A stretch of DNA of 64,000 nucleotides from Chaetoderma sp. LZ-2023a (lineage: Eukaryota > Mollusca > Caudofoveata > Chaetodermatida > Chaetodermatidae): positions 60,552,369 to 60,616,368 of the forward strand of contig CM067370.1 of the NCBI GenBank assembly GCA_034401795.1. Direction: 5' to 3'. Both the position numbers and the translations under genes were made by a program. Of the stretch, positions 1 to 64,000 are shown in pieces. Under the pieces are notes generated by a model. The model ran no database searches. It was not told the DNA's origin and worked only from the letters and a program-made list of their open reading frames with translations. Numbering within the stretch: the stretch's first letter is position 1; each line of letters starts with the position of its first letter.

Positions 1-1033
1 TGGCTCCTAGTTGGGAGGCCACTGCGGGTAGACCTGTGAATACGTCAACGGGTGATGTATTCATGAGGGTGTCTTCTTCGGAGATGGATTGGTCTGAGGC
101 TCTGGCTTGGCTAGCCAGGTGGACCCGTCCATAGTTTCGGCCATGAAGACATGCCCCGTCCATCGGTTGCGTCGATTCGGACAGGGGTCTTGCCCGCTGC
201 TCGGATTCAGGCCATTGAACTGGATCCACAGTTCAAGGAGTTGCTCGAGGCTATTTATAGCAAGCAACTCTTGACCAAGTGCCAGCTCCCTGTAGCCTCT
301 AGGGAGGTGCGGACAAGGTGCCGGATTCCCAGAGAGGAGTACGAGCGCTATGGTGTGGTACCAACGGTCACTGAGGATGACCGTTGGGTTCTTGAGGTCC
401 AGAGTGCTGGAGCGGGTTGTCCCACTAAGGCGCTTGTGGACAGATCCCAGACTCACAATGAGGAAGTCCTGTCCCTATGCGATGAGGGGGTGAGGGCAGC
501 AGTGAATGCTGTCAATCACTCTTATCGTTTACTTAAGTCGGTGTGGGCTGAAGCGGGGGCAGGCCACCCTGTGGCGCTGTCTTGCATAAACGAAGTCCAG
601 GAGGCAGATGGCCCTTGACCATATGCATCCGGCTATGGCTGTCAGGGAGCGTTTGCTTGGAATGCCTCTGAACGGTCCTAGCATCTTTGGTGGCCAAGCG
701 CGGGCCATCTTAGAGGACTCTGCTAACATAGTGCAGAGTCGGTTAGTGGTTAACCTCCAGCTGGAGCTAGTGCGTCAGGCACATGCACTCGGGACTGTGG
801 CTAAACCGTTGACCGTTCAACCTTCCTCCAAGAAACAGACGAAGCAGAAGAGCAAGGTGAAAGCCAAGCCAGCTTCTGCTATTGATGGGCCTTCGCAGCC
901 ACCTGCAGCTAAGAAGGCGAGGAAAGTTGTGGAGGCTCCTGCCCACCCCATTGGTGCTCCTGATGGCCCGAGAGGCGTGAAGGGCAAGGGTAAGTCCACC
1001 AAAGGCGGAAAGAAGGGAGCTGATCGTACCTGA
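1..1033 (+). pseudogene. Element C gag-like remnant
   Basis: The frame at 151-618 aligns with the gag half of the B elements. Shared landmarks are a segment like PREEYERYGVVP ([10 protein letters not shown] in B), followed by a DDR, and a downstream FGGQARAIL segment (FGGEGCRHL in B, in frame 608-1033). The last part is Lys/Ala/Pro-rich and basic, which suggests nucleic-acid binding. A frameshift near 610 breaks the ORF. The start is off the left edge. Confidence 0.65.
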
Positions 1034-1269
1034 GGGTATGGTAGCTCCATTTGTATCTGCCTGGACTGCGCCTGTGTGATAGGAACAGCGGTGCCAGTTA
1101 GACCAGTCAAGCCAAGACCAAAATGGTTCTCTCTCGTTAAGAGGGAGCGGATCGCGAGCCAGACACCCGCATTAGGCATCAATGTGTCTATAGTGAGTGG
1201 AAGGCTCATGCGTTTCGTCGCGGCTTGGCGAGGTGTGACGTCAGACAGTCTGGTCCTGGGGATGGGTAC

Positions 1270-2845
1270 ATGCCAGAGTGGTGGGATTTTCCACTACAAA
1301 ATCTGTTTTGGCACCTGTCTGGACTCCCGTACCAAGGGAGCCAGACAAGTTAGAAGCCATTCAAAACGAAGTGTTAGGGTTGTTTCTGAAGGGAGCAATA
1401 AAACCAGCAAAGCAGAGCACTCCAGGCTTCTATTCAAACATGTTCCTTGTCCCCCAGAGCACCGGGGTGGGGGGGAGGGGGTGGGTGGGGTGGAGACCTG
1501 TACTCAATCTCAGACCATTGAATTAGTTTACCCATATGGTTTCACCAGAGTGGTCCTAGCGGTGACCGCATTTCTTAGAAGAGGGAATGGGGCACTTCAC
1601 ACCTACATAGATTATTGGCTTATCAAGGCAGACACGCCAGCCAGGTTAGGAGTGGATACTACTCTGACTCTGAAATTGCTTTCAGATCTAGGCTGCATAG
1701 TCAACAGGGAGAAATCCGAGTTGACACCCACTCAACACTTCGTTTATTTGGGGATGCGATTCGATCTCAAGGAAGGCAGGGTTTACCCGTCAGAGCCCAG
1801 AGTGGTGTCTGTTAGCCATCCTCGAGAGTTTTCGATTCGGAAGCCACATTCAGGCGAGGAGGTTTCTTCAGTCTCCATGGAGCAGGTAATCCCGTATGAT
1901 GCTCTGATGCGAAGACCATCTAGTTGTATCTGATGTCTCTGTGGAAACAGAGAACAGAACCCCGGTCAAAGCTGGTACCAGTTTTGGAGCCAATGATGTC
2001 GCATCTTGTATGGTGGAAGAAATGTCAGAATCTCCTAGTGGGAGTTTCGCTTCACCTACCCCACCCCGAGCTGTCCGTGTACACGGATGCATCGCTGGAG
2101 GGGTGGGGGGGCCCTGCCTGGGTGAACACCAGGTTTCGGGCACATGGACTCTCCAAGAGAGTCGGCTGCATATCAATCTGTTGGAAATGATGGCAGTGGA
2201 ACTGGCATTGGAAAAGTTTCTTCCAAAAGTCAGGGGCAAGGTGATATTTATACGGTCGGACAATTCGACAGTGGTATCATACATAAATTGCCAAGACGGG
2301 ACCAGGTCTCCCACCCTGTTTATGAAAGCGTGACACTTGATTCAATGGTGCAGGAATTACTTGGTTGTCTTGAAAGCAGCTCACATTCCTGGACAATTGA
2401 ACATTCTGGTGGATGCTTTGTCTTGCAGACAGGATTCTGCCAACAGAATGGTCGCTTAACCCTCCGGTTCTACAAAGGATCTTTGAGCATTGGGGCAAGC
2501 CCAACGTGGACTTGTTTGCCACAAAGGAAAATGCTCAAATCATGACTTATGTCTCGCCGATTCCAGATCCAAATGCCATCGATACAGATGCTCTGGCGAT
2601 AAGCTGGAAAGGGATGTACGTGTACCCACCCATCATCCTTCTCCCGAAAGTGTTGGTGAAAATTTTAGAGGAACTGTGCCTGGTCCTGCTAATAGCGCCA
2701 TTTTGGCCCAGCAGGGCGTGGTTCACGGATCTTCTGGATCTGTGGGTGGACAATTCAGTGCAGCTGCCCAAGATTCCGAACATAATCTCCCAGGCCAAGG
2801 GCTGCTTCCTACACGAGCGACCCGAAATGTTCAAATTGACTGAGT
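1270..2845 (+). pseudogene. Element C reverse transcriptase-RNase H remnant
   Basis: RT blocks appear at 1278-1526 (APVWTPVPREPD, GAIKPA, WRPVLNLRPLN) and 1530-1815 (FTRVVLAVTAFLRR, TYIDYWLIKAD, FVYLGMRFDL). About 80 residues present in the B elements between those blocks are missing, including the [12 protein letters not shown] motif. The catalytic YIDD is changed to YIDY. RNase H landmarks follow ([27 protein letters not shown]), then the conserved DIRS segment around NVDLFATKENAQ in a third frame. The enzyme cannot be functional. Confidence 0.8.
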
Positions 2846-2852
2846 CAGCAGC

Positions 2853-3800
2853 GTGGATATTATCAAGCAATGTTCCACGTCAGAAGGCTTTTCTCAACAG
2901 GCTGCGAGTTTCATCGCAGCCACGAGAAGTAGGTCAACCTTCACATCATATAACAACAAGGTTAACAAATTTGCAGAATGGTGTAAAGGAAAGGATCTCA
3001 ATCCCTTTCAATCGACTGTTCATCAAATAGCAGACTTTCTTTGTGAGCTATTGTTTAGTGGATTAGCTCCTGTTACGATTGCTGGATACAAGCCAGCTTT
3101 GGCATCAGTTATCCGTTGTCTAGGAACCAGGGATAGTCCAGAGGTGGGCCAGTTAAATGTGATGTTGAAGGGAATGAGCAATCTCCGACCGAGACAACCA
3201 GTAGTTATTCCCGCCTGGAGTCTCTCTTTGGTGCTTAAAGTGCTAACCAAGCACCCTTTTGAACCTTTGGGTTCGGATAGTCTAAGGCATTTGAGTGTTA
3301 AGGCAGTCTTTCTATTGGCAGCTTCCTCAGCAAGAAGGCGCAGGGAGATCCATGTGCTTTCAGCAGAGAAGGACCGATTTATTGTCTCTGGAGAAGGTCT
3401 GTAACTGCTTCCAAGCAGAATTTCTGTCACAGAATCGATTGTTGAAATATCCTGGCAAACCAATCTTTTTACCAAAATTAACTTGGTATGATCATGATGC
3501 CAGTGCCTGGTGTCCGGTCCGTGCTTTGACTAAGTACAAGAAATGGACGGACTCTCTATGGTCAGATGATGGGCATCTGTGGATCTGACATAAAAAGCCT
3601 TATGGCGCAGCATCCATATAACTCGTTGGGTAGTCGAATGCATTCAAACTACTGACGAAATCGCGACTGGTCACCAGGTGCAATGTGCCAGGACATCATG
3701 GCCAATCCAGAATGGCACTGTGAGTCCTCATTCATGTACTACTATATGAGGGGTGTGTCAGTCTCGGCCAATACACTTGCCTTAGTAGTATTGAACGCAG
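2853..3800 (+). pseudogene. Element C tyrosine recombinase remnant
   Basis: The recombinase reads in two main frames (2853-3404 and 3295-3588). It shows an AAT.RSRSTFTSYNNKVNKFAEWC-type N-terminal core, the first catalytic arginine region (SSARRRREIHVLS) and the WCPVRALTKYK segment. Downstream, a WHCESSF..YYYMRG segment keeps the region of the nucleophilic tyrosine. The stretch that should contain the H-x-x-R catalytic motif is deleted between about 3685 and 3695. It is inactive. Confidence 0.75.
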
Positions 3801-4279
3801 GGACCACACTGCTTTTTGGTAGCATATTGCTAATTAATTAGAGATTGACAGATATGGTCAGCGAGAGGATACATGGACCAACCATTAAAAGTCATGATGG
3901 GCCATGGTGTGACGGTTGCGGCATGGCGTCTGAAATTCAAAAGTCATAAGGTAATCCAAGTTTGGTTGTTTTTTGTATTATGTGTATATATCATGTTCAT
4001 TCATCCAACATAGTCATACTCATTCCGAGGCTATTGGGTGTCAAGAGCTGTTAACCCTCTTGGCATACTTGTGTTTTCAGGCGAGATAAATGTTCGTTAG
4101 TTCTCTTCCCTTGCTGGAGAAAGGGGGTGGGGGGGGGGGGCCAGTTATGCAGATGAGAGTCGGTCTTAAGCTTGTTGGTTCTATTGGAGAAGTTCCTTGT
4201 GACAAGTTTAATCTCCAGGGGCACTGATGTTTTGCACGACTTGCCACTTCCCACCAGGATACTGATCAAATCTGGTCTT

Positions 4280-4372
4280 ATCAATAAGTAATGTAATGGT
4301 AAGTATTGATCGGAGAATGAAGGAAATTTCAATTTCCCTTTCTCCGAGATCTAACAATACTTAGCATTACGT
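4280..4372 (+). repeat. Element C internal complementary region
   Basis: The right half (TTTCAATTTCCCTTTCTCCG onward) is the reverse complement of the element's right end at 4565-4629. The left half (AATGTAATGGTAAGTATTGA) should therefore mirror the left terminus lying outside the window. This arrangement is diagnostic of DIRS elements, in which the region templates circle formation. Confidence 0.7.
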
Positions 4373-4629
4373 TATGGACCCTGCCTCCCAGCCCCACGGA
4401 GGCAAGCCATGGGTCGGTCTCGTTTGTGCTTAGGCTATGCAAACTAGTGGCCGGTTCATGGTTACGGGTACCTGGTTGTTGGGGCGGGTACCAGTTTCCA
4501 GGAACCAGCTAGAGCTCTTTAAAAGTCAGAAGACTTTTAGGTCACAGCCCTCATTGTGGCTGTTAACAATAAATAATGTAATGGTAAGTATTGTTAGATC
4601 TTGGAGAACGGGAAATTGAAATTTCCTTC

Positions 4630-7600
4630 AATGTAAGGCAATAAAAGCCGTCGTTAAAAGGCTGTTACTGTATCAAAAAAGGCTGCCGATGTATATTTTG
4701 TTTTAAAGGCCACCTACTATATTCTATTATATTTTATTAGACTATTATCTATCTATACATATGTACTTATCTATCGATCATACAGTTGTCTAATTTCTAT
4801 TTACTTTTACTATTTCCTATTTTTCTTTTCAGATCAACTGAGATGAGGAGAACTATAATTTGAGGAAGGCTGTTACAAATTTCTAAATAACGGAAGTATC
4901 AATACGAGGTTAAGCGTTAACGAAGGTAATTTTGTACTTTCAAGTTTCGTTATTAGGGCCTATTGGTATATTATTATATTTAATATGTATTTTTGAAAAT
5001 AAAATAATTTTGAACCATAAATGCAAACGTAAATAAATGTTTGAATAACTTCGGTCTGTTACATCTGTTGTTTCAGCATATCTCTGATATTGTATTTCGT
5101 ATGCTTCAAAAGAAGCTAATCGAAAATAAAGTGAAAATAAACTGAATCTATGAAGCTCAAGCTGACAGAAATTTTCAAATAGTTAACACGCGAAAATTTA
5201 CTAAATGTTTGAATCGAATTCCATAAGGATCGAAAGTGTACACTGTACAGAAAGATAAAAAAAATGGTTGTATCTGAAAAATATACTATCGGGAATGTAT
5301 TCAACGATTGCTTTGCTTCTATCAGACTAAATATAAACAAAAAAATTGAAATTCACTGATTTAAAATGGAAATTTTGAAAAATTTTGACTCGAAGAAGCC
5401 TGGTCTGTAACATTGTACTAACATACACCCACTCACATAGCTACGCTGCTCGAGGCCGTACTTGCAGACCTGTGATTTCTCGCTATGTGAAGTAACATTA
5501 CGCTAGTGGACTGGAGGTAGCCAATCAGATTTCTGCCTACTTCACGCGATAGGCGAGAGTTCGTCTGGTGACCTAATTTACAATCACAAAAACAACGGTG
5601 ATTGCGACACTGTTGATCTGGAAAGAGACATTTGCAATAGTTTTCCTCTAAACAAGTTATCTGAGGAACAGAAAATGTGTAGATTGGTTTTTGGTAGCAA
5701 AAACTGATAGTTTGGTTTACGAACATGTGTAAATTTGTCTACTTCCTGATTTCTTCGTGAACTTAGCACAAACATCAAAGGCGTGCAAGCACGGTACTCG
5801 ATATGGGAACGTAGTGGGAGGGCGAGGATTGTGCAATAGGACGATGGGTCTGTAGTGATCGGAGGAATTTTACATACTTTATCAACCCAACACAGTGCAC
5901 GTCGACCATGCACGTGAGTTGTGATTTGTTGATGACGTTTCTGAAAGCTGATTGGTTAAAGAAATGCCCATTGTATTATGTCTATAAATGAATAATCTGG
6001 TGATTGTCTGCTGGCTTCCTGCAATTAATCCTCTAACACTAACACAGCTTGCTTTCATAACCCAATGACATGCTGTCTTTCTAACGCCGAAATCGACAGA
6101 AATCATTCCCAAATTAAATAAATAATTTGTTAGAGACGGGAATAATATTTTATGCACATTTGATGGTAGTGCTGAAGGACCACCAAACATCATGGGTCTT
6201 TAAAAAAGATTTACGCTTCAGTAAGGTTTATTTCTTTTAAGAACCTTAATCACTAAGACTGATGGTTCATTAAGTCATGATGACGAGTGGTGGTGTGTTT
6301 CATTAAGTCATTGTGGTCGGTGACAAAACTATAGGCCACCACGTATGTTTATTTGATATCGTTTTTTACAAAAATACAGCGTGATTGATGCAGCAACGAC
6401 TCACTGAGACTGGCTATCAGATGATGGTTCTTTATGACTGGTCTTAGGGAACCACATGAGTTTTATTGATGATGGTTTTCGATGATGACTTGATGGCAGC
6501 ATTAGTGGATTTATAACTGGTGGCTGTTGTACCATGAAGAATCATCATAGATAACACACATGAATTTTAATGCTTAAGGCACGCATACTCTGGTGGTTCT
6601 TAAAAAGGATGGGTGGGCGTAATATACATATATACCATCATTGACGGACGCACAGTTGTACCAAGCGACCATTTGTCTTTAGGGACCACTCTTAACACTT
6701 TCACCAATAAATTCCCCACAGCTCATTTTTCACGCTACCATACAAATCTGTTGAATATTTTGAAAATAATTTGACTGGAATATGTTGCTGTTCTTAATGC
6801 ATATCAATATAGACCATCTATGATCATCTTTTTAAAAACAAACGTTGTGTGATGAAAGCTGTTGAGCACCGTTTATTTTTTTCAAAACAATATTTGTCTA
6901 AGATGGATGATTCATTAAAACACGGTGGTCTAAAGCAAATATCTAAGGGCACACAGGTGGATGGTTCACTAAGTCACGATTGTTGAGACCACCTATTTAA
7001 GGGTGCCACTTAAGGCTATATGATGCATGTTTGTTATTAAAACGATAAGCTGATCATCACATGGTGGTTCTTAATGACTGGTCAGTAGGAACAACATAAC
7101 TTTCCCAGATGTGGGTTTTTGATGGCGGATGCTGAATTGTCAACATACATTAATTGTTGGCTACAGAAACAACTTCCGGTAGTTCTGTATGAGAAAATCT
7201 GTCACATGTATACAGAGATTGCACCGTACACACCACCGAACAAACGCCCACTCTCTCCCTCCTCCTTCCTCTTTCTCCATCACTCATTCCTCCCTGAATT
7301 TAATTTTTTAAAGTGGCGTGTGATAATGCACTATTTAATCTTGTTTATAATTCATTAACCATTAATTTTGAGAATTTACCACTGGAACGACTGGCACAAA
7401 AAACTCTCACACTTACTTTTCTTCTGAATTAAATATTTTCACGTGTCGTGCTATTTACCACAATCTTGTTAATAATTGGTTAACCAGATTTATGTTCGAA
7501 AATTGCCACTGGAATGACTACCCCTGTTATCGAGCCGAGTCAGTCACTCCACCAGTAAGATTTCAAAAATAATCTCAAATGAACATTTCTACTGGTTCTT

Positions 7601-7640
7601 GAAACGTTGCGTAATAGACCATCATTGACGGTCACACATG
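4630..7640. other. AT-rich DNA without a recognisable gene
   Basis: I see no supported coding sequence here. From about 6180 to 7110 a loose dispersed motif recurs (GGTGGTTCTTAATGACTGG and variants, at about 6425, 6590 and 7062), suggesting an old decayed repeat family. A piece of the GTTGAATATTTTGAAA foldback family lies at about 6750-6775. Confidence 0.5.
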
Positions 7641-7689
7641 CATGCACGTACGCTCGCATGCAGAGACAAACATATATTTAATGAATATA

Positions 7690-8375
7690 TTTAATTGTTT
7701 CTGGATGATAATTCGAGTTCTACTGAAGGGATTGTTACCAATCTGGTGTGTTAGCATGTCCTTGGTGGTCCGAAGAAGCCTCGATTTTTGCGCCAAACGC
7801 TCAAAGGTCAAGGTACACAGTGATGTAATTAATAATGTAATATTGCGTTTTCGGATGATAACTCAAGGTCTATTGAATGGATCATTACCAATCTGGCGGG
7901 AATTGTCTGTGGTGGTCCGAAGAACCTTATCGATTTTTGCGCCAAACGGTCAAAGGTCAAGGTCACAGTGACCTAATTAATTACATAATGTATCATTTCC
8001 GGATGATAACTCAAGTTCTATTGACGGGATCATTACCAGTCTGATCCTTGATGGTCTTGAAGAACCCTATCGTCAAGGTCACTGTAACCTAATTAATAGC
8101 GTAATATTGCGTTTCCGGATGATAACTCAAGTTCTATTGAAGGGATCATTACAAATCTCACGTGGGAGCTTTTTCCTTGGTGGTCCGAAGAACCATACCG
8201 ATTTTGAAGTCAAAGGTCAAGGTCACTGTGACCTAATTAATGATGTAATGTTGCGTTTCCGGATGATAACTTGAGTTCGATTGAAGGTATCATTACTAAT
8301 CTTGGGTGGGAGGGGAGGTTATTCTTGGTGTTTCGAAGAATCTTATCGATTTTGTCAAAGGCCAAGGTTTTGGTG
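7690..8375 (+). repeat. Tandem repeat array, about 145-bp units, with AGGTCA palindromes
   Basis: Five degenerate units each begin near CGGATGATAACTCAAGTTCT (starts about 7702, 7853, 8000, 8116 and 8260). Each unit includes TGGTCCGAAGAACC and most end in a TCAAAGGTCAAGGTCA segment followed by TGACCTAATTA. Two copies carry a perfect AGGTCAnnnTGACCT palindrome (7960-7974 and 8220-8234). Related AGGTCA-rich repeats occur near 32.3 kb and 44-45 kb. Confidence 0.85.
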
Positions 8376-8738
8376 ACCAATCTTTGGTGGAGGTTGTGCT
8401 TGGCGGAAAGGGGGGGCATACTTTAGCAGTCTCTGATTGTTCTTTTTGTACAATTTATTATTGATAATATTTTATAACCGACTTGATCACATAACCAATT
8501 GACATGACCTGTCAATCATCTTTGAATGTGGCCAATATGGGCGGCTAATGGTGGTCAACAGGTGGACAACTGTTTGGTAAAGATGTGAGCAACAACTATT
8601 AACCGCAAATTTCTCTGCATTTTCAACATCTGGAATGCGGGCAACAACAGTTAAAAGCGATGAATGCGGTTAACCATAGTTGACTGTTTAACCGGGACAA
8701 GTTAACCGACGGATAGATAACTTACCCGCACTAGGAGC
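8376..8738. other. Noncoding sequence upstream of the candidate promoter
   Basis: No gene is visible. Several GTTAACCG-type motifs occur between about 8600 and 8710 (GGTTAACCATAG, TTAACCGGGACAAGTTAACCG), just upstream of the candidate TATA box. They could be regulatory or chance. Confidence 0.35.
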
Positions 8739-8739
8739 G

Positions 8740-8793
8740 TATATAAGCTGGTTCCAAGACCTGAAACAGGCATCCAGACTCTACTAAAATGTA
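8740..8793 (+). promoter_or_regulatory. Candidate TATA promoter and short first exon for the RNF34-like gene
   Basis: TATATAA sits at 8740-8746, inside GAGCGTATATAAGCTGG. About 43 nt downstream is an ATG (8789) followed by TA and a strong donor, GTAAGT (8794). Spliced to the acceptor at 10156/10157, the phase-2 junction would add the residues MYILGH in frame before the ATG at 10170. The phase match is suggestive, but it would occur by chance about one time in three. No other support is visible. Confidence 0.3.
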
Positions 8794-8863
8794 GTAAGTG
8801 TCAGGCAGTTGTAACCCTGAGTTGACGTATTACTAAATAATTTCTGAGAAGATTTAGCCAAGT

Positions 8864-10156
8864 TTGATAAAAATTGGCGCAGAGGTAGTCTTATTATTTT
8901 CTCAGAAATTTTTGGAAAATCCAATATGGCTGCCAAGCTATTTGGCCAATCAGGTTCCCTTGAACAAACATGGTTCAGCTCTTGCCTTAGGGATGCTTCC
9001 TGACAATTATAACCGAAATCATTTTTTTTTTATTTGGAAAAAAGTCACCAGCCAGACAGATGGACGATGGACAACACATAAATATGTAGATATGTTATCA
9101 CGGCACTTTTCTATAAACAATGCAAAAACATCCCTAACTCTTACCACGCTGATGTCAAATTTTTTTTATTTTCTAGTTAAATTAAAGGTTGAACTGGTGA
9201 TCATTTCTAAACAAATTTGATGGAGGGTGTTGTTGTCATAGAGGGACTGTTAACATCAGAGTGGTAAGGTTTAACCACGTAAATTACCACTTTTTCAAGA
9301 AATGCATCCTGGAAGTTTCATTTGTCAAACCCTGCTTCACTAACCATTGATAGATTCTAGAACCAAATCTGACAATTGAAAAGAACAGGGAAAAAATTTG
9401 TTGCCAATTTTAGTTTATTGCAACCACCAAGATAGCCAACTATTCTGTTAATTTAAAGCGGATGTTTACCAAGTTACACCAACCCTCTCAAATCCAGTTT
9501 TAACCGCGACACCTGCATACCGCAAGGTCACATGGCCACATGAAAACTCATGAAGTTTTCCTATTTTAATACGTACGTTAATTTATATCTTTTGAGAGGT
9601 CATTTATTTTTGTGTGATTTCTATCCTGCTTAAGCCCAGAATTAGAAGAATGTTAAGGTTTTTCAATGTTCTTTTAATTTGTCATGAGTTTATCCGATTG
9701 CAATGAAACTTTACGGATTTGTTATATATTGTCATTGCATTCAGTTTATTGCAAAATTAAAATGAATTTAAAGTTTCTTCCATACTTTTACATTGTTTGG
9801 ACTTAGTTTATTTCTGTGTGATTTGTCTCCTTTTCAAGAATTAGAGTAATATTGGAGTTTTCAATAGACATTTGATTTATCAAGGGGTATGCTATTTTAA
9901 GAAATCTTTATTTGCGACACTGCCACACATGATGTGTGATGTGCAGAAAAACTAAAGGGCTAGAGACACGCGGGATGCTGTCCACATAGTTTTAATTTTA
10001 CTTCACAGGACAATTTATATGATGGCTACATACAATGGTTGTTAATGTTATTATGGTGTTTGTTGACAGAAGCAAGAAACACTTCCTGAATGACATGAGA
10101 TTACATATTATACATAGGACATTAAAATATATATATTAAATATTTTATTTTACCAG
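8864..10156. repeat. Dispersed 'AATGGCTGCCAA' repeat and noncoding intron-like DNA
   Basis: About 8890-9015 resembles sequence at 50215-50335 and, inverted, at 52840-53060: a TTTTGGAAAATCCA start, a TGGCTGCCAA motif, then CAATCAGGTTCCCTTGAACA. The rest is AT-rich and without visible genes. Two degenerate copies of a TTTGTGTGATTT-led segment lie at about 9610 and 9812. Confidence 0.5.
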
Positions 10157-10307
10157 CATCTTAGGGCATATGGGTGCTGGTGTGGCCAAATCTGGCCCTG
10201 GAAATGCCTCTACTAGCATCCATAACAATTCACAACACAGTAACACTCGTATTTTGAACATGACCTGCGAAGCTTGCGCTATTCGATTCTCGCTTCTTAA
10301 GCGAAAG
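10157..10307 (+). CDS. RNF34: RNF34-like exon with start of FYVE-type zinc finger
   Basis: A pyrimidine-rich acceptor ending TTACCAG precedes this exon. An in-frame ATG at 10170 opens 46 codons ending LLKRK at the donor GTAAGT (10308). The first CxxC pair of the zinc finger (TCEAC) lies near the end. The frame is also open upstream to the acceptor, where the exon starts in phase 2, so ATG 10170 may be internal and an earlier exon may exist. The peptide start MGAGV resembles the MGTGA stretch near the vertebrate RNF34 N-terminus. Confidence 0.8.
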
Positions 10308-13300
10308 GTAAGTACATTTCACTAATGCTCATGTTAAAAAGTGATCAAGAAAACACAAACATTCTCAGAAAAATGCCCAGTGTTAGTTCCAAACCCTTAA
10401 TCATAGACTCCTTAAGGCAGGCTTGTACGATTTCCCAATTTAATAAAAACATATTTTGATGTAATCTTAACAAATCTGGAAAATCAAATTTTGTAGAATG
10501 TAAATATCAAAATTGCCAAATGTCAATGTTACCACTTTTTCAATGAAGGATGTACTTTCACTATCGCGTGACATGACCATCTTCAACAATATTTATCCAG
10601 AATGATGTAATACCCTGTCACATGTACCGTACATGTATTATTTTTCAGAAAATTTGTCAGGATTGTGGCCGTCTCTTCTGCACTGGATGTGTTCAGACGA
10701 CGGGAAAGATTAATGGCATTTCTCAACATCGATGCAGCAGCTGCCGTAGCATCGTATGTGGTGAGTTTTCACGCAGTGACCTGATGCGCTTTCGAGTAAA
10801 GGACCTACAATTCTTCCTGCGTAAGAAGAATATTCCATTGACAACATGTACCGAGAAAGACGATTTGATAGAATTGATATTTCAACACTTTGGCGGAGTG
10901 ACATATCATCTATCACAGTTACAACATGAGCAGCATGTCGAGCATTTAGCTGTAAGTGTTTTTGTGCGTAAATACTGATAGGAGCTCTCTCTCTCTCACC
11001 ATATTTACTATCTTCCGATGATTGAGGGATTCATTTTTACCTATTCCCCGTCCATTTCTATCTCATCTCCTCACACTTTGTACAACAGTTGGAATCAATC
11101 TATACATACTTTGAATCCTGAATTACCATAATCCCTATTTCAGGGTAATAGGTAACTATACAGGAAAGCTGTTGAATATTTTGAAACTAATTTGACTGGG
11201 TGCTATTACTGCCTATGTCTATTAAACTAACTCTTAATGGATGAATCCACTTTTAGCTATCTCTAGTTAATCTCCAGCCACACTTTGCCGGTGTTGTAAT
11301 CGACCAAACTCTGAACTCCTTAAATCTCAATTTCCAGAAACTATACAGGTAAGCTGTTGAATATTTTGAAACTAATTTGACTGGTTGCTGTTGCTGTGTG
11401 GCAACAGTGTCCAGTCAAATTTTTTTGACAATATTCAACAGAATGTTTATTGAATAGTAAAGACATACAATTTGTACAACTTACAGATGTGACGACGGTT
11501 GCTATCATATGATCGTAAGATCATACATAGCAATCACGTTTCTATACAATCACGTTAGCTTATGCCACCCGCAACATATTTGGACTCCAAATCCGCTACA
11601 ATATAGGTAGACAGATTGTTATTCAGTCTTGCATGCTTTCTGGTTGATTTAATGAAATAAATTACTTCATGTCAATTATAAAAGCGTAGGGGATATTCGT
11701 AATCGAGATTTACATTTATACAAAATTTATATCAGTTAGAATTAAGATAATTGTATTTGTTATTATGATTAGGTTATAATCAATGTAGATTTCATTATTT
11801 ATAAAATGTATGGAATCTCTATGGATTATTTGAGCAGTTATGTAGGGGTTACAAATCAACATGTTGTTGTATATCCGCGTGATCCAGACGGGTCACAATA
11901 CATTGTGTGCATGTGTTAAAATCGTCGTCTCGACAAGCATTCGGTGGTTAGCCTTCGTGAGAGTTAGTTGCGCCGTAGCGAAGTTGTGATGTAGGCAGCC
12001 ATCGTTTCACGTGTATATATTTCTACGCCGGCCATATACAGCGGCGTGGCTGAGAGAATGTTTCGATTGTGAAGTTCAAATATAAAAATGAGTTTATCAG
12101 CAGTCCTCATACAGATTCGTAAATAGATATGGGCGCCATCTCAGTTTAGGGCCCATTAACAGTTAATTCACGTTTGTCCAGTCAATATACGTTTTGATTT
12201 GTGGGCACAATATGAACTTTCATCCAAGAATCTCTCCATGACTTTGGGTCATTAATATCAGCTATAGCCAGGTCTCCAGCTCCTGGTAATATCATGTGTA
12301 GCCAGGTTTCCAGCTCCTGGTAATATCAGCTATAGCCAGGTCTCCAGCTCCTGGTAGTGTCATCTGCAGCCAGGTCTCCAGCTCCTGGTAATATCATTCG
12401 TAATCAGGTCTCCAACTCCTGGTAGTATCATCCAGAACCAGATTTCCAGCTTCTAATAATATCGTGCGTAACCAGGTCTCCAACTCCTGGTCATCATTGA
12501 CTATCACCAGATAACCAGCTCCTGGTTAACGTGGTTGTGTGTCAGATAACCAGCTTCTGGCCATTCGCTAATCCATCACATCTTTAGCTTCTGGCGGCCC
12601 GTGGCCAGGCCTATTCAGCATTTCAGATCCATCTGCGTCATAAGATGAATTCCAGTCGTTTATATTTTTGTGTTACGCGTTCGTCTGGGTGCACCCACAT
12701 CTTTCCATCATCTTCAATACGATATCAGAATTCGTATTGTGATCATTCGTCCGCAGGACCATTTCGTCTTCAAGCCACAAGGAAATTACTGTTTCCATTG
12801 AGCATTTACAACAGCTATACTACATTCAGGACGTATATTATTGATTTATTATATGAAAATTTTATATTGATTGTTGTCATAACTATTAACACATTAATTA
12901 GGTTAATATTTTCAAGGTTAAGTTCTGAACCAAGAACCGTTAAGTCTTAAGTTTATCGACATAAAATCATACATGCTGCCATAAACTGTGGGGATTATCC
13001 GATGGTCAATATCCATCCCAGGTTCTAAATGATTCAGTAGTCGATAGTGGTCTTATGGATCAGATCGAATGGGGATCATTTTCAACTTGGATAGTGGATG
13101 TACCCGGATCTCATCTTACATTAATTTTGAGCATTTATGATTTCTGAAGTGAACTAAATCGTCTGTGATATTCTTTGAGGATTGATATAAATGACATTGG
13201 ATCGAAAAATCGATTTGATGTGATTGTTATCAAAACTCAAAGAAATAGCAGGGATTGGATCAACCAGGATCAATCCGTTGGATCGATAATGGTCGTTTCG

Positions 13301-16300
13301 ATCTAGATATGACTTCAAGGATTAGAGTTCTTGTTTTGGGTCAAATTAGTTTATGAATATTCAACGTAAGACATTGAGGGTTTCAGTAGTTATAATTTTG
13401 AAATCCTGCTTCAACAGGATCATTTTATATTCATATAATATATCAATTGTAACAATCATGTCAACTGTACAATACTGCTATAATTTTACAACAGATCAGA
13501 AAGTAGGTAAGAATGAATGAATAATATTTTTCAAATCTGTCTGTTTATTTCCTCTTAATTACCACCATATTTTGAATCAATAGGTTAAAGTTCAAATGCT
13601 AATGCAGATTACTCTTCCATACGTCGAGCCAAGATAAGGAAGTGTTGGAATTCACCTCAAATCGGTCACATAAGCTTTCCTTCGAATAAAAGGGTTAACC
13701 ATTGATAATGGAAATCATTTAGATACCCCTAGAATCTATTCTATCGTTTCCATTTTGGGTTAAGCATTTTGGTAAAATAAAATATCCGGTAATCATTTGA
13801 TTAATGACGTCATAATCATTACTGAGGTTTTGTCTTTTGGATAAAACGCATTGGTGTTTCACATCGTACAGTAATCTAATCCACGCCAACATCAGCTAAT
13901 TCCATTACATGGGGCCTCGTTCAAAGCAAAATAATTGTCAATATAATCCTCGGATTTAATAATCAAGTTTTTGACTATTTATTTTAAGTGATTCTCAAAG
14001 ATTAGATATTTTTGGAGATTTTTTATTGAATTAGGTGATTTGTTTAATTTTATATATTTTTTATATTAACGCACAACAAATGACACATTTTATTTAAACA
14101 GGTCATATCTGCATAAGACAGTCAATGGAGTAATCACTGCTACTGCATAAATTAAACAGTTGAATAAATGTATTATATATTTAATTATCACCTTTTTATT
14201 TCGGGCTAAATTCAATTTCTTGTAGATGCTAATTTTGAAAGTTGCTTTTCTTTCAGGTTTCAGATAATTCTAAACCGGTAAAACTTTATAAATATAGTAA
14301 CGCCAAATTCAGCATTATATGGGTTAAAAAATATATATAGTCGCGCTCAGTTAGTTGTTGTCACGACGGCACGCGCGTAACAAAACCTCTGACAGGCGTC
14401 AAATATATTTCAATTGGGTCATTTAACGGATCTAGTTGAACGCTTTCACAGAGCGCAAATAATTTAGCTGGAATTTTTTTTTTTGATTTAAATATTTAAT
14501 TTAGTGTTATGTATTTAGCTATAATTAAATAATTAAGTAATTAAATACGTTAAAAATGGTTTCAATGTTTAAAATTGATTTATATTATACTGCGTTGTTA
14601 ACCGGAACTGCGGATACGTTAGTGGGGCTTGTTATACAGTAACTACATACGGTTAGGTTAACAAACTGTTATAAGATTTAATTTTAAAAACCATTTAATA
14701 AAATCGTACTGTTAAATTTATTTATAAAATTTATCGATTATAACCATAAATGAAGTTTATATTACTAGCTTCGTCTCGAGCTTGTAATTTTGATTCTTAT
14801 CCACAACCAAACTTCCATATTGCATATTTGATTGAGTGAGGTGCCACAATAGAATCAGCTAAAAATCTCGCATTAGAACACTTGAGAAATGAAACAGTAG
14901 CGCAAGATAAAATATTGTTATACTGCTGTATTGGCATAAATGATATCTTGTCGACATTTACCCCTAAATACGGGTGTGAAACTGCCATCATCAACACCTG
15001 TGGAATCAATCTTAGACAAAATAACAGAGTTAAAATCAGTCATTGAATTGGAAAGACAAAGCTTAGTTTTTATGTTTATTGGAATTCCAGTTTGCTCAAT
15101 GATTGACTATACTAATTACAAAATAAAGGATGGTTAGCTGAACAACAGAGCGTAATTAATCATAACACAGTTGTATTGAATAATTTTTTGCGTCAACTAA
15201 CCATCTTGGAAATTTCCGACCCATCACAAATTTTGAATTTGTATTATGGTAGAAATCTTGTCACTTTTTGACTAAAAAATCAAGAGGTCGCTCTAATAGA
15301 TTCAAGGTGGACAAATTTGAAACCAATTATGACATTCTATATGACGGATTACACTGTATCACACGAAAAACGAAATTGGTATAGAGCATTAGTATCAGCA
15401 TTTAGATCTGGATCGCTCAAGTTCTAATTAAAAGTAGATAATTCATATTAGTTACTATATTATATATAATTATATATAATATACTAACAGTTAACCCCCT
15501 TGCTATCTATTATTTATTATTCTTTCAAATAAATATATTATGGAAGCGTTTATAAGTGGATTTGAACAAAATCCATCTATTTCATGAATTGAAACTGTTG
15601 GGAAAAAGTTTTTACTGGCGTTATGTAATCACTACCAGTTACCCACACCACACCCTGTGCTTAAACCTGATTTATTACAATTTACTATCAAGGGTTTAAC
15701 AGACTTGGGCGTTTTTGAGTTTGATGAAGAACAGGATCACAACCCTGCTTCTCCTTTCAATGAAAGGCGTCAAACACCACCAATTGGTGGAGCCAGGCCC
15801 AAGGATATTAATAATGTCAACCCTAAACAACTATATGGTCATCCAGATTCTTTATCAGAAGATGGAAAACATCGAATGCAGTTTAAGATGGCAGAAATGG
15901 CTCTGGAAGGAAAATGCCTTGACCATCAAAGGGCAGAAATGGAATTCAACAGACCTGCGGCTTCTCCACTATTAAATCATACCCATGCATTTAGCATTGC
16001 ACACGAAAGACATGCTGTACCTAAATTTTGGGAACGTGAACCTCAATCATTTTTTGACAGTTTTGAGCAGGCATGCTTAGACAATGCCTGGCCTCCCGTT
16101 CATTGGGCAGCATTGGTACGCACAGCACTGATTGGACGAGCTCAAAAGGCTTGAAGGATCATTACCAGCTGACGACCGGTCTGACTATAACAAGGTAAAG
16201 TCTTGTGTCATTCTGGAATATTCCAGGATCCCAGAAGCATACTGTCAGGAATTCCGAAATAAAAACATCATTAGATACAATTACCTAGGAACAGCAAAGC

Positions 16301-19300
16301 ATCTGCGTCAATGTTTTATGAATTGGGTTAACTCAGAAAAAGTAATGTCTCGAGAGGAATTACAAGAACTATGTATTCTTGAACAATTCAAAGAAATACT
16401 TCCAGATCCTGCACGAGCTTATTTAGATGATAAACCTGAAATACGATCAGTCGACGTAGCAGTAGAAGCGGTTGAACGCTGGAGTATGTCGCGAAATCGA
16501 TCGTACATAGCATCAAATAATTCCCCAAATAATAACAATGATATGGAAAATGACAGACATCAAAACAAATCAGGGTATAAGTCAGGCACCCAACCCAACA
16601 GAAACAACCGTGAACGTGCGACGTCATCCTCTCAAAATAATAAAGCGGTTAAAAATTGTGATCAGTCACCGAGTAATAGTAAATGTTACAATTGTGGTAA
16701 TATAGGCCACTTTGCAGTAAATTGTGCGCAACCACAGAAAAACTTTACTCGGCGCAGGGTGAAGTCATCAATGGCTGTTGATCTTGATGATAAAGAAACG
16801 CAAAGTGAAGAGGACAGCACAACAATTAACCACAGTCAATATGGCTAATTACCCGAACGTGGATAGGGATTATCTCCCTTATTGTTCGACTGGACTGGTG
16901 AGCTTAACTGTAAATAAAACAAGCATGGCACCAGTTCCTGTCATAATACTTCGCGATACGGGGGCTAACCAATCACTGATCTTGCGTTCAGCTCTCCCAT
17001 TCTCAAATGAGACTTACACCGGTAATAGCGTTTTAATCCGAGGTGTCGGCATGAACTTTCTGAAAGTTCCATTACATAAAATCCAGCTACACTCAGATAA
17101 TAAAAAACAAGACGTTATAGTTGGTGCCCGAGAGAAATTACCAATAAAGGGTGTTTCTTTCATTTTAGGTAATGAATTAGCTCGAAATCTTTTGAAGTGA
17201 TGCTGCGTTGGCAGTAGAGCGTAATGCATTACCGATTGTGTCTGATATGCCAGTAACTGATCCTGTAGGCGCTGAGGTGGATCTCTATGGTTTCCCTCTA
17301 CGCGTCGTGACGCGTAGCCGAAGCCGGGATCAAATGGCAGGTGAGGTTAATACGGGAATGGATTCAGACATAACAGCAAAGAACACTTATAAGTGTGTCA
17401 CATTTGTGGATGATCCTGAACTTAAGCTAAGTTCAGGTGAGCTAGCACAACTGCAAATGAAGGATCAGAAATTAAGACGATTAGTTCCTGTTGTCAAGGA
17501 CAAGGAGGAACGTCTTAATTACTGCATCTGTTACTGGTGGGATAGCAGGATCCTGCGACGTAAGTGGACACCAAGAAATGCAAAAACTGATGATGCTTCA
17601 CAAATTATCGAACAGATAGTACTTCCGGTTGAGTATCGTCATAAAATCATATTAAAAGCACACAATGGTCCCGGTTGTGGAAATCATTTCGGAAGGAAGA
17701 AAACGACAGCGATCATCACACGTAATTTTTAATGGCCCAAAATACATGGTGATGTGGTTAAATTTTGTAAAAAATGCCGAACCTGTCAAATGGTCGGAAA
17801 ACCTAATCAACCAATTCCAGTGGCGCCATTAAAACCAATTCCGGCGTTCCAAACTCCTTTTCACTTCAAGAGTATACTTACCTCCCTAATACTTTTGATA
17901 TTGCTAAATATTGGCTTTCACTCAATAAACACTCAGATTTAAAACAGTTAGGTGCCCCTACTGGGCAGGGAGTCAGAGCGTAGTCTGGCGGATGCCAGCC
18001 CCACCTCCGCGCATGCGCAGACTAGCACTTCCTCTTTGCTAGATTATTGGCAGAGAGATCACACATGTCTTTTTGTGCAAAAGCTTTTTCTTATTCTTAA
18101 ACTGTTTAAGTGGTGTTATTTGGAGTGATAGTCACTTTTTTGGATGGCAGGAAGTAACAATTCACCAAAGGAGGACTTAGGACCTTTAAATCAGGTGACT
18201 TCTAGTAAAATTAGCGAGTTTTCTTCCCGGTGTATTGTGTTTCCGGGACTCGCGTTTACCGTGATAAGCGCCTTGGTTAGTTGGTTTATGTCAACTCGGT
18301 GCTACCTAAGGCTAATTTCTCTTTCTGTTTATGTCCACAGGTCTGTATGACGCTAGGTGGTGACATCACAGCAGCAGAGAGTTAGTTTTCTCTCCACCAT
18401 GGTTCCATTTCCTACTAATACTGTTAGGTTATCTAACCAAATGAAAAATTATGTCCAGTGAGTTGGAGGCCTAGTATAAAGGTCTTCTCACTTTGCCCTC
18501 TTGATCCAATTCCTTCCCCATGAGGTGGAGAGAGTTAAGAGGCGTGCAGATGGTGGAGTTCTCCGGTTCGTCACGTTGGATGGTTTGTCTATACAAAGTG
18601 TCAGGTATCTAGTTATTGATAATGTGGTGATGTTAATTATAGTAAACAATCAAAGGGAGATAATTAACATTTTTGCCAGAAAAGAGTTATCTATATGTAT
18701 CTGATGGTTGTGTAGTCGACGTATCCATTCAGCATACAATTCGTCCTTGCACTTGGATGTTTTGTTGGGATCGAATTTTTCCTGTCACGGGATTAATGAC
18801 GTCATAATCAGCCTGGCTATGTATTTATCAGCAATTCAAGTCGCTATGCTGGTTTCTGATGTATATTGATCTTTATGATTGTTTTCCTTCTCTTTGAGTT
18901 GGTTTGAGTGTCTAAGCTTAACTAGTTTGCTCATACTCCTTGTCCTTTGCCCTGTTTCAGGGACCGGGTTGCGCGTCCTGTGGACGTTTTCTACATGAAA
19001 AGTTCTGGCCTCATCTGTGCTATCAATGTAGCCCTTGTGGTCCCTTGGTTAATTGTGACATATGTAAGCACTGGGGGGGGGGAGTTAATGTCCGAATTCT
19101 TGTGCTGCTTACAGGCGACGGACAAGGTGGTAGAGGAGGAGAAGAAGATGAAGCGGAAACGAGAGGTTGTAAGTAGGAAGGGTAAGGGGAAGGTCTCGTC
19201 CGCGGTGGATATGGAGGCCTTCCGGACCGAGATGTTGGGAGAGATGAAGAGGACAATAAAGGATTTGGTTCCAGGGTTGCTTCGTGGCATGCTTCCTGGA

Positions 19301-22300
19301 CCAAATCCTTTACTGTCCTCATCATCGGCTTCGGAGCAGGTAATCCCCGCCTCTGGATCGGTTTTCCTTAGACCGCTTCCGTTGTTCGACGATTCAGAGG
19401 TGGCCCCATTAGAGGGGGCGTTCCACGGCCCTGGCAGCAGGCTTATTGCCGCGCCGAGAGGGGACCGTGGACGGTTGTCGCTGGAACCCGCGGGCTGCTT
19501 ATCAGTCCAGGGGTATCCGCACGCCGCGGTGGCCAGTACCTCCTATGGCACCGTTCCTGGTCAGCCCGGGTTAGCTCTCTTTGCTGACCCGGGGTCTAAT
19601 CTTTCTGACCAGGGTGATGAGGATTACCTGCTAGGGTCGCCGTCTGACGACGTGGACATGGATGAAGACGTTTGTGCACCCCTCGCGGGGAATACAGGCG
19701 GCTTCTTCCACGGTTTTACTCACCCTGGAGTAAAGTCCGCGGCTCAGGTGGTGGCCCAGGGCGCTGCTGATGGCCAGCGGTACCGCATACCTCGGCTTGC
19801 CGAGGGTGTTGCTGGTGCTGGCCGGGCCCGTGGTGGGGCGGTATATACCCCGCGCTCTGCCACGGTGCCTGCTCCTGGTCAAACCAGTGATATTGTCATG
19901 CCGGTGCTATCAGGCCCGCATGTTTTCCCTGGCTTGCCAGGTGTATCAGCGTACCCGCCGTCAAGCTCTGCTGCTTGCGCTCAGGAGGAAGACGAAGGAC
20001 CCCGTCTTGTAGAGCGCTCGCAGTTAGCCACGGAGGAGGATTGGTCTGACGCTTGCCAGTGGTTGGTGAGCGTTAGGCCTGATCTGCCCGTGGAGCAGTC
20101 GCCTAGCCAGCGTGACCACAGGCCGTGGTTAGCTGGGAAACCGACTGCTAACGCTATGCCTTCTCTGCCGCTGGCGGAGCATGTCGTTGACATGTTCAAG
20201 GCGGCGGAGGCGTCCATTAACTCGAGTGGACGTCTCGCGAAGGCCCCTCGCGAGGTGGCCAGGCGTTGTCGCATCGTGCCCCTGGATTACCAGCGGTACG
20301 GTGTGGTACCCAAGCCCAGCGTGGATGACCGCGCGGCTTTGGGTGAGGATGCGCGGCCAGGCTCCCGTTCTGACACGGGGTTCTTGTGTTCGAACGCGTT
20401 GCGTTCGGCGAATGCCGCGTTGCGTGATGCGGAGGAGAGTGGGAGGGCTTCGATTGCCGCTCCGTCCCACGTCTCCCAGCTGTTACAGGGGGTAGTAACG
20501 GCATCCGCATCGCGCCAGCCAAGCCCGGTCACGGTCCAGCGAGCCATCCAGGATGGTATTAACCTGGCGCTGGACTGTATGACTCGGGCGGTGACCAGGA
20601 GTGTCCGGGCAAGACGCACGTTTGCCCTGGACAATCTGTGCCCGTCTCAGGACCTGTACAATAGGCTACTCCGTACGCCTATGACGGGTCCTGGTCTTTT
20701 TGGAGGTGAGGGATGTCGCCACCTCCAGGAGACGGTCACCCTGGTGAATAACCAGAGGGCGCTGCGCGAGCAGTTTGAGGTGCTGCGTCGTGCTAACGTT
20801 CGCGCCGCGGCCCCTGCGTATCGTCCCCTGCAGGCTCGAGGTGGTGCTGGCCAAGTCAGAGGCCAGCCACCGTCGCGGCCTCAGCCGCGTGCGATTCGGC
20901 CAGCAGCGAGGGGGGCGCAGGTTCCTCAGGCGCCGTCAGCCAGGCAGCCGCCCGCGCACCAAGGTGCGCGCGGGGCGGGCGAGGATCTGGGCGTGGTTAT
21001 CGGTCCTGACAGGACGCTTACCGCGGTAAGAACCACTCCGGTGTGTATGGCGACGGAGACAGTGCCGCTCTTGCATGCCTTGTGTCCACCGCGGTCCCTA
21101 GGTGGACCGGTGGGAGGCCGGCTTGCCGGCCACATGCAAGAGTGGGAACGGTTAACTCAGGACCGTTTAGTCTTGCGATGGCTTTCCGTCGGGTATCATC
21201 CAGAGTGGATGACAGGCCCGCCGTCGCGACTGTCTCTAGTGCCAGTCTGGACTCCCATTCCGAGAGATCCAGAGCAAAGGTTGTGTATCGAGGAGGAGAT
21301 AAATTCCCTCGTACAAAAAGGAGCTATTCAGCCGGCACAAAGGTGTCCGGGCTTCTATTCAACCCTGTTCTTAGTAACAAAACGCACCGGAGGGTGGAGA
21401 CCGATTCTCAACCTCAAGCCATTGAACAAGTTCATCGAGACGCCCAGTTTCAAGATGGAAACGGTGCGCTCGGTGTTGGCGGGGTTGGAGAGGGGGATGT
21501 GGACGGCGTCGATAGATTTGAAGGACGCTTATTTCCACATCCCCATCCACGGGAGTTTCTGTCGCTTCCTGAGATTTGCATTCCAGGGCAGACAGTGGGA
21601 ATTCAGGGTGTTGCCCTTCGGAATTTCCACGGCTCCTCGGGTTTTCACCCGTGTGGTTCTTGCGATCACAGCATGCCTCCGCAGGAGAAGCATAGCAGTC
21701 CACACGTACATAGACGACTGGCTGTTGAAAGCGCACACCCGGGAAAGTTTGTCGGCCAATCTGGAGATTGTTTTGAAAACTCTCACAGACTTGGGCTGGA
21801 TGATCAATTTCCCAAAATCAGAGCTGACTCCATCCCAGAAGTTTGTTTACCTGGGGATGTTCTTCGATCTAGAGACAGGATATGTTTATCCTACTCAGGA
21901 GAGAGTTCAGAAACTCATCTCATTAATTCAGTCAGTGTGCGACAGTCGTCATGTCCTGGCACGGGTTTACTTGAGAATGCTGGGGTTGATGGTTTCATTG
22001 GAACCAGTCATTCCTCAGGCCGCCTTACGCAGGCGGCCGATCCAGTTATTTCTCATGACACAATGGACCCAGAGTACAGGTTCGCTGGACTCGAATGTGT
22101 CAGTGTTGGCGCCTCTCATTCACCACCTGCAATGGTGGTTGAATACAGAGAATCTCTTGCCGGGGGTTTTGCTAACCCCTCCCCACCCTCAGGTGACTGT
22201 GTATACAGATGCATCGATGGAGGGCTGGGGAGCTTGCCTGGAAGAGTCCACGATATCAGGGCTTTGGAATCTGGAACAGTCAAAGGAACATATAAATCTA

Positions 22301-25300
22301 CTGGAGCTAAAAGCAGTAGTCCTGGGCCTGGAACATTTCTTACAGAAAGTTCAGGGCAAGATTGTTCTTATTCGTTCAGACAACTCAACAGTTGTGACTT
22401 ACATAAACCGCCAGGGCGGAACGAAGTCGCCCAGTCTCTGTATGATGACATGGAAACTGCTTTGTTGGTGTCTGGATCACCAGATTACCTTGAAAGCAGT
22501 TCATATTCCGGGAAGGTTAAACCTGCTAGCAGACTCATTGAGCCGAAGGATGAGTGTTTTACCCACGGAATGGCAACTAAATCAATGTGTGGCGGATCGT
22601 CTGTTCGACCATTGGGGGAAACCCAACATCGATTTGTTCGCAACGAAGAAGAATGCGAAGATGACGACGTACGTCTCTCCGATTCCGGATCCAAGCGCTT
22701 TCGCAACAGATGCGTTAGCTATCAGCTGGGGGAGAATGTATGCATACGCATTCCCTCCAGCAATCCTGATTCCAAAAATTCTTCAGAAAATCAGACAAGA
22801 GGAATGCCAAGTGCTTCTGATCGCCCCGGATTGGCCAAGCCGATCATGGTATACGGATCTGCTGGACCTTCTGGTCTGCAATCCGGTTCCTCTGCCTCTG
22901 ATGGACGATATTATCTTCCAGGGCAAGGCCCTTCACAACAATCCGTCAATGTTCAGATTGACTGCGTGGATGTTGTCAAGGAATCTAGAATTAAGGAGGG
23001 CTTTTCTGAGCAAGCAGCCATGTTTATGGCCAAAGCCAGGAGGGGGTCAACCTCCAGAGCATATAATTATAAAATCAACAGATTTGCAGAATGGTGCTCA
23101 AAAAGATGTATTGATCCAATGGATTCATCTATTCAAGTAGTAGCTGATTTCCTCTGTCACCTCTATGATGCCTATAGCCTCAAGCCTAACTCTATTGCTG
23201 GTTATAAATCAGCATTAATGTCTGTTATTCCTTGCTTGGCTAAGAGGGGAAGTGATGAAGTAAATACATTAAATGTATTAATTAAAGGCATGGGCAATCT
23301 AAGACCAAGGAATCCACCTGTGATTCCGTCTTGGAGTTTATCGCTAGTGCTTCAAGTACTAGGTGATAAGCCTTTTGAACCACTTAGTTCCATTTCTATG
23401 AAACTATTAACACTGAAGACGGTGTTTTTAATTGCTGCGGCCTCGGCTAGGCGTAGGAGTGAAATTCATGCCTTATCAGCCGAGGATGACCGTTTTGTGG
23501 TTTCAGGGGAAGGCCTTAAGCTGCTACCTAGGATTAATTTCTTGGCTAAAAATCAGTCGTTGAAATATCCAGGTCAACCTATTATTTTGCCTGCTTTAAC
23601 TAGATATGATCCTAATTCTAAAGCATGGTGTCCCGTCCGGGCGCTGCGCCGGTACAAACAACGTACGGCGGAGTGGCGCACCGACCAGTCAGCGTTATGG
23701 TTGTCATATATTGAACCCCATGGCAGGGCTTCTAAGGACACCATTTCCAGGTGGATTGTGGAATGCATTCAGTTTTGCCATAAATCCGCCACCGGGAAGC
23801 AGGTTGACGTGGCCAAGGCTCACAGTGTCCGCGGCGTAGTGACATCCACGGCCCTATTTAATGGGGTCCCTGTGGATGATATTATGTCGGTGGCTCAGTG
23901 GCACTGTGAGTCAAGTTTTACAGACCATTATCTCCGTGACACCTCTAATCCTCTCGCCTTGTCGATTTTGAAAAAATAACTCGGTTTATATTTTTTGAGG
24001 AGGTTTTTCCTCATTACTTATATATTTCACAATTAATTTATGGAAACACCCACTTTTTTGGGCCTGCATCAGTCTTTACCAATGGGAAGATGATGTCAGC
24101 AGCCATTTTCAACAAGGTCAGTCTTGTTCATGTGTTGTCCGTTGTTGATTGTATTGTCACGATTACCCGTTATTAATATGGTGATGGTTTGTGTATTTGT
24201 GTGGTTCATTGTTGAGAGTTACGAAAATGGAGTTTTTTCGTCTCTGTCCTGTAGTACATGGCACTTGTACGTAGAGAGCGTATAGGACATTGAGGTCAGG
24301 CGACTCTTCCTCCCAGGAAGGAGGGGGGGGGGGAGCGCATGTGACATTCGGTCATCTCTCATACATCGGTAGTGTTATCCGATGGTTAGTCAAAACCTGA
24401 CTGTTTTTTCTTACAGTTTCAGAAGTTTAAGTGCCTTAAACGCAGAAAAGCGTATAGGGATGAGCTGGTCTTTTGACCTCGCCTCCCTCCCACCAGATTC
24501 ACTTTCGAATTCTGGCAATATCAAAAGTATTAGGGAGGTAAGTATACTCTTGAAGTGAAATAAACGAAATCTAGGATTTCTTTTTTCACGAGAGAGTTGA
24601 TACTTACCTCCCTAGATACGGACCCGGCCTCTCCACCCCACAGAGGCTCGGTCTTCAGGCTCTTAATAGTTGCATGTGTGTCAGCCAATAATCTAGTCAG
24701 AGGAAGTGCTAGTCTGCGCATGCGCGGAGGTGGGGCTGGCATCCGCCAGACTACGCTCTGACTCCCTGCCCAGTAGGGGCACCTAACTGTTTTAAATCTG
24801 AGTGTTTATTGAGTGAAAGCCAATATTTAGCAATATCAAAAGTATTAGGGAGGTAAGTTTCAACTCTCTCGTGAAAAAAGAAATCCTAGATTTCGTTTAT
24901 TCTACCGCATAATTCTAGATTGTGTAGGAGCGATGCCTAAAACTAAAGCACAAAATCAGTACTTACTAACAATTATGTGTGCCTCAACTCGTTTCGCGGA
25001 GGCGATTCCACTCAGAAATATTACAACGAAATCAGTGGTAAAAGCGTTGATAAAATTTGTTACAATTTTCGGCTTAGCACACGAAATACAATCTGACCAA
25101 GGCTCAAATTTCACGTCAACTGTCTTTGCACAGGTTTGTCAAGAACTTGGCATTAAACATGTCATGTCGACGGCATATCATCCTGAATCACAAGGCGCGT
25201 TAGAACGCATGCATCAAACATTAAAATCGATGCTTAAAAAGTTTTGTCATGAGAGTTTGCGAGACTGGGATGAAGGGGTTAATTTATTAATGTTCTATTT

Positions 25301-28300
25301 ACGGGACACTGTAAATGACTCATTAGGTTATTCACCTAATGAATTAGTCTTTGGTCATACAGTACGGAGTCCATTAACAGTACTTAAAGAACAGTTATTA
25401 ACACCCCAGACTGACCATAATCTTATTGATTACGTCACAAAATTACGTACCCGTTTACATTTTACTCGTACATATGCGGCTGCAAATTTAAAATCGGCAC
25501 AAGTAGATCAGAAGACATGGTATGATAAAAACGCGCGTGAAAGACATTTTGCCATTGGTGACAAAGTATTAAAGCTGACAACAGTAGTAAATAGTCCTCT
25601 TCAAGCGAAATATGAAGGTCCAAATGTTATTGTTAGTCGTGACGGAGATTTAAACTATTGGGTTAAGACACCAGGTAAACGCAAAGCTACTCAGTGTTGC
25701 CATGTTAATTTACTACGTGAGTATGTTGAATGCGATAATATTTCAGATGAAAATCAAAATGTAGTGTCAATTGTTCAGGTCGATTCAAAGGTTTTTAATC
25801 TAGACGATGCAATTGACCTATTGTCAGCAGCAGCAAATTTTTGCGGACCAAAAATGGGTAACTGGAGTGTTAGCTAATTTACCAGATAGCCTTAGTTATC
25901 TCCCCTTCGATCATAGACAAGATGTGGTGAACTTAATAAGAGAATTTTCTGTATTATTTACAAACACACCAGGGCGAACTAATGTAATTAAGCATGATAT
26001 TGATGTAGGTGATGCGAGACCGATCAAATTGGCTCCATATAGAATAAATCCTACAAAATCTGAGATCATTGATCAAGAAGTCGCCTATACGTACGCAAAT
26101 GGCATAATCCAACCGAGTAACAGTCCCTGGAGTAGTCCATGCGTATTGGTACCTAAACCAGATGGTACTTTCCGTTTTTGTACGGATTTTCGCCGGGTTA
26201 ACAGCGCAACAGTCGCAGACACCTTTGTTATTCCCCGAATCGATGATTGTATTGACAAGATCGGAAATGCTCGATTTGTTACTAAATTTGATCTCTTAAA
26301 GGGTTACTGGCAAGTCCCTCTGACAGATCGTGCTAGACCTATATCAGCATTTGTCACAAATAATTCACTATGGGAGTATCGCATGTTACCATTCAGGTTG
26401 AAAAACTCTGGAGCTACTTTTCAGCGACTAATGAATACTCTTGTCGTTTCAATTCAAAATTGTGATTCATACATTGACGACGTCATCATATATTCCAGTG
26501 ATTGGAAATCTCACGTAGATACTATTCGTGAATTTTTTTCTCGAACTAAAGAAGCAGGCTTAGTTATAAACTTAGTTAAGAGCGAAATAGCTAAAGCAGT
26601 AGTGACATATTTAGGTCATGAGGTCGGTCAAGGTCAAGTTCGTCCTAAATCTGCGAAGGTGGAAGCCATACATAATTACCCTGCTCCCACAAATAAAAAA
26701 GAAATTATGTGTTTTCTAGGCATGGCAGGATTTTTTCGAAAATTTTGCAGGAACTTTTCAACCATTGCCGCGCCACTAACAAATTTACTTAAGAAAAACG
26801 TCCCATTTAATTGGACACGTTAGTGTAAAGACGCTTTCGATAAGATCAGGGCTATATTGTATTCAAGTCCAGTCCTTATGGCACCAAATTTCAGCAAGCC
26901 GATGAAATTATTAATCAATGCAAGCGATCTTGGTGCAGGTGCAGTTTTAATACAAACTGACAATGAAAATAATGACCATGCAGTATGTTATTATTCACGC
27001 AAATTTGATAAGCATGAGCTACGCTATTCCACAGTTGAAAAAGAATGTTTAGCGTTAGTAATTGCCTTGCAACATTTTAACATATATCTATGTTCAACTC
27101 GTTTTCCAATCGACATCTACACGGATCATAATCCATTAACTTTTATACAATGTATGTTGGGTAAAAATCAGCGTATATATTGTTGGAGTTTGACAATTCA
27201 ACCCTATTGTCTCAATATCATACACATAAAAGGTCGCGATAATGTACTAGCCGATGCTCTGTCACGCGCCTTCTAATGCAAAAGTCAATATCAACGCATG
27301 AATTTTTTTTTCCTTTTTCACCTCACATGGTGATCAATTTATTTCTCGTAAGGTTGTTAAGATTTTTTATTTAAAAATAAAAAAGTCTATTGAAATATCG
27401 GTCTGGGCTACGGTTAAGCAGTTTTAACGGTGGGCATAAGCTACCGACTTGCCTAACTCTAGATATTTTTTGGCAATTTTTTTTCCGACCGCTAGTTGTG
27501 TCTAATTCATCCTAACGCTAGAATTTACGGATTAAAATTGGGAAACTTTGATTTTTCAGTGAATTTTCTTTCAATCAGAATTTTTGATCTGTGTGCGGTG
27601 AAATTTGGAAATTTTATTTTGCGTAATCAAACAAGGATGATAATTTCGGGTAAAAATGGCCTGTTGACTAAGCCAATGTTAAAAATCCTGAACTTGGCTA
27701 AAATACGATTAGGTATTGGATATAATCAGTAAGATTTTGTTTTTGTTTTTCAGATCATATTACACAGTTAAGGGTTGTACAGAGGATGTATTATAAATTA
27801 ACAGAATACTGTATATGTTTAATTTTCAGGAAATTATGTATTGTGCGTAAATATTATGTTTTTCATTTGACATTGACAAATGGACAAATTATATTTTATT
27901 TTATTTGCTTTATGTTTCTTCTGATCTACCTGGATAAACTTTTTGCATTTTATTAGGAAAATATGAATAATTTTTCAAAAATTATTTTTAACGTTCACGT
28001 AAATCAATAAATAGTGGAATTCCATATTTAAAGAAGAAAAAAAATACAAATTTTCTTGAAACGTGAATACTTTAGTATTCACGTTTCAAGAAAATTTGTA
28101 TTTTTTTTTTCTTTAAATTTAAGCTTAAACCATTTAATGTTTGTTTAATATAGCTTAATTAAACTGATTACGTTTATACGTAATCTCAAACACTAATAGC
28201 AAGTTCTACTTTTATTAAATGGGAAATTTTCTCTCACCCGTTTAATTTTTGTCCTTGAAAATATAAGACAAAAATCTTTTTTTGGTGGAGGCATGTGACT

Positions 28301-31300
28301 ACGGTTGCTATCATATGATCGTAAGATCATACATAGCAATCACATTTCTATACAATCACGTTAGCTTATGCCACCCGCAACATATTTGGACTCCAAATCC
28401 GCTACAATATAGGTAGACAGATTGTTATTCAGTCTTGCATGCTTTCTGGTTGATTTAATGAAATAAATTACTTCATGTCAATTATAAAAGCGTAGGGGAT
28501 ATTCGTAATCGAGATTTACATTTATACAAAATTTATATCAGTTAGAATTAAGATAATTGTATTTGTTATTATGATTAGGTTATAATCAATGTAGATTTCA
28601 TTATTTATAAAATGTATGGAATCTCTATGGATTATTTGAGCAGTTATGTAGTGGTTACAAATCAACATGTTGTTGTATATCCGCGTGATCCAGACGGGTC
28701 ACAATACATTGTGTGCATGTGTTAAAATCGTCGTCTCGACAAGCATTCGGTGGTTAGCCTTCGTGAGAGTTAGTTGCGCCGTAGCGAAGTTGTGATGTAG
28801 GCAGCCATCGTTTCACGTGTATATATTTCTACGCCGGCCATATACAGCGGCGTGGCTGAGAGAATGTTTCGATTGTGAAGTTCAAATATAAAAATGAGTT
28901 TATCAGCAGTCCTCATACAGATTCGTAAATAGATATGGGCGCCATCTCAGTTTAGGGCCCATTAACAGTTAATTCACGTTTGTCCAGTCAATATACGTTT
29001 TGATTTGTGGGCACAATATGAACTTTCATCCAAGAATCTCTCCATGACTTTGGGTCATTAATATCAGCTATAGCCAGGTCTCCAGCTCCTGGTAATATCA
29101 TGTGTAGCCAGGTTTCCAGCTCCTGGTAATATCAGCTATAGCCAGGTCTCCAGCTCCTGCTATTGTCATCTGCAGCCAGGTCTCCAGCTCCTGGTAATAT
29201 CATTCGTAATCAGGTCTCCAACTCCTGGTAGTATCATCCAGAACCAGATTTCCAGCTTCTAATAATATCGTGCGTAACCAGGTCTCCAACTCCTGGTCAT
29301 CATTGACTATCACCAGATAACCAGCTCCTGGTTAACGTGGTTGTGTGTCAGATAACCAGCTTCTGGCCATTCGCTAATCCATCACATCTTTAGCTTCTGG
29401 CAGCCCGTGGCCAGTCCTATTCAGCATTTCAGATCCACCTGCGTCATAAGATGAATTCCAGTCGTTTATATTTTTGTGTTACGCGTTCGTCTGGGTGCAC
29501 CCACATCTTTCCATCATCTTCAATACGATATCAGAATTCGTATTGTGATCATTCGTCCGCAGAACCATTTCGTCTTCAAGCCACAAGGAAATTACTGTTT
29601 CCATTGAGCATTTACAACAGCTATACTACATTCAGGTCGTATATTATTGATTTATTATATGAAAATTTTATATTGATTGTTGTCATAACTATTAACACAT
29701 TAATTAGGTTAATATTTTCAAGGTTAAGTTCTGAACCAAGAACCGTTAAGTCTTAAGTTTATCGGCATAAAATCATACATGCTGCCATAAACTCTGGGGA
29801 TTATCCGATGGTCAATATCCATCCCAGGTTCTAAATGATTCAGTAGTCGATAGTGGTCTTATGGATCAGATCGAATGGGGATCATTTTCAACTTGGATAG
29901 TGGATGTACCCGGATCTCATCTTACATTAATTTTGAGCATTTATGATTTCTGAAGTGAACTAAATCGTCTGTGATATTCTTTGAGTATTGATATAAATGA
30001 CATTGGATCGAAAAATCAATTTGATGTGATTGTTATCAAAACTCAAAGAAAGAGCATGGATTGGATCAACCAGGATCAATCCGTTGGATCGATAATGGTC
30101 GTTTCGATCTAGATATGACTTCAAGGATTAGAGTTCTTGTTTTGGGTCAAATTCCAAAAGGGACTACTAGCGCAGGAATAACTTCTTTGTGAATATGCTA
30201 GTGTCTGTATAGTCACTGATGAAGAAAGTTCTGTTGTTGTTTGCATTCTCTCTGGGTGCCCATCTTGTCACCGTCTGTTTTGCTTGTTGGTAGCGCTTTT
30301 GTGGTACGCTGGGTTTAAGACACTCTGTGGCTAGCTCCTGGCTGAGAAGTGAGCTATCAAGTTTTTGACATGTTTCGTGAATTCTGCAGTGTTGGTGCAA
30401 AATCTGTGCAGGCGGAGAAACTGGCCCTATGGGCTCGCATTCTTGCAAGATGGTGAATTGTCTGAACAATATTCTAGGTAACTGTGGATGTCCATTGGCT
30501 CGGGGAAAAGTGGATCTTTTTATCTTGTGTGAGAGAAACAAGTATATCCAAGAAGCTGACACTGGTGTTGGAGGCTTCCGAGTTGAATTTGATGCTCTGG
30601 TGGCAGCTATTCATGTAGTCAGTTAATTCTTTTAGAGCAGTTTCCATGCTCCAATATCATGAACATATCATCACTGTATCTCAGATAGAGGGCTGGTTGT
30701 GCTGGAGCATTCTGGAGAAGTCATTCTAAGTCTACCATAATATGCATGCATATGTGCATGCTGCTTTGCTGCCCATGGCCGTGCCCCCTACATTTACATG
30801 TACTTCATGGCAGCCTGAGGGTAGCATGTGCTAGCCTGTGACAGTATGTAGAGGCAAGCTCTTTGCCATGTTCGCTATGTTTCCATAGATTCTGTGTTTA
30901 CCATCATATAAATTGCTATATGTAAATCATGGGAGTTATCTTCCTATGTTTGTGCACGATAAGAAAATTATAAATGTTAAGCCTCTAACACTCAAGCCTG
31001 CCAAACATGGCCTTTACAGTGGTGCTGAGAAATGTCCATTTGCAAGCCAAGTGAAGAATATTTTTGAACATTTAGCACTGGAATGCTTGGCTTGATAAGC
31101 TAGCCAGTCATTCCAGTGGTAAATTTTCAGAAATAGTCTTGTCTTGGGCTGCAAATGGACATTTTCTATGAGAAATCTTTTCTTGACAAAATTTGAAGGT
31201 TCAGTGGTTATTAATGTCACAAATGTCACATCCCATTACACACAAATTAGTTGTATAGTTTGTCATTATTATCTTAATTTAATAAACAGGAGCAAATGCG

Positions 31301-32184
31301 TAAAAGACGAGCGGAAGAAGAGGCACGAGTTTCACTTGGACGATCTCAAGAATTGCAGCATACTATGACAAATGATGGTGGCCATGATGAGGATGTACCT
31401 ACAATGCCAAATATGGAGGATGTAGGACCAGATGAAGACGCTGACAGAAATGATGATGAGTCTGACACAGCTGATGAAGACAATGATGATGAGAGATCCG
31501 ATGTTCGTGTTGGAGGAGATGAAACGGTCAGTAGGTTAGGCTTACCGCCTTCAGTGCTACTGATGGATTCGGGGAAACATCACTGATACGTTATGTCAAT
31601 AGATTTCTTTCAAAGATAAATATTTTTCATTTGTAGATATCAGCTCTATGAATTAGTGATCAGTAAAGGACAAAATGTTGTTATATCATACATTAAAGTT
31701 ATACTGAAGCCTTAAAGCTGAAAGAAATCTTAATCGTTATAACTGCCATTTTAGTTTGATAAAATTTACCAGCTTTCCTAATTGATCTGAAATTTGGCCA
31801 CATTTAGAATAGATGAAAAAAATCTAAATATCTTCCGAATCTTATCATTATTGATACATGGGTCACTAGACTAGTAGATTTTTATCTAGTCTATCTTGGG
31901 TTGTTTCACTTCAGAAAATGAGAGTAATTTCCAACTAAACAGAAAATCAAAAAATAATTGACATTTGCAACAATTTCTTAAGTATGGGAAATGGCTATAT
32001 GTACTTTTGTTAAAACAAGGACGATAGAACCTCGGTAGCTGCTGGTGAAGCGTGAAATCTACTTCACACTGAGGTCACACTGACCTTTTCTTATGCTACA
32101 TACCTTAACCCTACAATGCATGCATACATTTGATTGCTGTGTGCGAAGAACTCTTGCAATAACAGGCTGTAATAAGCTTTGACG

Positions 32185-32271
<87 letters not shown>

Positions 32272-35200
32272 AAAGAAAGGAACATCATGGTTAATCATAC
32301 TGGACCCAAACTTGGACAAATGCCTCCTTATAATGACGGAGCATCACACAATTATGTTGTGGCCAAAAGGTCAAAGGTCAAGGCCACTGTGACCTTGGTA
32401 AAAACATTGGTTGTTATTGCACCACAAAAACATCCATTACCGTTCAATCACTACTTGCTAAATCAAATATCTGCATTTAGCTATCAGAATAAATTTGTTA
32501 TTCTTGCTTACATACTCCCTAATGGCAATACCATCACCATGTAGACCCTCAACCAGGCTTCTGGTAGAGGGACCCCCTGTATTAGCCATACAATAGACTG
32601 GCACCAGTCTGTACTCACTCCATGGTGACGCATGTCACTAAGCACACTCGCGCATGCGCAATAGGTCCCAAACGTGAAAACTGATTCACTTTTCAAATAT
32701 TCTGCTAGCAGATCAGATGCCTGCTGTCAAATTAAGGACAAAAGTTTATAGCTTTGCACTGAAAAGTTCAGCTACATTTATCTCTGACTCAAGAAAACAT
32801 GCCTACCATGAAATCAATCTTGCCTAAGTTATGTTTAACTTTCATGTCATGGTGTTTTAGAGGTTTTTGTAACTCTAGTTTTGAGTTACCAGTTTTCGTG
32901 TCAGTACTCCCGTTTTCGAGCTTTGAGAAACCATGCCTATTATATACCATCAAATATACCATGTTATAAAATAGCCAATACCACTCTTATTACGTAGATC
33001 CTATATAGTGCTTTCAAACAATTCTATTCAGGAATCTTTGTGATTCCGTCTTCAGTCAGTATTGTTAAGTGTGTGTTTGACTTCTCCTCGGTAAGCTTTT
33101 CTCATTAGTTTTAATGAAGCTAGTGCTTTATTTCCTATCCTTTTATTTATAGGATGTAGTTTTAACTTCTGAGAGAGTAAAATGTTCGTCAGGAAAATAC
33201 GATCGTTTACATGCCAAAGACTTTGCGGGTCACGTTTGCTTGAAGTGTACCACTTGCTCCCCGTTTAAAATGTGTAGGATTGTAAGGGCTGGCCGTTGGT
33301 TGTATCCAAAACATTTTTTAAGGATTTTGTATCAAAGCCTGCTTTCCCCTTCGGTCGCTCCCCCTCCGTTGTTGACTGTACCAAGGCAGTAACTACGGCC
33401 TCTACCGTGGTCAAAACGTCTGTATAAGAGGGGGCTCCTCTTCTAGTACCAATTCTGATACTGTTATGGCGTTATTCGCAAGATTCGAATCATTTGCAAG
33501 TGTGCTAACCAAGTCGCTAGACGAACGAATATCGTCTGCGATCAAAGCTGCCAAAGAGAAGTCGTCAGACTCTGAGCATAGTCCCCATTCTGGCGGTCAT
33601 TCTCGTAAGTGGGGCAAGCCGATTTCACTCACCTCGAGACAAGAGATGAAATCTCCGAAATCAAAGTCTGGTGATTCTAAGAAAAAGTCTGGTAAATCAT
33701 CCTCAGGTAGGAGCTAGACAAAAGACCATATAAGTCTTGAGGGTCCGCATAACCCTTATGCGATGGCATCGGTGGCGGAAGCTTCCTCCGATCCTTCACC
33801 TCATGCAAAAGTTCATTTTTCCGTAATTCCCATTGCCAGAAATGTTTTAAGATCACCGATCGCCTCTGCTCCTGGCTTGTCTGGGCAAGCGGGTTTGCAT
33901 TCCAGTTTGTCTTCTGGTTTGACCAGGCATCTGGAAATGAGCACTTATTGTTACTGGCTTAGCTGAACATCCGGTGTCTCATGATAATCTGCCTTTTCCA
34001 TCCACATCCGTTTCCGGTTTTTCCGTTTCCGGCAGTAGTGTTGCTGATTTCACTTCAAGAGTATACTTACCTCCCTAATACTTTTGATATTGCTAAATAT
34101 TGGCTTTCACTCAATAAACACTCAGATTTAAAACAGTTAGGTGCCCCTACTGGGCAGGGAGTCAGAGCGTAGTCTGGCGGATGCCAGCCCCACCACCGCG
34201 CATGCGCAGACTAGCACTTCCTCTTTGCTAGATTATTGGCAAAGAGAACACACATGTCTTTTTGAATCATAAGCTTTTCTTACTCTTAAACTGTTAATTA
34301 GTGTATATTTTGGAGTGATAGTATCTGATTTGGATGGCAGGAGGGTACACTTCGCCACAGGAGGACTTAGGACCTTTAAATCAGGTGACTTCTAGTAAAA
34401 TTAGCGAGTTTTCTTCCCGGTGTATTGTGTTTCCGGGACTCGCGTTTACCGTGATAAGCGCCTTGGTTAGTTGGTTTATGTCAACTCGGTGCTACCTAGG
34501 GCTAATTTCTCTTTCTGTTTATGTCCACAGGTCTGTATGACGCTAGGTGGTGACATCACAGTAGCAGAGAGTTAGTTTTCTCTCCACCATGGTTCCATTT
34601 CCTACTAACACTGTTAGGTTATCTAACCAAATGAAAAATTATGTCCAGTGAGTTGGAGGCCTAGTATAAAGGTCTTCTCACTTTGCCCTCTTGATCCAAT
34701 TCCTTCCCCATGAGGTGGAGAGAGTTAAGAGGCGTGCAGATGGTGGAGTTCTCCGGTTCGTCACGTTGGATGGTTTGTCTATACAAAGTGTCAGGTATCT
34801 AGTTATTGATAATGTGGTGATGTTAATTATTGTAAACAAACAAAGGGAGATAATTAACATTTTTGCCAGAAAAGAGTTATCTATATGTATCTGATGGTTG
34901 TGTAGTCGACTTATCCATTCAGCATACAATTCGTCCTTGCACTTGGATGTTTTGTTGGGATCGAATTTTTCCTGTCACGGGATTAATGACGTCATAATCA
35001 GCCTGGCTATGTATTTATCAGCAATTCAAGCGCTATGCTGGTTTCTGATGTATATTGATCTTTATGATCGTTTTCCTTCTCTTTGAGTTGGATTGAGTTT
35101 CTAAGCTTAACTAGTTGCTCATACTCCTTGTCCTTTGCCCTGTTTCAGGGACCGGGTTGCGCGTCCTGTGGACGTTTTCTTCATGAAAAGTTCTGGCCTC

Positions 35201-38200
35201 ATCTGTGCTATCAATGTAGCCCTTGTGGTCCCTTGGTTAATTGTGACATATGTAAGCACTGGGGGGGCGAGTTAATGTCCGAATTCTTGTGCTGCTTACA
35301 GGCGACGGACAAGGTGGTAGAGGAGGAGAAGAAGAAGAAGCGGAAACGAGAGGTTGTAAGTAGGAAGGGTAAGGGGAAGGTCTCGTCCGCGGTGGATATG
35401 GAGGCCTTCCGGACCGAGATGTTGGGAGAGATGAAGAGGACAATAAAGGATTTGGTTCCAGGGTTGCTTCGTGGCATGCTTCCTGGACCAAATCCTTTAC
35501 TGTCCTCATCATCGGCTTCGGAGCAGGTAATCCCCGCCTCTGGATCGATTTTCCTTAGACCGCTTCCGTTGTTCGACGATTCAGAGGTGGCCCCATTAGA
35601 GGGGGCGTTCCACGACCCTGGCAGCAGGCTTATTGCCGCGCCGATAGGGGACCGTGGACGGTTGTCGCTGGAACCCGCGGGCTGCTTATCAGTCCAGGGG
35701 TATCCGCACGCCGCGGTGGCCAGTACCTCCTATGGCACCGTTCCTGGTCAGCCCGGGTTAGCTCTCTTTGCTGACCCGGGGTCTAATCTTTCTGACCAGG
35801 GTGATGAGGATTACCTGCTAGGGTCGCCGTCTGACGACGTGGACATGGATGAAGACGTTTGTGCACCCCTCGCGGGGAATACAGGCGGCTTATTCCACGG
35901 TTTTACTCTCCCTGGAGTAGAGTCCGCGGCTCAGGTGGTGGCCCAGGGCGCTGCTGATGGCCAGCGGTACCGCATATCTCGGCTTGCCGAGGGTGTTGCT
36001 GGTGCTGGCCGGGCCCGTGGTGGGGCTATATATACCCCGCGCTCTGCCACGGTGCCTGCTCCTGGTCAAACCAGTGATATTCTCATGCCGGTGCTGTCAG
36101 GCCCGCATGTTTTCCCTGGCTTGCCAGGTGTATCAGCGTACCCGCCGTCAAGCTCTACTGCTTGCGCTCAGGAGGAAGACGAAGGACCCCGTCTTGTAGA
36201 GCGCTCGCAGTTAGCCACGGAGGAGGATTGGTATGACGCTTGCCAGTGGTTGGTGAGCGTTAGGCCTGATCTGCCCGTGGAGCAGTCGGCTAGCCAGCGT
36301 GTTCACACGCCGTGGTTAGCTGGGAAACCGACTGCTAACGCTATGCCTTCTCTGCCGCTGGCGGAGCATGTCGTTGACATGTTCAAGGCGGCGGAGACGT
36401 CCATTAACTCGAGTGGACGTCTCGCGAAGGCCCCTCGCGAGGTGGCCAGGCGTTGTCGCATCGTGCCCCTGGATTACCAGCGGTACGGTGTGGTACCCAA
36501 GCCCAGCGTGGATGACCGCGCGGCTTTGGGTGAGGATGCGCGGCCAGGCTCCCGTTCTGACACGGGGGTCTTGTGCTCGAACGCGTTGCGTTCGGCGAAT
36601 ACCGCGTTGCGTGATGCGGAGGAGAGTGGGAGGGCTTCGATTGCCGCTCTGTCCCACGTCTCCCAGCTGTTACAGGGGGTAGTAACGGCATCCGCATCGC
36701 GCCAGCCAAGCCCGGTCACGGTCCAGCGAGCCATCCAGGATGGTATTAACCTGGCGCTGGACTGTATGACTCGGGCGGTGACCAGGAGTGTCCGGGCAAG
36801 ACGCACGTTTGCCCTGGACAATCTGTGCCCGTCTCAGGACCTGTACAATAGGCTACTCCGTACGCCTATGACGGGTCCTGGTCTTTTTGGAGGTGAGGGA
36901 TGTCGCCACCTCCAGGAGACGGTCACCCTGGTGAATAACCAGAGGGCGCTGCGCGAGCAGTTTGAAGTGCTGCGTCGTGCTAACGTTCGCGCCGCGGCCC
37001 CTGCGTATCGTCCCCTACAGGCTCGAGGTGGTGCTGGCCAAGTCAGAGGCCAGCCACCGTCGCAGCGTCGGCCTCGGCCGCGTGCGATTCGGCCAGCAGC
37101 GAGGGGGGCGCAGGTTCCTCAGGCGCCGTCAGCCAGGCAGCTGCCCGCGCACCGAGGTGCGCGCGGGGCGGGGCGGGGCGGGGCGCGCGAGGATCTGGGC
37201 GTGGTTATCGGTCCTGACAGGACGCTTACCGCGGTAAGAACCACTCCGGTGTGTATGGCAACGGAGACAGTGCCGCTCTTGCATGCCTTGTGTCCACCGC
37301 GGTCCCTAGGTGGACCGGTGGGAGGCCGGCTAGCCGGCCACATGCAAGAGTGGGAACGGTTGACTCAGGACCGTTTAGTCTTGCGATGGCTTTCCGTCGG
37401 GTATCATCCAGAGTGGATGACAGGCCCGCCGTCGCGACTGTCTCTAGTGCCAGTCTGGACTCCCATTCCGAGAGAGCCAGAGCAAAGGTTGTGTATCGAG
37501 GAGGAGATAAATTCCCTCGTACAAAAAGGAGCTATTCAGCCGGCACAAAGGTGTCCGGGCTTCTATTCAACCCTGTTCTTAGTAACAAAACGCACCGGAG
37601 GGTGGAGACCGATTCTCAACCTCAAGCCATTGAACAAGTTCATCGAGACGCCCAGTTTCAAGATGGAAACGGTGCGCTCGGTGTTGGCGGGGTTGGAGAG
37701 GGGGATGTGGACGGCGTCGATAGATTTGAAGGACGCTTATTTCCACATCCCCATCCACGGGAGTTTCTGTCGCTTCCTGAGATTTGCATTCCAGGGCAGA
37801 CAGTGGGAATTCAGGGTGTTACCCTTCGGAATTTCCACGGCTCCTCGGGTTTTCACCCGTGTGGTTCTTGCGATCACAGCATACCTCCGCAGGAGAAGCA
37901 TAGCAGTCCACACGTACATAGACGACTGGCTGTTGAAAGCGCACACCCGGGAAAGTTTGTCGGCCAATCTGGAGATTGTTTTGAAAACTCTCACAGACTT
38001 AGGCTGGATGATCAATTTCCCAAAATCAGAGCTGACTCCATCCCAGAAGTTTGTTTACCTGGGGATGTTCTTCGATCTAGAGACAGGATATGTGTATCCT
38101 ACTCAGGAGAGAGTTCAGAAACTCATCTCGTTAATTCAGTCAGTGTGCGACAGTCGTCATGTCCTGGCACGGGTTTACTTGAGAATGCTGGGGTTGATGG

Positions 38201-41200
38201 TTTCATTGGAACCAGTCATTCCTCAGGCCGCCTTACGCAGGCGGCCGATCCAGTTATTTCTCATGACACAATGGACCCAGAGTACAGGTTCGCTGGACTC
38301 GAATGTGTCAGTGTTGGCGCCTCTCATTCACCACCTGCAATGGTGGTTGAATACAGAGAATCTCTTGCCGGGGGTTTTGCTAACCCCTCCCCACCCTCAG
38401 GTGACTGTGTATACAGATGCATCGATGGAGGGCTGGGGAGCTTGCCTGGAAGAGTACACGATATCAGGGCTTTGGAATCTGGAACAGTCAAAGGAACATA
38501 TAAATCTACTGGAGCTAAGAGCAGTAGTCCTGGCCCTGGAACATTTCTTACAGAAAGTTCAGGGCAAGATTGTTCTTATTCGTTCAGACAACTCAACAGT
38601 TGTGACTTACATAAACCGCCAGGGCGGAACGAAGTCGCCCAGTCTCTGTATGATGACATGGAAACTGCTTTGTTGGTGTCTGGATCACCAGATTACCTTG
38701 AAAGCAGTTCATATTCCGGGAAGGTTAAACCTGCTAGCAGACTCATTGAGCCGAAGGATGAGTGTTTTACCCACGGAATGGCAACTAAATCAATGTGTGG
38801 CGGATCGTCTGTTCGACCATTGGGGGAAACCCAACATCGATTTGTTCGCAACGAAGAAGAATGCGAAGATGACGACGTACGTCTCTCCGATTCCGGATCC
38901 AAGCGCTTTCGCAACAGATGCGTTAGCTATCAGCTGGGGGAGAATGTATGCATACGCATTCCCTCCAGCAATCCTGATTCCAAAAATTCTTCAGAAAATC
39001 AGACAAGAGGAATGCCAAGTGCTTCTGATCGCCCCGGATTGGCCAAGCCGATCATGGTATACGGATCTGCTGGACCTTCTGGTCTGCAATCCGGTTCCTC
39101 TGCCTCTGATGGACGATATTATCTTCCAGGGCAAGGCCCTTCACAACAATCCGTCAATGTTCAGATTGACTGCGTGGATGTTGTCAAGGAATCTAGAATT
39201 AAGGAGGGCTTTTCTGAGCAAGCAGCCATGTTTATGGCCAAAGCCAGGAGGGGGTCAACCTCCAGAGCATATAATTATAAAATCAACAGATTTGCAGAAT
39301 GGTGCTCAAAAAGATGTATTGATCCAATGGATTCATCTATTCAAGTAGTAGCTGATTTCCTCTGTCACCTCTATGATGCCTATAGCCTCAAGCCTAACTC
39401 TATTGCTGGTTATAAGTCAGCATTAATGTCTGTTATTCCTTGCTTGGCTAAGAGGGGAAGTGATGAAGTAAATACATTAAATGTATTAATTAAAGGCATG
39501 GGCAATCTAAGACCAAGGAATCCACCTGTGATTCCGTCTTGGAGTTTATCGCTAGTGCTTCAAGTACTAGGTGATAAGCCTTTTGAACCACTTAGTTCCA
39601 TTTCTATGAAACTATTAACACTGAAGACTGTGTTTTTAATTGCTGCGGCCTCGGCTAGGCGTAGGAGTGAAATTCATGCCTTATCAGCCGAGGATGACCG
39701 TTTTGTGGTTTCAGGGGAAGGCCTTAAGCTGCTACCTAGGATTAATTTCTTGGCTAAAAATCAGTCGTTGAAATATCCAGGTCAACCTATTATTTTGCCT
39801 GCTTTAACTAGATATGATCCTAATTCTAAAGCATGGTGTCCCGTCCGGGCGCTGCGCCGGTACAAACAACGTACGGCGGAGTGGCGCACCGACCAGTCAG
39901 CGTTATGGTTGTCATATATTGAACCCCATGGCAGGGCTTCTAAGGACACCATTTCCAGGTGGATTGTGGAATGCATTCAGTTTTGCCATAAATCCGCCAC
40001 CGGGAAGCAGGTTGACGTGGCCAAGGCTCACAGTGTCCGCGGCGTAGTAACATCCACGGCCCTATTTAATGGGGTCCCTGTGGATGATATTATGTCGGTG
40101 GCTCAGTGGCACTGTGAGTCAAGTTTTACAGACCATTATCTCCGTGACACCTCTAATCCTCTCGCCTTGTCGGTTTTGAAAAAATAACTCGGTTTATATT
40201 TTTTGAGGAGGTTTTTCCTCATTACTTATATATTTCACAATTAATTTATGGAAACACCCACTTTTTTGGGCCTGCATCAGTCTTTGCCAATGGGAAGATG
40301 ATGTCAGCAGCCGTTTTCAACAAGGTCAGTCTTGTTCATGTGTTGTCCGTTGTTGATTGTATTGTCACGATTACCCGTTATTAATATGGTGATGGTTTGT
40401 GTATTTGTGTGGTTCATTGTTGAGAGTTACGAAAATGGAGCTTTTTCGTCTCTGTCCTGTAGTACATGGCACTTGTACGTAGAGAGCGTATAGGACATTG
40501 AGGTCAGTCGACTCTTCCTCCCAGGAAGGAGGGGGGGGAGCGCATATGACATTCGGTCATCTCTCATACATCGGTGGTGTTATCCGATGGTTAGTCAAAT
40601 CCTGACTGTTTTTTCTTACAGTTTCAGAAGTTTAAGTGCCTTAAACGCAGAAAAGCGTATAGGGATGAGCTGGTCTTTTGACCTCGCCTCCCTCCCGCCA
40701 GATTCACTTTCGAATTCTGGCAATATCAAAAGTATTAGGGAGGTAAGTATACTCTTGAAGTGAAATAAACGAAATCTAGGATTTCTTTTTTCACGAGAGA
40801 GTTGATACTTACCTCCCTAGATACGGACCCGGCCTCTCCACCCCACAGAGGCTCGGTCTTCAGGCTCTTAATAGTTGCATGTGTGTCAGCCAATAATCTA
40901 GTCAGAGGAAGTGCTAGTCTGCGCATGCGCGGTGGTGGGGCTGGCATCCGCCAGACTACGCTCTGACTCCCTGCCCAGTAGGGGCACCTAACTGTTTTAA
41001 ATCTGAGTGTTTATTGAGTGAAAGCCAATATTTAGCAATATCAAAAGTATTAGGGAGGTAAGTATCAACTCTCTCGTGAAAAAAGAAATCCTAGATTTCG
41101 TTTATTCCGGTAGGAAGAATACATATCCGGGTCTGTTGGACCCGGCATTGCTTCATTCATCTATGACCGGGTCCAGTTTTTCAGCTTCCTCTTCCGGTAG

Positions 41201-44200
41201 TAGTGTTGCTACTTCCAGTAGGAAGAATGCACATCCGGGTCTGTTGGACCCAACTTTGCATACATCCTCTCTTTCCAGTCCAGGCTTTTCAACTTCCGCT
41301 TCTGGCAGCAGTGTAGCTACTTCCGGTAGGAATTATTCATATCCGGGTCTGTTGGATCCGTCCTTGCATTCCGCTTCCAGTTCCGGTTCCGGTCTTTCCA
41401 TTTCCGCTTCCGGTGGCAGTGTGTCTGCTTCCAGTTTAAGAGATGCTTCCCCAGGTCAGTTAGATCTGGCGAAACATTCTATTTCCGGTTCCGGTGTACC
41501 AATTTCTTCTGGAAATAATTTTTGCGCATCAGATTATGAGCTGTTGATTAACTCTAATCCCCAGTATAGTAATATTTCTGCTCCTTCTGATTCTAACTAT
41601 TTTCACGCTGCTCCTGCTCAGGGTTTTTTATAGGCATGATCCTGTTCCTTCTCTCTCTCTCTCTCTCTCAGTCTGTTCATTCTTCTGATTTTGTTCATCC
41701 TTCCTTTCGGGAGGTGGTGTCTCAATCTCATTCTTCTTCTTCTCCTAACATGTCTCATGTAGCTTCTAAGAAAGGTAGTAATCATCCTTCTTCCTCCTCT
41801 GTTATGTCGGCTAGAGATTTTTTGTCATGTCTCCTTTTCCGGAAAATTAGGCGTTGGCTGTGGATGCCCTGTCTCAGTCCTGGACAGGAATCTTCGCTTA
41901 TGCGTTCTCTCCAACAATCCTGATTCCTTTGGTTCTGAAGAAAGTCAGGGACCAGATCTGCTAGATTTTGTTGATAGCTCTCTTTTGGCCAAAAAGGATC
42001 TGGTTTGTAGACCTTCTCGATCTTCTAATAGACTTCCCTCGTCTGCTTCCAGTGTTCCCAGACCTGATGTCTCAAGTAAGGGGAACCTGATTTCATCCAA
42101 ACCCAGGAATCTTCAGTCTGTGCGTTTGGAGAATGTCGAGTGCTCGGTCCCTGAGAATAAAGTTTCTGCAAGATCTCAGGAAATCATTGATTCTGCCAGG
42201 AGGGAGTCGACCCGTAGAGTTTACAGGGGTCGACTTAAGATTTTTGGAGAATGGTGTTCAGATCATGATCTTGTGCCTGATTCTGTTTCTATTTCCCAGG
42301 TGTTAGACTTTATCTTATCTGTTCGATTCTTTACATCTGTCTGCTAACACTGTAAGGGGATATAGATTTTCTTTAGCATCTTCTCTTCCTAGTTTGTTGA
42401 ACGCTGAAGTTAAAGATACTAGGGTTCTTAATGGTTTCATCAGAGGTTTAGGTAATATTCGTCCTCCAGTTGCTAAACCTTTGCCTTCCTGGAACTTGGC
42501 TCTGGTTCTTCAGGTTTTGGTAGGTCATCATTTCGAACCTATCTCTACGATTAGCTTGAAACTTGTAACTTTGAAGACCGTTTTTCTAGTTGCATCTGCT
42601 TCTGCAAGAAGATGATCTGAAATCCATGCTTTTTCCGCTGAAAAGGATAGGTTTATTGAATCTGGGGACGGTTTGGTTTTATATCCCAGACGGGATTTTT
42701 TTTATCAAAGACTCAATCAAACCGTTTTCCGGCTAAACCGATTATTTAAAAATCTTTAACCTCCTTTTCTCCGTCTGACAGACTTTGGTGTCCTGTTAGA
42801 GCTCTAAAAGTATGCAGGCGTCATACTGATTTTAAGAGGTCCGATCCCTCCCATTTCTGGGTTCCGTATGCGGAAGGGGTAGCCAGACCAGTCTCTAAGG
42901 CAACTATTGCCAGATGGATTTGTGAGACCATTCGCCTTTACTACGAGATTGCTTCTCCTGAGCATATCAATCTTTCTAACATTAAAGCTCACGATGTTAG
43001 AGGGATGGCTACCTCTTTTGCCCTTTTTGCTGGATCTTCTGTAGACAAGGTTATGCAAGTTGCAGGATGGAAATCCAAATCTACTTTTACTACTTTTTAT
43101 TTAAAAGATCAGAGCGATGTGGCTTCCTTTTTTAGGAACATTATGATTTTAACAAAAGAGGCTGAAGACCATTTACCAAGCACATCCCACCATTTTCGTT
43201 AGGACCTTGCGTCTGCGTGTAATGGTGAGAGTTGTTCCTTGGTTTTTATTTATTTCTTTAAGTTTAAAGTTTTATTTGGTTGATAGTCACTGTGTGATTG
43301 ATTAAGATGCACCATTATGTTATGTTATTAACATTTGGTTATGTTTTGTTTGATTTTTATCCTTGCTTATGGATTCTCAAATCTCCTTTCACCAAAGTTT
43401 CATAGTGGGACACTGACCAAATCTATGGGTTTAGCAAGTAGTGATTGAACGGTAATGGATGTTTTTTGTGATGTAATAACAACCCCCATTTAGTGGGTTG
43501 GTCTGTAGTTTTATTAACCACTATACAAACATACTTACTGTTCAATCACTATGACCCGGCCCTCAGCCACCCCGCTGGGTATTGATTTGAGAATCTATTC
43601 TGGATATATGGCACTTAAATTTAGAAAAGTTAATCAGTTTTCATGTTTGGGACCTACTGCGCATGCGCGAGCGTGCTTAGTGGCAGGCGTCACCAAGGAG
43701 TGAGTACAGACTGGTGCCAGTCTATTGTATGGCTAATGCACGGGGTCCCTCTACAAGAAGCCTGGTTGAGGGTCTATATGGTGATGGCATTGGCAATAGG
43801 GAGTATGTAAGCGAGCATAAATTTTTTATTCTGATAGCTAAATGCAGATATGTGATTTAGCAAGTAGTGATTGAACGGTAAGTATGTTTTTATAGTGGTT
43901 AATAAAACTACAGACCAACCCACTAAAGGGGGGTCTGTTGGGGTTTTTTTCAGCATTAACATTTTCCAGTTAGCTCAACTTGTCTGTTTATATCTCGTTT
44001 TGATGGTCATTCTGGACCCAAACCTGAACACATAATGACACAGCATCGCACCATGAACGTGGGTCAAAAGTTCAGAGGGCAAGGTCACTGGAACCCAGGT
44101 ACAAAATTTGGGTTTTTTTTCAACAATAACATTTTCTGCTTGGCTCAACTTAGCCTTTCATATCTCAACTTTGGTTAATCATACTGTACCCAAACATGGA

Positions 44201-45295
44201 CACATGCTTCCATATGATAAGAGGTCATGACATAATGACCTTGGGTCAAAAGTTAAATGTCACTGTGACATTGGTAACACATTTTTCAATATTAACATTT
44301 TGCATTTAGCTCAACATTTCATATCTTTGGGTAAGTATATTGGCCCGAACCTTGGACACATACTTCCTTATAATTGGAGGGCATCATACATTGATGTGGG
44401 GGTCAAAAAGACAAGGGTCAAGATTATTGTGACATTGGTAAAACTGGGTTTTTTTTCAACGTTAACATTTTGTGGTTGGGTCAACTGAGTAGTGTATATT
44501 TCATGTTTTGTTGATCATAATGAACCCAAACGTAAACACATGCTTCCTTATAATGGGAGAACATAAAACCATGTCATTCGGGGTCAAAGGTCATTGTGGT
44601 CTTGGGAAAAACTTCAACAGTAACATTTTGTGTTTAGCTCAATTTATCAGTTTATATCTTATGTTTGGTTAAGCATACAGGGCCCACATTCAGACACATC
44701 CTTCCTTATAATGATTTGGCATAACACAATCACCATGCCATCAAACGGTCAAAGTCAGTGTGATATTGACAAAAAATCAAAAATAACATTTTGCTTTTAT
44801 CTCAAAATTAACAGTTCATATCTCATGTTGTGTTAATCATGCGTCACCCAAACTTGGACACCTTCATATTTCTGGTTAATTGTCACTGTTAGCTTGATAT
44901 TTGACCCCAAATTTATCAGAAATCTTTGGGACACTACGGACAACCTTCTATCCAAGTCTGGTCAAGAGCTCCAGTAGAACGAGAGTTATTTTGATAGACA
45001 GACTGCTTTATTGCAATGCAATGCAATCCAATAGAATGCAATGCAATGCAACCATGTAATGAAGCTTGCCTGATTAATCCAAGAGGCACAAGGGCCTGTG
45101 ATGCTCACCTGTCCCATTAGCATTTGAATCATTTGCATTTAAACAGACTTGATGGATAGTTTTTGGAAAATCCAAGATGGCCACCAAAAAAAATTTACCA
45201 ATCAAAATTCTCATTTGATTTCTTGAAGCCTATCTTTATAGGATCGTTCTATCCAAGTTTGGTTGAAATCGAGGCATTGATTAAGTAGTAGTAGT

Positions 45296-45330
<35 letters not shown>

Positions 45331-48300
45331 CGATTTAAAGGCTTCTGGAAATTTGTGTGAAAATCCAAGATGGCTGCCAAAAAAATTAACCAATCAAGTG
45401 TATACAAGTTCGGAAGCATATGACCATAGGATCCTTCCAACCAGGTTTCGATGAAATGTGGCCAAAGGGTAAGGAGTATTTTAAAGGATTTCTGAAAATT
45501 TTTGGGAAATCCAAGGTGCCTGCCAAAAATATGGACCAATCAAAATTCTCATTAGAACTCTAAGCCAATAACCATAAGATCATTCCACACAAGTTTCGTT
45601 GAAATCGGGACATTGATTAAGGAAGAGTAGCGTTTTAAAGGATTTCCATCCAAGATGATCACCTGAAAAATTGACCAATCAAAATTCTGTATAGAATTTC
45701 TGAAGCCTCGCCGCCTCGAGTCTGGTTGAAATCGCCCAAGCAGTTAATGAACAAACTTGGTTCGGCTGTTGGGCCAGATGATGATTCATGAGTTTTGAAT
45801 CGATTCCCCAAGCGGTTTCCTAGAAGATTTTTAAAGACGCTTCTAAAAATTGGCATGTTTAAAATCAGACCAGTGGTTCTTGAGAACACATTTCAAATTT
45901 TCCAATCCTTTAGTAGTGGAGTTTTTGGCAGGAAAGAGATTCAAGATGGCTACCAAACCATTTATTTGACAGTTTCGAAAGTTGAAATTTGAAATCAGCA
46001 TACGCAAAAAACTATATAAAAACAATTTCTGCTTCAAAATTCTTCAAATAAAAAAGTCTTAAATGACCACCAAACACGCCACATTTTGTTTAGTCCACAC
46101 CGGCCATGTTTTTTCACCTATCACCTTCCCTTGAACAAAATATATTGGCTCTTAGTCCCTAAGCATATCTCCCAACCCTTACATAAATTTAAGTGTGCGG
46201 TCAGCATGCGTCGAGCATTTGGGAAGAATTTTAGATTGCATGAGCTTGCGCAAGCTCGCCGCTACCTTGCGTAAGCTCATCTCTACCTTGCGTAAGCTCA
46301 GGGCAACCTTGCGCAAGCTAGAAGCGAGCTAGCGCAACCTTGTGAGAGCTAACCGTTATTTTTGTGTGAGTTTGCCCAAGGGAACATCATTTTCAAGTTA
46401 GGTCGTGCAAACTCGCACAAGCTTTCCTAATTGATCTGAAATTTGGCCACATTTAGAATAGATAAAAAAAGCAAAATATCTTCCGAATCTTATCATTGTT
46501 GATACATAGGTCACCAGACTAGATTTTATTACGCAAACTCTCACAAGCTTGTGCAACCTCAGACAATCTCGTGCAAACTAACATAATTTTTTTGTTTGGT
46601 CTGTGCATGCATATATAAGGAAAGGAAATAACAGGTTCTAGGTAATATGAGTTGAGTTGACCTCATGACCCGCTAAAATTGGCAGGTAATTTAAGTCTGA
46701 AGAAATCCAGTGCATTGATTATTAGTATATAATGTGTTATGAGTTATGGATTCAGAATTTACTATTTTGAAAAGGCTGACATGACTGTTAAATGGAATGC
46801 TTAGAACTAGTAACCTTAAAATGGAAATAGCTGTATTAAGAGGTATATATTTTATTGATTTGGTGCAATTTATTGACAGATGCCAGTTTTGGTACAACTT
46901 TAGCTCTATACTCTATAGTAATGCAGTGACCATGCCTTCTATTAAAACATACGTGTAATATGTTAACAATCTCTGGTTAATAGCAAATGTATCAAACAGG
47001 GTATCATACACACTTAATGTGTTGCTGAAAATATATATTTGATATCCAATATTAGCTCACCTGGCGCGTGTCAAAAGATTCCTATCTCTAATTTTAGGCC
47101 TGACAGTAAGAGGCCATTATAGAACATTTGACTCCCATATTTATTATTTCAGAGTATATCACAGTAAGTTTACACAATCCTCATACCTAAGATGTATTTT
47201 GTGAGATATTTTAATTATACCATATACACTGTATATCAAGTTGTATAATTAGAGTGGTGTTCCCGCCGGCCACACTAGGTGTAGCCGGGATTGTCTAAAA
47301 TGGCAATGCAAAGTTTAACAGGAAAGTTTTCTTGTCACTTTGTTGGGGGCCAACGGTCAACATGATGATGTGGGAAAGTATAGAGGGGTGTATTATGGCA
47401 TTCAATACCAAGTTTGGTATTTATTCCAGTGTGATCCAGACTCTTAGCGTTTTGTGCCAGGTTTGGCTATACTCATCAGAAGAAATATTTTTGAAAAACA
47501 AAATTGTTTTGTATTTTTGATCTAGTTTTAGATCAGATGTGTCCATTTTTTATGGGGGTAGAGAATAAGTTCTATTCTTACCTTATTTTTAGTCCATAGC
47601 ATTGAGTTCCCTTAGGAGATTCGCTTCGCTCAATTCGTCTTCCTCATCCAGTGATAGAGGGATGAATGGATCCTCTAGGGATTCTTCAAGTAGATGTTGC
47701 TGAGAATCCTCTTCAGGTGTGGGCCCTGAAAGTCCGCTATCAGGGCTGTTGACCCTTGAGAAAACTTGTGGGGGAGTAGCTTCACTGCCAATCTCTGAAT
47801 TCGGGCTTTCAGTACAGCTGGACAGAGGTGAAGAGAAGTTTGGTGGATTTTCAAGTTCACCAATGACAATTGGCTCGACGTCTCGGTGTCCGTGTGCTAC
47901 TCCTTCCGGGGGTGAGTCTTCTCTGTAGGTGTGTAAGACAGGTAAGCGGGGTGGTGTCCTAGCAATTACGGCTTCAACACCGGCTGCTGTAACAATTCTG
48001 TCGGCGTTGTGGAAGGCGATAATGGCTTCTCCCACAGTCGGAAAAATGCTGTGTAGTGGTCCGAAATGCCTCCTCAGATCCTCAGTGCGGCTGAAGTGGT
48101 GATTGCAGATTTCACCTTTCTTTTCATGGATTATTCTAATGTGTCGTCGGCGTGACGGTCTATGTGCAAATGATGCTGGACAAAGTGGACAGATGAATCT
48201 GTCCATATCTTAGAAAACGACTGATTTGAGTTAAATTAGTTGGACGTTGGTGTAGTACGTCATATGTGCTTGTGACGTAGTGCAGGTGTGACGTCGTGTT

Positions 48301-51300
48301 ATGGCATCATAAGCGTGACCAAGGGTAGGGAGTCCTGGTAATCAAGTAATCAATTAATAGTTTTACCACCAGAGGTAGAATGTGATTACCAAGCTTGATT
48401 GATGCCAATAGGATCCATGCAATGTAGCTGATGGATCCAGAATTTTTCACGCTCCTTGCGGAAAGTAATTGCTTCCGTGCTATCAGGATCGTAACGTAAT
48501 ACTTCAATAATTCTGTATTTGACATCGGTGGTCCCGTGCTTGGGAAAATTAAAATGTTGGGCGACAGGTGTGTCTTTGTTGTTTTTGATATCCCTTAAAT
48601 GCTCCTTGATGCGTACTTGAAACTCTCGTTTTGTTTCACTGACATATTGTTTGTTACATTTTTTACAAGTTCGTAAATAAATGATGTTTGTAGTTTGACA
48701 AAAGGTTTTGGTTTTGATGTCCAGAAAATTATCAAACAACATTGGCCACTTCTACAGACCAGCCCAAAATGTCGAGTTACGTTTACAGAAGCACCACTTT
48801 TCGGCTACAGACGCAACCCATCTTTCAAAGACACCCTAGTCACTGCCAAATTTAAAGACCCCCCCAAAATATGGACAACAAGGAAAATGTATATCCAACT
48901 CTATACATCCTTGTACTAAAGACAAATGCTCGTTCTGTCCCAACATGGACAGAACACACAGCTACAAAAGCTCACATACCGGGCTTAAATATCACATCAA
49001 AACAAAACCCTTTTGTCAAACTACAAACGTCATTTATTTACTAACTTGTAAAAAATGTAACAAACAATGTCGGTGAACAAAACGAGAGTTTCAAGTACGC
49101 ATCAAGGAGCATTTAAGGGATATCAAAAACAACAACGACACACCTGTCGGCCAACATTTTAATCTTCCCAAGCACGGGACCACAGATGTCAAATACAGAA
49201 TTATTGAAGTATTACGTCACGATCCTGATAGCATGGAAGCAACTACTTTCCACAAGGAGTGTGAAAAATTCTGGATCCATCAGCTACTATTGGCATCAAT
49301 CATGCTGCTTGGTAATCACATTCTACCTCTGGTAGTAAAACTATTAAACGTCTTAAAAGTCCATGAGCTTTTATGTCACGTCATAAGATCGTTAAATCTA
49401 ACATTTTCACCAATGAAATCCCTTTAGTTTAATATCAAGCAGAAGCCAACAAGAACTATGTTCAATATTTTGAAATTTATTTAAACAGGAACAGTCAATA
49501 TAATCTCAGGCAACAGCGATTTCCATGCAGTCAATTCAATATCAAAATACTTGTCGGGGTATTTCGAACAACGTAAGACGAGTGTGACAGACAACAGAAT
49601 ATTGCGACTTAGGTAGCTTTGTCAGAAATATAAGACGGAGCGAGAGCTCAGCAAAAATGTATTATATTCTGGTCTTTGATTTTGAAACGATTAAACCATC
49701 TCATTGTGTATGTCATTAGGAGATTATGATATGTACCTATTTAAATGTTAACCGCTATCTTATTTTGTAAAATAAATTACCCTTTCACTGATGAATTCCC
49801 AATATCTCATTTTCAAGGTAACCATACAGGAAAACTGTTGAATAGTTTGAAATTAATTTGACTGGAAGAAATATTCAACAGAATAAGTTTTATATGGTAA
49901 AGAATCTACTTTTTCAGGGATTTGTTGGTGTAAGGATTAAGGCAAGTGATAAGTGCGTGATAATGCAGTTAAGTGTGCGCGAGGTCGTGGGAGCATGCGG
50001 CTAAGTGTGTGTGAGGTTACGGGTGCACACAGTTAATCATGCACGAGGTTACGGGAGCAATCAGTTAAGTGTGTGTGAGGTTATCGGGTGCTTGCGCAAA
50101 CTAACACTGCTTATGGATAGCTTGCGCATTCTAATACTGCGAGCTAACATCATTCGCTTATCGCACGCTTAAATTTCTGTACGGGAAAGCAGTTAGGGAG
50201 AAGTAGTTTTCATGAAAACTAGGTCATCTAAAATGGCCGCTGAATCATTTAGCCAATCACGTTACCTTGAACAAACTTGGGTCAGCTCTTGCCCTTGATG
50301 ATATTTCATGAGTTATGAATCAATCCCAAGTGGTTTCGGATGAGAAGATATTTAAAGACCATGTGAGCTAAAAAATATTGTCCGATTTGGCCCATCACTT
50401 TAATACACAAAGGTACTTGCCGTGCAAGAGGATTTCTAAACTTTGGCCATAATCTGTATAAAGGAATCCAGATCCAGATCGGATCAAATTCCGGATCTGT
50501 GAATATCTTGGAAAGTACTGCTCTGATTTGGCTCAAAATTCAGAAAATCTAACAAATCCAGAACGCGCAGCTACCAAGATTCGATTGACCGTGTTCTAAT
50601 TTTCCCACAAGCACATTCTGGAAGTGGTGTCTCATAAACTAAACTACATGTAATTACTTTAGTATTTTGATATTTGGTGTACAGTTTAGAACTATATCTC
50701 TTAGTCATGCCTTGTCCTGACATTTCACTTTGCTGCGTTTATTAAGTTTATATGTTTAATCTTTGTAGGCTTCCCCTGGTACTTCAGAGAAACCAGCGAG
50801 TCAACGCTTTGCAAAACTCGGCGATGTTCAAGCTAAGGATGACATTAGTGGTTTAACAGTACGGCAACTTAAAGAGATTCTCACTCACAACTTTGTTACA
50901 TACAAAGGTTGTTGTGAAAGGTGGGAACTCGAAAAACATGTTACCAGACTATGGGTAGACAACAAATCCAATCAACTTAAAGGTAATTTAGGTACATTGG
51001 TATGTTGAACTAGGTGAAGAGATGTGGCAAATTGTGACACTTAGGTACTGTCATGTGCCAATAAGGATTTATGCTATATGATGGGGAAGTGATGAACATG
51101 AACTTTAGAGGCAAACTCAAAAAGTACGATAATTTATCAATGCGATATACAATGCAACTACAGCATTACAAACCAGTCCGGTGTCACAGTGTGTGGTCAC
51201 AGCAGATAATCTAGCTATGTGTCATTGCATACATCTGATTGTCACGTCCTTGCTCATGCATCTGGCATATTTTAGATTATTCCATAAAAATAGTGGTACG

Positions 51301-52398
51301 TTATATACATACTAACATGTATTAAGAATTTCTGCAAATTAATGTAATATTCCTTATCACTACTGTCACCATTCCTACAAATGTCCAGTGTTCTTTGTCT
51401 ACTGTTAGTGATACAATCTAACAATAGAGGAAAAGCTTTGTGCTGAGAATATGTAATAGTCAGTCAGTGCTAAAATGTAGATAAAATTACCATTTTGTTT
51501 CTTTCACTTCATTTAGTAATAGAGCACGTCGATTGGCTAAATGCAATGCGCAGCAAACATGTGCGCCATGGTTTCACTAGCTATGTGAGGGTCTTCCTGG
51601 AGTTATGATGTCATCCAACATTAACTCTCTGCCAGCAGGAAGGGGCAAGGGGCAAACACCCTATCAGATTTAGAAGCATTAATTTATACAATCTTCTCAA
51701 GATATCATATGCCAGTTGGTGGTTCTTTGAGATAGGTGGTCATATGTAAGATCACTTGTCTTAAAGGACCACTTGTGTTTAGAGACCACTTATTGTTACA
51801 GCATGATGTGATCGCTTATGACAGGTTTACTGTAGTGGAAAAGATATGTGGAACATAAAGTTTATCCATCCATCATATGATGTCATAATCAACTACGCGA
51901 TGTGTAGGATGTCATCATAATCAATTACAGCATGAATGACTCGATTTAGTTTGTCTTAAGCGCTTAACTGTCCGACACATACGAATTGTATGTCTTTACT
52001 ATTTAATAAACATTCTGTCAAATATTTTGAAACTAATTTGACTCGGCCAACAGCTTACCTGTATAGTTTTCTGGAAATTGATGTTCAGGGATCGATCGAT
52101 CCCAATACGAGCGAGGTATGGGTGGAGCTTAGCTAGAGATGGGCGGGGCATAGCTAAAGCCGGAAAGGTCCGTTAATCAACATAGTATTACATCACAAAT
52201 ATTTTGTCATATTACCTAATCTGTATAACCATTGAAATGTTTTCCAAACATTGTTTTATTGCTTCTTTTACTGTGTGGGTTTCTTCTGTTTTACAGCCGA
52301 TGCGTTGCATGCAGCGGATGATGAAGGTAGGTAAACAATATAACTCTATAGATTAAATTTCTGCAATCCTTCTTCCATTAGCTGGTGATGTTGTACAC

Positions 52399-52449
<51 letters not shown>

Positions 52450-54677: not shown

Positions 54678-54721
54678 GTATTATGATGTTCTCACATGTA
54701 TAGACTCATCAATGTAAATCT

Positions 54722-55168
54722 GATACTGTTAGGCTTGCGCGATTTTTCGATTTAATCGTGAAGTTCGATTTATTTTTAAAATCACGATTTTTACGATGTA
54801 ATTGAAAAATTGAAAAATCGTCAAAAATTTCATGTTTGGTTAAAATCTAAATTATATACTTTTCCATCACATTATGAGTACAATTATAATCGATTCACGG
54901 CTGTGTTCATTGTGTTTATATCCCGCCGTGCAATGCACGTGTCGATACTGTTAGGCTTGCGTGATTTTTCGATTTAATCGTGAAGTTTGATTTATTTTTA
55001 AAATCACGATTTTTACGAAGTAATTGAGGAAAAATTGAAAAATCGTCAAAAATTTCATGTTTGTTTAAAATCTAAATTGTGTACTTTTCCATCACATTAT
55101 GAGTACAATTATAATCGATTCACGCCTATGTTCATTGTGTTTATATCCCGCCGTGCCATGCACGTGTC
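54722..55168. repeat. 222-bp tandem duplication
   Basis: Two copies begin GATACTGTTAGGCTTGCG and end with CCCGCCGTGCxATGCACGTG-type sequence. A handful of differences separate them. Confidence 0.9.
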
Positions 55169-56105
55169 GAATAATTACTAATCCCAACATAAAGCGCTTT
55201 AATAAACACGCTAACAATTTTGTTAACACCTTTGTCATTGAGAAAACCAGCTAGTTACTCCGTCGAATCGCCATATAATTTTCTTTCTTTCACTGCAGAC
55301 CCTGAGTCTGTCGTGAAATACCAAGTATATACTTAGTTGCAGAGTGATAGGCAATAATAAATAAAGATAGTAAACATAATTCTTTTTAATTCTAGAGTTA
55401 GAAAATTCAGGCCGTTAATAATTTTTCCTTTTTGATTCGCTTGTCATGTCTAAGTAAAGAAAATAAAGCAAAAGCATTCCAGATTCTTGTATTTTGAACT
55501 GTGCGTTCCATTGATTACTCTTAAATGTAAATCGTACATTCTGAAAGCAACTATAAACTGCACTATAGGACGAATTTACGCTGTCACTCTCGTAGATACT
55601 CAAAGGTACTGTCCTATGTATGTGGATTGCGCAGTATCTCCCCGGGTAGTAATATTAGCGTCTTTGCGTTACTCCGGTAATGACCTAAACTCATCCTACA
55701 AAGGGAGGCTCTAAGCTGAAGCTGATACATCACGTAATTAATACTTTTTGTCGACGACATTTTTTGTCAAATTTTGATGAAATAAATTATGTTTATTAAA
55801 CTATACGCACTATTTAGGCCGTCCCGATTAATAATTTCACTCCTGCGATTATGGATATAAGGTATACATTAAGCATAGAAGTAGGATGGTAAAAATTTAT
55901 CGCATGAAATTGTGTTCTAATTTTGTGCTATTTTTGTATTATTTATTTCATCTTTTTCTAGAAATTCCAAGTCCCAGTTTTCGTGACTTGTCACGTTACC
56001 CCGGTTTATTCTTTTGGGAATTTAGATCTACGATTTAATAAAAAATCACGTTTTTAAAAATAAAATCGATCGCGATGTTTCAAAGCAAAAATCGTGCAAG
56101 CCTAT
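54722..56105. mobile_element. Terminal-inverted-repeat element just after the RNF34-like stop codon
   Basis: The left end TAGGCTTGCGCGATTTTTCG (54730) pairs with the right end AAAAATCGTGCAAGCCTA (56087-56104). The left 222 bp is duplicated in tandem (54722-54943 and 54944 to about 55168). No transposase is seen, so it is non-autonomous. It contains overlapping AATAAA hexamers (55356-55365) in the sense direction of the host gene. Confidence 0.8.
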
Positions 56106-56280
56106 ATGCTGTGAATGCAGTGGTTCATATGAGTGGGAGAGTATAGACTAAATGTAAGCTGATTTAGTATACGTAGTGCTCCTTACTGGGGAGAACAGAC
56201 ACTGGGGGCCAAACAGAAGGAGGTTTTTTAACCATTTAATGGTTAAAATTAATCAAGAAGATATAGATTTTTCCCTCGTG

Positions 56281-56412
56281 AATGTCCATTTACCGGCTGA
56301 GAGAATGTTTTTGAAAATTTGCCACAAAAATTACTGGCTCGGTTATCGAGTTGAGCCATTTATTCCAACGATAAATTTTTTTAAATAGTCTTCTTGACTG
56401 ATATATGGACAG
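56281..56412. repeat. Foldback repeat, diverged copy
   Basis: AATGTCCATTTACCGGC... pairs imperfectly with ...GATATATGGACAG. The centre TTACTGGCTCGGTTATCGAG is recognisable. Confidence 0.6.
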
Positions 56413-57220
56413 TCCATACGGAAAAGTGCAAAGGCCAGCGATGGCGTGGTTGACCAACATATTATTAAAACACGTATTAACTCATTCGGTAACACAACTT
56501 TGGATATCTCCTCCACCAAAGTAATTTAGCCTAAACACATATTTTCTAGACACAATGCTGGTAAATATTGGAAAAAATGGTACTGTTCCCTATAACCTGC
56601 ATAACATTACTTATATTATCATGGTTATATATGGGTGAAATGTAGTGGGATAAAAAAAAATTTCAATGATAGAAATTTCATGAATATGGCTGCAGTATCT
56701 CCTTAATTACACAATTTAAAAAAATTCTGTAGAAATTCTCCATATTTCTTCTAACAATAGACCGACATTGTTGCATGTGAAATATCTAAATGTTTACACA
56801 TTTTCTGATACGATTTATACTATCAAATTTAAATCTTTGGGGCTGTTCAGTGTTGGTAGATAGTAATGAGATGCTGTCATGGATTGCTACAAAAAGCCAT
56901 CAACTGGTAGTCTTTTAGTTGCGACTCGCAATTAGTGTAAGTCATTTGGTTGGTCCATCTGTTAAATTTTTGACAATTCTGTCAAAGCGGCCTAAGTCAT
57001 AACTGTAACATGTCCCCCTGTTACCATTGCTTACAGGTCATTGGTCTATTTCGCCAGCATAATGTTTGCATAATAATTCACCTTTCCAGAGTATGAACCC
57101 ATCATATGACGTCATAATCATCTATGTGATGTGTAGAATGACATCATAATGGATGACATCATGAATGACGTCGATAAGTACATCACGAACGCATATTTGA
57201 AGACGGTCTATGTGTTGTTG
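56413..57220. other. Intergenic sequence, nothing recognised
   Basis: AT-rich, with no supported gene. ATCATATGACGTCATAATCA at about 57102-57121 contains a palindromic TGACGTCA (CRE-like) and lies next to a foldback element. Similar TGATGTCATAATCAACTACG occurs at about 51880. Confidence 0.4.
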
Positions 57221-57234
57221 TACAAATTGTTTGC

Positions 57235-57480
57235 TTTTATTTAATAAATATTCTGTTGAATGTTTTGAAACTAATTTGACTGGGCGCTGTTGCTGCCATA
57301 GGCTTTAACAGCACCCAGTCAAATTAGTTACAAAATATTCAACAGCTTCCCTGTATAGTTTTCAGGAAATTGACAGCTAGGGCATTCAGGGATTGATCAA
57401 TCCCAACACAGTGAGGTGTGGGTGGAGCTTAGATAGTGATGGGTGGGGCATAGCTAAAAATGGAAAGGTCCATTGAATTC
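57235..57480. repeat. Foldback element, GTTGAATATTTTGAAA family, fullest copy
   Basis: CTGTTGAATGTTTTGAAACT and its inverted partner AGTTACAAAATATTCAACAG flank a CTGGGCGCTGTTGC/GCACCCAG stem. The tail CTGTATAGTTTTCAGGAAAT...GGGTGGAGCTTAGATAG is shared with 51985-52175. Confidence 0.85.
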
Positions 57481-57851
57481 ATTGGCGAATTATCCCCCAC
57501 AATGAGGTTTCTTGGAATATAGCATTGTGCCTGTAGGTATGTAGCTTGATACACATATAGGTAGGTATGTACACACACGATTAAATGACTACGGTTAGTC
57601 TAAATGTATTTGAAACAAATTTGGAATATAGATTAATACTATGGAGGTGGTCGAATTCATTTTCCATTAATTTTTGTCAGTATTTACTGGAGTTATTGTA
57701 CTTGAAGAAACAGATTTCATTAATTTGATCATTTCCAGGTAATAACTTAGATTAGAAACAAATTGAGAATTTAGCTTAAAGGGACACATACACAGCAAAA
57801 TTCTTGAAAATATAATTGTTATGATTGTATACTTTAGGGGGTTTAAATTGT

Positions 57852-58045
57852 GTACCTCGATCCTCAATGTAATAAAACGAAATAAATCTGATTGATGATT
57901 TCATTCCATATAGATTAATATAAATGTACAGTTGAATTAGGGATTCAAGTTTCTATTTCAATTTCACAACTTAACAAGTTATATTAATTTATGTGGAATG
58001 AAATCGTCATTTTAAGGTTTATTTTGTTTCATTACATTGAGGTAC
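57852..58045. repeat. Foldback element with about 70-bp arms
   Basis: The left arm (GTACCTCGATCCTCAATGTA to CATATAGATTAATATA) pairs with the right arm (TATATTAATTTATGTGGAAT to TACATTGAGGTAC). The loop is about 50 bp. Confidence 0.85.
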
Positions 58046-58298
58046 ATGCCTCTTAAAAATAAACAATTTTGACAATTTAATTTTCAAGCATTCTGGTATG
58101 AATCTGTGTCTTTAACATTAATAATGTGGATGTCAAATTCCTGCTTCATTTATAACATTTCTGACAAAGCTACCTAAGTCACATCTATAGCGCATGTTCA
58201 TCACTATTATGGCTCTTAAAAATCGTTAGGTGCTGAAGATATAGACCAGATTTTTTTTATAAATAAACAGATGGAGGAAAACGCTTCATTTACGCCAA

Positions 58299-58432
58299 TT
58301 TCCATTTGCAGGCAAGAGATTATTTAAAAAAATTTATATCACTGGAGTAACTGGCTCAGTTATCGAGCCAGTCATTCCAGTGTTAAACTTTCCAAAAATC
58401 GTCTTCCGTTGGTCGGCAAATGGACATTTCTC
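58299..58432. repeat. Foldback repeat copy
   Basis: Arms TTTCCATTTGCAGGCAAGAG and TTGGTCGGCAAATGGACATT, with inner TATCACTGGAGTAACTGGCT and AGCCAGTCATTCCAGTGTTA. Confidence 0.8.
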
Positions 58433-58559
58433 AAGACCACTGCAAAAGCTGTTTTTGGTCAGCTTGAGCGTGAAAGGGTTGACCATCAAGCCAGTGATTG
58501 TAAAATATAAAAAATAATTCCTCTCCTGCAAAATGATATTTCTCAAGACCACTGCGGAA

Positions 58560-59890
58560 ACATGTGGCTTAAAGGCTTAAAGAATATGTGTAACAGTAGG
58601 TGAGTTTTATACAATTTGCCAGATGTTTTGAAGTATACTTGATGACAAGTAGGTGAATATTTGTTTTATTTAGTATACTAGCTATATGACTCGTGCTTTG
58701 TGCTCAAAGTATATCTCGTGCCTTACAGTATATTAAAAAATACACAGGGTATTCTTGGGCATAACCTAGTGTAATCTGCTTGATTGTAAAATATGTAGAT
58801 GGAAACAATATAGTCATTATTTTTGCAATGTTCTAGATTATGTAGAAAATAACATATGTAAATCATACGACCTGTTTATTACATTTCAAACAATTTTTTA
58901 TTGGAAGAGAATTTTAGTTCTCTGGCAGCAAGCTCTCTCTGTTAAGCCTTCTCTTAGTGAAATCTCAATGTCTCACTTTCAGAGCATATGTACAGGTATG
59001 GTAATCGCCAGAGGATATCGTAGATTGTAGTCAAGATGTTGTATGAGGTCTGTCAGCTTGAACGGGTTAATGTACCATTAGCTTATTACCCATTCCATCA
59101 GGGCTGCATTTGTAAATATTAAATCTGCTGAAGATTCTTAAAACAATTTTACTGAATATTTCATTTATTTTCAAAATCAGCAGCAGGAATTCACCCACGT
59201 ATATTAAATATTACCTGTGTAGTATTTTAAAACAGGAGCTGTCACATAGAGCTCATATGATGCTCACTTTTTTTACATAATTGTGAGATCCTGAATTTAT
59301 GTTTAATTAAACAGGCCATTATACAGCATAAGCATTTTAGTATTGCTTTCTATTGTTACATTGTACACATGATATATAACTAGCTTAAAGATGTCCATTA
59401 ATTTACTAAATAAATTTGTGAATTTTATTTTGTATCATCCTCAATCATTATGTAATCAACGGCTTTATAAGTCATTTAGTCCACTCGTGTTGAATATATA
59501 AGATTACTAGCCTTTTTGAGATCATAAAATTGCGTCAGTATTCATTGATTAATTTATGGATGGATTCATGGATTGTAAATTCGCATAAGACATACAATGC
59601 ATACACTTTTATGATAGACTTCTCGAGTTTCGTGACGGAGCTACATGGTTTTGATTGTGACGTCAGCTAACTAGTGTCGGACATAATTGATTATGACATC
59701 GGATACTTGAGTGACAGATCAGATCCCTCCAGTATGTATCTTTATTATTTGCTAAAATAGAGATTCATTTGACATACAAGCACATTAAAATTATGTCTGT
59801 TGGTGAGAGTGTTTTATTCAGAAGAAAGATTCGGGTTTCTCATCACCTATTACTGGTCAGCTTGCTAAACTTCTGTGGATGAAGACTCGC
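58560..59890. other. Intergenic sequence, nothing recognised
   Basis: AT-rich DNA without a supported gene or strong repeat. Confidence 0.4.
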
Positions 59891-60330
59891 TATGCTCCAG
59901 TGACTGGGAATGACACACTTCATGCTCCAGTGACTGGGAATGGAGTGTGTCACAATATGGAATTCAGTCACTGGCAAGCTATGGTCTACTACTCTGAACA
60001 TGATTCTACTCAAACCAGCGAATTGCATTCACGTCTTAGCACTTTAATGGTCAAGAAAATGAGACTATTTGCTTATTGAATATCCATTTGTAGGCCAAGA
60101 GAATTGTATTTCTGAAAATTGGCCCGTGGAATGGCTGGCTCGGTTACCTAGGAAGGCAATCTAGTAAGCCGCTTTACGAAAAATATGCTTACCTTGACCA
60201 TTAAAGCGTTATAGGTTTCCTGAAATAAAATAAACATGATGTCATTTCCTCTGACAAAACTCAGACAAATGATGTCATTTCCTCTGACAAAACTCAGGCA
60301 AATGATGTCATTGACACAAGGCATCTATGA
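59890..60330. repeat. Small tandem duplications
   Basis: ATGCTCCAGTGACTGGGAAT is present twice (about 59893-59942). ATGATGTCATTTCCTCTGAC is present twice and partly a third time (60237-60325, period 36). A partial foldback copy lies at 60084-60160. Confidence 0.75.
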
Positions 60331-60569
60331 ATTACATTATGCTATAGGTATATATGAGGGTAGTATGGAGCAACCAAGTACTGGTGGTTCTTTAAGCCTA
60401 TGGGTCAAACGAGCATCAATCTTATAGGACCACAATCATGTGGTCCCAGTAGGTATTGCATGTTTCCTGACTTGTTTATGTTTATAATAAGACCATCTGG
60501 TTTTAGTAACAGATAACCTCTAATCGGTAGGATCTGTCAATTCTGTAAATAAAAATATTTGCTTTTCGA

Positions 60570-60684
60570 ATATCCATTTTAAGGCCAAGAAAACCTTTTT
60601 GAAAATATACCACTGGAATAACTTGGTTTTTCCAGTGCAAAAATTTCAACTGTTATCGTCTCTTGCCCCGCAAATGGACATTCC
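60570..60684. repeat. Foldback repeat copy
   Basis: ATATCCATTTTAAGGCCAAG pairs with CCCCGCAAATGGACATT. The inner pair is CCACTGGAATAACTTGG and CCAGTG. Confidence 0.65.
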
Positions 60685-61356
60685 TCAAGACCATTGCAGA
60701 GGCCAGCATTTGCAAGCTTGGCCATTAAACGATTAAGAAGAGGTGTTTGGTCAGATTTGTTTTTCAAGTAGTCGTAACGCTTTAAAGCCAGCTTAGTTTT
60801 AGAAATCAGTTTAGTAGTGAATTATCATCTTTAATTAGTCAGATAACTTTAACCTGCTAATCACTGTTCATTCCGAGACAATTTTTTTTACCGTCCTGTT
60901 CTAGACAATCAACCTTCCTAGAACTAGCACCTACAAAATCATGTATACGTTCTCTTTTGTGTACAATAATATTTTCAAGATAATTCTTTTATTCAGCACA
61001 GATATGAAATTGTGCAAGTACATAGTTGTTGTTGTTGTGTGTATATATGTATAAATAGTTTACATGTATATATCATGTACTCTAAGCATCATCTTCCCAG
61101 GAAGAATTTATTTTTATGATGTGACTCCAGTGGGGTCTTAACTTTATAATTTCCAAGACCATTATAAATAGTGATAAATTGTTAAATTTCTGATTTTCTA
61201 ACATGTTTTCAGTAGATTAAATAATTTACATAATTAATTATGCATATCTATGAGGTTAACGTTATAAATTGTGTAAAAATAACTGTCTCTAATGTCTGTT
61301 ATTTAACCCTTTAACACTAATATCAGCCAAAAACGGCTTCAGCAGTGTTCTTGAGA

Positions 61357-61487
61357 AATGTCCATTTGCAGACCAAGAGAAGGCTATTTTTGAAAATTTA
61401 GCACTGGAATGACTGGCTCGATAACCAAGCCAGTCATTCCAGGGGTAAATTTTCAGAAAGAGCCTCTTGGTCTGCAAATGGACATTT
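61357..61487. repeat. Foldback repeat, best-preserved copy
   Basis: AATGTCCATTTGCAGACCAA and TTGGTCTGCAAATGGACATT are exact complements. The inner arms TAGCACTGGAATGACTGGCT and AGCCAGTCATTCCAG also pair, giving arms of about 62 bp around ATAAC. Confidence 0.93.
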
Positions 61488-61499
61488 TCAATGAGAAAA

Positions 61500-62040
61500 G
61501 TTTTTCTAGAACAAATACGAGGGTTAAAGGGTTAAGGACTATATCTCAGCTGTAATTTGACTTTGAAAGTCAGAGAATCTAAATGTTCAAATATTTTGCA
61601 ACTTTGAAATGCCAGAAAACCTAGAATACATGCATTTATTTGAATTCTTCCCATTTTATAGCCGATGGTGCTCATATGTATTAAAATGTATTATAGGCTT
61701 TCTGTTTGTTTGTCTGTCCATTCATCCAGCAATTCATGATCATGTGACTATAAAACAAATGAATTGATAGCGTGTTCATGGGTTCCGACATGCCATGGCT
61801 GACGCTGTTGGCCTGTTGCACATCCATGGCCGAGAGAGGGTTAATAATGGACTTAGGGGCATGCAAGGTGTCCACCTCCTCCACCCACCCCCAGCACTTG
61901 CAGAGAATGGGAGATGCAGCCTCCAATACCTGCATACAGGTGTTGTCAGGTCAATATATGGTTTGACCCCCAGAAAATTGCTGCAAAAGGTTTTTCAACA
62001 TTTTATGGTAGTGTTTGATGTACTAGAGGACATACTAAAA
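61500..62040. other. Intergenic sequence, nothing firmly recognised
   Basis: A 101-codon frame at 61795-62100 has no recognisable domain and its end runs into the adjacent 'AAGATGGCCGCC' repeat, so I do not call it a gene. Confidence 0.4.
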
Positions 62041-62470
62041 GTTGACCACAGTCTGACCATCGGAAAGTCATCATTTTCAAGATGGCCGCCAAGACCATAA
62101 AATGTTCTTTCGTCATTAACTATTCGTACTAGACTGGAAATTTTGGTGTTTACCCCAGGTTATTGGAGCCTAACAGCACATTAATACTAGGTAGAATGCC
62201 CATTAACTATTCATGCTAGATTAGCGATTTTATTGTCTCCACCCAGGTTCTTTTAGCCAACCAACACATTAAGATAAGATAAAATGTTGTGATGAACTAT
62301 TATAAGATACTTGAGAAAATCAACATGGCATTCAAGATGGCTGCCATAACCTTTAAGTTATTAATTGCCATAAGTTATTAACTGTTCGTAGTAGACTGGT
62401 GATTTTGATGTCTACCCAAAATTTTGGTGGTTTAGCAAACCGGTAAGACTACTTACAATGTAGAATCCTA
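62041..62470. repeat. Degenerate tandem repeats with 'AAGATGGCCGCCA' motif
   Basis: About three units share AAGATGGCxGCCA, CATTAACTATTCGTACTAGA, CTGG.AATTTTGGTGT and CCAGGTT. No coding sequence is supported. Confidence 0.65.
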
Positions 62471-62559
62471 TGAGGTTATTAGTAATAGAGAAATTAAAGA
62501 TGGTGTTAATTCTATGCAGGCAACGTTGTTGTCTACCTGGTGATTTGTGGGGTATAAGG

Positions 62560-64000
62560 AATCCAATAAGTGAATACAATCTTCACATCAATCACACTGT
62601 CAAGCGCTTCTTCAATGGCCTGGTTGTCATTCGGATTGTCACAAGATTCAGTTTGCTATGTTCCACAGGCAGCAATGCATGGTAGTCCGTATCCTCTAAA
62701 CTGTAACATGGCGTTTTGCAGTGAATCATCTGTAGAAGTTTGTCAGGGGCTGCATTCATTTTTTACATAACTGGCCCAATTTAGGACACACATGTCTTCT
62801 CTACCAATCCACACCATGATCTGATAGTAAACTCTTAGGCAGTGGAATCTAGTGGTAGATGCATTAGGAAGGTGTTACAAATGATTTAGCTGAAACCACT
62901 TTCTTACTGAAGATGCTATAGCGTAAGGATGAAAGTGAGTTACTTCACTTTCCACCAAACATGACAGGCATCACTTGACTGCCAAGGTCTGGAATCATAT
63001 CATCTGTGTGTTTTGGAAGAATGAATGCATCAGTGCATGTCTACATGATTGAATCACCTTTCACTAGTTCCTGAAAAGCAAACCCTTTTCCGAAGCCATT
63101 CAGGAGGTGGTATCATACACTGTAAATGCATGAACGATAACTAATTGACCACACAAATCCTTAACAAGAATGTATTTCAGATAGTTGATGTTATACACTT
63201 TGTTTCGTTTTGATTGATTATCTGAACCAAAATAAATACAGTTGCTTTCTGCTTTTGCATAGTAAAGCATAAGAATAAGAAAATCTGTATCTTCCCCAGT
63301 GAAAGTTGTAGAGAACATGCACAACCAATCGACTGCTGCATTTACAGCATCAACATATGCATCCCCTGGTTCATTTCTGACACGGCAGCCCTTTTTACTA
63401 AGTTCCATGCTGATGAGATTGATCCTTCTTTGTTTCTGTCTCGAGACAAAATGTATCTTTCTCTTCTCTACAATGCTCAGTTCTCGCCTGGGAATCATAT
63501 GGTTTATCCGTCGTCCTGGTGTCAATGCCTCTACAATCCACATCGCGTGAAAAGTCCTTTCTATTGTGAAAATATGATCAACATTGTCCCCAGCAAAAAG
63601 CAACGCCACCATGTCCACCAAATCAATGACTCCACATAGCATGTCTGGAGAAAGACAATCAGTGGCATTCTTCTCAAATCGCATAACTTCCCCATATGAG
63701 GAACAAAATCACATCTCATGAAATGTGTCTATGATGAATTTAAAACGATACAAATGATGTCTTCACAGCAAGATTAACCTGTACTGGAGCAAGTGCTCTA
63801 CATGGCCAAACTGCGTTAATTATAGCATGACCTGTACCTGCAAGCTTTTGTCTAGGATCTGCACCCACAAACAGGATATGCAATGCTGTACGCAGTGTGT
63901 CAGGAATGAATGATAAACCTGAATCAAGCTCAACTGTATGGGCACTTGGGAACTGATCTGTAATGGACGGAACATTAGACTTAATGTCACTTTTAAATCA
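62560..64000 (-). pseudogene. Decayed member of an uncharacterised invertebrate multicopy protein family
   Basis: On the - strand, from the right edge inwards: LAGTGHAIINAVWPCRALAP and VQVNLAVK (about 63780-63840), then a 194-codon frame at 63684-63100 with EKNATDCLS, a DNVDHIFTIERTFHAMWIV block and GEDTDFLILMLYYA, ending in HAFTVYDTTS. Finally NAAPDKLLQMIHCKTPC lies near 62730. I recall this order (DNVDH...TFHGMG, GEDTDLL, HAF.GCDTTS, then a Cys-rich LLK.I.C.C tail) as typical of a family found in many copies in molluscs and other invertebrates, with unknown function. Stops and frameshifts between blocks mark it as broken. Its start is beyond the window. Confidence 0.6.

Follow-up and report, generated by a model that had tools for sequence, protein, structure and literature searches.

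An integrase-first, Gmr1-like Ty3/gypsy retrotransposon family in a caudofoveate mollusc, with a candidate readthrough stop codon between gag and pol

Gmr1 of cod and the fish elements Gmr1-4 share with the element described here, as far as the available parts of the published accounts go, an integrase (INT) upstream of the reverse transcriptase (RT), an RT of Ty3/gypsy type and a SCAN-type capsid, the last of these having been published as a feature of Gmr1-like Gag. In the same partial accounts, Gmr1-like elements have already been reported from fish, frogs, tunicates, crustaceans and an annelid, those of protostomes being in print since 2013 and that of the annelid since 2021. The portions available of the literature on Gmr1 together with retrotransposons, molluscs and bivalves contain no Gmr1 element reported from a mollusc, and the available part of a mollusc survey names Gmr1 once, as background. 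The integrase-first order of the present element is real, yet already described in other animals, and in view of these earlier protostome reports the suggestion in the initial annotation that the element extends the host range of the group, or documents transfer, is not supported. Because Gmr1-like elements have been published from several animal groups, the family is regarded as a new one within a known kind.

The DNA analysed (the window) is a stretch of 64,000 nucleotides from the genome of Chaetoderma sp. LZ-2023a, and all the features given below lie on its plus strand. The element is bounded by long terminal repeats (LTRs; 11487–13347, with the TG start probably at 11488, and 28293–30153) of 1861 bp each, which differ by 16 mismatches and no gaps (99.14% identity); the 5′ LTR houses seven 34-bp tandem units at 12253–12491. 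A 2.2-kb leader (13348–15587) without a frame of 120 aa precedes gag (15588–16848), which occupies two frames and specifies an N-terminal part, a SCAN-type capsid and a CCHC motif (Pfam over 16132–16848: SCAN, PF02023, 8e-10; zf-CCHC, 3e-6). In three other copies the distance from LTR to SCAN is similar to or longer than that in the window. The aspartic protease (PR; 16763–17200), whose frame in this copy differs from that of gag, contains DTGA, its RVP match (0.002) being below the cut-off of that profile. There follows the N-terminal HHCC part of the integrase (17196–17860), which has an in-frame stop: the H2C2 match over 17196–17732 (3e-4, below cut-off) lies in a frame that stops there, and the CC half is found beyond the stop, reaching the junction with a nested element (17861–24899). 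On the far side of the latter lie the catalytic core and C-terminal part of the integrase (24900–25877; rve over 24849–25877, 2e-14; Integrase_p58_C, weak), with the catalytic D/D/E at columns 7/66/102 of the INT alignment, hence D-x35-E; then RT (25804–26823; RVT_1, 4e-25), whose YIDD was found in the RT alignment, and RNase H (RH; 26824–27276; Pfam match, 2e-30). The 3′ non-coding part (27277–28292) ends in a purine-rich tract directly before the 3′ LTR, and between RNase H and that LTR there is no stop-to-stop frame of at least 120 aa and no integrase. The initial annotation's account of the domains (a gag with CCHC, followed by a DTGA protease, an integrase with both HHCC and D,D-35-E, an RT with YIDD and finally RNase H) was confirmed. 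No env frame was seen in the element, a point of likeness to the Gmr1 clade. A copia origin of RT or INT was rejected, Ty3 being the best match of both among solved chains; for RT it scored E 4e-73, the other solved RTs being listed behind it, down to 1e-10.

At the edges of the window copy, allowing a few bases of play, no target-site duplication of 4–7 bp was found, and no TGG-type start of a primer site was seen after its 5′ LTR; the self-complementary matches at the LTR/leader edge consist of one 9-mer and a palindrome of 10 nt, together with the shorter words inside the palindrome. The element occupies part of an intron in an RNF34/RFFL-like gene and has the orientation of that gene. The copy is defective, because its coding parts are spread over several frames, and we are confident that it represents an insertion of a Gmr1-like Ty3/gypsy family, recent though defective, where recent means that the LTRs are 0.9% apart, with no clock applied.

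The nested element, which the initial annotation had not mentioned, is about 7 kb long and splits the integrase; because it sits inside, the host element spans 18.7 kb in the window, and about 11.6 kb without it. It is DIRS-like: as in DIRS1-like elements, there are inverted terminal repeats (of 160 nt), RT and RNase H, and no target-site duplication. The site is empty in all three other copies compared, and set against the empty site the window has no duplication around the insertion, which lies at a TTT. Self-comparison of the stretch bearing it gave self-complementary segments. Its RT/RH frame (18926–23140) matches RVT_1 (1e-21), and a frame at 21010–23979, with a Phage_int_SAM_1 match (0.0045) below the cut-off, is taken by us, also for its resemblance to such enzymes, to encode a probable tyrosine recombinase. 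The sequence indicates that this insertion into the integrase came later than the Gmr1-like element itself. Nested DIRS insertion, like rearrangement, was rejected as the source of the integrase-first order, which is the same in DIRS-free copies.

The claim that a Ty3/gypsy element here carries its integrase before RT holds for the window and for all eight longer relatives read, and among the copies read, none was found with INT after RNase H. INT precedes RT in six of six longer SCAN-carrying copies read from the same genome (L068, L069, L070, L075, L076 and L077), as well as in L009 and L011, two contigs of another source. Thirty SCAN loci extend only 1.5 kb beyond SCAN, and 24 of them have H2C2 and/or INT downstream of it with no RT between; three others have only PR (L040, L044, L047) and two have nothing (L038, L043), while L045 is a deleted copy in which PR is followed by the end of RT and RNase H, INT being missing. 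Probing the genome with the LTR gave 672 candidates, of which 40 matches were scored, two of them the window's own. Among 15 other gypsy loci of this genome, used as controls, 14 have the order RT-RH-INT and one has INT only. The SCAN profile matched one family gag and none of nine control frames from standard-order elements, these being the frames upstream of or including RT; CCHC is present in five, and the four without it may consequently not be gag. A pattern scan of genome contigs returned 14 loci, with an element in two (L009 and L011), nothing in 11, and a 22-aa RNase H match (4e-4) in L013; no relatives were found in viral contigs, nor by a protein search of genome contigs. The contigs of L009 and L011 are filed under the Heimdallarchaeota MAG B3_Heim, and are probably animal DNA mis-binned there. 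The many copies in one 2.4-Gb genome mean that the copia-like order is stable in this gypsy lineage, and the integrase-first order is common to at least two deep lineages, whose host also harbours gypsy elements of standard order.

It might be supposed that INT and RT/RH belong to two mutually nested elements, so that their order is an accident of the locus, since a nested element is really present and the window integrase is split around it. Against this, the INT core, RT and RNase H of the window are collinear, at 94–97% identity, with three of the six longer SCAN copies, from which the DIRS-like element is absent, and the integrase-first order is contained in one open frame both in L068 and in L009 (gag-PR-INT-RT-RH, 1718 aa); such nesting is scarcely credible. 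L011, which starts near the CCHC region, has an open frame of 1244 aa (CCHC-PR-INT-RT-RH). A standard gypsy family whose INT moved once by rearrangement, independently of Gmr1, would be a case of convergence, and this too is very unlikely. The trees test the grouping of INT-first elements among themselves, rather than with published Gmr1, Mag, Cer or copia sequences; omitted were L034 (INT only, order unknown), INT pieces below 90 aa (L036) and RT pieces below 150 aa. With all rows, a branch separates the INT-first elements from the rest, with support of 64/44 for RT, which is weak, and 91/94 for INT; without two decayed rows (L029 and L035) the values are 100/99 and 97/95. The weak RT branch, and a tree test confined to relations among INT-first elements, leave some room for convergence; against it stand the SCAN-type capsid, a trait described for Gmr1-like Gag in the accounts available in part, and the grouping of the window family with the L068 lineage and with L009 and L011. 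The proposed membership with Gmr1 itself rests on gene order, on the SCAN capsid and on the relatedness of the INT-first elements to one another.

The gag/pol junction was compared in 20 short stretches, one of which is the window copy (L097). Seven of the other 19 (L082–L086, L088 and L090) match the window gag over most of their length, L082 being gapped at the junction; those of the seven that span the junction, together with L075–L077, make up nine junction copies. In all nine a stop codon (TAA in seven, TAG in two) is followed by CAATTA; the window copy has no in-frame stop at this point. As a background rate, the plus strand of the window has 3470 stop trinucleotides, of which 10 precede CARYYA. 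Given that gag and pol of the other copies are split by a stop in this stop-CARYYA context, Gag-Pol may arise by readthrough. The sister copy L045 has TGA then CGCGAT at the junction, so that the context is not common beyond the window family. None of the nine has gag and pol joined in a single frame in the manner of fish Gmr1-4, a feature that was not taken as clade-defining. There is an even chance that the stop is instead an ancient inactivating mutation, propagated as the element copied itself, with pol made otherwise or the sampled copies all dead. Among the copies read, none of this family was intact, six of the nine are decayed around the junction, L045 differs in both stop and context, and gag-pol frames are fused in L009, in L046 and, by the partial accounts, in fish Gmr1-4; on the other side, both the stop and the CAATTA after it are retained throughout the nine, and in L075, L076 and L077 no other stop occurs from the start of the stretch read to the protease DTG. 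Whether the family makes Gag-Pol by readthrough of a stop, rather than from a fused frame like that of fish Gmr1, is finely balanced on the sequences, and it is a more tentative suggestion that the large-LTR branch of Gmr1 elements does so in a tobamovirus-type CAR-YYA context. If true, a stop in a known readthrough context may set the ratio of Gag to Gag-Pol in one branch of the clade. The available portions of the Gmr1-like literature examined contain no such readthrough strategy.

In the life cycle proposed for the family, the LTR would drive genomic RNA, Gag would build the particle through its SCAN-type dimerisation domain (resembling the C-terminal domain of retroviral CA), and pol would be translated as an extension of Gag, giving Gag-Pol. 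Insertion of the cDNA would fall to the integrase, whose coding region precedes that of RT, as it does in copia elements, and would follow the chemistry usual for D,D-35-E enzymes. The window copy is unlikely to move by itself, because its integrase is split and stop-bearing and its frames are broken.

Comparison with known systems draws, for the published elements, on accounts available in part. The candidate readthrough stop at the junction resembles that of tobacco mosaic virus, where a stop followed by CAR-YYA forms a readthrough context; and in the yeast retrotransposon Tca2, too, gag and pol are split by one stop, readthrough of which was not detected in baker's yeast. L009 and L011 have the same order in open frames and are 55–56% identical to the window element in RT and INT, L009 differing from the window family in its fused gag-pol. 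Crustacean elements such as GyRex4, and LGF3 of an annelid, are likewise protostome Gmr1-like elements, compared here by their descriptions. The fish elements Gmr1-4 differ from the window element: their LTRs measure 337–518 bp, against 1861 bp for those of the window, which bears out the initial description of the latter as large; they are 6.1–6.5 kb long, against about 11.6 kb for the window element without DIRS; and they have one frame of 1506–1634 aa, whereas gag and pol of the window family are divided by a stop.

The integrase-first element lies between two LTRs of 1861 bp each (11487-13347 and 28293-30153), which differ at 16 positions in a gap-free alignment. Between them Pfam identifies, in order, a SCAN-type capsid, a CCHC knuckle, a retroviral protease, the H2C2 finger and core of integrase (INT), reverse transcriptase (RT) and RNase H (RH). 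The protease, in which DTGA is present, and the H2C2 finger, whose frame terminates at a stop, both score weakly; alignments of this copy with its relatives show D,D-35-E spacing in INT and YIDD in RT. Between RH and the 3' LTR, a scan for frames revealed none that reaches 120 aa. The initial annotation, which had listed the LTRs, a CCHC gag, DTGA protease and an integrase with HHCC and D,D-35-E, followed by RT with YIDD and RH, described the copy correctly: the element is real, and the right kind was named. Neither a target-site duplication at 11487 / 30153 nor a TGG-type primer site was found for this copy.

Absent from that annotation is a DIRS-like insert that splits the integrase. Its limits, 17861-24899 (7039 bp), were set by comparison with family members L075, L076 and L077 from the same genome, in which the window sequence ending at 17860 and that resuming at 24900 align to adjoining bases, with an overlap of two. 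It bears a 160-nt inverted repeat (17876-18035 and 24699-24858; 100% complementary), an RT/RH frame and another long frame, probably encoding a tyrosine recombinase to judge from a weak match. The empty site in L076 is TTT and there is no duplication on either side of the insert, in agreement with the integration at a 3-bp match expected of DIRS1-like elements (PMC3266345). A second copy, 98.4% alike, occupies about 34048-41107 within a different, outer DIRS-like element (32437-43881) whose 261-nt arms (32437-32697 and 43621-43881) are 92% complementary. Remnants of a further DIRS-like element, with RT/RH-like and recombinase-like frames, lie at 1-3600; blastn found no DNA match between them and the DIRS at 17861-24899.

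Exons of an RNF34/RFFL-type ubiquitin ligase, at 10577-10975 (SAP), 50769-51005 and 54396-54674 (RING), are on the same strand as the Gmr1 copy. From their domain order and splice-like edges we infer that this copy and the nested DIRS pair would lie inside a roughly 40-kb intron of an RNF34/RFFL-like gene. This gene marks the host as an animal. At 48389-49424, frames on both strands resemble a Penelope-type GIY-YIG region; one frame tested there gave no Pfam match.

The genome of origin (2.44 Gb, 2753 contigs) contains at least 148 SCAN matches, the window's own included, among the 150 of 268 candidates scored. In 24 of 30 SCAN loci fetched, SCAN is followed by the H2C2 finger, the INT core or both, without an intervening RT. 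All six longer copies read (L068, L069, L070 and L075-L077) have INT, then RT, then RH, and in none does INT follow RH. L068 holds H2C2-INT-RT-RH in a single 1276-aa frame, and L075-L077 are 94-97% identical to the window copy across long aligned pieces. INT-RT-RH also recurs in L009 (NJBF01000089.1), within an open frame of 1718 aa, and in L011 (NJBF01000101.1), within one of 1244 aa; their RT and INT are 55-56% identical to those of the window. That the window order is a rearrangement is ruled out by these six copies together with L009 and L011. Among 15 control loci, other integrase cores picked from rve matches in the same genome, 14 have RT-RH-INT and one has INT only. A relative, L045 (identity 75-78% over two stretches), is without INT and the greater part of RT; this is a deletion rather than a moved integrase.

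L009 and L011, filed under the Heimdallarchaeota MAG B3_Heim, are contigs consisting essentially of Gmr1-like retrotransposons, and are most likely animal DNA mis-binned into an archaeal genome. The window's genome also harbours a second INT-first lineage, whose Gag is of SCAN type (L068, L070 and most of L046-L067); many of its loci share the same scores and have long open frames, so that it looks younger.

The nearest solved chain to the window RT and INT is Ty3 (4e-73 and 4e-25, respectively). In trees built from single-frame pieces (support as ultrafast bootstrap/SH-aLRT), the nine INT-first rows form one side of a branch, at 64/44 for RT and 91/94 for INT, both below the tool's mark for firm support. 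Removal of the decayed, long-branch rows L029 and L035 raises these to 100/99 and 97/95, the weaker values being those from complete data. In the full trees the window, L009, L011, L069 and L075-L077 group together at 100/99 (RT) and 99/98 (INT). The window capsid weakly matches the SCAN structures of PEG3, ZNF174 and ZNF24 (E 5e-4 to 0.03); SCAN is found in none of nine control frames, of which five have CCHC, but is present in the single family gag given, that of L076. One review derives SCAN from Gmr1-like Gag, and another describes the two as strikingly homologous.

In L075-L077 gag and protease occupy one frame with a single stop between them, and the junction was compared in these and seven further members (L082-L086, L088 and L090). 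The stop is followed by CAATTA in all nine holding the junction (L082 has a gap there), and is TAA in seven and TAG in two (L083 and L084); the window copy has its gag and protease in separate frames, and this stop is not in frame there. CAATTA conforms to CAR-YYA, a context that in tobacco mosaic virus is reported to direct readthrough on its own, and the tobacco signal is active also in yeast, human and Xenopus systems (PMC2194720); CARYYA follows 10 of 3470 stop trinucleotides on the window's plus strand. Readthrough at the family junction would on this evidence have about an even chance. Against it, the copies have common descent, the junction region is decayed in six of the nine, the same stop-CAATTA occurs out of frame (as judged by eye) in their integrase, and sister copy L045 has TGA CGCGAT at the corresponding position. 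The junction stop is the sole point of this element worth a bench test.

Of 672 candidates for a 788-bp LTR probe, 40 matches were scored; two of these are the window's own and the others are 96-97% identical. The distance from probe to SCAN is 3.67 kb in the window and 3.72, 3.84 and 4.26 kb on contigs C11, C15 and C14; a long leader is therefore a family trait and not an extra insertion in the window copy. At L073 (C1:83616235-83617022) a family LTR is preceded by a purine-rich tract and followed by the leader, as in a tandem element with a common middle LTR.

For Gmr1-4, a fish survey tabulates LTRs of 337-518 bp, total lengths of 6.1-6.5 kb and a gag-pol frame spanning 1506-1634 aa; the window LTR has 1861 bp and the copy, minus the DIRS, about 11.6 kb. 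Gmr1-like elements have already been published from protostomes, both crustaceans and an annelid; a polychaete survey places the Gmr1 clade in several phyla and reports the annelid Gmr1 group as missing from its own data. The window element is thus a new family of Gmr1-like elements, ordinary for the clade.
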